From contig CALYLW010000438.1 in the NCBI GenBank assembly GCA_944989445.1, positions 372,001 to 436,000 of the forward strand: DNA of 64,000 bases, written 5' to 3'. Each line of letters starts with the position of its first letter. Within the stretch, counting starts at the first letter, position 1. Below are positions 1 through 64,000 of the stretch, piece after piece. The notes beneath the pieces are model-generated. The model made no database searches, was not told where the DNA came from, and was given only the letters and a program-made list of their open reading frames with translations. Origin of the DNA: Ampullaceana balthica (lineage: Eukaryota > Mollusca > Gastropoda > Lymnaeidae). The position numbers and the translations under genes are program-made.

Positions 1-51
1 AAAAAAGGTATGGGAACTCAGTTCCCATGAGTTCCCACTGAAAAAAAAGTA

Positions 52-452
52 CTGCTTCTTCATAAATGATGTCACGTGATTTTGGCCAATTTTTCACTCT
101 CCCTCCCCCCTCGTCACGAGTCGTCACAAAAACTTAAGACTCCACCATCCAATATGACGTCCCTACAAAAACTGTATTTTCTATTTGAAAAAGATCATGT
201 TTCAAATAACTTTTTTGTCATTCAAGTATGTATTTAATGTAAGGTTGCACTCTAATATCGTGAAGTCATGTAAAATGTCAAAAAATAATTTTGTAAAAAT
301 CAAATATTTAAGTGGAACTTTTATTTAAAGCTGCGAGTTTTTATGTGACGTCACATTTCTCAAACAACCCCCCCCCCTTGGCACAAATCGTCACAAATGT
401 GTGGACCCCCCCCCCTTCCCCTAGGTGCGTGACGTCATTTATGGACGGCCCC
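52..452 (+). mobile_element. MITE of the G/C-ended, 3-bp-TSD family (decayed left end)
   Basis: The right end reads GTGACGTCATTTATGGACGG followed by CCCC, and is followed by ATA. The body shares C-rich blocks with the copies at 38883, 7931 and 3032 (a GTCACAAAAACTT segment, then a block near AAGTGGAACTTTTATTTAA, then TGTGACGTCACA). The left terminus has drifted: TTCTTCATAAATGATGTCAC replaces the expected GGGGCCGTCC start, so the left boundary is approximate. Non-autonomous, no ORF. Confidence 0.7.
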
Positions 453-978
453 ATAGCCTGGCAACTGAATCTGTAATGCACCTTATTATTATTTTACTTT
501 ACTTCTTAAAATCTAATTAATCGTGTTTTGGGGATAATATATGAAATAATATATTAATATGGGCATTTTCTCTATAGCTAATTTTTAATCGTGGCTTAAT
601 TAAGACAGAAAAATACAACAAATACATATTAATAGCCTGCATATGAACAGGACTGTGCCAAAGAAAAGCTACTCCAGAAGCCTGGTGCGTAACTTATAAT
701 GTCATCCGAGACACAATATCTAATTTTAAAAAAAAAGTTCTTGAAAAGGTTATGAGACAGCCCGAAAAGACGCCACACAACAATGAACGTATCGGCAAAA
801 TGCCTTCGTCAGCTGAAAAACAAAAACAACAAATAAAAGTACGAAAATAAAACAAACTTTGTCCTACTATTATATCCTCCATATCTCTACGTTCTACATC
901 GATAAACTCACGATCCATTCCACCCCTTCTATGATCTGAAACGATTTAATTCTTAATACCTTAGTCAGTCGCTGAGGG
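453..978. other. Gene-free AT-rich stretch
   Basis: No coding region is supported. The only structured piece is a short hammerhead-like motif read on the minus strand at 785-813, reported separately. Confidence 0.6.
785..813 (-). other. Decayed hammerhead-ribozyme-like motif
   Basis: Read on the minus strand, the order is CTGACGA, a short stem-loop (AGGC, loop, GCC), then GATA and CGTTC. This is the order of the hammerhead core (CUGAUGA, stem II, GAAA, stem III) with one substitution in each conserved box. Such cores are known in Penelope-like retroelements and related repeats. The changed bases make activity unlikely, and helices I and III were not folded. Confidence 0.25.
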
Positions 979-1009
979 CTATTTCAAATCCTGGAAAAAG
1001 TTGGCTGCC

Positions 1010-2285
1010 CCCCCCCCACATCTACTCGCCATCATCAGACAGTTCCATGAAAATATGCAGGGCACAGTGCATTTCGATGGAGCTACGACAGAAGTGTTTC
1101 CAGTCAGCAGCGGAGTTAAACAAGTTTGTGCACTCCCACCAACACTGTTAGCAATATTCTTCTCTGTATTGCTTTGATACACATTCAAGGATAGCATTGA
1201 TGGAATCTGGTTACACACCAGAGCTGATTGAGGACTTTTCAACACTGCTCGCCTCCGAGCCAAAACCAAAAAGACAGATGTCCTAATTCGCGAGCTACTT
1301 TTTGCGAACGATGTGGCACCGATAGCACACACAGAAACTGGTTTGCAACAACTCGTTTCAAGCTTCTCCAACGTCTGCAAAGAATTTGGTCTGCAAATCA
1401 GCTTGAAAAAGACAAACATCATGGCCCAAGACACATGTTCTCCTACTACCATCAATATCGACAATGAAAACTTGGAGGTTGTGAACAACTTCACCTACTT
1501 GGGGTCCAAGGTTTCCAACTCACTGCCCATCGAGGACGAAATAAGCAGTAGAATTGGCAAAGCAGCTGCCACTATGGCTAAACTAAATACACGGGTTTGG
1601 CAAAACATCAAGCTAACGGAGAAAACCAAACCGTGTGTCTATCGGGCCTGCGTCATCAGTACGCTGTTATACGGGAGCGAAACGTGGACACTTATACATC
1701 CCATGAGCGCAAGCTCAATAGCTTCCACTTGAGGTGCCTGCGTCGCATCCTTGGCATTAAATGGCAGGGAAAAGTGCCAAATAGTGAGGTCCTGACGCGT
1801 GCCAATATCTAAATAATGTTCTCAATCCTTAGTGAAAGACGCATAAGATGGCTATGACATGCATGTAAAAAGAATGAGCCCAGGTCAAATCCCCAAGGAC
1901 ATCCTGTATGGAGAACTGGTATCGGGAAAGAGGAAGACAGGTCGCCCACGTCTCCGATTTAAATATGTCTGCCAGAGAGAAATGAAAGTAGCCAGAATAA
2001 ACGCAATTGACTGGGAATGCAAAGCAGAAGACCGATCTTCCTGTCGCAGTTGTAGCAGAGGGTGTCATAGTAGCCGGGGAGCGAAGGATGGAGGAGGCTA
2101 CAGACAGAAGAGCTAGAAGAAAGGCCAAAACATTGGGAAGCACAGAACTCGTGTGCAAAAGCTGTGGAAAAAGACTGACACTCATGGATAGGACTGCTCA
2201 GCCACACGAGGAAATGGAACCAAACCCAACGGTGATGCACCATCGTCTCTCGAGACGGAAGGATGCCAATACGATACCTTAACAT
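1010..2285 (+). pseudogene. LINE (non-LTR retrotransposon) relic: reverse transcriptase palm to C-terminus
   Basis: Frameshifted pieces of a LINE reverse transcriptase can be read in order. Near 1020-1165 there is FHENMQGTVHFDGATTEVFP followed by a GVKQVCALPPTL stretch, which matches the family's GVKQGCVLAPTLF block. The catalytic block LLFANDVA lies near 1291-1314, then FTYLGSKVS near 1490 and LLYGSETWT near 1663. After 1859 comes the C-terminal GRPRLRF region. The usual [YF]xDD catalytic box reads FAND, and stops and frameshifts separate the blocks, so this copy is dead. The upstream endonuclease domain is missing, as is usual for 5'-truncated copies. I place it among LINEs and am not sure of the clade. 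Confidence 0.8.
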
Positions 2286-2631
2286 GCTGAACCGCTAATG
2301 GTGCCTTGCATTATTTATTAAATTTCTTTAACAACACAAACGATGGTTATAAATTATTTTAGGATCGCTTATTATTACCCCATTAAATTTAGTAATAAAC
2401 TGAGTGCTGGACGACCTACGCCAAGCAAACAAAGCAGCTCAACAGCTTCCACTTACGATGCTTGCGTAGGGTTCTACGCATCAAGTGGCAGGACAAGATC
2501 ACCAATGTCGAGGTACTCAGAAGAAGCCATATGCTGAGTATGCACTCAATTCTGAGTGAGAGGCGCCTGCGGTGGTTAGGTCATGTCCGCAGGATGAGCT
2601 CGGAGCGCATTCCTAGAGCCTTGCTTTACGG

Positions 2632-2944
2632 CATGGGTCGGGAAACTTGTTGTCTGAGAGAGCCATAAACACCAATTTTTTTTAAAAAAGTAATTCTTTG
2701 AGAGCCAAACATTACTTTAAAAATAAAATTTAAAGTAAATGTGAGCATTTTGTGTAATTTCAACACTAAAAGTTATGGATTCTTTTTAATAACACTGTAA
2801 TGCGTTTTTTTATATGCAATTAATAAGTAGATCAAACGAGTATGAATACACGATTTTTTAAATCATGGAACATTTGTCTGAGAGCCAGATGCAGCCATCA
2901 AAAGAGCCACATCTGGCTCGCGAGCCATGTTTTCCCGACCCCTG
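2632..2944. mobile_element. hAT-type MITE inside a LINE relic
   Basis: The ends are imperfect inverted repeats: CATGGGTCGGGAAACTT on the left, and CAGGGGTCGGGAAAAC as the reverse complement of the right. The direct 8-bp duplication CTTTACGG lies at 2624-2631 and 2945-2952. An 8-bp target duplication is the hAT hallmark. It is 313 bp long, has no ORF, and has GAGAGCCA-rich subterminal sequence. Confidence 0.85.
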
Positions 2945-3031
2945 CTTTACGGTGAGCTGGCAACCGGTATGAGAAAAAGAGGTCGCCCCTGCTTGCGCTT
3001 CAAGGACGTCTGCAAGAAAGACATGTCATTG

Positions 3032-4665
3032 GGGGCCGTCCATAAATGACGTCACGCGATTTTGGCCGATTTTTGACCCCCTCCCCCCTCGTCACGCGTC
3101 GTCACAAAAACTTAGACCCCCCTAAAAATACGTCACAAATCTTTTACCCCCCCCCCACCAAAAAAACAACAACACTGTATTTTCTGTTTGAAAATAAATC
3201 ACTTTAATTGTAATTTAAGTATTTATTATTTATTTAGTGAATATCATCTACATTGTAATATCGTAACCCACGTGAAGCATTTTTTAAAAACGTTTAACCG
3301 GCCTTCAGAAAACGAACAGTGTTAACGTCCTTAGATTATATTTTATTTTAATACATACAAATTAAACATTGACTATTAATCATCACCGTTAACGTCTTTT
3401 TTTAGAAAAAAAAATATTTAAAAATAATATTTTTAAAATGTATTTTTTAAAAATCCCTCAATTGCCTGAGGGGCATCCTGTAAGAAAGAGGTCGGCGAAC
3501 AGAGGTAAATAACCTCATCCGGGGTCAAAAAGGGAATTCTTGGGGGTAATGCAGACTCATTTGGGACATATAACATGATTAACATCCACTACAATCCACT
3601 ATATATATTAAGATACGTCATGTGTACGTGTACGCTTGGAACATATGCCCATTATTGAACCGTTTCCTTCCAGAAAATGCATTTTTAAAAATTTGACAAC
3701 TATGTAGATTTCTTACCTACGTACTATAAGAAGACACCTAAATCTACCATACTTTCATTTATATTGACACGAGTGAAAATAATATTAATCCACATGACTT
3801 GTCTGTATCACGTATCCTTTCTGTGATATTTAAAAACTGAGCTAAGAAGAAAAGTTCTTTTGTGCTCCTCTCAAATTGCGATGTCAAGAATTTGATGCAT
3901 TAAATAAAGTTAATGAATACTTGACTAATTTTAAATGGGATCATTTATCATTATATCTAGAAGACTAGAATGGCCAGGGCGTTTGACCAAAAACCAATCG
4001 AACAATTATATCAAACTTAAAACGTTTTTAATTCTATCAAATAGATTCCCCCCACCCCTTTTAAAGAAAAAGGACATTCCGTGTCGTTTTGACTTAAAAT
4101 ATATACACATAATCCTATTCATTTCATTTTTAGACACTTGTCATGCTTGTAAAACTCACCAGTAGCATTTTCGCTAACGACGCTCCCCCAAATCCCCGAG
4201 TCATGTGAGCAGGACCTAGAGTCTGGGAGTTGGGGGGGGGGTAACGCGCACATAAACTTGTATATTTTGGGGTAACGGGCAAAAAAGTTCGACGACTCCT
4301 GCCGTGAGAGAACCAAACGGAGCAGCGGTTACATCACAAATACTTTGATGTCAACATCAAACGACGCAGTGTAACAATTTCATGTGGATTCTCAAACTTT
4401 AGGATTACAATTAAATTTAATTTTCGTGTCTTGATAGCTTACGCCAACCAGCGTCTGATGGCCTACCGACCGGCACATTGAGAAGCACTGATTTTTAAAA
4501 AAAGCCATTAAATAAATTGTAAGCGACCAAATATTTTAGTGGAAGTTTTATTTAAAGTTACCCTTTTGATGTGACGTCAGATTTCTTCAAACCCCCTCCC
4601 TCCCCCTCGTCACGCAATTGTGACCCCCTCCCCCCTAGGTGCGTGACGTCATTTATGGAGGCCCC
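3032..4665 (+). mobile_element. 3-bp-TSD MITE with an internal insertion of about 1.2 kb
   Basis: The left end starts GGGGCCGTCCATAAATGACG and the right end finishes GACGTCATTTATGGAGGCCC plus C. Both are flanked by TTG (3029-3031 and 4666-4668). Relative to the 434-bp copy at 38883, the left 260 bp and right 170 bp align, and about 1.2 kb (roughly 3290-4495) is extra. That middle ends near 4491 with TTGAGAAGCACTG, which looks like a hAT-type terminus. I could not find its partner end. Confidence 0.75.
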
Positions 4666-4869
4666 TTGGCACAGATAGACCATACAACGTGGGAGACCAT
4701 TGCCGAGGAGCGCACCTCCTGGCGGGCAAAAGTGCGGGAGGGCATTAATGTCGCGGAAGCATCCCTCATAGCTTTGAGTGAAGAGAGAAGGGCCAGGAGA
4801 AAGGGGAGGGGCAGAGGAGCAGGAGTACACGCCATCGTCCCACGAGGACGGACTGTTGCCACATTAATT

Positions 4870-5128
4870 AAACTTAAAAACATAATTTTTAAAAAAATAC
4901 AGTTGTAGTTCTCAACTCATAAACTCTGGGAAAAATATTTGAAACATAATTCATGTACAACTTATACACACACATTTAATCAAAACGTTCCCAACAAAGA
5001 ATATATAGTTATTGAAACAAATAAAATGTTCTGGGTATGCTATTCCGCACCCCAAAGGATTATAACATACCCAGTTAATACTTACTCCGACACAGGTGGA
5101 TAATTTTGAAATCCATGACTATATGACA
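4870..5128. other. Intergenic stretch without a gene
   Basis: AT-rich. No repeat unit or coding region is recognised before the Helitron-like element. Confidence 0.5.
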
Positions 5129-5370
5129 CTAGATACGCCCCGCGGCGTAGCATACGCCACAGACTTGCTCGTGGCTAGTGCAAAGAAAGTCGGGAAAGAA
5201 CGGAAACAAACTACAGCACGAAGAAATCAAACAACGCGAGTGAACCGCCAACGCACTGTTGGTCTCGAGACATTCGCACTGCCGTTATCTACCCGCCCAC
5301 CACTCTTCACCACCCTACTTTGCCAACCATAAACATACTCGCTTTGGTCAATTATATACATGTATATAGA
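5129..5370 (-). mobile_element. Short non-autonomous Helitron-like element
   Basis: Read on the minus strand the element starts TCTATATACATG and ends CTAG followed by T. Eleven bases before the CTAG lies a perfect 6-bp-stem hairpin, GGCGTA-TGC-TACGCC. A 5' TC, a hairpin about 11 nt from a 3' CTAG, and insertion before T are the Helitron end rules. The internal sequence around GGAAAGAACGGA is shared with the longer copy at 22775-23725. The base before the TC is G, not A, here, probably through mutation. Confidence 0.7.
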
Positions 5371-5805
5371 CAATTGTTTAAATAAAAAACAAAAAAAACA
5401 AACAAACAATAAATAAAAAAAAACAACATCAACAAACAAACCTATGATAAAAAAGAGAACTGTAGGGGGATCAACTCTGCATCTGAAGTGGTCACTAAAA
5501 GTAGAATATTGTTTTTTTGTCCCGTATAAAATATAGGTTCTTACTTGTGTGGAGAATATGAAAGCGTGCAATGTAACCTACAGTTTTTCAACTTTTTTAA
5601 ATTCATAAATAAATATGTCATTAATATGTTATGAAGTTATGATATTAAGTCTAAAGTTAATAGATTTATCAGCCAGTGTCAAAGCATAGACCTGTGCCTG
5701 TGTGCTTTATTCACGCCGTTTATTGTACTAGCATTAAGTAATTAAAAGCCTTATGAGAATGAGATTCAACTCTCAAATTGTTTTTAAAATAATATATATA
5801 GACAT
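5371..5805. other. AT-rich stretch without a gene
   Basis: A-rich runs (5380-5440) and no coding evidence. Confidence 0.5.
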
Positions 5806-5807
5806 AA

Positions 5808-6046
5808 AAAATAAAACCTTTCTTATTCCGTATGCATGAACAAACACATACACATTTTCGTTCTTCCCGTCCGGAATTCGGGCGTGGAATGGGTTGCCTG
5901 AAGAAACCAGGAAAACTAATACTTTATCAACATTTAAATCTCTAATAAAAATGCAAGACTAAACACAAACCATAGATAATCGTAGGACGCAATGATCTTC
6001 TGTATAGAAGGAGCGTCTGTAAACAGATAAGATAAGATTAAGATAA
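5808..6046 (+). mobile_element. LINE 3' end with (GATAA)n tail
   Basis: This is the last part of a LINE ORF (the frame includes SFFPSGIRAWNGLPEE, a typical reverse-transcriptase C-terminus), followed by a short 3' UTR with GGACGCAATGATCTTCTGTA, AGAAGGAGCGTCTGTA and a GATAAGATAAGATTAAGATA tail. The same 3' end occurs inverted at 54.66-55.19 kb, with more of the ORF preserved. Confidence 0.75.
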
Positions 6047-6060
6047 CTGTTTAAAATTAA

Positions 6061-6339
6061 ATGCGGTGGTCGAGTGGCAGCGCGCTCGACAGGCGTACCG
6101 ATGGTCACGAGTTCGAATCCATGTCAAGGCAAGGATTTGTTCCCGGGGCCTAGGGCGTCCCTGAGTTACCCAGCTCCGAATGGGTACCTAACACTAGTTA
6201 GGCGGCTGGGTAATGCGTGGAACCCACAAAGCCGTGGCCTGTGATCGCTGCATCACTTGCCAACAGATCATCTGTTATGGTCTGTGGACGCAATTATCTT
6301 CTGCATAGAAGGAGCGCCTGTATTGATAAGATAAGATAA
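6061..6339 (+). mobile_element. tRNA-headed SINE, near full length
   Basis: The head has pol III promoter boxes: an A-box-like GTGGTCGAGTGGCAGCG near 6065 and a B box GAGTTCGAATCC at 6109-6120. The body includes CCCAGCTCCGAATGGGTACC. The 3' part contains GGACGCAATTATCTTCTGCA, AGAAGGAGCG and a GATAAGATAAGATAA tail that matches the 3' end of the LINE just upstream. Other copies are at 8322-8618 (minus), 9506-9770 (minus), 41529-41660 (minus fragment) and 41740-42013 (plus). It is not a tRNA gene, because the anticodon arm and acceptor stem do not close. Confidence 0.85.
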
Positions 6340-6922
6340 ATGCAAATTATACTTAGTACAAAAGCCTAAATATAGACGTTGTACGACATGATAGAAAAGT
6401 TTCGATACTCTTATTTAATTTGTTATAACCTATAACCTATCTCTTTTAATGTGAAAGTTGCAAATGATCAATTGAAGAGCGTAACCATTAATTAAAAAAA
6501 CAACAACAACAATTTTATTAATAAGAAGCTGAAATATAGTGAATTAATGGCAATTAAAATGCTGTAGTTTTACTCCATTTGGTATCGATACCATTTTAAC
6601 AATTATAAATCCGTGCTAAGCTGCTGCTCTTACTTTGTGATGTAAACGAATGGCTGACAGCAGAGATTTTATAGTTCCTACATGTTCTTCCGATTCATAA
6701 CTTAATCATAACTCTTATAAGTCTTATTCATTATGGAGAAAAAATGCAAAGAAATGAACTGTGTGAAAATTAAATTATGAACAAATAAGTTAGTTTTATA
6801 TGAACCCAAGTATATTATTGTAAGTTGATTGTATAATTTAGTATTGACTGAATTAACTTTCAAAGAATTCAAAGATGTATTTAATTTATATTAATTAATT
6901 GTAATTATTAATATTAGTAATA
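6340..6922. other. AT-rich stretch without a gene
   Basis: Nothing is recognised apart from short A/T runs. Confidence 0.5.
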
Positions 6923-7566
6923 CAGTGGTACCTCGGTATACGTCCCCAATCCGCTCCTGACCCTTGGACGTATACCAAACAGGACGCATACCAAACGTAT
7001 TATTCCCATAAGAAATAGAGGAAAAATGATCAATCCGTTCCCATGGCATAAAAAAAAATCACATTCATTACTTTTTTCATTAAATTTACATGTAATTATT
7101 ATACATTTGAAGACCTCAGGCTCAAGGGATCAAAAAAGCTATGTGACATTAAATTTTTTATTTTTAGCTATACCCTGTATCTCATAGAAGATCAAAAATA
7201 GAATGCTCTGAATGAGCTTTTATGCAAAAATTATGTCTATGACCCAATTAAAAATTCAAATCTATTTAGTTAATTTATCAGAAATCTGTATAAGTAATTT
7301 TGAACTTTTAAACTTGAATATCTTAAAACTACAAAAATGTGACTTAGCCATTTCTTTCCTTGAGCTCTTCATTTATATTATTGACGTGGTTGTATAAAAT
7401 AATTTATACACTGCTTTTAATACTAAAATACATAAATAACAACAATTTAAGAAAATTTTATTCTGCTTTCCTGTATCCAGATCAAAAGTAAATTTTTAAA
7501 CATGCTCTAATTTCTAATTTCCCCAATCTTTTAGTTTGGTAATCAATTTCACCCCCCTCACAACCT

Positions 7567-7790
7567 TTGCCCATTAAATAAAGTCTTTGTTTTTCACAAT
7601 CATAGAAATGGTGGATCTCATTGTTTTGTATGCTGCAACTAAGTCCCAGACTCTCACGCCAATTTCATCCTTTTCAACAATCTCTCAATCTCTTTTTTCA
7701 ACTCCATGGTGATCCTAACCATTTTTTTCATTGCTTGGCCCCTCTCATTAACTTTCTTAGAACTCATGTTAAGTGAATTTACTAAACATT
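7567..7790 (-). pseudogene. Broken N-terminal HTH of a Tigger-like transposase
   Basis: On the minus strand one frame gives ITMELKKEI and, after a frameshift near 7690, another gives GVRVWDLVAAYKTMRSTISM and then IVKNKD. This is the order of the psq/pogo-type helix-turn-helix of Tigger transposases (a KKEI... helix, then GVRVxDLA-AxY, then the recognition helix STISxIxKNK). The frameshift and the stop that follows show it is not functional. No DDE catalytic part is visible, so the element is also internally deleted. Confidence 0.75.
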
Positions 7791-7930
7791 TACCAGAAAA
7801 ACACAAAATCAGTTCTTGCGCGAGTTGTTCACTGTATGGTCGCAACTTTCGTACTAACACACTTGAATATCGTGCGGTGTGCTGGCATTCCTGCAAGTTA
7901 CTTATGCGTGATGTGTCATTTTGACTCATA

Positions 7931-8272
7931 GGGGCCGTCTATATATGATCTCATGCTCCTGTGGGGTGGGGGGGGGAGAAGGTGGTCACACATTTGTGAC
8001 GCGAGGGAGGGGGTCTGTTTAAGAACTGTGACGTCACGTCTAAGCGCGCAACTTAAAATAAAAGTTACACTTAAATTATTAATTGAAATACACAAAATAC
8101 GTACTTAAATGACAATACATTAATTTGAAACATGCTCATTTTTAAATAGGAAATACGTCTTTTATGGGGGGAGGCAAAGCTATTTAAGGGAGGGACTAAC
8201 TTTTTGTGACGTGTGACTGGAGAGGGGTGGGAAATCAGCCAAAATCGCATGACGTCATTTATGGACGACCCC
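7931..8272 (-). mobile_element. 3-bp-TSD MITE, inverted copy
   Basis: The left end is GGGGCCGTCTATATATGATC and the right end is TGACGTCATTTATGGACGAC plus CCC. The duplication ATA lies at 7928-7930 and 8273-8275. The GGCCAAAATCGC-type segment sits at the right end, so the copy is inverted relative to those at 3032 and 38883. 342 bp. Confidence 0.85.
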
Positions 8273-8321
8273 ATACAAGTTCTAGCACACGGCTTGTATT
8301 CCAAACAAAAATCGTATACCA

Positions 8322-8618
8322 AGCCTTGTCTTGTTTGTCTTATCTATACAGACTCTCCTTTTATACAGAAGATTATTGCGTCCACAGACCATGCCGGTCT
8401 GTTGGGAAGTGACGCAGCATTCACAGGCCACGGCTAAAAAGGTTCCACTCATTACCCAGCCGCCTTTGTTTCCCCAACTTGTGTTAGGTACTAATTCAAA
8501 GCTGGGTGGACTCAGGGACACCCTTGGACTTGGACCTGGGAACAATTCCTTGCCTTCACATGGATTTGAACCCATGACCATTGGTACATCAGCTAAGTGC
8601 GCATGCCACTCGATCACA
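8322..8618 (-). mobile_element. SINE copy (minus strand)
   Basis: Reverse-oriented copy of the 6061 SINE. It starts with the GTCTTATCTATACAGACTCT tail side, carries AAGATTATTGCGTCCACAGA, then CCCAGCCGCC and the B box (ATTTGAACCC read in reverse), and ends near CCACTCGATCAC. It lies inside the Tigger-like element. Confidence 0.75.
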
Positions 8619-8707
8619 GTGTTCCAAACAAAATGGCTCTAGTCCAAACAGGACTTATACCAAGCTGGACTTATTCCAAAGCAGATATATACTGAGGTAC
8701 CACTGTA

Positions 8708-9505
8708 CTTATACCAATAGCCTATGGTCTTACAGACATTTTGGTAGATATTAAGTTTTATTTCATAAGTTTATAATGTATACTTAAATTAGTCATTACC
8801 AACAAAGGCTTAGCAATATTAATAGTAATAGTAATAAAAGTAAAAGGTCCCAAAAAGTTTGAATGAACTCAAATGTAAATTTTTAAAACTTAATTTGACA
8901 ATTGAAATAGGCCTAACCTACAAAAGAAAACTCAGTTGTTGTACCAACATTTATTTTGATTATTTTGAACATACCAATTAGGCATTGGCATTAGGCTGTA
9001 TAGATTTCTTCATTCTGTTGAGACCAATGTATTGCTAATGAAAATTTGTAATCTAGTTTCATCAATCACTGTCATTTATCATGTGCAAAAATGTTGCCAA
9101 AAATTCATGTTGTACTCTTGTAAAAAACCCAATTGGTAATACACATACCAAGTAATGAAAAACATACAGGTTTGCATGTAGGGCTATTGCAAATATAATT
9201 GCAAGATTTAAGGGTAAATGGAGCATTATTTGGTATTTTGTGGAAAACAGTTGTTGTTATCATCCCCCTAAGACTACAAATAGACAACTAAAACTACCTT
9301 TAACCCTAAACCTAACCCTTAATTACTTAATTAAATTTATTAAAATAAAATAATTTAACCTTCCTTAGTTCATTCAGCTTCGTGGCGTGAATAGCATATG
9401 ATTACTTAGCAAGGAATATGTTTCTATATTAACATGGTTCTAAACTCTAAACCTTTAGAGGTGAGTTCTAATTAATATAAAAAGAAAATGCCTTTTTTTT
9501 GTCAT
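8708..9505. other. Intergenic stretch without a gene
   Basis: AT-rich with no supported gene. A short CCCTAAACCTAACCC run at 9303-9317 is too small to be called telomeric. Confidence 0.5.
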
Positions 9506-9770
9506 TACAGACGCTCTTTCTATATAACAGATAAATGCGTCCTATGTTCTTTATTACATATATTGTAAGTGAAAGGTACAGACCATCCTGACCTGATGGG
9601 CAAGTGAAGCAGCATTCACAGGCCACAGCATATGAGGGGATTTTATGGCAGAATGCCTAGCCAACTTTATTAACCCCAACTTATGTCAGGTACCAACGTA
9701 GCTGGGTGGAATCAGGGACACCGTTAAGCCAGGGGAGAAAATCCCTTCCATAACAGAGACTGGAACCTGC
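9506..9770 (-). mobile_element. Degenerate SINE copy (minus strand)
   Basis: Reverse-oriented and diverged copy of the 6061 SINE: ACAGACGCTCTTTCTATATA at the left, GGCAAGTGAAGCAGCATTCA in the middle, and AGCTGGGTGGAATCAGGGAC toward the head. Confidence 0.65.
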
Positions 9771-11398
9771 CACTCCCCCCCCCCTGCCCCCTAGAGATGT
9801 CTCTCCATATTGGGTGAAAAAAAGTTTCTTAAAATCCATACTTACTCCAACTGGGCCATAATATTCATCACCTTTTTTTGTTTTGGCAAGCTGACAAATA
9901 AAACTGCTGCCATAAAACAATTACATTGTGTCTTTTTATTAACTAATTTTAAGAGCCTTGGAGAAAGCAATATACCTCTTAAATACAATAGATTTCTAAA
10001 ATACAATAGATTATTAAGACATAAGTTATCAGTCTAAAAAACATATACTGGCTAAGTTTCATTTATTTGAAAGAAAAATACAAATAACTTGAATACACCA
10101 TAAACACAACCCCCAACTTCTAAATCTGGAGAATTTGATTATCATTTCTGTATTTCTAAAGATAGAATCCCACTGAAAAAAATAGGACTGCATCCATTCC
10201 CTCATTTTTGGTTCTTTGGGCTACAGCTTCTAAAATATTCTCTAATAGACCCTTGACAAAAATGTTTATTATAATTATTATTATTTGTTCACTTATATAG
10301 CGCAGTACCCAAGCCTACAGCTGGACTCACAGCGCTTTACAAACATGTTCAACAACTACATAAAATACATTGCACTCTAAATCTTCCTAAACATAGTTAC
10401 ACACACAAAATTTCATATAAATGTACAGAAATAGACGCATCACCGTCATAGACTTTTAATTTGATGGAACAATCCTTACAGATCTTTGGAATAAAATCAG
10501 AAAAGTTCTTCTTCTGTTTATTAAAGGCCCATGATCAATTATATAATCATTATGGCTCCTTTGTAAATATGAGGTTTTGAATATTTATCTCTGAAGATGA
10601 TGCCTTGTTGGGCTACTTATTGGGGTATTAGAGATTGGAGGTTTGAGAACAGGAGGCAATAAACACAAATGGGTCAATTATTTACTTCACCACTGATCCC
10701 CTTGGAAGTTTGTCCCAGTCACTAATTGGCCTAGGCGGGAATGAGCAGTTCCTGGATTGGGTTCTTGTTTTTATTAACATGTATTTCCTATCATAGCCTC
10801 ATCCTGTCTTGGGTGAGATTGATGAGTTTATGCTCTATTCCAGAGCAAAGGACTTCCCATTATTTATTTTTAAGAGCATTATTAGCCTGGCCAGTTGTCT
10901 TCGTATTTTCTGTGGTTGCCCGCCCAGCGTTTCTAGCATGCTGAAAATAATTGATGTATTTCAGGGTCTGATCTGGACAAAGCGTGCCCATACCCCCCTC
11001 CCCCCAATCTGTATATCGTATTCTGAGTGTGTGGGTCCCAAACTGTAGACACACAATCCAATATAAACTGGGCCTTTGCATTGCAGGGTGTTTCTTTTAC
11101 CCTGGGGTTTCTGATCCTGAGGTTTGGTCTTAGAAACTCTAGGGTACTGTTTGTCCGGCTGCACAACATGTTCATTCCAGCAACCCCCTTTGCATACTAA
11201 CATCAAAGTACCTTACTGAAGAAACTGACTCATGCATATAGCCACAAAATTCGTAAGGGTGGTCTACAGAGTTTCTACTTATTGAAACTGACAGTTGTGA
11301 ATTGTAATGCAACCTCTCATAGTTTTTTTTTCCCTCTGGAAAGTAAATTATCAATGATTTACCTCACTTAGAATTATTTCAAGTAATTTTGTGCCAAG
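9771..11398. other. Upstream region of the transporter gene; no coding sequence supported
   Basis: At about 10278-10345 there is a fragment of a dispersed repeat with a TATATAGCGCAGTACCC ... CACAGCGCTTTACA pattern; a weaker relative (ATACTTATAGCGCACACAAT) occurs near 47770. The rest is unremarkable AT-rich DNA. The promoter and any 5' non-coding exon of the OATP gene should lie here, but I see no TATA box or initiator I would defend. Confidence 0.5.
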
Positions 11399-11560
11399 AT
11401 GACATCAAATTCAAGCCCAATACTAGAAAGAAATGGCCAAAGAAAAACAACAGGATCTTCTTACAGTTCAAATGCCACTTCTCCAATTGTTCTCTCCAAC
11501 AGTAACATGCAAAATGACAATGATGTTGCTTCAAATCTATCACCAAGCTTTCCCTCTGAT
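11399..11560 (+). CDS. SLCO4A1-like: OATP exon 1 (start codon)
   Basis: 54 codons of hydrophilic, Ser/Asn-rich cytoplasmic N-terminus. The first in-frame ATG follows GTGCCAAG. Donor GTAAGT, phase 0. Non-coding exons upstream cannot be excluded. Confidence 0.75.
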
Positions 11561-14500
11561 GTAAGTATCAATAAAAAAAAATTATTGATGTTTTTATTCT
11601 ATTTGAACAAAATTTAACTAGTTAAATTAACTGATCAGTCGAAAAGTATTCTTTATTGAAGTTTCCAATAGTTTCCATCTCGTACCATGATTTGGAAGTA
11701 ACAATGGTGTATGCATACATATTTATAGATTAATATATTGAAAATTACAAGTACAAATTAATTACCGATACAAGTTTCTGTTTTTTTAAAATAAATGTTT
11801 CTTCCTACTTCAGCAAAAGAACAAATCAACTGATATAGATGCAGCATTCAGTGATTGGATGGCTTTGGAGCAGCAATTAGCTTTGAAAGATGGTTTGTAA
11901 AAAATGATTAAAAAGAAACTATCTTGTAATGCAAGAACATAATAATTTGTGTTATCAAAGCTAAATAAATATTATCTACAAAATTGGTACAGATCTGCAT
12001 AAGCATTGTTGCAGTTTTGAAATCCATCATTATAAAATAAGTGTTTTAATTTTTTAAAATGAATAGAAATTACTTCATTACTCAAACCTCTTGTCTCTTT
12101 ATTTATTTATGTATGTATATTTTATACAGTATCTGACAGTACCTTAATCACAGCACATGATATGGGTTTCATTGTGTGGGAATTTATTTATTGGACCAAT
12201 TTGTAGGGTTAATAATTGTATAAAACATCAGAAAAAATGTGTAAATGTACTCTAATTTTGACCTGCATCTGTGAGTTTAAGGTCAAGCATGATAAATGCG
12301 AGACATTAATACTTGACATAAGTCATAAGATATGGCTAATATCCATACAATTTTACAAAAGCTGGACATTAATACTTGATACAAGATATGGCTAATATCC
12401 ATTCAATTTTACAAAACCTTGCATTAAATGCTTGACACAAGATATGGCTACTATCCATACAATTAATATCCATCCAATTTTACAGTGGAATTACAACTTA
12501 TCAGCCTGGTTTCCTAATTGTTTGTAATGTAATATAATTTTGTTGCCATGATGCAAGTTTATGTAAAATACAAATACTCTAAAATTTTAACTGTACAGTT
12601 TTTTAAATGTAAAAAATATAATTCCATGTTTTTAACGTTCCATAAAACATCAAATATATTATTTTTTTAAATAAGGTACTTGTCTTGTTAATAATTTTTA
12701 AAAAGTGGACATATTAAAAAAAATTATAATTTTTTAAAAATATGAAGCCCAGAAGCAAGAATTGGAAGAAAATGAAGGACCAGTGGCTGAGTCAGTGCCT
12801 GAAGAAAACCTAGAGGAAGAATATTTGAACAGATGTGGCTATGGCAGGTGGCGGCCGCAGTTTTTACAATGTTTCAACTCTCCCAACTGTCTGGTGTTTT
12901 TTATGGGACTATATTCTCTTGTGCTAGGTAAATATAGTATTTTGTAACGGAGACTTTTAAGGGGCTCAGTAGTCTTGTGCTATCTCAATATCTTTTTAAC
13001 CTCTACTATAGCTCAAATGTCAACATCTCTTTAACCTCTATTTAAGTTCAAATCTCAAAATCTCTTTGACCCCTACTTAAGTTCAAATCTGTAACATAAT
13101 TAAACTTGGAGATATTTATATTGAATTGTAGCTCCACTTACTTTCTTAAGTTTACACAGTTAATAGTTTTAATTATATTACATACTATTTTAACATGTTA
13201 AATGTTTTGGTGCTAAGAAATATTGTTATGACAGAAGTGATGTATCCTCATACATAGCTATTAAAATGTAGTGCATTCCCAGTTTTCACAGCAATTTGCA
13301 AGCCCTTGAAACTTGAAAACAGAAGTGTAAAATAGAAAGCTTACAATTTTTTTTTCATTTATCACTTTTTATTGAGTTTAGAAGCATAGAAATATATATG
13401 TACATTTGTAAACTTCTTCGAAGTGTAATTTTTTAATGCATTTTTGTAAAACCTTTTTTAAAATAGAAATGTAAACCTTTTCTTTGCCGTAATTGTGACA
13501 TATTGTACTTTATTATCCACATAAAAAATGTACATATTTTATTTCCTCTCTTTACGATTTTGACAGAAGCTGTTGAACTAGTTTATAAAATACAACACAT
13601 TCTGAGTCATTTTGTGTGTGTACTGTCTGAGGTTGAAATAATAAATACAAAAAATACACCACATTCTGACTGAGGAACATATTACATTTTCTGGACCCTG
13701 TCCACTCATCAATTAATATTTCATATTGCATCAACTCTAGCAGCCCCCGCATAATTTGAGTTTGATACACTTTATCCCAAATCAACAATACCAATGAATT
13801 AAGTACATTTGAAATCCAGAAAATATAGTTAACTACGTATAACAAATAGCTAAAATTGATCAATCTTGTTGGCCTCACTAAACTTTCGTTTTTCTTACAG
13901 GTTTCATCGTCAATGGAGTCCACAATGTAAACATTTCCTCAATAGAACGCAGATTTGACTTAGACAGCACCAACCTCGGTTTTGTGTCCAGTGCGTACGA
14001 TGTTTCTGCCGCTCTTCTTGCTGTGGTCATTGGATACATGGGCTCGGGGAAACGGAAACCCAGGCTCCTGGCCATTGCCGTGTTTACATCAGCCGTGGGA
14101 TCCATCACTATGGCGCTGCCTCATTTTTTAGCAGGGCAGTACCAGCTGGGGATGGCCACTGAAAAAATCTGCGTGACGGCGGCCAGTGCTAAGTTAAACT
14201 GCACCGCCGCTCATCATTCCTCCTCCCTCAGTAACTACTTGTACGTGTTTCTTTTCTCTCAACTGCTGCACGGCATCGGGGGCACGACCCTGTTCACCGT
14301 TGGAATCTCTCTTATGGACGACAGTGTCATGCCCAAGAAAACACCACTTTATTTAGGCATAATCTATGGCTGCAATATTGTCGGGTCGGGTTTAGGGTAC
14401 ATCATCGGCGGACAGCTACTGAACATATATGTTGATTTCGACACTGTCGATAACATAAAACTGACTCCCGGTGACACGAGGTGGCTGGGGGCGTGGTGGC

Positions 14501-17500
14501 TTGGCCCGACCTTGGCCTTCTGCCTGCAGCTGGTCGTTTGCGTGCCGATATCCATGTTTGGATCCGAGTTGCCTGGGACCAAAGAAGTCAGGCTGAATCG
14601 GGTCCCAGAGGCGCACGCAGTTGCAATTAGCTCCACCTCCAAGTTTAAGAACAACAGATTCATGACATCAACATTGACTGTCATTAGGAACCCATGTTTT
14701 GTGTTCATCACCCTGGGAATGACAACAGAGGGCATGTTTCTGTCTGGCTCGGCTGCTTTCCTGCCAAAGTTTATAGAGAATGAGTACGGTATACCTGCGT
14801 CTCAAGCAGCTGTTCTATCAGGTGAGTACGGTATACCTGCGTCTCAAGCACCGGTTCTATCAGGTGAGTACGGTATATATGCATCTCTGGCAGCTGCTCT
14901 ATCAGGTGAGTACGGTATTCCTGCGTCTCAGGCAGCTGTTCTATCAGGTGAGGCTAAAATTACAATTTTAAACCTCTAATGGCCTAATTGTGAATGAATC
15001 GACCAGTAAAAATAAAATTTCTCAAAGATCAACTTTATAACCAATACGTGTGGTTTTATATTTTAAACTTGCCTTTTTTATGGGACACTGCAACTGGGAT
15101 TATTACTTCCCTCGTCAGTCTTCTTTACTGGATAGTAAATGGCGGTTATTAAACTTTACCACCCTCTATATGGTTCACTGTTTTCTCTTAATGAAATTAA
15201 CAACTTCCCTTGCCACCCAGCGTAATCATTCTTTACTGGGTAGTAAAAGAAAGATGGCGGGTAAATAAGATAAACATGAGCATAGCCCCTGTGTCGTCAG
15301 TTGATGGCAGCATCCCATATTATTATATTATATTAACACTCTTTGGTAAGGGTTAGGGTGGCCTCTCTTCTTCAAAGGCTCAACTAATAATGCCAAAAAA
15401 TATTTGACATTTGCAAAGTCAATCTTCTTGTCTGACAGTTTTTACCCCTCTGTCACGAGGCCCATAAAGTGTCAATTCTCGACCGTTTGATCACGTGGCC
15501 TAACAAAGGTTTAACATACTTTCAGGACTGGCCGTGGTACCAGCTGCTGTGTGTGGTCTCATCATGGGAGGTTTCATTGCCAAGAGATTTAATTTCACCA
15601 TTCGACAAGCCATCAAGTACCTGATAGCCACCAGCTCAGTCTCAGCACTTGCTTGTGCTGTTGTATGGATACGATGTCAGCCCAGTAGCATATATGGAGT
15701 TAGTAAACCTTACGGGAAAGAGTAAGTTCAAAGATGATCCCAAACATTAGATTTTTTTATTACCTGTATCTCTTCAATTGAATCAAATTCTTGGTATTGG
15801 TAGTCGCCACCTTAGAATAACAAGATATTCTATATGATAGAATAACAAGGCTCTAAGTCGAATTTGTGACAAAAATGAGTTATGGCCACTGGGTTATGGT
15901 CCATATATCAGAAGGGTAGGCAGCTATAACCTAATTGTTTTGTTGTTGTGTACACAGGGTGGTAGGGAACTATAACGTGGTAGGCAACTATAACCTAATT
16001 GTTTTGTTGTTGTGTACACAGGGTGGTAGGCAACTTTAACATGGTAGGCAACTATAACCTAATTGTTTTGTTGTTGTGTACACAGGGTGGTAGGCAACTA
16101 TAACGTTGTAGGAAACTATAACCTAATTGTTTTGTTGTTGTGTACACAGGGTGGTAGGGCAACTATAACGTGGTAGGCAACTATAACCTAATTGTTTTGT
16201 TGTTGTGTACACAGGGTGGTAGGCACTTTACATGGTAGGCAACTATAACCTAATTGTTTTGTTGTTGTGTACACAGGGTGGTAGGCAACTATAACGTGGT
16301 AGGAAACTATAACCTAATTGTTTTGTTGTTGTGTACACAGGGTGGTAGGCAACTATAACGTGGTAGGCAACTATAACCTAATTGTTTTGTTGTTGTGTAC
16401 ACAGGGTGGTAGGCAACTATAACCTAATTGTTTTGTTGTTGTGTACACAGGGTGGTAGGCAACTATAAACTAATTGTTTTGTTGTTGTGTACACAGGGTG
16501 GTAGGCAACTATAACCTAATTGTTTTGTTGTTGTGTACACAGGGTGGTAGGCAACTATAAACTAATTGTTTTGTTGTTGTGTACACAGGGTATTAGGCAA
16601 CTATAACCTAATTGTTTTGTTGTTGTGTACACAGGGTGGTAGGCAACTATAAACTAATTGTTTTGTTGTTGTGTACACAGGGTGGTAGGCAACTATAACC
16701 TAATTGTTTTGTTGTTGTGTACACAGGGTGGTAGGCAACTATAACCTAATTGTTTTGTTGTTGTGTACACAGGGTGGTAGGCAACTATAACATGGTAGGC
16801 AACTATAACCTAATTGTTTTGTTGTTGTGTACACAGGGTGGTAGGCAACTATAACATGGTAGGCAACTATAACCTAATTGTTTTGTTGTTGTGTACACAG
16901 GGTGGTAGGCAACTATCCCATCAAGTTGGATGTGCAGTGCAACAGCCTGTGTAACTGTGACACAGATGCGTTTGAACCGGTGTGTAACAAAGACACAAGT
17001 CTTTATTTCTCACCCTGCTATGCTGGATGTGTCCATCAATCAGGGACTACTGTGAGTTACACTGGAACTTCAGTTTTTTGTGTGGTTTTTTTTATATTTT
17101 GAAACTATTCATTAAAATACACAAAATAAATAAGTTAAAAAATCTTACTTCTTCCTAACAAAAGAACTGATTTTTATCAAAGGGTTTTAATTTTCTTTTT
17201 TCAAAAGTCAGTGCTTACTTAGGCTACTGGATCTAATCTAAAGGATTATTATTGAGACTTGATGCATGTTTGTTTGTTTCAGTTCCACAACTGTACTTGT
17301 GTTATTATTGAGACTTAATGCATGTTTGTTTGTTTCAGTTCCACAACTGTACATGTGTTATTATTGAGACTTGATGCATGTTTGTTTGTTTCAGTTCCAC
17401 TACTTTACGTGTGTTATTATTGAGACTTGATGCATGTTTGTTTGTTTCAGTTCACCAACCGTTCTTGTGTTATTATTGAGACTTGATGCATGTTTGTTTG

Positions 17501-20500
17501 TTTCAGTTCCACAACTGTACTTGTGTTATTATTGAGACTTGATGCATGTTTGTTTGTTTCAGTTCCACAACTGTACTTGTGTTATTATTGAGACTTGATG
17601 CATGTTTGTTTGTTTCAGTTCCACAACTGTACGTGTGTTATTATTGAGACTTGATGCATGTTTGTTTGTATCAGATCCACAATCGTACTTGTGTTATTAT
17701 TGAGACTTGATGCATGTTTGTTTGTTTCAGTTCCACTACTTTATGTGTGTTATTATTGAGACTTGATGCATGTTTGTTTGTTTCAGTTCCACAACTGTAC
17801 ATGTGTTGATGTCCTGAATGAGGTGACCAAACTGGTCACTCCAGTTAGTAGGACACTGAGCACAGAGAACTGCCGTCAGCCTTGCCATCTGCTTTACCTG
17901 TTTGCAGTGCTGCTCTTCATGTCAATGTGTGTTTCCTTCATGCCTATAGCACCAGGAGATTCCATACAACTCAGGTACGGTCATTGGAAGCATTAAGGAT
18001 TATGGAAGGGTCTCATATTTTTTTGCCAACACATGACCGTAAATTAAGTTTAGTATAAAATTTGTTTACTTGATAAAATCTTTGGTATTACAATTGACAG
18101 ATGTGTTCATGAAGACAATAAAGTCTATGCACAGGGAATCAAAACACTAATTGTGCGAATGTTAGGTGAGTAGAATCAAAAACTAATTGTGAGAATGTTA
18201 GGTGAGTAGAATCAAAACACTAATTGTGAGAATGTTAGGTGAGTAGAATCAAAACACTAATTGTGAGAATGTTAGGTGAGTAGAATCAAAACACTAATTG
18301 TGCGAATGTTAGGTGAGTAGAATCAAAACACTAATTGTGAGAATGTTAGGTGAGTAGAATCAAAAACTAATTGTGCGAATGTTAGGTGAGTAGAATCAAA
18401 ACACTAATTGTGCGAATGTTAGGTGAGTAGAATCAAAACACTAATTGTGCGAATGTTAGGTGAGTAGAATCAAAACACTAATTGTGCGAATGTTAGGTGA
18501 GTAGAATCAAAAACTAATTGTGAGAATGTTAGGTGAGTAGAATCAAAACACTAATTGTGCGAATGTTAGGTGAGTAGAATCAAAACACTAATTGTGAGAA
18601 TGTTAGGTGAGTAGAATCAAAACACTAATTGTGCGAATGTTAGGTGAGTAGAATCAAAAACTAATTGTGAGAATGTTAGGTGAGTAGAATCAAAAACTAA
18701 TTGTGCGAATGTTAGGTGAGTAGAATCAAAACACTAATTGTGCGAATGTTAGGTGAGTAGAATCAAAAACTAATTGTGCGAATGTTAGGTGAGTAGAATC
18801 AAAACACTAATTGTGCGAATGTTAGGTGAGTAGAATCAAAAACTAATTGTGAGAATGTTAGGTGAGTAGAATCAAAAACTAATTGTGCGAATGTTAGGTG
18901 AGTAGAATCAAAACACTAATTGTGAGAATGTTAGGTGAGTAGAATCAAAACACTAATTGTGCGAATGTTAGGTGAGTAGAATCAAAACACTAATTGTGCG
19001 AATGTTAGGTGAGTAGAATCAAAAACTAATTGTGCGAATGTTAGGTGAGTAGAATCAAAACACTAATTGTGAGAATGTTAGGTGAGTAGAATCAAAACAC
19101 TAATTGTGCGAATGTTAGGTGAGTAGAATCAAAAACTAATTGTGCGAATGTTAGGTGAGTAGAATCAAAACACTAATTGTGAGAATGTTAGGTGAGTAGA
19201 ATCAAAACACTAATTGTGAGAATGTTAGGTGAGTAGAATCAAAACACTAATTGTGAGAATGTTAGGTGAGTAGAATCAAAACACTAATTGTGCGAATGTT
19301 AGGTGAGTAGAATCAAAACACTAATTGTGAGAATGTTAGGTGAGTAGAATCAAAACACTAATTGTGCGAATGTTAGGTGAGTAGAATCAAAAACTAATTG
19401 TGCGAATGTTAGGTGAGTAGAATCAAAACACTAATTGTGAGAATGTTAGGTGAGTAGAATCAAAACACTAATTGTGCGAATGTTAGGTGAGTAGAATCAA
19501 AAACTAATTGTGCGAATGTTAGGTGAGTAGAATCAAAACACTAATTGTGAGAATGTTAGGTGAGTAGAATCAAAACACTAATTGTGAGAATGTTAGGTGA
19601 GTAGAATCAAAACACTAATTGTGAGAATGTTAGGTGAGTAGAATCAAAACACTAATTGTGAGAATGTTAGGTGAGTAGAATCAAAACACTAATTGTGAGA
19701 ATGTTAGGTGAGTAGAATCAAAACACTAATTGTGAGAATGTTAGGTGAGTAGAATCAAAACACTAATTGTGAGAATGTTAGGTGAGTAGAATCAAAACAC
19801 TAATTGTGAGAATGTTAGGTGAGTAGAATCAAAACACTAATTGTGAGAATGTTAGGTGAGTAGAATCAAAAACTAATTGTGAGAATGTTAGGTGAGTAGA
19901 ATCAAAACACTAATTGTGCGAATGTTAGGTGAGTAGAATCAAAAACTAATTGTGAGAATGTTAGGTGAGTAGAATCAAAACACTAATTGTGAGAATGTTA
20001 GGTGAGTAGAATCAAAAACTAATTGTGAGAATGTTAGGTGAGTAGAATCAAAACACTAATTGTGAGAATGTTAGGTGAGTAGAATCAAAACACTAATTGT
20101 GAGAATGTTAGGTGAGTAGAATCAAAACACTAATTGTGAGAATGAAAGGGGAATAGACAAATAACTATAATTTTGTAAACCACTATCTCAGGAATCAATA
20201 CAATTTTGTTCATAACTGTTTAGGTATCAATAGTTTATATTAATCTATTTTAGGATGGATGATATTTGTAAACAATTGATTTAGGGAAAATTATACTTTA
20301 TAAAAAATGATATAGAAACAATAGTTATTTTTTGGAAAATATTATAGATTGGACAACAGCATTCTTTATTATTATTGGAATGAGAATGCCCTGTTTAAAA
20401 TTGTTTAAGTTTTTTAATTTGATAACCTTAAAAAATAAACTTGATTTTTATGCTCCCATTGATTTCTTCTCCTCTTTGAAAAGGCTCGTTTGTGGGACCC

Positions 20501-23500
20501 ATTTTAATGGGTAAGTTACTGGACATACAATGTGAAACTTGGCGTGAGAAGTGTGGCCAGAGGTTGTCATGCTGGCTGTACAACCACGACAACCTGGTCC
20601 TCAGCATCTACCTGTACGCCGTCGTTCTCAAAGGTCTGTCTGTAGTCTTCAGCTGTCTGGCTTTCAAGTTTTATCGGCCTCCAGTCTGCAACCAGGTTGT
20701 TGTAATTCAGGTAAATAGCAACCAGGTTGTTGTAATTCAGGTAAATAGCAACCATGTTGTTGTAATTCAGGTAAATAGCAACCAGGTTGTTGTAATTCAG
20801 GTAAAAAGCAACCAGGTTGTTGTAATTCAGGTAAATAGGAAACCAGTTTGTTGTAATTCAGGTAAATAGCAACCAGGTTGTTGTAATTCAGGTAAATAGC
20901 AACCAGTTTGTTGTAATTCAGGTAAATAGCAACCAGGTTGTTGTAATTCAGGTAAATAGCAACCATGTTGTTGTAAATCAGGTAAATAGCAACCAGGTTG
21001 TTGTAATTCAGGTAAATAGCAACCAGGTTGTTGTAATTCAGGTAAATAGCAACTACGTTGTTGTAATTCAGGTAAATAGCAACAGGTTGTTGTAATTCAG
21101 GTAAATAGCAACCAGGTTGTTGTAATTCAGGTAAATAGCAACTACGTTGTTGTAATTCAGGTAAATAGCAACCAGTTTGTTGTAATTCAGGTAAATAGCA
21201 ACCACGTTGTTGTAATTCAGGTAACTAGCAACCACGTTGTTGTAATTCAGGTAAATAGCAACCACGTTGTTGTAATTCAGGTAAATAGCAACCAGGTTGT
21301 TGTAATTCAGGTAATTAGCAGATTAATAAAATTACCAGATCAGTGCACTTTACTTTAAGCCACCATTTTTCACAAGAGTTCACAGAAATGTTCTAGACAT
21401 TCTATAAATAACATGGTTAATGGTTACTCTTCGTGCTTGTTGGTTTTTCCTACATCACATCTCAAGTTGTTATCAGGACTATTTTAATGCCAAAATTTAC
21501 AGATTTAAATGTGAATACTATAAAGTTACAAATAAATTATATTTTAAATAAAACTTTTAGCAATGATGGAATACACTTTTTTTTTAAAAGTGCACTATGT
21601 CAAGAAAGACTGGAGAAAATATTTTCAAAATTAATAAAATAAAATCACATGCTAACTCTTGTCATCCTGAAATCTTTTGGTTGCATTTGTGGATTATATT
21701 TCTCCAAGTCTCTCTTTGCATTGTGGATTTTAAGAAATTTTAGATTAATTTTTATTGAATTTTGACCTTTTCCTTATAGCAAGTCTTTTTAAAATGTTAT
21801 TTTATGATGTCTGAGCCCTCTTGAAATCCTTATATCCTGCAGACTACTGATGCACCTCACCATGAAGAGAAAGATGGTAAAGCAGCAGAAGAAACAAACC
21901 ATCCACAGAAAGAAAACTCATTATTTGATGAGGCCAACCAACCAATGGTAAGTGAGTCCAACCAACCAATGGTTAGTGAGTCCAACCAACCAATAGTAAG
22001 TGAGTCCAACCAACCAATAGTAAGTGAGTCCAACCAACCAATGGTAAGGGAGTCCAATCTACCAATGGTTAGTGAGTCCAAGCAGACCTTATTTGCTTTT
22101 GGAACACTAAAAATGGTTTAGTTGTATTTCTTTAATCAGTTCTAAAAAAAACAACTTATAAACTTGATTAAATATTTCTATGATTGAACAGTTTACAACT
22201 TTATCTTATGTAACACTTGAACTGCATCTATACCTTATTGTTTGTTTACTCCCAAGTAGTGATCTCAGTGGTGAGTTCAATTGATAGATGGGGCATGAAA
22301 CGTCCACTCATTTTTCTGATCAATTTATTTATTTTAATGTGTATGATTCAGCCTGAATTGAATATTAAAAAAAAACTACACATTTTGTTTATTAGATGAA
22401 TTATTTTAAAGAATCATTGACACAATATCTATTTCTGGTAATTCAAATTTAAGTTATATTAGATCAGTGGTTCCCAACCTTTTTTGGGTGGCGAGCCCTT
22501 TTTATATAAGACATGTGACCCTCGACCCCAATGAAATTTATATAAGTCATTTTCAATAAAGTTTTTATTAAATTGAGCAAATTTGCATTATAGTGAATAA
22601 TTTTTTAGTCGACAATTGGCGACCCCCAGAAAACCCCTCATGACCCCCTTGGGGTCACGACCCACAGGTTGGGAACCACAGTGTTAGATGCGGGAATAAT
22701 TTTGTGAAAGAGAAAATAAATAAACATAGTATCAATTTTTTATTAGTTAAGTTATTGCTTAAAATTATTTAAAACTAGATACGACCCACGGCGTAGCTTA
22801 CCCCGCAGACTTGCTCTTAGATGGTGCAAAGAAAGGGGGGAAAGAACGGACATAAACTGCAGCACGAAGAAGTCAGAAAAGTCTGAATGATTTAGAACAA
22901 ATGTTGGATTGAAATTCTTCTGCGGAATCCGTTCGTTCATTGGTGTGGGTTTTGAAATGTGGTTGTACATGTTTATCAGGATAGTGGCAAGGTGACGTCA
23001 CATCAGTGTGATCAGATGGCTGTGAAATTTTTGTGGATATACCGACGTTGTCAATACATGGCACCAGAAAGTCATCACGTGTGAGAGGCAATAGAACTTC
23101 ATAATGACCATGATCGAAAGGACTGCTAAAGAGCAGGTATATAGTATAGACAAATGTTGAACGGGATTGTAAACTCGAGGAGAGGTATGAGGACTTTCTC
23201 GGAAGTAAATGAGGATACTGGCTGGAAGTATTTCGGACATCGTGATAATTTCTGCCTCGCCACCAAATACTCCTGAAGTATTCATGTACTGAACATGTTG
23301 AGGAGAGTGTATGACTACTTTTCCGTCACTGAGATCAACGGAGAGCACTTCGCCATAGTTATGCCAATGTTGAGAAACAAAGTTTACAGCCATGTTGCGA
23401 AGCCATTTTCGCAAAAAAATGGGGAAAAGAACAGGCACAAACATACATTTTTAAAAATAAAAAAAATAATGTCTTACCTGGGGCTTGAACCCAGGACTTT

Positions 23501-25148
23501 CCGCGTGTTAGGTGGGTGTAATAACAACTACACTGCGACATGCATGTTATTCTGTAAAGGAGCAACGAAAGTGTACTCAATAAGCATTGTTGGTCTCGAG
23601 GCATGCCCCCCCCCCATCACCTTAGCTTGCCAATCATAACTGTGATTGGTCGACCCCAGCGAGGGTCATTCGTCATGCTAATTTGCACACTACTCGTTCT
23701 TGTTCTGGTGAATTATATATATAGATGTGTAAAAAATACAAATACAATTATTTTAGATTCTGGAATAATTTTGTTAAAGAAAGAGTAAATAAATGCAGAA
23801 TGTACTTTTAAAAAATTGGTAACTATGTTATTGTTAAAAATTATTTTAAATGTATAAAAAATACAAATACAATTAAAACTTTCAACTATTACAAATGATG
23901 ATCTTTTAGTCTATCATTGGTGATTAGTTAGTGAATTTGTTTCATTAAAAGTTACTTTTTTTAATCTTGTAGGTCTTCATGAGGAATTTGAATAATATTT
24001 TTATTGCATGTTTCTGAAAAATATATTTAAAAAAAACAAACAACCTTTGAATGATTGTTGCCTTTTCATTTAGTCAACAACCAGTTCATAAATGTTTCCT
24101 GGGCATATTAATTCAACTATGTCTCTGTACAAGTGTGTTTGATTCTTTACCATGTTCATGTAATGTTAGGGCACATAGATATAATTATAATATTATGATG
24201 CCTGGGCACATTAATATCACGATGCATGGGCACGCACATCAATAAAATGTCTGGACACATTCATTGCATGATGTCTGGTCAAATAAATGTTGTTATGTCT
24301 GTTCACACTAATGTAATATCTGAGCACATTAATGTCATCATGTCTGGGCATGTTAATTTTAATGTTTTATATATAGCTGAACTGCATATTTTCTATAATT
24401 TATTGACTTTAACATTTTTTTACCATGTTTCATAAAAAAGAAAGAAAACAAAAATTGATGAAATTTGGCATTTAAAAAAGTTGATTTTTCTCTCCAAATG
24501 CTTTTAATAAAGACATTTTCACAAGCTCTGCCTGTTTCCCCCCCAAATCTAAATCTTGTACATTCCATGGTCAGATTGAGCTGAAACTTTGCATACATTT
24601 CTGGTGATAAACCGTAAATCAACCATAATCAACTCATAATTGTCGGTTAATTCTGCTATAAATATTTAATTAATTTTTAACTGAGATTGTGTTCATGTAA
24701 AGGGTATTTTGCCTTCTACTGTATGAGAGTTCTGTCCAACTGGTTTAAAATACACTGCTGAATGCTAGCATTCTAGCATAGAGACCAGAGTTCATTTCCT
24801 AGTAGTCAAACATAAGTACAATTTAATGCTTTGTGTTTAAAAAAAATAAAACATAATTTAAGTAAGAAAAAGTAAATGAGTGGAATTTTAAGTTTTTGTC
24901 ATTTTCTTATTACAGTAATTTCTTTCAATAAAACTTTATTATAGTTGAAAATAATATCATTGAAGAAAAATAAAAAATTGTTAATCTCTGTAAAGTTCCT
25001 GCCATACCATTTGTTAGGTGGCAATATGCGCTTGCTTCCTTATATTAAGCCACTAAGCTTCTTAAAGGCTGCCTATCATGGCAATTACTAAGTTTTTCAT
25101 TTTTTATTTTCTAATACTCAGCTTCCAGGAACAGTGCAGAGTTCTTAG
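11399..25148 (+). CDS. SLCO4A1-like: Organic anion transporting polypeptide (SLCO/OATP family), 11 coding exons
   Basis: Twelve-pass plasma-membrane transporter of the SLCO family, which moves amphipathic organic anions such as hormone conjugates, bile-salt-like compounds and xenobiotics. Coding exons: 11399-11560, 11814-11892, 12748-12927, 13901-14821, 15526-15721, 16901-17051, 17787-17974, 18101-18165, 20484-20710, 21843-21947 and 25122-25148. All phases agree, giving 766 residues (relatives run about 650-750). Visible landmarks: RCGYGRWRPQFLQCFNSPNC before TM1; SIERRFDLDSTNLGFVSSAY after TM1; the signature DTRWLGAWWLG near residue 335; ten cysteines in the Kazal-like extracellular loop (residues about 513-590); and RCVHEDNKVYAQGIKTLIVR before TM11. 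The CGxGxxxPxxLQxFN entry resembles SLCO4 members; the subfamily is inference. Six introns start or end in minisatellites whose units copy the splice site. The last exon is the least certain. Confidence 0.9.
11814..11892 (+). CDS. SLCO4A1-like: OATP exon 2
   Basis: Acceptor TTCCTACTTCAG. Encodes the acidic KNKSTDIDAAFSDWMALEQQ segment. The donor GTTTGT is weaker than the consensus; phase 1. Confidence 0.7.
12295..12485. repeat. Degenerate tandem repeat in OATP intron 2 (about 3 units)
   Basis: Roughly 60-bp unit recognised by ATTAATACTTGA, CAAGATATGGCTAATATCCA and CAATTTTACAAAA. It does not touch a splice site. Confidence 0.7.
12748..12927 (+). CDS. SLCO4A1-like: OATP exon 3 (pre-TM1 cysteine motif and TM1)
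   Basis: The acceptor is TATGAAG with a poor pyrimidine tract. Encodes an acidic stretch (VPEENLEEEY), then the RCGYGRWRPQFLQCF motif conserved before TM1, and most of TM1. Donor GTAAAT, phase 1. Confidence 0.85.
12985..13092. repeat. Short degenerate tandem repeat in OATP intron 3
   Basis: About 2.5 units of roughly 42 bp, recognised by ATCTCTTTAACCTCTA and AAGTTCAAATCT. The array starts about 60 bp inside the intron, not at the splice site. Confidence 0.6.
13901..14821 (+). CDS. SLCO4A1-like: OATP exon 4 (TM2-TM6, GAWWLG signature)
   Basis: The largest coding exon (921 nt). Acceptor TTTTTCTTACAG. It encodes the first half of the transporter, including ALPHFLAG, LLHGIGGTTLFTVGISLMDD and the family signature RWLGAWWLGP. 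The exon ends at the first of four tandem GTGAG donors (after 14821, 14863, 14905 and 14947). Each later donor would add 14 in-frame residues. Confidence 0.9.
14781..14953 (+). repeat. 42-bp minisatellite spanning the exon 4 donor site
   Basis: Four units, each covering the last 40 nt of exon 4 (EYGIPASQAAVLSG) plus its GT. The exonic GAGTACGGTATACC and the intronic donor GTGAGTACGG share eight bases, a microhomology that could have seeded the duplication. 42 is divisible by three and all units are open, so any of the four donors keeps the frame. Unit 3 differs most (IYASLAAALSG). Confidence 0.9.
14954..15525. other. Rest of OATP intron 4
   Basis: It includes two similar segments with TTACTGGATAGTAAATGG (15128) and TTACTGGGTAGTAAAAGA (15233), a degenerate duplication of about 100 bp. 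Nothing else is recognised. Confidence 0.55.
15526..15721 (+). CDS. SLCO4A1-like: OATP exon 5 (TM7-TM8 region)
   Basis: Acceptor CATACTTTCAG. Encodes GLAVVPAAVCGLIMGGFIAK and a further membrane segment around TSSVSALACAVVW, ending in KPYGK plus GA. Donor GTAAGT, phase 2. Confidence 0.85.
15914..16916 (+). repeat. 46-bp (and 62-bp) minisatellite spanning the exon 6 acceptor site
   Basis: About 18 units. Each carries a full acceptor (TGTTTTGTTGTTGTGTACAC then AG) followed by the first 16 nt of exon 6 (GGTGGTAGGCAACTAT). Only the last unit runs on into the complete exon. Longer units contain an internal duplication of the GTAGGCAACTATAAC part. Splicing to an earlier copy would read through to a TAA inside the array. 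Confidence 0.9.
16901..17051 (+). CDS. SLCO4A1-like: OATP exon 6 (Kazal-like loop, first part)
   Basis: Encodes the first six cysteines of the large extracellular loop, with spacing QC-NSLC-NC-DTDAFEPVC-(8)-PC-YAGC. The acceptor is the last copy in the preceding minisatellite. Donor GTGAGT, phase 0. Confidence 0.9.
17245..17807 (+). repeat. 56-bp minisatellite spanning the exon 7 acceptor site
   Basis: Ten units, each with a pyrimidine tract and acceptor (GCATGTTTGTTTGTTTCAG) and the first roughly 21 nt of exon 7 (TTCCACAACTGTACTTGTGT), then TATTATTGAGACTTGA. Only the last copy continues into the complete exon. An upstream acceptor would encode FHNCTCVIIET followed by TGA. Confidence 0.9.
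17787..17974 (+). CDS. SLCO4A1-like: OATP exon 7 (rest of Kazal-like loop, next TM)
   Basis: Encodes FHNCTCVDVLNEV, the closing cysteines NCRQPC, and a membrane segment (HLLYLFAVLLFMSMCVSFMP). Donor GTACGG, phase 2. Together with exon 6 it gives the ten loop cysteines typical of OATPs. Confidence 0.9.
18101..18165 (+). CDS. SLCO4A1-like: OATP exon 8 (65 nt)
   Basis: A short exon encoding RCVHEDNKVYAQGIKTLIVR and ML, the conserved stretch leading into TM11. Acceptor ACAATTGACAG. The donor GTGAGTAG is the first of about 55 copies in the following array. Phase 1. Confidence 0.88.
18137..20156 (+). repeat. 37/35-bp minisatellite spanning the exon 8 donor site (about 55 units)
   Basis: Each unit is the last 29 nt of exon 8 (AATCAAAACACTAATTGTG, CGAATGTTAG) plus the first 8 nt of the intron (GTGAGTAG). 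Two polymorphisms run along the array: GCGAATG versus GAGAATG, and AAAACACTAA versus AAAAACTAA (37 versus 35 bp). The last unit is decayed (AATGAAAGGGGAATAG). Reading into the second unit meets TAG at once, so only the first donor gives a long protein. Confidence 0.93.
20157..20483. other. End of OATP intron 8
   Basis: AT-rich with no feature beyond the exon 9 acceptor (CCTCTTTGAAAAG). Confidence 0.6.
20484..20710 (+). CDS. SLCO4A1-like: OATP exon 9 (TM11-TM12)
   Basis: Encodes SFVGPILMGKLLDIQCETW, CGQRLSCWLYNHDNL and the last membrane segment (IYLYAVVLKGLSVVFSCLAF), then KFYRPPVCNQVVVIQ. The donor GTAAATAG is the first copy in the next array. Phase 0. Confidence 0.88.
20690..21318 (+). repeat. 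30-bp minisatellite spanning the exon 9 donor site (21 units)
   Basis: The unit is the last 21 nt of exon 9 (AACCAGGTTGTTGTAATTCA plus G) and the first 9 nt of the intron (GTAAATAGC). In the exon frame each unit encodes VNSNQVVVIQ without stops. The frame stays open for the first units until a 31-bp unit near 20831-20861 shifts it. Several downstream donors would therefore lengthen the cytoplasmic tail by multiples of ten residues. Confidence 0.92.
21319..21842. other. Rest of OATP intron 9
   Basis: AT-rich with no recognised element. Ends with the acceptor TATATCCTGCAG. Confidence 0.6.
21843..21947 (+). CDS. SLCO4A1-like: OATP exon 10 (cytoplasmic tail)
   Basis: 35 codons of charged C-terminal tail (APHHEEKDGKAAEETNHPQK, then NSLFDEANQPM). 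The donor GTAAGTGA is the first copy of the next short array. Phase 0. Confidence 0.8.
21934..22081 (+). repeat. 24-bp minisatellite spanning the exon 10 donor site (6 units)
   Basis: The unit is the last 14 nt of exon 10 (CCAACCAACCAATG) plus 10 nt of intron (GTAAGTGAGT). In frame it encodes VSESNQPM with no stop. Some units have the GT changed or weakened (ATAGTAAG, TGGTTAGT), so not all copied donors look usable. Confidence 0.88.
22082..22464. other. OATP intron 10, first plain stretch
   Basis: AT-rich with no feature. Confidence 0.5.
22465..22681. mobile_element. hAT-type MITE in OATP intron 10
   Basis: The inverted ends are CAGTGGTTCCCAACC and GGTTGGGAACCACAG. The 8-bp duplication has one mismatch (TATTAGAT at 22457-22464, TGTTAGAT at 22682-22689). 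Same family as the element at 31189-31389: both carry GGGGTCGCGACC-like and GCGACCCC-like subterminal blocks and an AAAACTTTATT/AATAAAGTTTTT core. Confidence 0.85.
22775..23725 (-). mobile_element. Non-autonomous Helitron-like element (951 bp) in OATP intron 10
   Basis: On the minus strand it starts A|TCTATATATATAATTC and ends CTAG|T, with a hairpin (GGGGTA-AGC-TACGCC, one mismatch) 11 nt before the CTAG. The 3' part and the GTTGGTCTCGAG block are shared with the 242-bp copy at 5129-5370. The interior carries a tRNA-like piece (23475-23541). No Rep or helicase ORF is present. Confidence 0.75.
23475..23541 (-). other. tRNA-like sequence inside the Helitron
   Basis: On the minus strand there is GTCGCAGTGTAGTTGTTATT, then CACGCGGAAAGTCCTGGGTT and CAAGCCCCAGG. 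The GGTTCAAGCC B box and the preceding arm resemble the tRNA head common in SINEs. The acceptor stem does not close, so it is not called a tRNA gene. Confidence 0.45.
24178..24362. repeat. Degenerate roughly 28-bp tandem repeat in OATP intron 10
   Basis: About six diverged units built on ATGTCTGGGCACATTAATGT. Confidence 0.65.
24470..24690. repeat. Dispersed repeat fragment
   Basis: It contains TTGAGCTGAAACTTTGCATA, which resembles ATCGAGCTGAAATTTTGCAG at 49107. It is probably part of a decayed interspersed family with members near 49020-49400 and 56750-57010. Confidence 0.4.
25122..25148 (+). CDS. SLCO4A1-like: OATP exon 11 (stop codon)
   Basis: The acceptor TTCTAATACTCAG is followed by eight codons (LPGTVQSS) and TAG. 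This is the first good acceptor with a short in-frame ending after exon 10. A different last exon is possible. Confidence 0.5.
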   Translation, partial: LPGTVQSS

Positions 25149-27055
25149 AAGGAAGAAGAACTTGTAGAACTGACATCTCAAACTTCAGTGGTTGGGGAGA
25201 GGAATCCTGAGTCCTAACAAAGTCTTCAAATATTTGAGAGTGCAGTTGACATTTTTCTAACTCATCACTGATTGGAAACAGTAGGTTGGAGAAAGGGGGT
25301 CATATCAAGGTAACTCTGACTTCAGAATTCATATTTTTTCTTCAACTTATCAAGGTGTCAACTCACCAAGAAACGGACAAAGTTAGAGATAACTTAATTA
25401 CAAGGGTGGACATATTATGAAAATAGTATCACTGTTGAAATCACTCATAGTTTTTCTCTAAGGTTTTTTTTAAAGTAGTTAAGAGTCTTAGCCTGGGAAG
25501 TTTGACTTTTCCTTACCCTGCAATGCTGGAAAAAGCTTAAATTGGGCCTGAATAGAGCTCAAAAAAATTCCAAAGCCATTCAGCAAATGATGACAGCATA
25601 AGTCCATTATTTAAGTTTAGCTTTTTTGACAATACACATCATCTTTATGCTCTTATTTTGGCTGTGTTGGTTGGTGATTAGGTTTTTAAAGATTTTAATT
25701 CATTTTAACAATTTTTTAGGAATATTTCAGTAGGAAATTGAGTTATGTGTTGGTAAGAATATCTGGATTACATTGCGTATGTAAATGAGAGGTTTTTTGA
25801 AATTCATGACTGGAAACAACATGTTGATTTTCAATGCATTTAATTAAGAACAAGTATGTTTTATAATCAACTTAATGTAGTAATTTTATCTTGTTTATCT
25901 ATTTGTATACGCCGTGCTATGTTATTTTATATCTAAAGTATAAAGAAAACAAATTGTTATCTCAATGGCCAAGTCAATATAATGAACTCGTGATAATCCA
26001 ACTAACCATTCAGCGCTGCTGTCTGTTATATCCTTTGGTATGATATTTTACAAGTTATCTTAACATTTAGTTTTTCTCATGCTTTTATATTTATTCATAA
26101 ATATACTCAGTGGATGTATCTGTAATATAATATATATAATATGTATATGTCTATGTGAAATCCAGGCCATATATCTATAAATATATCTTTATCTATGTAT
26201 ATAAAAGTAGTATTCCATGGCTAGACTTTGAGATAAGTGAACTGTTGGATAACGCCTCATCACAAGAGATTTGGCACACACAAATTTCATCTTATTTATC
26301 CCACCATCTACAAACATATGAACAGGATCTTGTGTAGTCATTGATTCTTTTTGGCTACTGATCATGGGGGTCAATTTCAGCCACTTGTGTTTATTTGGCA
26401 CCAACTTGCTTGTGATTCATGAAACCTTGGGCCGTGGTTTAGTTATGATATCCTGATTTATTTTATTAGCACCATTGAAAATTGTTTTGTTTTTACCCTA
26501 AATTTATGTGAAATAGAAACATATCAGAACTTGAGTCTTCATCTGAAGACTGTGGGTTGTCTACAGTGTCATACCAGAAATCCAGCTTTGAAACATGATT
26601 CCATTTAAAATTCAAGTTGTAGAGCCATGTACACAACAGTTGTCAGCATGTCCATTCAAAAGTTAAGCAGGAAAGCCATGGACCCACCTGTTCAATAGCT
26701 ACCATGGCATTGTCATCGAGCCTTTTCATCCAACAGGCTGGAAGGAAGAAGTCAAATAAAATCTTTTTAACCCAGAAAATCATAATTTTAAGCTAGTTAA
26801 ACAGAGCAAATATATTTGATGAATGTAGTTTCCCCCAACTTAAAATTGATGTCTATTTATTTGGGTGTGTGTGTGGGGGGGGGTGCTGTCAAACATTAGA
26901 TGATGCTATAAAAAAAAGTAGTCTGTATTGTGATATTTCATGGTAATGTGTGTTATTACTTTGTTATCATTCATTTACCAAAGTATGCAGCAGGTTTGCT
27001 GACATGTTTTGCTTTAAGATGTATTACTTATTTATTTATCCTCTGAATCACGATT
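25149..27055. other. Probable OATP 3' UTR and downstream DNA
   Basis: No gene is seen. The first AATAAA I noticed is at 26755-26760; whether it is the poly(A) signal is unknown. Short A/T repeats lie near 26125-26150. Confidence 0.4.
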
Positions 27056-27205
27056 CAGTTAAATCTCCTAGAAAGATTGTTTACAATCCATTGTTCATTG
27101 TATTAGAGGATATTCTGTTCAGTTAAATCTCCTAGAAAGATTGTTTACAATCCATTGTTCATTGTATTAGAGGATATTCTGTTCAGTTAGATCTCCTAGA
27201 AAGAG
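27056..27205. repeat. 64-bp tandem duplication (2.3 units)
   Basis: Two near-identical 64-bp units starting CAGTTAAATCTCCTAGAAAG, plus a partial third. Confidence 0.85.
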
Positions 27206-27209
27206 TAGC

Positions 27210-27430
27210 TCTAAAGCCATCAAACCAGTTCAGTTGTAAAGCCATCAAACCAGTTCAGTTGTAAAGCCATCAAACCAGTTCAGTTGTAAAGCCATCAAAC
27301 CAGTTCAGTTGTAAAGCCATCAAACCAGTTCAGTTGTAAAGCCATCAAACCAGTTCAGTTGTAAAGCCATCAAACCAGTTCAGTTGTAAAGCCATCAAAC
27401 CAGTTCAGTTGTAAAGCCATCAAACCAATG
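27210..27430. repeat. 25-bp minisatellite (about 9 units)
   Basis: Unit built on GTAAAGCCATCAAACCAGTT plus CAGTT, nearly identical along the array. It follows directly on the 64-bp repeat, which ends in the same CAGTT word. Confidence 0.9.
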
Positions 27431-28990
27431 CAATATTTTAAGCCATCAAATCAACTTGGTTCTAAAAACATTAAACCCATGTGTTCATTTTGCTCTCTTT
27501 GTCAATGGTTTAACATAAATCCGAAATATTTTCAGTGCTCACAAAAATACTCAGTTTCTGCTTACCCTTTTAAGAATATTTGGTGCTTGTATTTTTTTTG
27601 AAACACAAATAATATTGTGTGCAGCTTTTGAAATAATTTTTCTGCTTGTCCATTCTTAAGCCATTGAAAGTTTGTATGTTTATTTTACAAGTGTTTGTTC
27701 TATCTGTTCTGAAGTTGGTGGAGGGTATCTTGTCTTTTTTTTCCGAAGCATCTTTTCAGTCCTGACATTAATGTTGGGCATTTCCTGATCATCATCAGTA
27801 TTACACAGACTGTGTTAATTATTCATTCTAATATTTTTTTCTTCTTAGCTCCAAATACACCTTGCATGTAAATGATTTTTTCATTTGTCAAAACTTATAG
27901 ATTGGGTTAGTGCAGCTTTTATTTCAGCTTGACATTTACTATTTGGTGGATATTTTGCAGATTTTTCTTCATGTTTAGCTCACAGATTGGATATTTGTTC
28001 CAATAAGAGAAATGTTCACTGTACATAAGTTAAAATGGCTTTTAGTTAATTTTTGGCATTTTTGGGAAGCAGTGGGTCTCAAACACAACTCATGTAGGCC
28101 TGTTTTTAAACAATGGTTTTGGGATATTGATGCGCAAGAGCCACTGAATCATTCTGTTGATAATGTTCGGTGTTGCAGCTGTTTGAAGTCAACTCAATAT
28201 CGGAATTAGTTTAGAGGTGGAGAGAGAGCATGTTTTAAATTTACATTTGTCGCCAAAAACAAGCGCAGAGAGATTGTTCACAAGCTATTTGAGAATGTTC
28301 CAGCTGTGTCCTTCTAAGCTTAGCGTCAAAGTATATTTCAAGTAAGTATATTTCAAGTGATGTTTAAATCAATAATTTGTAAAATAAAAATGGAGTTTAA
28401 TGGCTTAAAAAAGGAGAAGTATTACAATATTTTGTGAGGTTTTTTGGTAAATCAAATACTGTGTGAAGAAATATTGCCAGTAATTTCAAACACTGTCCCT
28501 TGTCATTTTAGCTAATTAAAAATTGTCTCCCACACCAACAATATGACATCAGTAATTCAGTTGTAAAGTACTGAGAAGAAGGAAGCTATCTTAAGATTAA
28601 GGCTTCCTTTATCTTCATGAAAATATTGGTGTTCCACCATCCACTGCATTGTTCCAATATTCAATGGATTATGCTCCACTATCCACTGGAACATGAGTCC
28701 AACATCTTGTACCCACTGCTTGATCATATCTTTTCCCCATTTTCCTTGAAATGCTGAAATTGTATATTTTATCAAATGTTTTTTTTTAAATGTCCTCTCT
28801 AGTTGCAACCAGTCAAGTGCAACCAATGAAGCAGGCATCTAGAGTATTTTCTAACCACCCTAAATTTTAGACTAGATAACAAACAGAAAATGACCTCAAT
28901 GCCATTTTTCTGGTTTTAACAGTTGGGGGTTGTGTTCTGTCTGACATTCTGTATTGGAGCAATAGATATCATCATCTGTTTGTTTTCAAA
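27431..28990. other. Intergenic stretch without a gene
   Basis: AT-rich. The open frames present are short and lack splice or domain support. Confidence 0.5.
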
Positions 28991-28995
28991 ATGGA

Positions 28996-29092
28996 CATTG
29001 TTAAACCCCTGTATAGCCATTGTTAAACCCCTGTATAGCCATTGTTAAACCCATATAGGGCCATTGTTCAACCCCTACAAGGCCACTGTTGA
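28996..29092. repeat. 24-bp tandem repeat (4 units)
   Basis: Unit CCATTGTTAAACCCCTGTAT plus AG, diverging rightward. Confidence 0.8.
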
Positions 29093-29303
29093 ACACATAT
29101 GCATGCCACCTATAATACAGATACACTGAAATTTTCTTATTTGTTGTCTATGATTGTCTCTTCTTGTGGGGCAGACGGTTAATTTGTGTAGGGCGTGTGA
29201 CTACACTTCAATATCATGTTGGATTTCTAAGGTTGGGGGACGGGGGGATTGGAGTGGGCCAAACTCTTATTTTTGTTCTATTACTTGAATGTGTCTTTAC
29301 ATT

Positions 29304-29351
<48 letters not shown>

Positions 29352-29352
29352 A
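29304..29352. repeat. (AG)n microsatellite
   Basis: About 24 dinucleotides with one interruption (GACAG). Confidence 0.9.
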
Positions 29353-29694
29353 AGCATTGAGGAAAAGTATAGTTACATTATTCAAAATATCATAGACCTT
29401 ACTCATATAATTTGTCCCTTTGTCTATGTTGATTTCTGAATTAAGCTTACAAAATACCCACACCTTAATAATGTTACCATCTAGATCTACTGTCGTATTG
29501 CTTAAATCATTGCTGCCACTATGCTTAATAAGTCTTTTAGTTGTTTTTATTTTTAAAAAAAATGTACTGATTTCAAAAATGTTTTGATATTGTTAGACTG
29601 ATCAGCATTTTTCTAACATTATAATTATCACTTATTATTTCCCATAAAAATTTCATTTTATAGATTTAATTCAATATTATGGTAACATTTACGT

Positions 29695-30654
29695 TTTCAT
29701 GGATGCTTTGAAGTGTTCATGGATACATCCAAGTGTTCATGGATACATTGAAGTGTTCATGGATACACTGAAGTGTTCATGGATACACTGATGTGTTCAT
29801 GGATACACTGAAGTGTTCATGGATACACTGATGTGTTCACGGATACACTGAAGTGTTCATGTATACACTGAAGTGTTCATGTATACACTGAAGTGTTCAT
29901 GGATACACTGAAGTGTTCATGGATACACTGAAGTGTTCATGGATACACTGATGTGTTCATGGATACACTGAAGTGTTCATGTATACACTGAAGTGTTCAT
30001 GGATACACTGAAGTGTTCATGGATACACTGAAGTGTTCATGGATACACTGAAGTGTTCATGGATACACTGATGTGTTCATGGATACACTGAAGTGTTCAT
30101 GGATACACTGATATGTTCATGGATACACTGATGTGTTCATGGATACACTGATGTGTTCATGGATACACTGATGTGTTCATGGATACACTGATATGTTCAT
30201 GGATACACTGATGTGTTCATGGATACACTGAAGTGTTCATGGATGCACTGATGTGTTCATGGATACACTGATGTGTTCATGGATACACTGATGTGTTCAT
30301 GGATACACTGAAGTGTTCATGGATACACTGATGTGTTCATGGATACACTGAAGTGTTCATGGATACACTGAAGTGTTCATGGATTCACTGATGTGTTCAT
30401 GGATACACTGATGTGTTCATGGATACACTGAAGTGTTCATGGATACACTGAAGTGTTCATGGATACACTGAAGTGTTCATGGATACACTGATGTGTTCAT
30501 GGATACACTGATGTGTTCATGGATACACTGAAGTGTTCATGGATACACTGATGTGTTCATGGATACACTGAAGTGTTCATGGATACACTGATGTGTTCAT
30601 GGATACACTGAAGTGTTCATGGATACACTGAAGTGTTCATGGATACACTGAAGT
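29695..30654. repeat. 20-bp minisatellite, about 48 units, two main variants
   Basis: Unit TTCATGGATACACTGAAGTG with a frequent ATGTG variant at the end. The period stays at exactly 20 bp across the array, so variation is by substitution only. Confidence 0.95.
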
Positions 30655-31188
30655 ATTGTAGGAAACCAACTGAAGTGATGTTCAAAGTGTTTCTGATAAG
30701 TACATTAGAGGTTATGAAAGACAGAAAGATAAAAATGTTGTGTTGAAAAGTGTGCTAGTCTTGGGATCACCAACCACCATGTCATTCTCTGGATAAAAGA
30801 ATGGTTCAAATAGACGGAACATCATTTTTCAAGTTAAACACAGCTGAAATTTAAAATATAATTTTACAATAAATGTTAATCATATTAACAACTTGATGGT
30901 TTCAGTCTCAGTACAAAAAAATTCATATTTTTGTTTACAGTTTTCAATATCAATTATATTTTTAAAAAAACAAAAAAAAACAAGGAAAACTAATTATTCA
31001 TTAATTTGTTGTTTCATTTCTAAATGACTTAGTTTTGTTACACTTTAAATGACTTCGTTTTGTAAAAGTTTTATATAAATGTTGTTTAGTTCTGTTGTCA
31101 TGAAGGCGTGGTTAGTTTTGTTTCATCTCAAAGTACAGTATTTCATATCAATTAAAGTTGTTTTTTCTTTCATTATGTTTCACTACAG
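30655..31188. other. Intergenic stretch without a gene
   Basis: AT-rich. Nothing recognised. Confidence 0.5.
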
Positions 31189-31389
31189 CAGCAGTTCCCA
31201 ACCTGTGGGGGTCGCGACAGGTTTTCTGGGGGTCGCCAACTTTTGACTAAAAATATTCAATGTAATGCAAATTAGCTCTATTTTGTAAAAACTTTATTGA
31301 AAATGACTTATTTACATTCGATGGGGGTCGCGGGTCACATGGCTTTAATATCAAAGGGGTCGCCACCCAAAAAAGTTTGGGAACCACTG
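31189..31389. mobile_element. hAT-type MITE (201 bp) with perfect 8-bp duplication
   Basis: The ends are CAGCAGTTCCCAACC and GGGAACCACTG. The direct duplication CACTACAG lies at 31181-31188 and 31390-31397. Inverted relative to its relative at 22465. Confidence 0.92.
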
Positions 31390-31397
31390 CACTACAG

Positions 31398-32375
31398 TGT
31401 TAGAAAATGAGTTTCCCCTAGAGCTGCCAAACTCTTCATAGAGAGTGTTTACAAATGGGTTTCATGAAATGAAGTTTACTTGACTTGATCTTTATTGATA
31501 GATTTAAAAAACAGTTTTTGGTAGTCTTGGAAAACAACAACATTATTTACATTTTTTTTCTGGGAAAAGGGGGGGGGGCTGATAACTCCCACTTTCTTAC
31601 ATTTTAAAATAACTTTTATCCCGAGCCACTAGAAATGATTGCTTTCTTGATTCTGCATTACACTTGAAACTAATGATTTTACAGATAAGGGAAAAAAAGG
31701 CGGGGGGAGGGGGGGAGGGGGGATGCAGTCAGTTTTAAACATTATTCACCCATCTGTGAAGTCAAATTACAATCAATATTTTTGTTTGCCACTTGATTAC
31801 TTGTACTCAAGGAAGGTCACAAAAATAATTGTGTCCTATTGTCATTCAATATTGCAGTGGGCCAAATATAAATGTTATTAGATTAATGATTAAAATAAAA
31901 TGGATAAGCATAGGATTCAATAATTTTCTGTATATAAAATGGGCATCTGTTAAGTATAATATAAAAAGTCATATTTACTCTTTTTCTAGCAAAACTAATG
32001 TTTTTCCATAAAAAATATTTGGATAAAAATAAATAAGGATAAAAAATAATAAATTATGCCCATGGTAAGCTTTTAACAATTTTTTTAATAATTTGTTTAC
32101 TTGTTCACAATGATAAGTTTCACAGATTGTTATTTTAAAGATTGTTTTTAATTATTGAATCTTGAGCAAATGTAAAGACTCAAAATAAGATTATAGAACA
32201 TGAAACAAATTAGGTTTTGAATTCACTCTTTGGCTTTTTATGCAAATTTAAAAGGAACTTTTAAAAAATGACTATGTTCCAACACAGATTACCAATGGCA
32301 TGCCATTGATTTTCATAATTTTGTTATAATTATGTTTGACCCCTTAGCTGTTAGTCAGCCTGTAATTTGATAGGA
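31398..32375. other. Intergenic stretch without a gene
   Basis: G-rich runs near 31565-31577 and 31698-31720; otherwise AT-rich. Confidence 0.5.
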
Positions 32376-32452
32376 AATTATTTAGTTATGACCTAAATTA
32401 TTTAGTTATGACCTAAATTATTTAGTTATGGCCTAAATTATTTAGTTATGAC
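32376..32452. repeat. 20-bp tandem repeat (4 units)
   Basis: Unit TATTTAGTTATGACCTAAAT. Confidence 0.85.
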
Positions 32453-34469
32453 CTGTGTAAAAAGCAAAACGATCAAATTAGTTATTTACTTCATTTACTT
32501 TCTGTTCATTTTACTTATATAAATATGTGTTCATTTTACTTATCAGATGATGATGTGTTCATTTTCTTCTTTTTTTGATATTAAGCGTGGCTTTCAAATT
32601 GATATAAGCTATTTATAAACTGTTTAAAATAATTTAATATTACAACCTTTACCATTTAGCCTATTAGATGTCAGTAAAATATACTTAACTAAAGAATACA
32701 AAATGAATAAAATCCAAAAAAAGTTACCTTTTTTTAAAACTTAGAAGTAAAAGCATAATTTATTTAATATTAAAGACAGTTTTCTTTTTAGGACTGACTT
32801 AAATAATTTGGGAAACCTTTGAGTATATTTTGTGTGATGAATGTGTGTGGCAGTTTTATTCCAGAAGACATTAAGTTACATTATCTAAGCTATATATATA
32901 TATGTTGACCATTTCTGTGATAGAATCTCCTCTACCTAGTCTAATCTTATAACATGGCACAGCCCTGCTAATAATTTATCACTTATAATGGGTCTTTTAA
33001 CAAATATTATTCATGCCAGTAAAATGTGTTTTTATTTTCTAACAATTAACATTTAAAAAAAATATCCTATATTTTTGTTGTTTGTTTTCAACAAGAGGTT
33101 CACAATTTTTTTGAACGGGTTTCTGTTACAAAAACTCGTATATATAGATATATATATATATACATTATATTATTATATTATAATTATTAAATAAATGATA
33201 CTCTCTGCTTGTTCATTTTAATATATACCTGCTATGATTGGTTATCTTGATATTTTGCTGTAGCCAATAGGAGTTGATCATTGACTGGATCAGACTGAGG
33301 TCCAGTTCAGCATCTGTGGCAAACATCTATTCCTGTGTGTAGTTTGTACAGATATCATATGATGTTGTCAGTGAGACAATTGTTTATTTCATTGTTATCC
33401 TCCCTGTGAGTATCTCTACCTTTGCACCCACCCCCGAAAATTTAATAATATTAAACAACTAAAAGTAAAAAAACTATTCAAGGAGAAGCACTGAATATAA
33501 AAAGGAAATTTAAGTAATGCAACCTTTTCCATACAATCTTTTCCGTGCAATCTTTTACACGCAATCTTTTCCATTGAACATCAATCCGACTGTACCGCCG
33601 CTGTAGTGTAAACAGCATAAAATGTGCAGAAAAAAAAATCCAAGGTTCACTCAACAAATGTCCCATTTATGAAATCTTCGATAAGAGAATAGGTCTTATA
33701 TAAGTCATCTGGTCACACACTGATGATTTCTGAACGCCATGATTCAAATAATGTTTAATGTAGACAGACAAAGAATAATTTAAAGATACATTTAATAGAT
33801 GGACTGACATTGTGTTGATATGATGTGTTATGCAATGTAGTCTGTCTCCAGGAATAAGGACCTTGTCACTTGTGTTATCATTAATCATAATCTTCCAATG
33901 AAATCTGGCTCAAAGAATAAGGAAACGGTCACTTGAGCCATTATTTATTGTCATCTTCCAATTACCCAGTGCATTTATAGTGTTCTCCTACTGTGTTAAC
34001 TCATCTCTGAAACATCACGGTTGTACTTGTGTAGGAAACTTTGTTTTTGATGTTTGTCCTGCTATGTCTATGTTTAGAGAATGGTGTTTCTTTACATGCA
34101 AGTTTTTATCTTATCAGTCATAATTCTCCAGTCCTATACCAAAGTATGCACTTCGAACTAATATGCCAAGACTGATGATTCTTTGCTATATTTTGTTCAT
34201 CAAATGAAAACATTGATTTCATGTACGACACCTTTAAAACAAGTGTGAAAGGATTTGTTAGTTGATGTATTAAACATTGCCTTCCCTCACACATTAAAAT
34301 AGCATGATTTACACCTGGCATATTTATTACAACAGTGATTTTAAAAAACAATAACATTAAAAATTAATCCTTGGTACATGTACTTTTAAATTTGATCATG
34401 TCTGTGTTAAATGAGATTATATTATATTTATATGACAATCTCCATGTGTATCTGATCTAATCCCCCTTG
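32453..34469. other. Intergenic stretch without a gene
   Basis: (TA)n runs near 32890 and 33140-33165, and a short triplicated TTTTCCATACAATC-like motif near 33526-33573. No coding region is supported. Confidence 0.5.
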
Positions 34470-35292
34470 GTACTTGAATCTGACCTTAGCCACAAATACT
34501 TAGATGACCAGTACTTGACCTTAGCCAGAGAAACGTAGATGACCAATACCTGACCTTGGCCACAAAGACTTAGATGACCAGTACCTGACCTTTGCCACAG
34601 AAACTTAGATGACCAATACCTGACCTTGGCCACAAAGACTTAGATGACCAGTACCTGACCTTTGCCACAGAAACTTAGATGACCAATACCTGACCTTGGC
34701 CACAAAGACTTAGATGACCAGTACCTGACCTTTGCCACAGAAACTTAGATGACCAATACCTGACCTTGGCCACAAAGACTTAGATGAATAGTACCTGACC
34801 TTTGCCACTGAAACTTAGATGACCAGTACCTGACCTTGGCCACAGAAACTTAGATGACCAATACCTGACCTTTGCCACAGAAACTTAGATGACCAATACC
34901 TGACCTTGGCCACAAAGACTTAGATGACCAGTACCTGACCTTAGCCAGAGAAACGTAGATGACCAATACCTGACATTGGCCACAAAGACTTAGATGACCA
35001 GTACCTGACCTTTGCCACAGAAACTTAGATGACCAATACCTGACCTTGGCCACAAAGACTTAGATGAATAGTACCTGACCTTTGCCACTGAAACTTAGAT
35101 GACCAGTACCTGACCTTGGCCACAGAAACTTAGATGACCAATACCTGACCTTTGCCATAGAAACGTAGATGACCAATACCTGACTTTGGCCACAGAAACG
35201 TAGATGACCAATACCTAACTTTGGCCACAGAAGCTTAGATGACCAATACCTGACCTTGGCCACAGAAACGCAGATGACCAATACCTGACCTT
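34470..35292. repeat. 35-bp minisatellite with 70-bp dimer structure (about 23 units)
   Basis: Units of the type TGACCTTGGCCACAAAGACT then TAGATGACCAGTACC alternate with TGACCTTTGCCACAGAAACT then TAGATGACCAATACC. This gives a 70-bp higher-order period over much of the array. Confidence 0.92.
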
Positions 35293-35399
35293 CAAATTGA
35301 TGTTGCTCCTGTTCCCCACTCAAATATTATTACTATTACTATTGTAAACATGGAACCTCCGGTGGTATATCTTTTTTTTCACTCTCAGCCGCTCCCTAA

Positions 35400-35648
35400 C
35401 AATATCTACATATCTCCTCCTACATCCACATCTCCCCTCCCACATCCACATCTCCCCTCCCACACCCACATCTCCCCCTCCACATCCACATCTCCCCTCA
35501 CACACCCACATCTCCCCCTCACACACCCACATCTCCCACATCCACACCTCCAACATTCACATCTTCATATTCACATCTTCACTACAACATCCACATATCC
35601 CTTCCAACATCCACATCTCCATTTCATCATCCACATCCCACCTCCCAA
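35400..35648. repeat. Irregular C-rich short repeat
   Basis: CACATCTCCCCTCC-type words of 14-17 bp in loose tandem. It appears to be the diverged edge of the following 20-bp array (shared ACATCTCC). Confidence 0.8.
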
Positions 35649-36618
35649 ATCGACATCTCCCTACAAACATCAACATCTCCCTACAAACATCAACATCTCC
35701 CTACAAACATCAACATCTCCCTACAAACATCAACATCTCCCTACAAACATCAACATCTCCCTACAAACATCAACATCTCCCTACAAACATCAACATCTCC
35801 ATACAAACATCAACATCTCCCTACAAACATCAACATCTCCCTACAAACATCAACATCTTCCTACAAACATCAACATCTCCCTACAAACATCAACATCTCC
35901 CTACAAACATCAACATCTCCCTACAAACATCAACATCTTCCTACAAACATCAACATCTCCCTACAAACATCAACATCTCCCTACAAACATCAACATCTCC
36001 CTACAAACATCAACATCTCCCTACAAACATCTACATCTCCCTACAAACATCAACATCTCCCTACAAACATCAACATCTTCCTACAAACATCAACATCTCC
36101 CTACAAACATCGACATCTCCCTACAAACATCGACATCTCCCTACAAACATCAACATCTCCCTACAAACATCAACATCTCCCTGCAAACATCAACATCTTC
36201 CTACAAACATCAACATCTCCCTACAAACATCGACATCTCCCTACAAACATCGACATCTCCCTACAAACATCTACATCTCCCTACAAACATCAACATCTCC
36301 CTACAAACATCGACATCTCCCTACAAACATCAACATCTCCCTACAAACATCAACATCTTCCTACAAACATCAACATCTCCCTACAAACATCAACATCTCC
36401 CTACAAACATCAACATCTCCCTACAAACATCTACATCTCCCTACAAACATCTACATCTCCCTACAAACATCAACATCTTCCTACAAACATCAACATCTCC
36501 CTACAAACATCAACATCTCCCTACAAACATCGACATCTCCCTACAAACATCAACATCTCCCTACAAACATCGACATCTCCCTACAAACATCGACATCTCC
36601 CTACAAACATCTACATTT
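35649..36618. repeat. 20-bp minisatellite (about 48 units)
   Basis: Unit CTACAAACATCAACATCTCC with substitution variants (CGACATC, CTACATC, TCTTCC) and no change in period. Because 3 x 20 bp lacks stops on the + strand, it creates a 431-codon open frame that I do not regard as a gene. Confidence 0.95.
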
Positions 36619-37479
36619 CCCCTCTTTCAAAACCAAAGAAAATAAAAACTCAAACGTTTTAATTGTGGGAATATTGCATGCTAAGGAATTGACATTGTAT
36701 GAAAAATCAAAGTTGTTTATGTATTTGTCTATTCATAATATTTATAACAATAGTGATTCTTTTAATTAGTTTCATTTAACAAATTATTGAGGTTGTTAAC
36801 TTTTAAAAGAAAGTAAAATTTAACATACATGAGTTCATCCATCATCACTGCTTTAATTCAATTTGATGCATTTCTTGGGTAGGGGGGATGGTGGGCTAGA
36901 TTCTTTTTTGCCCCCCTCCACGAAATAAAAAAACACAACAAAATTAGTTAATTACACAAAAGTATACATTTGGCATTATATTTTGATGAAAATATCTACA
37001 AAATATGGAATATTTTAAAATTATTTAAATGTTTTTCATGAAAATTTATAGTAACCAATTCAGATTTTTTTTGGAGAATAGTTAAGATGGATTCTAATCA
37101 GATGTATCCTTTTTTAAAATCTTGCTAATGGAGCTTTTAATTATGTTATTTATTATATCTATACATTTTTAAATAAATCAATGTGGAAAGTCTATGTATT
37201 GCCATTAACACTAGAAATAAAGACTATATCCTTATATCTATGTAACTTGTAATCTCACTTGTACTTAAATATACACATAGATACATTTCTGTTTGTACTT
37301 CAATATCCTCGTACATGTAGATGATATACACTTTGTATTTCCATACCCTTATCCATGTAGAAGATACTGTAGCATGTGCCGCACATTACATTGATATAGA
37401 TTGTGTACTGTACATGTACCGCACATTACATTGACATAGATTGTGTACTGTACATGGTGTGCAACCTTTGTTTGTCACA
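36619..37479. other. Intergenic stretch without a gene
   Basis: AT-rich. A roughly 53-bp imperfect duplication with TGTACATGTACCGCACATTA lies at 37375-37460. Confidence 0.5.
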
Positions 37480-37529
37480 GTCTTTTATATCAGGGACATC
37501 ATTTCGTGTCTTGCTAACTGGAGCTGCTC

Positions 37530-37870
37530 AGCTGGTTACATGGTGGCACGAATCTACCCACTACCGCCTCAAGAATTTAGACAGTTGACATACGGTAGCA
37601 CGATTCTACCAACTGCTGCTGCAAGAATTTTGACATTTGACATACGGTGGCACTAATCTACCAACTGCTGCTGCAAGAATTTTGACAGTTGACATACGGT
37701 GCCACGATTCTACCCACTACCACTTCAAGCATTTTGACAGTTGACATAAGGTGGCACGATTCTACCAACTAACGCAAGCATTTTGACAGTTGACATATGG
37801 TAGCACGAATCTACCCACTTCCGTTGCAAGAATTTTGACAGTTGACTTACGGTGGCACAATTTGACATGA
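37530..37870. repeat. Degenerate roughly 60-bp tandem repeat (about 5-6 units)
   Basis: Recognised by TTTTGACAGTTGACATACGG, GGCACGATTCTACC and CTGCTGCAAGAA. Confidence 0.8.
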
Positions 37871-37894
37871 CAGCTTAGTTGTATTCAGTGAGAT

Positions 37895-38212
37895 CAGAAT
37901 TTAGGTATTGGAATGAAATCATTTCCTATATTCTGGGTATTGAGGTGAGATCATATCCTAGGTATTGGGGTGATATCCTAGGTATTGGGATGATACCCTA
38001 GGTATTGGAGAGAGATCATATCCTAGGTATTGGGGTGAGATCATATCCTAGGTATTGGGATGATATCCTAGGTATTGTGGTGAGATCATATCCTAGGTAT
38101 CGGGGTGATATCCTAGGTAATGGGATGATATTCTAGGTATTGTGGTGAGATCATATCCTAGGTATTGTGGTGAGATCATATCCTAGGTATCGGGGTGATA
38201 TCACATCCCGGG
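37895..38212. repeat. Compound repeat of 17-19 and 25-bp units
   Basis: Words of GATCATATCCTAGGTATTGG plus GGTGA, alternating with shorter GATATCCTAGGTATTGG units. Confidence 0.8.
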
Positions 38213-38574
38213 CGGTTAACTCCATTCATAAGATGAAAGCAAGACTTTCACACATCAAACAAACAGATCTCGAAAATTGGATTCCAAAGTTCTGACTTTA
38301 ACCACTCATGCGAGTAAGGACCATCTATCTGAACATGGTCATACTATATCTAGAAATGTTTTGTTCAGACCATTTATTGGCAGAAAAGAATTTAAACACA
38401 AGTGTAAACAATAAACAGAAAATTTGTGTTTTTAATGGCCCGCTTGTGTTGAGAAATATGCTTGTATAAATATATTGATGAATCTTTGAATATATTGTAG
38501 ACATTTGTGAAACCAATAATGTGAGTGATTTTGGTCATTTGTATATTTTGGTGCTGGTGCTGAAATGTTTTGTA

Positions 38575-38705
38575 ACCCAGGTAATATCCATAGTTCAAAA
38601 TGTGATATTGTGTCAGAAAAGGGAATATCCGTAGTTCAAAATGTGATATTGTGTCAGGATTGGGAATATCCGTAGTTCAAAATTTGATATTGTGTCAGGA
38701 TTGTC
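38575..38705. repeat. 41-bp tandem repeat (3 units)
   Basis: Unit with AATATCCGTAGTTCAAAATG and TGATATTGTGTCAGGATTGG. Confidence 0.85.
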
Positions 38706-38882
38706 CTTGAACTTGTTGAGCAGCTCTAGATTTGATCAAATAAAAGTTTTATACAAACTCTTCATCGCCTTTATTTTTTTTGGATATTATTTGTTTTAGC
38801 GTACCATCATGTGTTTTAAACAACATTTAGTCTATCAGGACCATCATGTGTTTTAAACATCTAGTCCATCATCTTTTGCTTA

Positions 38883-39316
38883 TGGGCCGTCCATAAATGA
38901 CGTCACGCGATTTTGGCCAATTTTTCAACCCCCCCCCCTTTCGTCACGCGTCGTCACAAAAACTTAGACCCCCCCCTCCAATATGTCACAAAACTTAGCC
39001 CCCCCTCCCCCATAAAAGCTGTATTTTTTTATTTGAAAAAGAGCATGTTTCAAACCACTTTTTTGTCATTTAATTATGTATTTAGTGTAAGGTTTCACTC
39101 TAATGTTGTCACAAGTGTGAAACCAGGTTAAACGTCATAAAATCGTAAAATAAATTGTAAGAAATCAAATATTTAAGTGGAACTTTTATTTAAGTTGCGA
39201 GTTATGATGTCACGTCAAATTTCTCAAACACCCCCCTCCCCCTCGTCACACATCGTCACAAATGTGTGGACCCCCCCTCCCCCCCTAGGTGCGTGACATC
39301 ATTTATGTACGGCCCC
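38883..39316 (+). mobile_element. 3-bp-TSD MITE, most complete copy (434 bp)
   Basis: The ends are TGGGCCGTCCATAAATGACG and CATCATTTATGTACGGCCCC. The duplication TTA lies at 38880-38882 and 39317-39319. It contains the family's C-rich blocks and GTCACAAAAACTTAG motif and has no ORF. Confidence 0.88.
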
Positions 39317-39319
39317 TTA

Positions 39320-41135
39320 CACAATATTACTTTAACTCAAATTCAGACTTCCCATCTACAAAATTTACTCTTTCAAAACTTACTCTTTACACATAAAGGA
39401 TAACGCTGTCAATATTCCCTCTAAAATGTATTCTGTCAACATTTAGTCATTTGCTCTAGCAACTTCTGACCAATGTCACTTTCAGGAGACCCGACGTTTG
39501 CTCAACGCCGCAGTTATTCCGCCCACAGTGAGGGAGAAAGATTTCAGCGTTCAGCCAAAGTTTCCCTGGCAACGCAAAGTTTTAAAAAAATCGAAGTGCC
39601 CAATCACCAGTCTCCCTCTCTCTCTCTCTCTCTTGTTGAGAATCCAACACTTGACAAGAGCAAAGAGTCTTGTGCGGCCATGATTACTTCTAGGCTTCCA
39701 GTGACTCGGTGAACACAAGCAGACGTTGTGGTCAGAAAACTGTGTTGGACACAGGACATAGACGGAACAAGCCACACATCATTGGTAACTAGTCAATACA
39801 GCCTGGCAAAGTAAAGGACATTTATATGTCTGTCATTGCGTGTCGAATTGAAAAACAAAAGCAGGGGACGCGTTGATTTATTTCGGAGTTCTGCTGTTTA
39901 ACTCTTGGTAGCCAGCCATGTGTCTTTAGTTGGTGTTTTCGTTTGAGCTCTTCAAGGAATCATCATTCAACTTGAATTTCAAGTGTCTAGATGGGAGATG
40001 TCATGGGACATCAAGCGACTGATTGCGAAAAATTTCCTGTGATTTTGTCTTATGGGCGTTCATTAGAAATGGTGTTTAGATTTGAGTTATATGGGGTGTA
40101 ATGTGTTCTAGATTTAATTTTCTTTTTTTTTAGTGGATATGTGTCTTGATGTGTGATATATTGGGTGTAATGTCTTCTACATTGTTTTTTGTTTTTTTTA
40201 AAAATAGAATTCGTTGATATCGTGTCTAGATGTGTGACATATGAGGTGCAATGTGTTCTAGATTATTGTTTTAAAAAAATAGAATTCGTGAATATCTTTT
40301 CTTGATTTCAGATATATGGGGGTAGTGTGTTCTATGGTAGTGTGTTCTATGTTTTTTAAAAATATTTTTATTATTATAGAATTCTTGAATCCGTGTCTAG
40401 ATTTTAAGTATGCATGAATTTCGTTGTCCTAGTTTGAAGTACTTCTTTGGAAATCTTGTCTAAAAATTTAAGTTAGTGGTTCTTACACGTAAAACAAAAA
40501 CTCAGATCATATGAAAAATAAATATGTATACAGATTTTTATTGATATAAAGCTATATGAAAGGCAATGATAATTGTCAGGAATAAATATAAAACGTCCGC
40601 TCCCGCTAACAGCAACAAGCAAGGGACAAACTATTGGTTAGCAAAATAGGATTATTACCTTCATGTCGTTAATTCAGACCGCACAAAAATGTTCTTTTTA
40701 TATTGTGTGTTGAAACGGAAGCTTGGAGTTTCCGCCTTATGCGAAGGATTGAGAGAGCGCTGCCAACATTGTGCGCGACTCAGAGTTATTGATTAACATT
40801 GAGTCCGGTTGACTATTGCATGAGAGATTTAATCAAATGATGGATCTCCATCGCTAGCGTTGATTTAAACAACAAATCACGCATTGCTTTTATGGCTTGT
40901 AATGTCAGAGCCGTTTTCCAGTTGGTTACATATTTGGGCCTTGTCTTAATGTCTTCCTTAGCAACCGGCAACAACAGCATTTTAGTGTCTTTTAGGAATC
41001 GTGTCCTGACTTGCGCTATGTGTGGTACTTCAGGCCATTTCATGGTCGTCAACCCTATTCAGAGGCGGAGTTTAATACCTAACATAGGTTGCCAGACAGA
41101 AGACAAAGGGGCTACAGATATACTCTCATACTAGT
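39320..41135. other. Gene-free or undetected 5' region
   Basis: Slightly less AT-rich patches occur at 39480-39760 and 40680-41060. A possible single exon at 39486 is discussed in the findings. (CT)n lies at 39618-39634. Several G(T)GTTCTAGATT-type words recur at 40100-40390, suggesting an old tandem repeat of about 85-130 bp. Confidence 0.4.
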
Positions 41136-41143
41136 CATACACT

Positions 41144-41286
41144 CAGGGCCGGACTAACACTCTCTCTCTATATATATATATAAAGCCTTAAACCATTTTT
41201 TAAAGAATACTTACTTAATTGTAATTACATAAGGGCGCAATTTTTCACTTTTGCATGGAGTGGTTCAAAGGCTAAGTCCGGCCCTG
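41144..41286. mobile_element. hAT-type MITE (143 bp) with perfect 8-bp duplication
   Basis: The ends are CAGGGCCGGACTAAC and GGCTAAGTCCGGCCCTG. The duplication CATACACT lies at 41136-41143 and 41287-41294. A (TC)n/(TA)n tract lies inside. Confidence 0.92.
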
Positions 41287-41528
41287 CATACACTGTCATT
41301 TAAATCTGTTAACTTCTTTTCAATTATCAGTCTTCGGAGTCTACTCAAAGTTTCCTGAATAATGTTAGAGTACAAAAGGAAGGTAAGGTAGTTATTTGGG
41401 CCATGAGATAAGGAGCATAACAACCAATGAGAAGCCTCGGTTCATGTTATCAGAAATTTTCTTAAGGCAGAATTTAAGATGATGGAACAGATTTTTGAAA
41501 GGTAAACATAAAAGTAAAATTCCCTTTC

Positions 41529-41660
41529 CAGATCATGGTCATGGGGCAAGTGAAGCAGCGCTCACAATTTTCTGTAGTCCCGGCATTCGAGGGGATGGTG
41601 GTGTTAGCACAATGCTCAGTCCACTTTAACCCAATTTATCTGGACTCAGGGAAACCCTTT
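41529..41660 (-). mobile_element. SINE fragment (minus strand)
   Basis: GGGGCAAGTGAAGCAGCGCT and the surrounding sequence match the middle of the 6061 SINE family in reverse orientation. Confidence 0.6.
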
Positions 41661-41739
41661 ACCCACGGGAAGTTGTTTCACCCCGCCTTTTACTTGCATT
41701 ACTTCTCATCGTTTTTTCCTAGTGTTATCCCAGTGCCTA

Positions 41740-42013
41740 GGGGCAAAGTGGTCACGTGGCATGCGCCCTCGGCTGCCGATGGTCAAGTTTTCGAATCTCC
41801 GTGCAAGCAGTTATTTGTTGCCGGGGCCAAGGGTGTCCTTTAGTCCACCCAGCTCCGAATAGTTACATGACAGTAGTTATGGAAACAAAGACGGCTGGGA
41901 ATAACATTGAACCCTCATAGCCATGGCTCTGTCACTTGCTACCAGACCGGCATGATCTCTGGATGCAATACCGTAATCTTCTGTATAGAAGGAGTGTCTG
42001 TATAAATAAGACA
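41740..42013 (+). mobile_element. SINE copy (plus strand)
   Basis: It has an A-box region AAAGTGGTCACGTGGCATGC, a B-box-like GTTTTCGAATCTCC, CCCAGCTCCGAATAGTTACA, and the LINE-shared 3' end AATCTTCTGTATAGAAGGAG followed by ATAAGACAAG. Confidence 0.75.
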
Positions 42014-42386
42014 AGCCATTATCATAATGGCTTCCCTGTTTAACTATGGATTGTTAACAATAGAATGTTGATTTTAAATTATATTAAAAAAAACATTAAT
42101 AAAATAAAAGTTTAGGGGGAATCATTCACTTATTTTCATAATCTATCTTTGATAATTGTGTATCTCTTGTATTTCTTACACTCAACGACACTGGATCAAT
42201 AACGTCTTGGAGCAATTCTCTTCAGTTCACGGACAACTAATCTGTGCTCTCGTTTGTGAAACATTTGTAACCATTTCGGTTTAGAGAGTCTTGGAATTTA
42301 CACATTGCGTGAAAACACTTACACACACAACTGCACCTGAAATAATCAGGTCACGGTGACCTGCTGACAGCCATTAGACTAAATTT
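42014..42386. promoter_or_regulatory. Immediate upstream region of the cysteine-rich gene
   Basis: The 373 bp before the start codon. I see no canonical TATA box at a plausible distance. The TGACCTGCTGACAG word just upstream is not interpretable alone. Confidence 0.3.
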
Positions 42387-42461
42387 ATGGCGACGGTCCT
42401 GTTTCTGGCGGTGACGCTCCTGACGTGTTTTACATGGGTCTCCAGCTCCAAAGATGACCAG
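42387..42461 (+). CDS. Cys-rich gene exon 1 (signal peptide)
   Basis: 25 codons: a short n-region, a hydrophobic core (VLFLAVTLLTCFTWV) and a small-residue cleavage region (SSS). Donor GTAAGT, phase 0. Confidence 0.8.
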
Positions 42462-45400
42462 GTAAGTCAGAGCAGTGAATAATGGGAGCGGGGCCGTAAC
42501 ATAATGTTTTCCTCCTTATGTTAAGATGGCCGATGTAGCCAAATAAATCCCCTCCCCCATACAGAGTCTCTCCCCCCTCCCGGCGGGTTTATTTTAAAAT
42601 AAAACCTCCGGGGGAGAGGAATATTTTCCTTTAGTTTAAATTAAATTGTCACATACCCTGTAAAATAAAATGTCTCCCCAAAAAATAAATCCGCCCATCA
42701 CACTTTCAACACAACACAAATGGTCATTAAAAACACACGAATGGTAATAATCACACGTGTTTACTTTAATACTGTTTATGGTAGTGGCGTAGCTAGAGAG
42801 ATATGAGGAGGGTGAGGACTACACCGTTTGACATCATCTAAGGGGCGTGACAAATGTTAAAAAACTGTATATTTGCTTGATTTTGCTTTAATTTTTAACA
42901 GTGTGTTCCCTCAAAATTGAAGTGCAATCTTTGTGTTGTGTTTCTCATCACTTGTATACAAAGGCAGTTGTGTTTGGTGTATAAAGGCAGATATTTTTTT
43001 GTGGAAAATGCATGAGTTGTTGGTGCTATTCTTAGATAAGGTAAAACCACACAATCTCCATTCTTCAGCAGAAATTCGCAGTGGAAGACGGGAAGTGGGG
43101 GGGGGGCTATTCCATGAATTTAACGTATCGGGTGACACCAACCCCAGCTACGCCACTGATTGTTTAAATGTTTGACCCGATTTTATTGCAGTCTTAAGTT
43201 TTTGAGTGTTGTGTGTTCTGAGCCGGCTACACTAAAAGTTGTTTTCTTTAAAAGATCTTTTTACCGATACTTTTATTATATTTCAAAGGTCTACTTGAAA
43301 ACTTTAGAATTTTACAAACCTTGGCTACTTGGATTTGTTAAATTTTCTGCTGTAAATTTTGTAAACATTACCGGTAAAAGACGGTAATGGTATTTTTAAA
43401 TTATTCTATGCACACATAGAAATCGTGTAAGTGCTTACCATATGGGCTACTCAGAAACGTAAAGAGTGAATTACATATTCCAAGACATCAGTGTCACTAT
43501 CTCGTATTACTGGATCATCTGTGTTTTTCAGTTCATTTGTTAGTTATTTTTTAAAATAACTCTGGGCAACCAACCATCCCTAAAAAGGTGTCTTTCGGGG
43601 CATGCACCCCCTTTGCCCTCAACTTGTTACGCCCTTGACTAAGCTTATGGCAGTTGAATTTCCAATAATCATTACACAAATGCATGTAGCACAAATACAA
43701 AATATATTGCGCATCATAAACGTTAATAAAACACTTATCTATAATTTCATATAACCAAGCAGAGGCTTCACTAGGGTTGGTGTCAACCGGGGCGGTAGCT
43801 CATGGTGTCACCCCGTCACGACTTAACCCATAGAACTCCTCCGAGTCTTCCAGTGCCAAATGACGGAAACATATAGTATTTTACATTTTGGTGTCAACCC
43901 TTGTGATAATTTCATCCGGTGCGGTCCGCACCCTTCGCACGCCCTTAGTGACGCCACTGCTTAGTGTAACTTTCTAATTAATTTCGTGACGGTGATCAGT
44001 AAAATACCACACAACAAAAGAGCGCTGATGAAAATTGGAGACGCTTGTTCTGATAGGTGCTAATGTTTCAAAATGGACTGCCAATGAGGTATAGCGCTCT
44101 TATGTTATGCGCCCATTTGTAGTCGCTCTTTCATCGTGCGCTTTTTAATGACATGTGACAACAATGTAAAGAAGGAAAATTTTCCCAAAATATGTCAGAC
44201 AAGACTTGAACTAAAAAAAAAGTTTATTAATTAATTGAATGATATTTTTAAAGTTTAAATCTTGTCTGTCATACTTTAATAACATTTATTAATTAAAAAA
44301 AATATTCTAACCTTTGAACGTGTCCAAAATTTAAGTGTAAATTTACTTACTTTTGTAACTTTCAAAATTAAAGTCAATCATTTTTAAAGAATTATTTAAG
44401 CCGGAATAGGTATAACGTGACATTTTGACTCCAAAATTATTCGAGTAAATTCTCACTATCTTTCCCAGATGAGGAGTTAGGTACGCGCGAGGCCTGATGC
44501 AACAATTACCCCCGCGCCCCCCCCCCTAAGATTAGATCAATTCTTGGGCAAACTCAGTAGTGCAATATCTACCGGCTCTTTTGTTACTAAAATATAGTCT
44601 CAAGTCTGAAACGCGGGACCCCCCTAAGCGCGGGGTCTGGGGCGATTGCCCCAGCTGCCACCCGAAAGGCCGCTCTTGATCTTTCCCTCTTTTACCAAAA
44701 TTAAATAAAGGATTCAGTAACTAAAGGGGGGGGGTATTTTAACTCTGGAGGCTTTATTTTAAAACAAACTCTGTGGTTGGAGACTTTATTTCGTGACACC
44801 GGCCTCTCTCCAACTTGATAATACAAGTCTAAATGTGATCAAAAATTTGTAGCAATTTCTTGTCATACTAGTACTATCATTTATAAAATAAACAATACAG
44901 ATTCTGTCAATTTAATGTTGGATAAATGTATTATTAAATGTTGGAGTAATGTGCTAAGGAAATCGGAAAAAAAACTATTAGAAACCTACACATTAAAATA
45001 ATACAACTAAAATGACGGTGAATGAAAACGAGGTGTCCCAATATCACAGTGAGAACAAATAATCTAATGTCAATATCGTATTTGGTAAGTGTACACTAAA
45101 ATAAATCATCACAAATAATATAATGTCAATATCGTTTTGGATAAGTTTACAATAAAAGAACTCATTCCAAATATATCAGATACATTTAAAGTGAAGAGCA
45201 ATCTATTGTGTCAATATTATCACTAAATTCTCTCAATGTATCGAATACTGAAAAAACGAGTCTCTTCACACACTCAACAAAAAGGGGCATTACACTTTAA
45301 CTAAAGTTTTATTACTTCTTGAAATAAATGGATATAATAATCAAGTTGTCCCATTTGCTTGCGGTTTGTCTATTTGATAAATATTTGGTAATCAGAAAGT

Positions 45401-48400
45401 GAAAGTGAAGCCCGCTGAACATACGCGACCCTCAGCGGCCACTTGGCCCGGCACACAGCTCTGTTCAAAGCGTCTGGCACAATAACACGTGTTTATGTTT
45501 GTTCAGTTCTACCCATTTTATTACACGTTCTGATCGTCTGTTCTGCATCTAATATTCGCTATAGCAACTGCTGCCACTCCCACCCTTACCCGCCCTCCTC
45601 TCGCATTCCCCTATTTTCCATCACCCCAAGGGGACCACATACCCCCATGAATCTAATTACAGCAAATGTTTCCTGAGCTGCTAGCCACCAGATGCGCCCC
45701 CCCCCCGCCCCCAATGTTTCCTAAAATCTTCTATAAATAAGCGGCTCATCCACAAAAAACAGCAAAATACGAGGGATTCTCAACCATGGGATCCACACTG
45801 GATCTGTGAGTCAAGGGATTCTCAACTATGGGATCCATACTGGATCTGTGAGTCAAGGATTCTCAACGATGGTATCCACACAGGACCTGTGAGTCAAGGG
45901 ATTCTCAACCATGGTATCCACACAGAACCTATGAGTCAAGGGATTCTCAACCATGGGATCCACACAGGACCTGTGAGTCAAGGGATTCTCAACCATGGGA
46001 TCCACACAGGACCTGTGAGTCAAGGGATTCTCAACCATGGGATCCACACAGGACCTCTGAGTCAAGGGATTCTCAACCATGGGATCCACACAAGACCTGT
46101 GAGTCAAGGGATTCTCAACCATGGGATCCACACAAGACCTGTGAGTCAAGGGATTCTCAACCATGGGATTCCTGACAATAGAGATGGACTAATCACAAAC
46201 CTAACAATAGAGATGGATGAATAACTCCTATTACGAATATTTTATTTTGCGTCTTTAGCTGTAAGTGTATGATTATAATTTGATTTATACCAAGAACTTC
46301 ATTATAATTAGCACCTGATTATTCGACCTGTCTACAAGTATGCAGTCAATGGCATCTCTTAATGCTGTTTAATATGTGTGTATACCATTGTATTGAGAGG
46401 GAGAGAGAGTGAGAAAGAGAGAGATAGAGAGAGAGCGCGCGGGAGAGAGACATAGATTGAGAGAGAGAGGGCGAGAGATAGAGGGAGAGAAATATAGAGG
46501 GAGAGAGAGGTGTTTGCTAATTGTGTGTAGAGTAAAGACGAAGACCTAATGTGAGGGCAGTGAGATCGTGTTGCTGGTTTGATGGCGTTGGGTTGTGGTG
46601 GGGCTGTGGCTGGAGCTGACCAGACGATTAGATTAGGATCTCGCAGTGTCTCGAACATTCTATGATCGATACTTCGTAGGGCCGGGAGATGGGGGTAGGA
46701 AATCGTTTGATGTTTTGTCACTTTAAGTCCAAGGATATATTTGAAGTTAAGATTTTTCATTAGATCTTGTCTTGTTGAATAATTTGATCCCGGAATGTTT
46801 GAACGCCTTGTTGTTCATCGGATTGATCTTAATACAGACCATTGACTAATAATTCAAGGCAGGTAAATGATTTGTCTCTATTAGGGTTGTTAATTACTTT
46901 TTTTGTTTTGCAAACCGATTATCATTTTACCGCTGACTTCATAGAAATTAGGGGTGTACCGGATTTCGGCTCCGGCTCCGACAAATCCGGAATCCAGCAA
47001 TTTTTACAAGTTGAGCTCCGGCAGAAATTTACTTCATAAATCCGGCCAAATCCGGCTGGCCGGTTTTTGCGAGAATATATATATATATAAAAATATAATA
47101 GCTCCGGAAAATCCGGAATCCGGCAATTTTTATAGATCCGGCTTCGGCCGGATTTCACTTCATAAATCCGGTCGATTTAAATTCAATTATTGGTTTGGGA
47201 AATTTAAAACCGATAAGTATCACTTTCAAAACCGATAATCGGATTACCGATATTATCGTTTTAAGAACCCTAGTCTGTATACAAATGGCACGGGCCTGAG
47301 AAGCTGCACTGCAGACTGTTCAGGTTACTGGGATATAGAGAACTTCTCACTTCAACTAATATCAAGTTAAAAAACAACAACATATAACTAACAGACTCCC
47401 AGAAGAACAAATCAATCCGTGACTGCCTATAAGTCCAATTCCGAGGCTGTCTCTATAACTCAAATCCAGAGACTGTCTATAACTCAAATCCAGAGACTGT
47501 CTATAACTCAGATCCTGGGACTGTCTATCACTCAAATCCTTGTGTTGACGAAGAAGTTTCTCTTTTGGTGACGATGAAAAGTTTGTAAATAAACGGCCGC
47601 AATTTTTCTTTTGACATGCATTTCATGCTATATGTTATGTTATACATGCATCCTTAATAAAGATAAAACATGTTTTTCTATGGGGTTATTTTGCTTTCCG
47701 GTGGACTACAGACCCTAAGTATCATCATTCGATTCAGTTGGATAATAATAACACACATTTATTGCTTATATACTTATAGCGCACACAATGTAACTATGGG
47801 AAGGGAAAGAGACAGATGGGTTAATAAAAAAATGAAGAGAGACGTAAACCATTAGTCTTTTGTTAAATATGATTCGCTTTCTATTTAAATAGTTGAATAG
47901 AAACAATTGAAGCTAAATGATCCAAGCTCCAGAACAAAGTCATGATGTGACCCACTGTTTTAGAGTATGTAGTGGAATGTGATGGTCAAATAAAAGTCTT
48001 TTCATCTTCCTACAGCCTGTCCGAGAATGTGGTGGTCAGCACGTTTGTACCACACTGATGAGGTACAAAGATGGGACGACAGTGGACGAAGGTCAGTCAT
48101 ATCATTAGTTATCATAGAATTGTAGCAACACAATTGTGATATAGCATAAGTTATTGCTGTGTGTTACAAAATTATGTGATATAGTATAAGTTTGGTAGTG
48201 TATTAAAATATTAGTGATATAGAACTATGTATTATAGTTTACATGTGTGATAGCACAAGTTGTAGAAGTCCATAACAATAACGTGTGCAAAACATTATCT
48301 AGAGTTAAAAATACGTAATTTTTTGAAATAATACTATTTATTTCCACTTTTTACATTTGATTGTAATGTTTCTTTGTTGAGAAGAGTGGACCCATGTTAT

Positions 48401-51400
48401 GTAGGAATATGAGTTAAGTGAGGGGCTAAAACGTGTTGTGGAGAGAATATCAGTGGTCAAATAGTATCGTAACATTAGTTCTTAATATCAGTGGTCCAAT
48501 GGTATCGTAACATTAGTTCTTAATATCAGTGGTCCAATGGTATCGTAACATTAGCACTCAATGTGAGGGGTCAAATGGTATCGTATGAATAGAAATTAAT
48601 TTGATGCTACCCGTGGTTTCGAAGAGTGCGTACCTTCTGTGAGTGGTCCTAACGTGTATTGAGTACTTAATGTGATTGGTCCTAAGGTATCGAATAGTGA
48701 GAAATTCATTATTGTGCTCCAATGGTATCAAAGATTAGAACTTGATGTGAGATGCCCCTCAGTTTAACATTAACATCGTCACACACAACTCGCCCGTCCA
48801 CAGGAGACAACTGCATCTGTCGTGAAGGCGTGTCAGCGTGTAGCAAGGAGTGGGACGAGAGCCTGGGAGAGAGCAGTTTGACATGGCAACATTACGAACG
48901 AGGTGAGTTACAGTGGTGAGTAGTGGGACTGCTAAGTACAGGGGCAGAGAAGGGAATTAAAAATTTCCCACTTTATCCACGCCCTTGAACTGTGGATTAA
49001 AAACAATCTTGAGTTTTTAAAATCCTTTATATTAACTGGAATCGTCTGCTTGTCTGTCTGTCGCAAAAAACTTTGTATCGATTTTAACCCACTTCCCGGT
49101 ATCCTATCGAGCTGAAATTTTGCAGGCAGACTCGTGGCGACGATAAAAATAATCTGTCAAAATTTCCCATCGATCGAATGTGCTGTAATTAAATTAATGA
49201 ATTTTTATATCATCTCTTTGTATCTCTATGTAGCATGTAAATGTTAATGCTATTCTGTCGTATTATATTGAATATACTTTTATATATTTTCCTGATCTGT
49301 CAATGTTTATGCTAGTCTGTCGCACGGCGCGTACTATATTGAACATACTTTTAGTTATGAATCATTTATAACGGATTTATAGTCAAAAACTTTGTTTTTT
49401 TTTGTTTTTTAAAATTCTTTTTAAAATAATGATTGCAAAATCTGATTTAACTTTTTTAACATTACATAATTTGATTTTGAGAAATGTTGATGTCCTATAT
49501 ACTTAATTAAGAAAAGTATTAAGTTGCACATAAACAAAAGTCTGTCAGTGATGGTAAGACAAACTTTGCAGTTTTAACAAAACTATTCCCCCTCCCCCTA
49601 GCCAGATGTTCACGCCATCATCGCAATAATATCAAGCATGTGTATATCTTCTTATATAAATGCGCCCCAAACATCCCCATCATTGAATTGTTTGAAAATG
49701 TTTACCTACCAACGTTTTGTCACAATAAGAAATGTTTACCTTCCAACGTTTTGTCACAATAAGAAATGTTTACCTACCAACGTTTTGTCACAATAAGAAA
49801 TGTTTACCTTTCAACGTTTTGTCACTGTAAGAAATGTTTACCTTCCAACGTTTTGTCACTGTAAGAAATGTTTACCTACCAACGTTTTGTCCCAATAAGA
49901 AATGTTTACCTACCAACGTTTTGTCACTGTAAGAAATGTTTACCTACCAACGTTTTGTCACAATAAGAAATGTTTACCTTCCAACGTTTTGTCACTGTAA
50001 GAAATGTTTACCTACCAACGTTTTGTCACTGTAAGAAATGTTTACCTACCAATGTTTTGTCACAATAAGAAATGTTTACCTACCAACGTTTTGTCACTGT
50101 AAGAAATGTTTACCTACCAACGTTTTGTCACAATAAGAAATGTTTACCTTCCAACGTTTTGTCACTGTAAGAAATGTTTACCTACCAACGTTTTGTCACT
50201 GTAAGAAATGCTTACCTACCAATGTTTTGTCACAATAAGAAATGTTTACCTACCAACGTTTTGTCACTGTAAGAAATGTTTACCTACCAACGTTTTGTCA
50301 CAATAAGAAATGTTTACCTACCAACGTTTATTCACAATAAGAAATGTTTACATAACAACGTTTTGTCACAATAAGAAATGTTTACCTAACAACGTTTTGT
50401 CACAATAAGAAATGTTTACCTGCCAACGTTTTGTCACTTTAAGAAATGTTTACCTACCAATGTTTTGTCACAATAAGAAATGTTTACCTAACAACGTTTT
50501 GTCACTGTAAGAAATGTTTACCTTCCGTTTTGTCACTGTAAGAAATGTTTACCTTCCGTTTTGTCACTGTAAGAAATGTTTACCTTCCAACGTGTTGTCA
50601 CTGTAAGAAATGTTTACCTTCCGTTTTGTCACTGTAAGAAATGTTTACCTTCCGTTTTGTCACTGTAAGAAATGTTTACCTTCCAACGTTTTGTCACAAT
50701 AAGAAATGTTTACCTTCCGTTTTGTCACTGTAAGAAATGTTTACCTTTCGTTTTGTCACTGAAAGAAATGTTTACTTACCAACGTTTTGTCACTGTAAGA
50801 AATGTTTACCTTCCGTTTTGTCACTGTAAGAAATGTTTACCTTCCAACGTTTTGTCACTGTAAGAAAGGTTTACCCACAATTGGCTTCACCATTTAGATC
50901 AATATTCGGAGCATTGAAATTTTTAAAAAAATGTGCTCCTAGTTTTAAATGTAAACATAAACCACCTTTAACCATTTTCACGCATCAATGGAATTAAAGG
51001 TAAACATATGCCAGCTAACGTGTTTGTCCTTGAACCGTGTTTCCCCGAAGCTGGTAGAAGCTGCCAAAATCATATTTGGTGTACTATAAAAAGAAAGATC
51101 AGTATTCACATCATGCAGGGATTTCTGTTAAAATAGAGATTTTTTGGGGTCTTATTTTTACTTAATAGGTTTAATGGTAATTTTAAAATAGAGAACGTTT
51201 TTGTCTTATTTTTACCTTAAAGGTAATAAATTATTTAGCCACTTTTCTATTTGTATATATAAATGATATCATAATAAGATAATGTGTATTTTATGCAGTA
51301 CTGCGTAATAAAAAAATAAGACTCAGCTTCATAGAAATCAAAACATGTATTATAGAACAATATTAAAACATTTTCGTCTTGAACATCTCTATAGCGACCT

Positions 51401-54400
51401 TTTCACTTTTTGCTGTTACAAACCGTAACATCGGCCGGTCATCTGACATGTCCAGTTGAAACAAACCGTAACATCGGTCTGTCATCCGAGACATGTCCAG
51501 TACTCGTGCATCATCTGTATGTAGCTGACACTCCAAGTATTCCACGCATAACACAAACCCTTCCAATACACTGATGAACTTACAACTCCTACCAGAGGCC
51601 ATCACACTCAACAGAGCCATCACACTCAACAGAGCCATCACACTCAACAGAGCCATCACACTCAACAGAGCCATCACACTCAACAGAGCCATCACACTCA
51701 ACAGAGCCATCACACTCAACAGAGCCATCACACTCAACAGAGCCATCACACTCAACAGAGCCATCACACTCAACAGAGCCATCACACTCAACAGAGCCAT
51801 CACACTCAACAGAGCCATCACACTCAACAGAGCCATCACACTCAACAGAGCCATCACACTCAACAGAGCCATCACACTCAACAGAGCCATCACACTCAAC
51901 AGAGCCATCACACTCAACAGAGCCATCACACTCAACAGAGCCATCACACTCAACAGAGCCATCACACTCAACAGAGCCATCACACTCAACAGAGCCATCA
52001 CACTCAACAGAGCCATCACACTCAACAGAGCCATCACACTCAACAGAGCCATCACACTCAACAGAGCCATCACACTCAACAGAGCCATCACACTCAACAG
52101 AGCCATCACACTCAACAGAGCCATCACACTCAACAGAGCCATCACACTCAACAGAGCCATCACACTCAACAGAGCCATCACACTCAACAGAGCCATCACA
52201 CTCAACAGAGCCATCACACTCAACAGAGCCATCACACTCAACAGAGCCATCACACTCAACAGAGCCATCACACTCAACAGAGCCATCACACTCAACAGAG
52301 CCATCACACTCAACAGAGCCATCACACTCAACAGAGCCATCACACTCAACAGAGCCATCACACTCAAGTTTAACAAACTATTCAATCTAAGAGTTTAACA
52401 TAATTTTATTTTAATATCGCATTTTCATCTTTGGGAATACGTAGAAACATTTCAACGCCCAACTTCAAATGATCTTTATTTCAGTGTTCATGTTGGGCAT
52501 ATACAGAAACATTTGAGCGCCCAACTTCCAATGATCTTTATTTCCAACATGTTGGGCAGATACAGAAACATTTGAACGCCCAACTTCCAATGATCTTTAT
52601 TTCCATGTTCATGTTGGGCATATACAGAAACATTTGAACGCCCAACTTCCAATGATCATTATTTCCATGTTCATGTTGGGCCTTTAAAGAAACATTTGAA
52701 CGCCCAACTTCCAATGATCTTTATTTCCAACATGTTGGGCATATAAAGAAACATTTGAACGCCCAACTTCCAATGATCTTTATTTCCAACATGTTGGGCA
52801 TGTACAGAAACATTTGAACACCAAACTTCCAATGATCTTTATTTCCATGTTCATGTTGGGCATATACAGAAACATTTGAGCGCCCAACTTCCAATGATCT
52901 TTATTTCCAACATGTTGGGCATATACAGAAACATTTGAACGCCCAACTTCCAATGATCTTTATTTCCATGTTCATGTTGGGCATATACAGAACCATTTGA
53001 ACGCCCAACTTCCTATGATCTCCATTTCCATATTCACCCATAAAGTGAATCTAACACCAATCTCCTGGTGCCGTGACCTCAAGGTCACAGCTCTATCGAT
53101 TTCAGCTTCAAAGCGCCATCTCATCTCGTCTGATCGTTCAGCTTCCATCAGAAAATTGATGGCGTCATTTTGGGAATTTCCTACTAGTCTGGATACATGC
53201 GTTAAAATGATTTTGTAAGTTTTTTAATATAACAGACACGTAACAAAAGAAGGGCTATGGTCAAGTCAGACACGTAACAAAAGAAGGTCTATGTTCAAGT
53301 CAGACACGTAACAAAAGTAGGTCTATGGTTAAGTCAGATACGTAACAAAAGTAGGTCTCTGTTCAAGTCAGACACGTAACAAAAGTAGGTCCATGGTCCA
53401 ATCAGACACGTAACAAAAGTAGGTCTATGTTCAAGTCAGACACGTAACAAAAGTAGGTATATGTTCAAGTCAGACACGTAACAAAAGTAGGTCTATGGTC
53501 CAGTCAGACCCGTAACAAAAGAAGGTCTATGTTCAAGTCAGACACGTAACAAAAGAAGGTCTATGTTCAAGTCAGATACGAAACAAAAGTCTATGGCTGA
53601 ACGTCTTTATGATAGTAATGATTATCATTTTCTATTCAACTTGGTCTGAAAATTCCTATCATCTACATTACTGGTCCTACTTTAACTACGGCAATTATTA
53701 AATTTTGACAAAATCTAGGGTGCTATCAGTGCTAATAAAATTTTAAAAATGCTCACAAACAGAAATGTGCTAAGCATAATGTAATAACCAGCGGCGAAGC
53801 GTGGGTATGTGCCGCCCGGGGCAGAACTCAAATCTGCCGCCCCCGCCCCCCGGAAAAAATATGTTGATACTATAAAAAATGAATATTTTTTTTTAATGAG
53901 AAATTAATAACATGGACCCTACATTTTTATGTTACATTTAAATAGAAGTGCTTTCATTTATTTATTAAAATTTAATTTTTCTATTTTTCCTCATGGCACT
54001 ATCTTTATTTATCAATATTGTCAGCCATGTCATGCTCGATGGCCAAAATAGCATTGTTGATCATAATAAATTTTTTCATCGACTTAATTTTAGACAAGCT
54101 TCACTCGCAAATGGAATTAATTTGACATTTGTAAAGAATGCACATTATTAATATTAGGCAGGGTAACTTCGAGCTAAAATACCTTAATAAACTTGACTTA
54201 AATTCATTCATTAATTTTTTCCCGCGAGAGAAAATAATCCAAGCTGGCCAATGTCATGTGTGATATTTTAATACTCTAATTTAAAGTCAAAATTTCAGTT
54301 GTGTGGATTAGCTTGTTTCATATCTGTTTCACGAATTCTGGAACTGCCAAAGCCTCACACGAATTTCTACAGTAACCTCATCTTATCAAGAATACAACTT

Positions 54401-57400
54401 TTCCGTCAACTTTTTTCCCCCATAACACAACTACATATTCGCTTTGATCACCAAAATTTGCTCTCTCATATTTTGACTGGAAAATTCAAATACAATGATA
54501 TGATCTCCAGATAAAATTGTAGAATAATTCAAAGCTACCTGTAAGTATTCAATGAGTTCTCTGTGTGTAACCTCTGAAAAGCATTTTATTAGCACTAAAC
54601 GTTTATTAATAATATCGGGCGTCATTGATGTCATAAAATACATGTTTCCAGAGAGTACATGTTATCTTATCTTATCTTTTTACAGACGCTCCTTCTATTC
54701 AGAAGATTATTGCGTCCTACGCTTATCTATGGTTTGTGTTTAGTCCTGCATTTTTATTAGAGATTTAAATGTTGATAAAGTGTTGGTTTTCCTGGATTCT
54801 TCAGGCAACCCATTCCACGCCCGAATTCCGGACGGGAAGAAGGAAAACTTGTATGTGTTTGTTCTTGCATACGGAATAAGAAAGGTGTTTTTATCCTTAT
54901 GTCTATCTGAGGGTTGTATTAAGTTATCTTTGTGTTGTATTTCTAAATTAGAATTAATTGCTTTATGTATGATTACTACTTTGCTTTTGGTTCTTCTATC
55001 CTCTAGTGTTTCAAGGTTTAATGATTTAACTAATGGTGTTATTCTTGTCAGTTTCGAATATTCTCCAGTAATGAATCTGGCAGCTCTTTTTTGAATTTGT
55101 TCTAGTTTATCAATGTTTTCTTTGGTGGATGGGTCCCATACACAGAAGATGCATATTCTAGTACAGGTCTCACAAAAGTGAGTGTTTTCGAAAAAGAAAA
55201 AGAAAAAAATGAAAAAAAGATTTCCTTGTAGCTACTCTCTGATTTTCAATCTCTTCACATCGCAGATATTCTTGTTAAGCCTTATGTGAAATATATGGAG
55301 AGCTTTCGAATGCAATTGAATAAATATATGGTATCGGTATCTAGTACCCGAAAGATAATTTTTTGCTAATTTTTAGAAACTTATTAACGACGAGTAATTT
55401 GTCGCCCCCAACAAAGTGCCAGCCGTAGCATTAGCTTTCAATTGGCACACGTTTGAAATTGATAGGGTACATTAATTTTTGATTTTAAAACAGGGGCAGC
55501 TGTCACATTTGAAGAATCAAATAAAATTACCTGCATATTAGTGTTACGTTCTCATACATGACTCAAGCCTCTTTGTATTTCAGCTGAGTGGCATAAGCAT
55601 CAGAAGAATTTATTTCCAATATGGAGTTTAAAGTTTAAGCAGCTGAAACGTTTACATGTGTTAGAAGGATAGTTCTTTTATCAATTTCTTATTTGGTTTT
55701 TATTTTATTTTGATAAAAGAGCTCCGCTTTCTCTTAATTGATTTCTTTCAAGGTAATTGAGAACTAGGAATTTGCCGCCCCTAAAAAAATGCCGCCCGGG
55801 GCATTTCCTCCCCCCCCTTGCCACCCTCTCGCTACGCCACTGGTAATAACTGACTTTTGTTAGCCAAACACCCATTCTGTTTTTTAGGCATTTGCCCATC
55901 GTCTTCCTGGCCACTGCTCAGATTACAGGGACAGGAACTAATAACTCAGGCTGCCAGAAATTTTTGTGCGTACTTTAGGTGAAGCAGACGACCATCTTTT
56001 TATCGTGGTAAAAAAACATCGATCACGTCCCCCAAATTAGACGCTCTCAAACTGCAGGCCTTGCTGTTGTCGAAAGTTTACATTTTGTCCGCCTTCCACT
56101 TAGCTCACGAAGAAGATGTGTGAAGCAGTTCGGCTCTCTTTCAATAAAAATCGATTTTTAAAGTGTTCACCCCCCCCCCACCTTTTTTTTTGGAGTGACG
56201 AGTTGTGGCCCCTTGGTTTGAGCATGATGCCATCTTACAAATTGTTCTCGGGACTACTGTAACGTGTTGGCCTCAGCCAGTGGCGGATTTAGGTTTGTCT
56301 GCGTGGGGGGGGGAGGAGAGTTTCAGGGGGCGCCGCAAATTTTTTTTTATTCATTCACTTAGTATACATATTTCTAGGTGCTGAAATAAAATTCATTTGT
56401 CTGAATGAATGGCTGGTTCGGCAATGAAGATTCGAAATTTGGGTAATCCTGCAGATTTTACACGTATATTATAATTTATTATTTCACAGCGAAATTTAAT
56501 TTTCTCTTGAGAACTTTCGTTTTTAATTTATTAAATGCATAATTATATGTCGTATTTCAGCTATTACAGCGCTAATTTGTAAGTCTTTCTAATTTCTAAG
56601 CCATTTTTTCGGCTCTCAACAGTAAATAGTCTGATGATGATGCAACCATTTTTTAAATTATCAAACTACATGCCGGATTGTCCGATAAGATGCCAAATGG
56701 AAATTTCTCACTTACAAAAAAAGAAAATAAGAAATAACAATGCATCGTTTCAAAATTTCAGATCGATCGAACGTACCATAATTAAATTAATGAATTTTTA
56801 GTTTATCTATATAAAACTATATGTAGCACTCGCTATTGTTTACATTTTACGGGTCACTTGACTTCACGCCAGCCATCGGTGACCACATCTCGTGTTTTAA
56901 CCAGGTGTTCACTCAGTTTCAGGCTGTAAATGTTTGTCGCGTTGGAGCATAATCAATACTTTAAGTTCTGTCTCATATATAAGGGATTTATAGTCAAAAA
57001 CTTTGTTTTTACGGGGTTGTTTAATTATTTTATAAAGTCTTTATTTGTTGAGGATCTCATTTATCAAACATGGAAACTTTTGCTTTTGTGTCCTATCACG
57101 CCAATAGACAGTCCAGTACATATTCTATTTGTCTATACAGCCCACTGGACCGTCCAGTACAGATTCTGTTTACCCCTGTTTCACGACAAGAACACCTGCC
57201 GACCCGGGGAGATGGCGGCAATAGTGGAGACAGACATCAAGAAGTGGGAACCGTTCGTCAGCAACCCCAGGTGTGTGTGTGGCAGTGACACCACCTTTAA
57301 AATTATGGGATGGAAACGAGAAGGCAATGCCTGGAAGTACTTCTATCAGTGTGACAAGGTGGGTTCCTAAGTCCGCCATTGGTTCTCAAAGTATCTGGTA

Positions 57401-58521
57401 CCAATAGGATGTGACGATGCGACAGCTGAGGGTGCATTCTAGAGTTTATTACACGCTCCCTTGAATTTCCACTTGGGATTTTAATTTTAAAAAAAAAGAA
57501 GAAATATTTGATTTTATATAACGATATTAATTATACTGCTCCAACTTTTAAATAATAATAATAATAATAATAAAATATAATAATAATACTTTGTTTGTTG
57601 TAATATCTGCGCTTTATGCTACGAATAGCTAATTAATGATGTTTCTAAAGCTGTCAAAAATGCAATCTACTCAGGTTGAATGATTTAATATAGAAAGAAT
57701 TGACCACAAAACACAATTATGATCCTGACAGTTTTAAGTCCTCATGGTAGACCACACAACAAAGTTATGATCTTGGCAGTTTAAAGTCACCATGGTAGAC
57801 ATGACGTCATAAAATTTAAGATAAAGAGCACAAGTGATTCTAATGTTTTCTAAGTTGTCACTTTGTCTTGTCTTTCAGGAGGAGTGTCCACTACCATCAA
57901 ACACATTGACTGGTAACAGCGCCTGTGCTACCATCTACGTGGACATAAACAAACCCACAGATAAAGTTTTAGAGGTAAGTCCTCCACCATCCTCCTTAAC
58001 ATCAGATCTTTCATAGCAGTCATAGCTCACACTCCCACAAGTCCACAACAGATAATTAAAAAAAAACACACTATTTAAAATAGAATAGAACTAATAAACC
58101 ATCAAAAATCGACACCAATTTCTAATATATATAAATTAAAATAGTTACTTGTTGACCATCAACATATTTTATTGTCAGCATTTCTTGAGTTAAAGTCAAA
58201 ATGTCATGCGTGTAAGACAGAATTTCATTAGTTTAAATCAGAATTTCATGAGTTTAAGCTACCATTTCATTAGTTTAATCCAGCCTGTCATTAATTTAAG
58301 TCAGCATTTCATGAATTAGTTTAATACTTGAGTATAATTTCTTGAAAATCTAAAATTTCCCTTTTAAGGTCAAATTTTTGTGCAACTGTCCAGATGGCTA
58401 TTTATGTCCGGCCAAATTCGATGAGAAAGCTGACAAAGGAAAACTGATGTACGATGAAACTGGACATTATGTCTCCAAATTTTGTGAGACCGTATTAAAG
58501 GCAAAAGGGGGAACCATGTGA
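42387..58521 (+). CDS. Secreted cysteine-rich protein, 6 exons, family not recognised
   Basis: Coding exons are 42387-42461, 48016-48091, 48804-48902, 57141-57358, 57879-57974 and 58369-58521. Phases agree throughout and give 238 residues. The first exon is a signal peptide (MATVLFLAVTLLTCFTWVSS, then SKDDQ), so the product should be exported. The mature part has 16 cysteines and no membrane segment. Three stretches share a layout: a cysteine, a basic/acidic strand-like segment, a CxC pair, then a further cysteine (RECGGQHVCTT...NCICREG; NTCRPGEMAA...RCVCGSD; NSACATIYVD...LCNCPDG). The outer two also share a (W/F)DE element and a closing FC. I do not know this family and assign no function. 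The introns are long (5.6, 0.7, 8.2, 0.5 and 0.4 kb) and filled with repeats. Exon 4 depends on an acceptor inferred from phase. Confidence 0.75.
42530..42778. repeat. Unclassified dispersed repeat, left part
   Basis: The GGGTTTATTTTAAAATAAA and CCTCCGGGGGAGAGG words and the following 150 bp match 63390-63600 in the same order. The copy continues after the insertion at 42779-43158, to about 43760. Confidence 0.7.
42779..43158. mobile_element. hAT-type MITE inserted in the dispersed repeat
   Basis: The left end has AGTGGCGTAGCTAG and the right end is CCCAGCTACGCCACTG. A probable 8-bp duplication with one mismatch is present (ACTGTTTA at 42771-42778, ATTGTTTA at 43159-43166). The left terminus has a few extra bases, so the boundary is approximate. 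Confidence 0.7.
43159..43759. repeat. Unclassified dispersed repeat, right part
   Basis: CCCTTTGCCCTCAACTTGTT followed by ACG and ACACAAATGCATG occur in the same order at 63731-63800. Confidence 0.65.
43760..43959. mobile_element. hAT-like MITE (200 bp)
   Basis: The ends are CAGAGGCTTCACTAGGGTTG and CCCTTAGTGACGCCACTG, imperfect inverted repeats. No clean 8-bp duplication is visible. A relative of it is embedded in the 58.98-60.3 kb tandem array. Confidence 0.65.
43960..45774. other. Intron 1 of the Cys-rich gene: mostly plain DNA
   Basis: At 44465-44685 there is a probable MITE fragment (right end GGCCGCTCTTG; GGGGCGATTGCCCC palindrome). At 44720-44810 there is a small piece of the TTTATTTTAAAA dispersed repeat. 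A degenerate roughly 60-bp duplication with TAATGTCAATATCGTATT lies at 45060-45150. No coding region is supported. Confidence 0.5.
45775..46168. repeat. 42-bp minisatellite (about 9-10 units)
   Basis: Unit with GAGTCAAGGGATTCTCAACC and ATGGGATCCACACAGGACCT. Each unit contains CCATGG and GGATCC. The 42-bp period leaves open frames on both strands, which are not taken as genes. Confidence 0.93.
46169..46880. other. Intron 1 stretch with a purine-rich tract
   Basis: (GA)n-rich DNA at 46395-46512. Otherwise no feature. Confidence 0.6.
46881..47273. mobile_element. Two nested MITE-like elements
   Basis: The outer ends are TTAGGGTTGTTAATTA and GATATTATCGTTTTAAGAAC plus CCTA, with CCGATTAT words next to each end. 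Inside, at 46951-47170, is a TCCGG-rich element (GGGGTGTACCGGATTTCGGC) made of two related halves. Confidence 0.55.
47274..48015. other. End of Cys-rich gene intron 1
   Basis: A 24-bp tandem repeat (TATAACTCAAATCCAGAGAC plus TGTC, about 4 units) lies at 47430-47545. A TTATAGCGCACACAATG fragment lies near 47775. No coding sequence. Confidence 0.6.
48016..48091 (+). CDS. Cys-rich gene exon 2
   Basis: Acceptor ATCTTCCTACAG. Encodes PVRECGGQHVCTTLMRYKDG and TTVDEG. Donor GTCAGT, phase 1. Confidence 0.75.
48455..48575. repeat. 38-bp tandem repeat (3 units) in intron 2
   Basis: Unit with CAGTGGTCCAATGGTATCGT and AACATTAGTTCTTAATAT. Confidence 0.8.
48804..48902 (+). CDS. Cys-rich gene exon 3
   Basis: Acceptor CGTCCACAG. 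Encodes DNCICREGVSACSKEWDESL and GESSLTWQHYER. Donor GTGAGT, phase 1. Confidence 0.75.
49020..49400. repeat. Dispersed repeat fragment in intron 3
   Basis: ATCGAGCTGAAATTTTGCAG, AATTAAATTAATGAATTTTT and GGATTTATAGTCAAAAACTT all recur in order at 56750-57010. Confidence 0.6.
49685..50878. repeat. 34/29-bp minisatellite (about 36 units) in intron 3
   Basis: Unit AAGAAATGTTTACCTACCAA then CGTTTTGTCACAAT. A CACTGT variant alternates with CACAAT. From 50520 a 29-bp form lacking CCAAC appears repeatedly, showing that a deleted unit was itself amplified. Confidence 0.93.
50879..51597. other. Intron 3 stretch without a gene
   Basis: Mostly AT-rich. A short duplicated piece (CCGTAACATCGGYCKGTCAT) occurs at 51423 and 51467, next to the 18-bp array. 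Confidence 0.55.
51598..52366. repeat. 18-bp minisatellite, about 43 identical units
   Basis: Unit GCCATCACACTCAACAGA repeated without a single substitution or indel that I can see. 18 bp is six codons, so both strands stay open (minus strand LSVMAL repeats, plus strand RAITLN repeats). Neither is credible as protein. Confidence 0.97.
52430..53035. repeat. 62/57-bp minisatellite (about 10 units)
   Basis: Unit with CATTTGAACGCCCAACTTCC, AATGATCTTTATTTCCA and CATGTTGGGCATATACAGAA. Short units have TTTCCAACATGTTGGG and long ones TTTCCATGTTCATGTTGGG. Confidence 0.92.
53228..53600. repeat. 34-bp minisatellite (about 11 units)
   Basis: Unit GTCAGACACGTAACAAAAGA then AGGTCTATGTTCAA, with scattered substitutions. 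Confidence 0.92.
54000..54120 (-). pseudogene. Decayed hAT transposase C-terminus
   Basis: The minus strand reads FASEACLKLSR, then KNL, and after a frameshift INNAILAIEHDMADNIDK before a stop. The order and residues match the hAT C-terminal dimerisation region (a CERSFSKLxLIKNxLR-like block followed by LSxLAxLSIExD). Stops and frameshifts show it is dead. Confidence 0.65.
54660..55190 (-). mobile_element. LINE 3' part inserted in the hAT element
   Basis: Minus strand: a (GATAA)n tail, the AGAAGGAGCGTCTGTA 3' UTR, and an ORF end readable as TFVRPVLEYASS, a frameshifted WDPST, IQKRAARFITGEYS, LETLEDRR and FFPSGIRAWNGLPEE. These are typical C-terminal blocks of CR1/Jockey-type reverse transcriptases. 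Same family as 5808-6046. Confidence 0.8.
55851..56750. other. Intron 3 stretch without a gene
   Basis: At 56279 a hAT-type left end (CAGTGGCGGATTTAGG) is followed by about 120 bp of related sequence. I found no partner end, so it is truncated. The rest is AT-rich. Confidence 0.5.
56751..57010. repeat. Dispersed repeat fragment before exon 4
   Basis: Shares GATCGATCGAA, AATTAAATTAATGAATTTTT and GGATTTATAGTCAAAAACTT with 49020-49400. It lies about 130 bp upstream of exon 4. Confidence 0.6.
57141..57358 (+). CDS. Cys-rich gene exon 4
   Basis: The acceptor TATTCTATTTGTCTATACAG was chosen because it alone matches phase 1 from exon 3 and keeps the cysteine-rich frame (AHWTVQYRFCLPLFHDKNTC ... 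RCVCGSD ... YFYQCDK). Donor GTGGGT, phase 0. Confidence 0.7.
57879..57974 (+). CDS. Cys-rich gene exon 5
   Basis: Acceptor TTGTCTTTCAG. 32 codons (EECPLPSNTLTGNSACATIY ... KVLE). Donor GTAAGT, phase 0 at both ends, so the exon is symmetric and skippable without a frameshift. Confidence 0.8.
58369..58521 (+). CDS. Cys-rich gene exon 6 (stop codon)
   Basis: Acceptor TTTCCCTTTTAAG. Encodes VKFLCNCPDGYLCPAKFDEK ... KFCETVLKAKGGTM and TGA. Confidence 0.8.
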   Translation, partial: VKFLCNCPDGYLCPAKFDEKADKGKLMYDETGHYVSKFCETVLKAKGGTM

Positions 58522-58985
58522 TGGTTTTAATATGTGTAATGTCTGTTGTCATATTGATCCAACAGCATGTGTGTAAGGGAATGTTTTTTAACATCAATTA
58601 TTTATTTGTAAGAGTTGAAACAATTCACATCTTTGAAAAACAATCTAAAGCGAATTGTTCATATGTGAAAATGGTTTTGAAAGTAATGAAAATCGCTAAG
58701 TTCATAAATGGTTAAAATAATTTTGTTTGCCATAGGGTGTTGCCAGGATCTGATGCAAGTAATACAAAAATTTGACTATGGGTTTTTGATTGGAGTGAGT
58801 TCAATGATGATGATTAGACCACAGCCAATGATGATGATTAGACCACAGCAAAAGTTGAGAAAAGAGTTGAGAAAAGAACTGAATGAAGACAAATTAATCA
58901 TTTTATGTCATGGTTTCCTCCATGGTAAAATATTTTTAAATGTCACTCTTTGTTATTATTATTGCACGAAAGCAACGTTGAGCAT
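58522..58985. other. Downstream of the Cys-rich gene
   Basis: Presumed 3' UTR and intergenic DNA. A short duplicated CAATGATGATGATTAGACCA unit lies at 58802-58850. No clear poly(A) signal was assigned. Confidence 0.45.
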
Positions 58986-60290
58986 ATGCGTTACTAGGGG
59001 GGTATGGACTGCACAGGGTGACACCACCAGCACAAGAGGTGACACCAACCCTAGTGACGCTTCTGACATTGAGCATAGGCTCTTCCAAATTTACTCTGAG
59101 CTTAGGCTCTTCCAAAGTTACTCTTAGCATAGGCTCTTCCAAAGTTAGACTGAGCATAGGCTCTTCCAAAGTTACTCTTAGCATAGGCTCTTCCAAAGTT
59201 AGACTGAGCATAGGCTCTTCCAAAGTTAGACTGAGCATAGGCTCTTCCAAAGTTAGACTGAGCATAGGCTCTTCCAAAGTTAGACTGAGCATAAGCTCTT
59301 CCAAAGTTAGACTGAGCATAGGCTCTTCCAAAGTTAGACTTATACGTTACTAGGGGGGTATGGACTGCACAGGGTGACACCAGCACAAGAGGTGACACCA
59401 ACCCCAGTGACGCTTCTGACATTGAGCTTAGGCTCTTCCAAATTTACTCTGAGCTTAGGCTCTTCCAAAGTTACTCTTAGCATAGGCTCTTCCAAAGTTA
59501 GACTGAGCATAGGCTCTTCCAAAGTTAGACTGAGCATAGGCTCTTCCAAAGTTAGACTGAGCATAGGCTCTTCCAAAGTTAGACTGAGCATAAGCTCTTC
59601 CAAAGTTAGACTGAGCATAGGCTCTTCCAAAGTTAGACTTATACGTTACTAGGGGGGTATGGACTGCACAGGGTGACACCAGCACAAGAGGTGACACCAA
59701 CCCCAGTGACGCTTCTGACATTGAGCATAGGCTCTTCCAAATTTACTCTGAGCTTAGGCTCTTCCAAATTTACTCTGAGCTTAGGCTCTTCCAAAGTTAC
59801 TCTTAGCATAGGCTCTTCCAAAGTTACTCTTAGCATAGGCTCTTCCAAAGTTACTCTTAGCATAGGCTCTTCCAAAGTTACTCTGAGCTTAGGCTCTTCC
59901 AAAGTTACTCTTAGCATAGGCTCTTCCAAAGTTACTCTTAGCATAGGCTCTTCCAAAGTTACTCTTAGCATAGGCTCTTCCAAAGTTACTCTGAGCTTAG
60001 GCTCTTCCAAAGTTACTCTTAGCATAGGCTCTTCCAAAGTTACTCTTAGCATAGGCTCTTCCAAAGTTACTCTTAGCATAGGCTCTTCCAAAGTTAGACT
60101 GAGCATAGGCTCTTCCAAATTTACTCTAAGCATAGGCTCTTCCAAAGTTACTCTTAGCATAAGCTCTTCCAAAGTTATTCTTAGCATAGGCTCTTCCAAA
60201 GTTACTCTTAGCATAGACTCTTCCAAAGTTACTCTTAGCATAGGCTCTTCCAAAGTTAGACTGAGCATAGACTCTTTCAAATTTACTCTT
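58986..60290. repeat. Higher-order repeat: MITE remnant plus 27-bp units, three copies
   Basis: Three blocks start at about 58986, 59342 and 59643. Each begins with a roughly 75-bp inverted-repeat MITE piece (GTTACTAGGGGGGTATGGAC ... CCCAGTGACGCTTCTG) and continues with tandem 27-bp units (GCATAGGCTCTTCCAAAGTT then ACTCTTA or AGACTGA). The third block has about 20 units. The 27-bp period keeps long open frames on both strands, which are not genes. Confidence 0.92.
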
Positions 60291-61719
60291 CAATTTAGCC
60301 ATAAACTTTGATATAGATATGTATACCACCATTGAGAGATAGTATTTTTTTTTACAAACCATAACTTTCCTTTACTAGAACTTATAATAATGAATTTACA
60401 TTAGGTATAAATATGACATCTATTGGGCATCCTAGAAACGATGGTCGAAGGTTGTCAGGGATGTTGACGTATCCCCATTCTTGTTCCAAAGTTAATCGTT
60501 TTGTGGTGTAGTATGAGCAGACAGACAAAAAATAATGGCATGAAAATTTTTAAAAAGGTCATTATTGTACACATTTTCTCATACGATTTACGTAAGTCAT
60601 GTGTAGAAATAAAACTCATTTAAAAGCTAATCTCTATTTAGATTTTATCTCATTCAAAAGTTTTGCATACATTAGTTCAATTTTGCCATTGATTGCTTGG
60701 TGTAAATTGTAAATATTTTTTCACTTTCATAATCAGTGATTGTTTAATCTAAATTTAATTTTCTATTTCATAACTATAACTTATAACTGTTTTCAGTATT
60801 TGGAAATGTTCATATGGACCAACTTGTTTATGCCTAAGTTTGTTTGTTGTTAGTAAATGTCATTTAATTGAGAAATGATTGATTTTGTATAAAAGTTTTC
60901 ATTCCATGACTACTCATTATTTCAAGTGATCTAATTTTTCCTTGTACCTACCACTAAGTCCTTTAATACATGCATGTATTTTAATAGTGGAATCTCAAAG
61001 ATTGTAACTGGTATCCTCAGTGACAACAGAATGCCTTGTCCATATTTGACATCGACTTTTAAATGATTGCTGTTCCATTAAAAACGTATTATTGTTTAGC
61101 TGAATAAGCTTGGGCAAAATAACATTCGGTTTTGGCCAGAAAAGTTTAAAGTTTTTCTTGTGTTTTGTTATTTCAAGACAATTTATATATGATTCGCATT
61201 GACATGGAAATATTCATAGAGGTTTCTTTACTTGAATTTTCTTGTAGTTTCCCAGTTTGCTAGTCTCCAACAATTTGTGGATTATCTGAATACAAATGTC
61301 ATTTATAAATAATCTTGTTGCTTTCTTTTAAAAAAAAACAACAACAACGATCTGATGCTTACATCTTTTTGAAAAAAAATCAATATAAATTTCTCTTTCC
61401 AGACAAGGTACACTTTTACAATTATAACCCTAACCCTAATTCTTTAATTATTTAAGTTTATTTGCAATGTTGTGTTCAAAATCATTCTGAGAACCCGGAA
61501 AAAAAGAAAATGTTTGAGCTGGATATAAATAAAGGGCCCTGTAGGTAGAATATGTCATTTTTACTAAAAATGTTAAAACAAATCCAATACAAAAGACATT
61601 TAAGTTATTCATGTAAAATTGTTATCCAACAGGATCCCTTTCCCCAACACAATACCTTACTCTGCTGAGTTCACTCCCCCCAATATGTACCAGCAGAATA
61701 ATGGGATTACAGTTTTGGT
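60291..61719. other. Intergenic stretch without a gene
   Basis: AT-rich. A TAACCCTAACCCTAATT word at 61423-61439 is too short to call telomeric. Confidence 0.5.
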
Positions 61720-62430
61720 TGAATCCAGCTACCCTATATGATGAATCCAATTACCCTATATGATGGATCCATTTACCTTATAGGATGAATCCAGTTACCC
61801 TATCCGATGAATCCAGATACCCTATTTGATAAATCCAGTTACCTTATATGATGGATCCAGTTACGCTATATGATGGATCCAGTTACAATATATGATGGAT
61901 CGAGTAATACCCTATATGATGAATTCAGTTACCCTATATGATGGATCCAGTTACGCTATATGATGGATCCAGTTACCCTATATGATGGATCCAGTTACGC
62001 TATATGATGGATCCAGTTACCCTATATGATGAATTCAGTTACCCTATATGATGGATCCAGTTACCCTATATGATGGATCCAGTTACGCTATATGATGGAT
62101 CCAGTTACCCTATATGATGGATCCAGTTATGCTATATGATGGATCCAGTTACCCTATATGATGGATCCAGTTACGCTATATGATGGATCCAGTTACGCTA
62201 TATGATGGATCCAGTTACGCTATATGATGGATCCAGTTACCCTATATGATGGATCCAGTTACCCTATATGATGGATCCAGTTACCCTATATGATGGATCC
62301 AGTTACGCTATATGATGGATCCAGTTACCCTATATGATGGATCCAGTTACCCTATATGATGGATCCAGTTACAATATATGATGGATCGAGTAATACCCTA
62401 TATGATGAATTCAGTTACCCTATATGATCC
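61720..62430. repeat. 22-bp minisatellite (about 32 units)
   Basis: Unit TATATGATGGATCCAGTTAC then CC or GC. A marker unit (GATGGATCGAGTAATACCCT) occurs at both edges (61892 and 62380), followed by GATGAATTCAG. Confidence 0.93.
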
Positions 62431-62671
62431 CGCTTTGAATGCTTGTAGCAGTTAATTTATTGTGGTCCAAATTCCAGAAAGTGCCAAATCCCCAATAAAA
62501 TCCTGTTTTCTGTTAGATCCCATCTCAATAAGGATTGTGACGGTATATATATTAAATAAGACCAGGTTTCAATAACACACATATTCACTCTGACTGTCAT
62601 TTATATTCCGGTAAAATAGCCAAGACAATAAAAATAAAAATATGAAATGGAATTTCCATTGATTTTTCTGA
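62431..62671. other. Intergenic stretch without a gene
   Basis: AT-rich. Nothing recognised. Confidence 0.5.
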
Positions 62672-63358
62672 ACTGAACTGAACTATCCCTTAACCCGTTG
62701 TTGGGTCGTTGGGGCACCATCGTGAACTGCTCACTAACACACGCTATTTGTCACGTTCCTGTGCTGCCCTTTGAGAGTCGCTGAATGACAGGCCGGTCCA
62801 CTCTTTGATATCGTCCTCTTCTTTTGTCTGCCTCTTTTCCTTCCTCCCTGGACTGTGCCTTGTAATATGGTTTTTGCGAGACCTCCAGTTCTTGTCACGT
62901 GTCCGTACCATCGTAAATTCCTTTTCTAAATTGATGTGAGTAGGTCCTCGTAGGGGCCAATGACAGTACTTATTGTTTTGCGGACCGCTTCGTTTGTGAT
63001 GTGCGCTGTGTAGGAGATATTCAATATCTTTCTGAAACATCTCATCTCTAGCGCACTGATTCTTCTTTGGAGGTCTGCGGTGAGCGTCCAAGCCTCGCAA
63101 CCATACAAAAAGACCGACATCGCCAGAGAGCGCATTAGTCGGATCTTTGATCTCAGGGAGAGCTTTTTACTTTGCCAGATGTGCTTTAATTTGCTCCATG
63201 CTGCCATTGTTTGGGCTACTTTGGCAAGAATTTCTGGCTTTGAGCCTTCGTCGGATATTATGGCCCCTAGATACTTGAAGGTGGAGACTTCTTCGAGTTT
63301 TTGCCCGTTTATCCGAATCTCGCTTGTGATTTTTGATATATTGATTTTTCAATAACAT
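62672..63358 (-). pseudogene. LINE 3' relic (minus strand)
   Basis: The minus strand encodes reverse-transcriptase C-terminal blocks: near 63280 a VSTFKYLGAIISDEGSKPE-type stretch, then KLKHIWQSKKLSLRSKIRLM, FLYGCEAWTLTADLQRRIS, LEMRCFRKILNISYTAHITN and, in a shifted frame, NKYCHWPLRGPTHINLEKEF. The 3' end has a short (GTTCA)n tail at 62672-62688. It is 5'-truncated just after the palm and frameshifted near 62930. Confidence 0.85.
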
Positions 63359-63369
63359 AACAATTAAAT

Positions 63370-64000
63370 CCGGTGTAGAAAAAAAACCCTCCCCTATACA
63401 GTCGCCTCCCGGTGGATTTATTTTAAGATAAAGTTTCCGGGGGTGAAGTTATTTTCATCCAGATAAAAGTAAATTATTATTACCTTTAAAATAAAATCTC
63501 CCCCAAAATAAATCCGCCCCCATCAAACTTTCTCATAATACAAAAAGATCACTAAAAATAAAGGAATAGAGAATAATTATTATTGTAACTGTAATAGTCA
63601 ACCAATTTACTTACATACATACTCTTTACTTGATCATTTTTATTCTTCAGTTAAGCTTTTTGTTATTTTTGAATTAACGCTGCGTAATTAGCCACCTTTA
63701 AAAATGTGCCTCTGGGGTAGGCATTCCCTTTGCCCTCAACTTGTTACGACGCTGGCTAATATTATTATTGTTGAATTTTTTAATAATCATACACAAATGC
63801 ATGCATCACAAATGCAATTTATGTTCTGAGGCATAAACGTAATTCAACCCTAATTGGTAATTTAATATCATTAAAGGGCGGTTTTATTTTAAAAACTGAT
63901 ACTTAATTTAAAACATTGTCTCCCCCGGACAATGTCTCCCCCGGACACTTTGTTTTAAAATAAACTCTTCGGGGAGACTTATTATTTATTTATTATTATT
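63370..64000. repeat. Unclassified dispersed repeat (second copy, runs off the window)
   Basis: GGATTTATTTTAAGATAAAG, CCTTTGCCCTCAACTTGTTA and ACACAAATGCATGCATCACA match 42530-43760 in order. Near the end a CATTGTCTCCCCCGGACA block is duplicated, followed by TTTTAAAATAAACTCTTCGG. Confidence 0.65.

Follow-up and report, generated by a model that had tools for sequence, protein, structure and literature searches.

Minisatellites that run across exon-intron junctions have been described in amphioxus, where they are called mirages and affect genes that include troponin C and PGBD5 (PMC3902484). In the two reports (PMC3087553, PMC3902484), the units measure 10-160 bp, enclose the exon-intron boundary, and often carry AG/GT signals; 5' and 3' boundaries are both affected, a genic copy lies beside the repeats, the arrays vary in length, and splicing is reportedly undisturbed. 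According to their describers in amphioxus, how such arrays are generated is unclear. In the human IFI6 (6-16) gene, two downstream units of a minisatellite are reportedly used as donors, yielding three mRNAs (Turri 1995, as cited in PMC4526556), and in human duplicated genes variable internal tandem repeats (~30-bp units) at exon-intron boundaries are reported to alter intron structure (PMC2812944). The titles and abstract openings of part of the matching open-licence literature contained no report of such arrays in a mollusc. The arrays that we describe here in a snail have the same structure as the amphioxus mirages, and the view of an earlier note on this DNA that they had no described counterpart is not upheld.

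We analyzed a window of 64,000 nucleotides from the lymnaeid snail Ampullaceana balthica, which contains an SLCO4C1-like OATP gene of the lymnaeid type with 11 coding exons and 10 introns (Table 1). Its spliced translation is 766 aa long with no internal stops, all 10 introns are GT-AG, and exon 4 matches PF03137 with an E value of 3.8e-86 and has a single match in the assembly. The product is 94% identical to a predicted Lymnaea stagnalis ortholog, P0001, over a comparison without exons 1-2; P0001 starts within exon 3, and exons 1-2 and introns 1-2 were called from the open frame and splice consensus only. Exon 11, which encodes LPGTVQSS followed by the stop, is backed by the C terminus of P0001 (...DEANQPMLPGSVHSS).

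Table 1. Location of the OATP gene, its coding exons, and the six junction arrays in the window
Feature	Position	Strand	Description
SLCO4C1-like OATP gene	11399..25148	+	Spliced translation, PF03137, Lymnaea stagnalis P0001
CDS exons 1-4	11399-11560, 11814-11892, 12748-12927, 13901-14821	+	
CDS exons 5-8	15526-15721, 16901-17051, 17787-17974, 18101-18165	+	
CDS exons 9-11	20484-20710, 21843-21947, 25122-25148	+	
A1	14781..14952	+	Intron 4 donor (exon end 14821) in 4 copies, unit 42 bp
A2	~15914..16916	+	Intron 5 acceptor (exon start 16901) in 18 copies, unit 46 bp, with a 64-bp form (18 nt extra)
A3	17246..17807	+	Intron 6 acceptor (exon start 17787) in 10 copies, unit 56 bp
A4	18136..20144	+	Intron 8 donor (exon end 18165) in 54 copies, unit 36/37 bp
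A5	20688..21320	+	Intron 9 donor (exon end 20710) in 21 copies, unit 30 bp
A6	21929..22081	+	Intron 10 donor (exon end 21947) in 6 copies, unit 24 bp

TRF recovered all six arrays of the earlier note, each across a different exon-intron junction of this gene model, so that 6 of the 10 introns are affected, at four donors and two acceptors as first counted. The units are 24-64 bp long, and their exon share, ~16 to 41 nt from the coordinates, is close to the 14-40 nt originally given. The splice-signal copies, counted by anchor words, total 113, or 107 besides the six outermost ones, where about 100 had been estimated. A4 alone occupies ~1979 of the 2318 nt of intron 8, and the start and end of A1 have TGAG in common. 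Nested rows aside, the only further TRF rows in the gene lie at 12327-12464 (intron 2), 12982-13090 (intron 3), and 24188-24233 (intron 10), and none of the three touches a splice site, again as reported. With the nine arrays of the gene randomly placed on the collapsed gene, the expected number of junction arrays was 0.74 under uniform and 0.81 under GC-weighted placement, compared to six observed; at least six occurred in ~5e-5 of 20000 uniform trials and in 0 of 20000 GC-weighted trials, values that apply to a gene chosen for its odd look. Tandem-array lengths in assemblies are often wrong, and the arrays might be repeats that were collapsed or inflated. It is extremely unlikely that the finding is such an artifact, given that the copies carry mixed, nonperiodic variants (in A4, four types of unit alternate irregularly), that unit sequence and junction position would outlast errors of length, and that junction arrays recur in other genes.

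The predicted ortholog P0001 crosses all six junctions without repeat peptides, and for this reason the outermost copy of each array is probably the splice site in use. Across A1 all seven aligned gastropod proteins are free of repeats; the six other than P0001 are also repeat-free across A3 and A4, as are five of these six across A2. At A2, P0001 reads KEVVGNYP (a stretch absent from P0006), at A3 it reads GSTFHNCTCV, and at A4 all seven proteins read LGSF(V/M/T)G. P0001 has NQVIVIQTPDV at A5 and ANQPM|LPGSVHSS at A6, where the other aligned proteins are divergent. We considered that the donor arrays could instead be used, with inner copies acting as alternative donors or as coding repeats and giving rise to protein variants, for which IFI6 is a precedent (PMC4526556). 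Three of the units (42, 30, and 24 nt) have lengths divisible by three and keep an open frame in part or throughout: the frame stays open over all 4 copies of A1, over ~5 copies of A5, and over all 6 copies of A6 as far as a stop, which would create an alternative C terminus. However, such repeats are found in 0 of the 7 aligned gastropod proteins (six being uninformative on A5 and A6), repeats from A1 would be added where a conserved transporter segment ends, the 36-37-nt units of A4 place an in-frame TAG directly after the donor, and the frame of A5 is lost via 31- and 29-nt units. Over 20 arrays there is no bias toward multiples of three (8 of 20 units, P 0.64), and selection on the frame of the units was rejected on the same result. 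Use of the inner copies is thus improbable, and the arrays may well be without function.

We think it probable that these are junction minisatellites of the mirage type that originated by microhomology or slippage, expanded, and were tolerated through an intact outermost copy. A short tandem duplication (units of ~18 to 90 bp) would arise across an exon-intron junction through slippage or microhomology-mediated repair, sometimes at places where exon and splice site share a few bases, as with TGAG in the exon and a GTGAG donor. The array could then grow by slippage or unequal exchange, like minisatellites elsewhere in this snail genome. Selection would purge arrays that break an exon and spare those that span a junction, given that the outermost copy (the first donor or the last acceptor) retains the complete exon together with a functional site; the remaining copies would become intron, which lengthens. 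Repeated duplication, an outermost copy that keeps exon and site, and longer introns had been proposed in the earlier note, and our results support this course of events. In a paralog on contig C2407, the junction homologous to that of A1 carries a separate 42-bp array, which begins at the aligned Asn-Glu codons, ends in TGAGTT, and has the TGAG overlap of exon and donor seen in A1; this points to a duplication seeded by microhomology and subsequent expansion. Arrays that recur at corresponding junctions in paralogs give direct access to how such arrays begin. Microhomology is clear only in some arrays (A1, A6, and that of C2407); several others share no more than 2-3 nt or are truncated. An intronic, nonjunction array of a paralog has 19.3 versus 2.2 copies between the near-identical contigs C820 and C2407. 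Intron 4, and this holds for intron 4 alone, is older than its array, given that the C2407 paralog too has an exon edge at this junction and that the end of exon 4 lies near profile position 334, with several paralog matches beginning at 331-335.

To other genes of the same genome we applied HMM matches and a simple splice score of our own, which defined a sample of 110 other exons (220 edges) from two families, OATP (49 of 55 matches) and SLC6 (61 of 93 matches). The OATP matches left out were two from the window gene, one repeat of another exon, and three without sequence. In this sample, in which some matches are fragments of a single exon, not every edge is a true junction, and the near-identical contigs C820 and C2407 are both present, arrays with units of 18-87 bp cross 12 of 110 donor edges and 2 of 110 acceptor edges (14 of 220 together), compared to ~3 donors and ~3 acceptors expected from random array placement; junction arrays of the second sample set were judged by eye from TRF rows. 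Arrays merely within ~10 nt intronward of a splice site were not counted (for example C318:248144, C63:458288, C342:470922, and C820:701102), nor was the locus L075, where the array ends just ahead of a likely but unscored acceptor. In a simulation of the first 70 exons, 1.7-1.9 were expected on either side, with 7 donors (P 0.002-0.0025) and 1 acceptor observed; scaled to 110 exons, the 12 donors stand against 2.95 expected (P 6.1e-5), while the 2 acceptors are at or below expectation. Donors thus look enriched in arrays and acceptors do not. The donor excess is weaker under stricter counting, since a single SLC6 junction, seen in different paralogs, accounts for four of the 12 donor cases and since the likely true donor at C111:294432, included among the 12, lies ~14 nt before the TRF array call; with homologous junctions merged and this case dropped, 8 donors remain against ~3 (P 0.011-0.016, that is, 0.01-0.02). 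Overlap of arrays with splice sites beyond chance, on which the earlier note had staked its reading, therefore holds in this sample for donors, at ~2.5 to 4 times the expectation, and fails for acceptors, which are at chance. Arrays are denser at 40-60% GC, and GC content was rejected as the full cause of the donor excess, with GC-weighted placement still giving 1.88 expected against 7 donors. Hairpin-forming units were likewise rejected as a cause (37 window arrays, mean z -0.18 versus shuffles, no signal).

These counts allow chance to be weighed as a complete explanation, in which a minisatellite-rich genome gives some genes many junction arrays and neither junctions nor donors are preferred. 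Arrays cover ~21% of gene flanks, random placement would hit ~2.4-2.7% of junctions, a rate that the acceptors fit, and with both sides pooled the 8 arrays of the first 70 exons have P 0.0185 (uniform) or 0.04 (GC-weighted); the strictest donor count likewise reaches only the P value given above. At the overall rate of the sample, at least 6 of 20 junctions in one gene has P 0.0012, so a couple of dozen such genes would be expected if the genome held 20,000 genes of 20 junctions each, numbers that we assume. The OATP gene of the window (6 versus 0.7-0.8 expected) is a tail case and no special target, and the suggestion that six junctions of this one gene had been targeted is not supported, given the arrays in other OATP and SLC6 exons. 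Chance alone is nevertheless unlikely, as it does not predict the donor count or the strand bias of a donor motif, both drawn from just two gene families.

The motif GGTRAG occurs in array units 13 times in gene sense and once in antisense (108 arrays), compared to 68 and 36 times in the single-copy DNA of the arrays' stretches, which gives P 0.022 for the array bias; minus one haplotig copy, the counts are 12:1 (P 0.03 versus the single-copy ratio). Seven motifs and one loose motif were tried on array units, with sense:antisense counts of 10:1 for GGTRAGT, 10:1 for AGGTRAG, 12:3 for GTRAGT, and 12:7 for [AC]AGGTR, and with 24 sense and 10 antisense for the loose motif (100 distal arrays). Against the single-copy ratio GGTRAG is the sole motif below 0.05, and the strand bias is thus motif-dependent. 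Acceptor-like motifs in array units had no strand bias (1:0 and 1:2). Genome-wide, pairs of one donor word outnumber those of its mirror word (13139 versus 8304) and two other donor words fall below theirs (1541 versus 1882 and 238 versus 885); these counts permit no conclusion because giant arrays dominate them, such as one with 27-bp spacing at C1:2877353-2891903. Among the pairs listed, those of AGGTGAGT group by eye into 9 distinct sites within the first 3.5 Mb of C1 and those of its mirror word into 15 sites in the 14.3 Mb of C1 and C2, both as raw counts.

Taken as a neutral account alone, the origin by junction duplication that we favor leaves donors above background unexplained. That donor-side arrays outnumber acceptor-side ones is plausibly a matter of transcription order, in which the intact first donor emerges ahead of its copies, whereas decoy acceptors would precede the true one. 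A bolder proposal, tentative and in our view rather doubtful, is that splice donors of the snail lineage are a preferred birthplace of minisatellites throughout the genome, via short matches between donor and exon or via transcription; about 1 in 10 donors would then sit in self-growing arrays, with longer introns and thousands of decoy sites that could turn into alternative exons or new introns. If the donor excess is genome-wide, such junctions would be natural experiments on how the spliceosome chooses among tens of identical sites, as well as cases for studying intron growth and whether junction duplication feeds intron gain.

In comparison with known systems, the snail arrays and the IFI6 minisatellite both consist of tandem repeat units that supply repeated donors, with use of inner donors reported in IFI6 only (PMC4526556). 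The human repeats at exon-intron boundaries lie in primate segmental duplications, are about half coding, and include putative new introns (PMC2812944). A potato RdRp gene likewise has a tandem duplication across an intron-exon boundary, but in that gene a new intron arises inside the duplicated region (PMC4974935), whereas the snail arrays sit in introns; no new intron was seen at the snail arrays, and at least intron 4 is common to paralogs. The amphioxus mirages are closest, given that the snail units span the boundary in 6 of 6 arrays, hit both donors and acceptors, and are 24-64 bp long (18-87 bp in the sample). The snail differs in being a gastropod and not a cephalochordate, in having six affected junctions in one gene and up to 54 copies, and in the donor excess of the sample. 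The presence of this structure in a second phylum indicates that it is not confined to lancelets.

The window (C438:372001-436000, in a 1.097-Gb genome of 3363 contigs) carries a gene whose OATP identity is given by a PF03137 match in exon 4 (E 3.8e-86). Its 766-aa open frame spans 11 coding exons and 10 introns, all GT-AG, and the top match of 68 for the protein was a Lymnaea stagnalis protein (94% identity, 88% of the query), followed by Bulinus, Biomphalaria and Physella proteins. Exons 1 and 2 were placed solely by frame and splice consensus, given that the Lymnaea protein begins within exon 3. The C-terminus LPGTVQSS*, beyond a 3174-nt intron, pairs with LPGSVHSS of the Lymnaea protein, which supports a true donor at the start of A6, the intron 10 array.

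Features of the window and one large array elsewhere (C1, another contig of the genome)
Feature	Positions	Strand	Observation
OATP gene	11399-25148	+	
A1, intron 4	14781-14952		42-bp unit; 4 splice-site copies
A2, intron 5	15914-16916		46/64-bp unit; 18 copies
A3, intron 6	17246-17807		56-bp unit; 10 copies
A4, intron 8	18136-20144		36/37-bp unit; 54 copies
A5, intron 9	20688-21320		30-bp unit; 21 copies
A6, intron 10	21929-22081		24-bp unit; 6 copies
MITE-like element, intron 10	22467-22679		two 14-bp arms forming a perfect inverted repeat, separated by 185 nt
Possible retroelement fragment	1232-1729	+	weak RVT_1 match, E 1.2e-4, below Pfam cut-off
Possible retroelement fragment	62929-63348	-	weak DUF6451 match, E 2.4e-5, below Pfam cut-off
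Numerous long minisatellites outside the gene (TRF)	27054-62428		e.g. 29696-30654, 34480-36622, 49696-50875, 59070-60289
Large array	C1:2877353-2891903		pattern matches spaced 27 bp over ~14.5 kb

The earlier note had described six junction arrays in this one gene, four at donors and two at acceptors, and TRF recovered 6/6 in that arrangement: A1, A4, A5 and A6 start in the exon and cross the donor into the intron, and A2 and A3 start in the intron and extend past the acceptor into exon sequence. Intron 8 is 2318 nt long, and A4 accounts for ~1979 nt of it. In the protein alignment, the predicted Lymnaea ortholog P0001 is uninterrupted over all six junctions; the six other gastropod proteins are likewise uninterrupted at A1, A3 and A4. 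At A2 this holds for five, with a gap in the sixth, P0006, and at A5 and A6 the six are divergent. This continuity, with P0001 itself a prediction, suggests that the conserved protein would arise from use of the first donor or the last acceptor. The A1 residue is Q in Ampullaceana balthica versus K in Lymnaea, Bulinus and Biomphalaria, with C at the first codon position in 4/4 copies, and the A5 residue is V versus I in Lymnaea, with GTT in the array copies. These two sites suggest that array formation, or homogenisation, postdates the divergence from L. stagnalis. In A2 and A3, nearly all variable columns of the unit fall in the stretch copied from the exon (A2, over 15928-16916, 9/16 versus 1/30 in the rest; A3 10/19 versus 2/37; Fisher P ~1e-4 for each), a pattern not seen in the four donor arrays.

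When nine arrays were placed randomly on the collapsed gene (arrays reduced), 0.74-0.81 junction matches were expected; with 20000 trials of each kind, at least six were reached at a rate of ~5e-5 under uniform placement and never under GC-weighted placement, for a gene picked for its odd look. Because of that choice, we drew a comparison sample from the same genome with OATP and SLC6 (SNF, PF00209) profiles, comprising 70 exons with longer flanks (207 kb merged, including the window-gene locus, which was excluded from counts) and 40 with 110-nt flanks. Arrays are abundant there (~21% of flanking DNA; 108 on 164 kb of collapsed DNA), and in so minisatellite-rich a genome the overlaps could reflect pure chance with no preference for junctions or donors. 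For the first 70 exons, random placement gave 1.7-1.9 expected per side; 7 donors and 1 acceptor were observed. For donors P was 0.002 under uniform and 0.0025 under GC-weighted placement, and for the two sides jointly, 8 observed, it was 0.0185 and 0.04. Across all 110 exons, 12/110 donor edges and 2/110 acceptor edges lie within an array; scaled expectations for donors were 2.95 (P 6.1e-5) or, more generously, 3.17 (P 1.2e-4), and acceptors gave P 0.82. Four of the 12 donor cases are one SLC6 junction in separate paralogs (units of 25, 41, 22 and 31 bp), and merging them leaves 9 (P 0.0034); removing also C111:294432, a case on another contig whose true donor likely lies just beyond the array call, leaves 8 (P 0.011-0.016). 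In this sample of 110 OATP/SLC6 exons, an excess of splice-site overlap over chance thus appears at donors, by a factor of ~2.5 to 4, and not at acceptors. We consider pure chance improbable. A gene with at least 6 of 20 junctions in arrays has P 0.0012 at the sample rate of 14/220 edges, so the window gene lies in the tail of a more general pattern and is not singled out as a target.

A strand test that ignores exon edges scored GGTRAG in array units, with sense taken from the gene of the nearest listed exon. The motif occurred in gene sense in 13/108 units and antisense in 1, compared with 68 sense versus 36 antisense in the single-copy portion of the sampled stretches (13/14 against that ratio, P 0.022). 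Other motif forms gave 10:1 for both GGTRAGT and AGGTRAG (P 0.06 each), 12:3 for GTRAGT (P 0.18) and 12:7 for [AC]AGGTR (P 0.68). Some of the 13 sense arrays adjoin unlisted exons, with OATP/SLC6-like coding text upstream seen by eye (contigs C544, C2407, C63), and counting C820 and the near-identical C2407 once, as one locus, gave 12:1 (P 0.03). The test is supporting, not decisive, for a donor bias.

How such arrays start may be hinted at by A1, whose unit opens with exon TGAG and which closes with the TGAG of GTGAG, an overlap of 4 nt; the A6 overlap is TGAG-CCAA with one mismatch. The C2407 paralog, whose exon aligns to window-gene exon 4 up to and beyond a common Asn-Glu pair, has a 42-bp-period array at the junction homologous to that of A1; it starts at the Asn-Glu pair and ends in TGAGTT. 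Junction and period are shared, and the unit sequences differ. Inheritance of both from one array in the common ancestor of these distant paralogs seems the less likely reading. The simplest reading is that exon bases paired with identical donor bases (TGAG) by microhomology, which would have produced a duplication across the junction, twice independently. Given that overlaps in the other junction arrays are 2-3 nt only or unjudgeable, a microhomology start is a lead and no rule. C820 and C2407 are 98.7% identical over 2074 nt and differ in one intronic 38-bp array (19.3 versus 2.2 copies); they probably represent the two haplotypes at a hypervariable site.

Our DNA-based analysis found no sign of function for the junction arrays. 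Eight of 20 unit lengths are multiples of three, with no frame bias, as expected for DNA that ends as intron; A1 and A6 are exceptions, with the frame open through every copy. The frame through A6 (21843-22121) is open to a stop, and a transcript that kept intron 10 would encode an alternative C-terminus with repeated SESNQPMV. The best explanation, in which we have good confidence, is duplication across the junction followed by array growth, tolerated since the outermost copy keeps exon and site. One reading of the donor bias combines tolerance, in that an intact first donor would lie ahead of its copies and decoy acceptors ahead of the true acceptor, with some extra formation of arrays at donors; tolerance by itself cannot raise donors over background. 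That splice donors are a preferred minisatellite birthplace across the genome in the snail lineage is a speculative extension that we regard as doubtful.

The earlier note knew of no described mechanism for targeting six junctions of one gene. Tandem repeats spanning exon-intron boundaries are already known in amphioxus as mirages, from Adh3 and globin genes (PMC3087553). That account describes units of 10-160 bp that occur at either boundary and often carry AG/GT, splicing that stays regular, unstable length, and an unclear mechanism. Other reports add mirages in troponin C and PGBD5 (PMC3902484), a human IFI6 minisatellite with used donors (PMC4526556) and a potato RdRp intron gained via duplication across a boundary (PMC4974935). 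The snail arrays share the structural features of the amphioxus repeats, and we class them as mirage-type arrays, notable for their phylum, density and donor bias.
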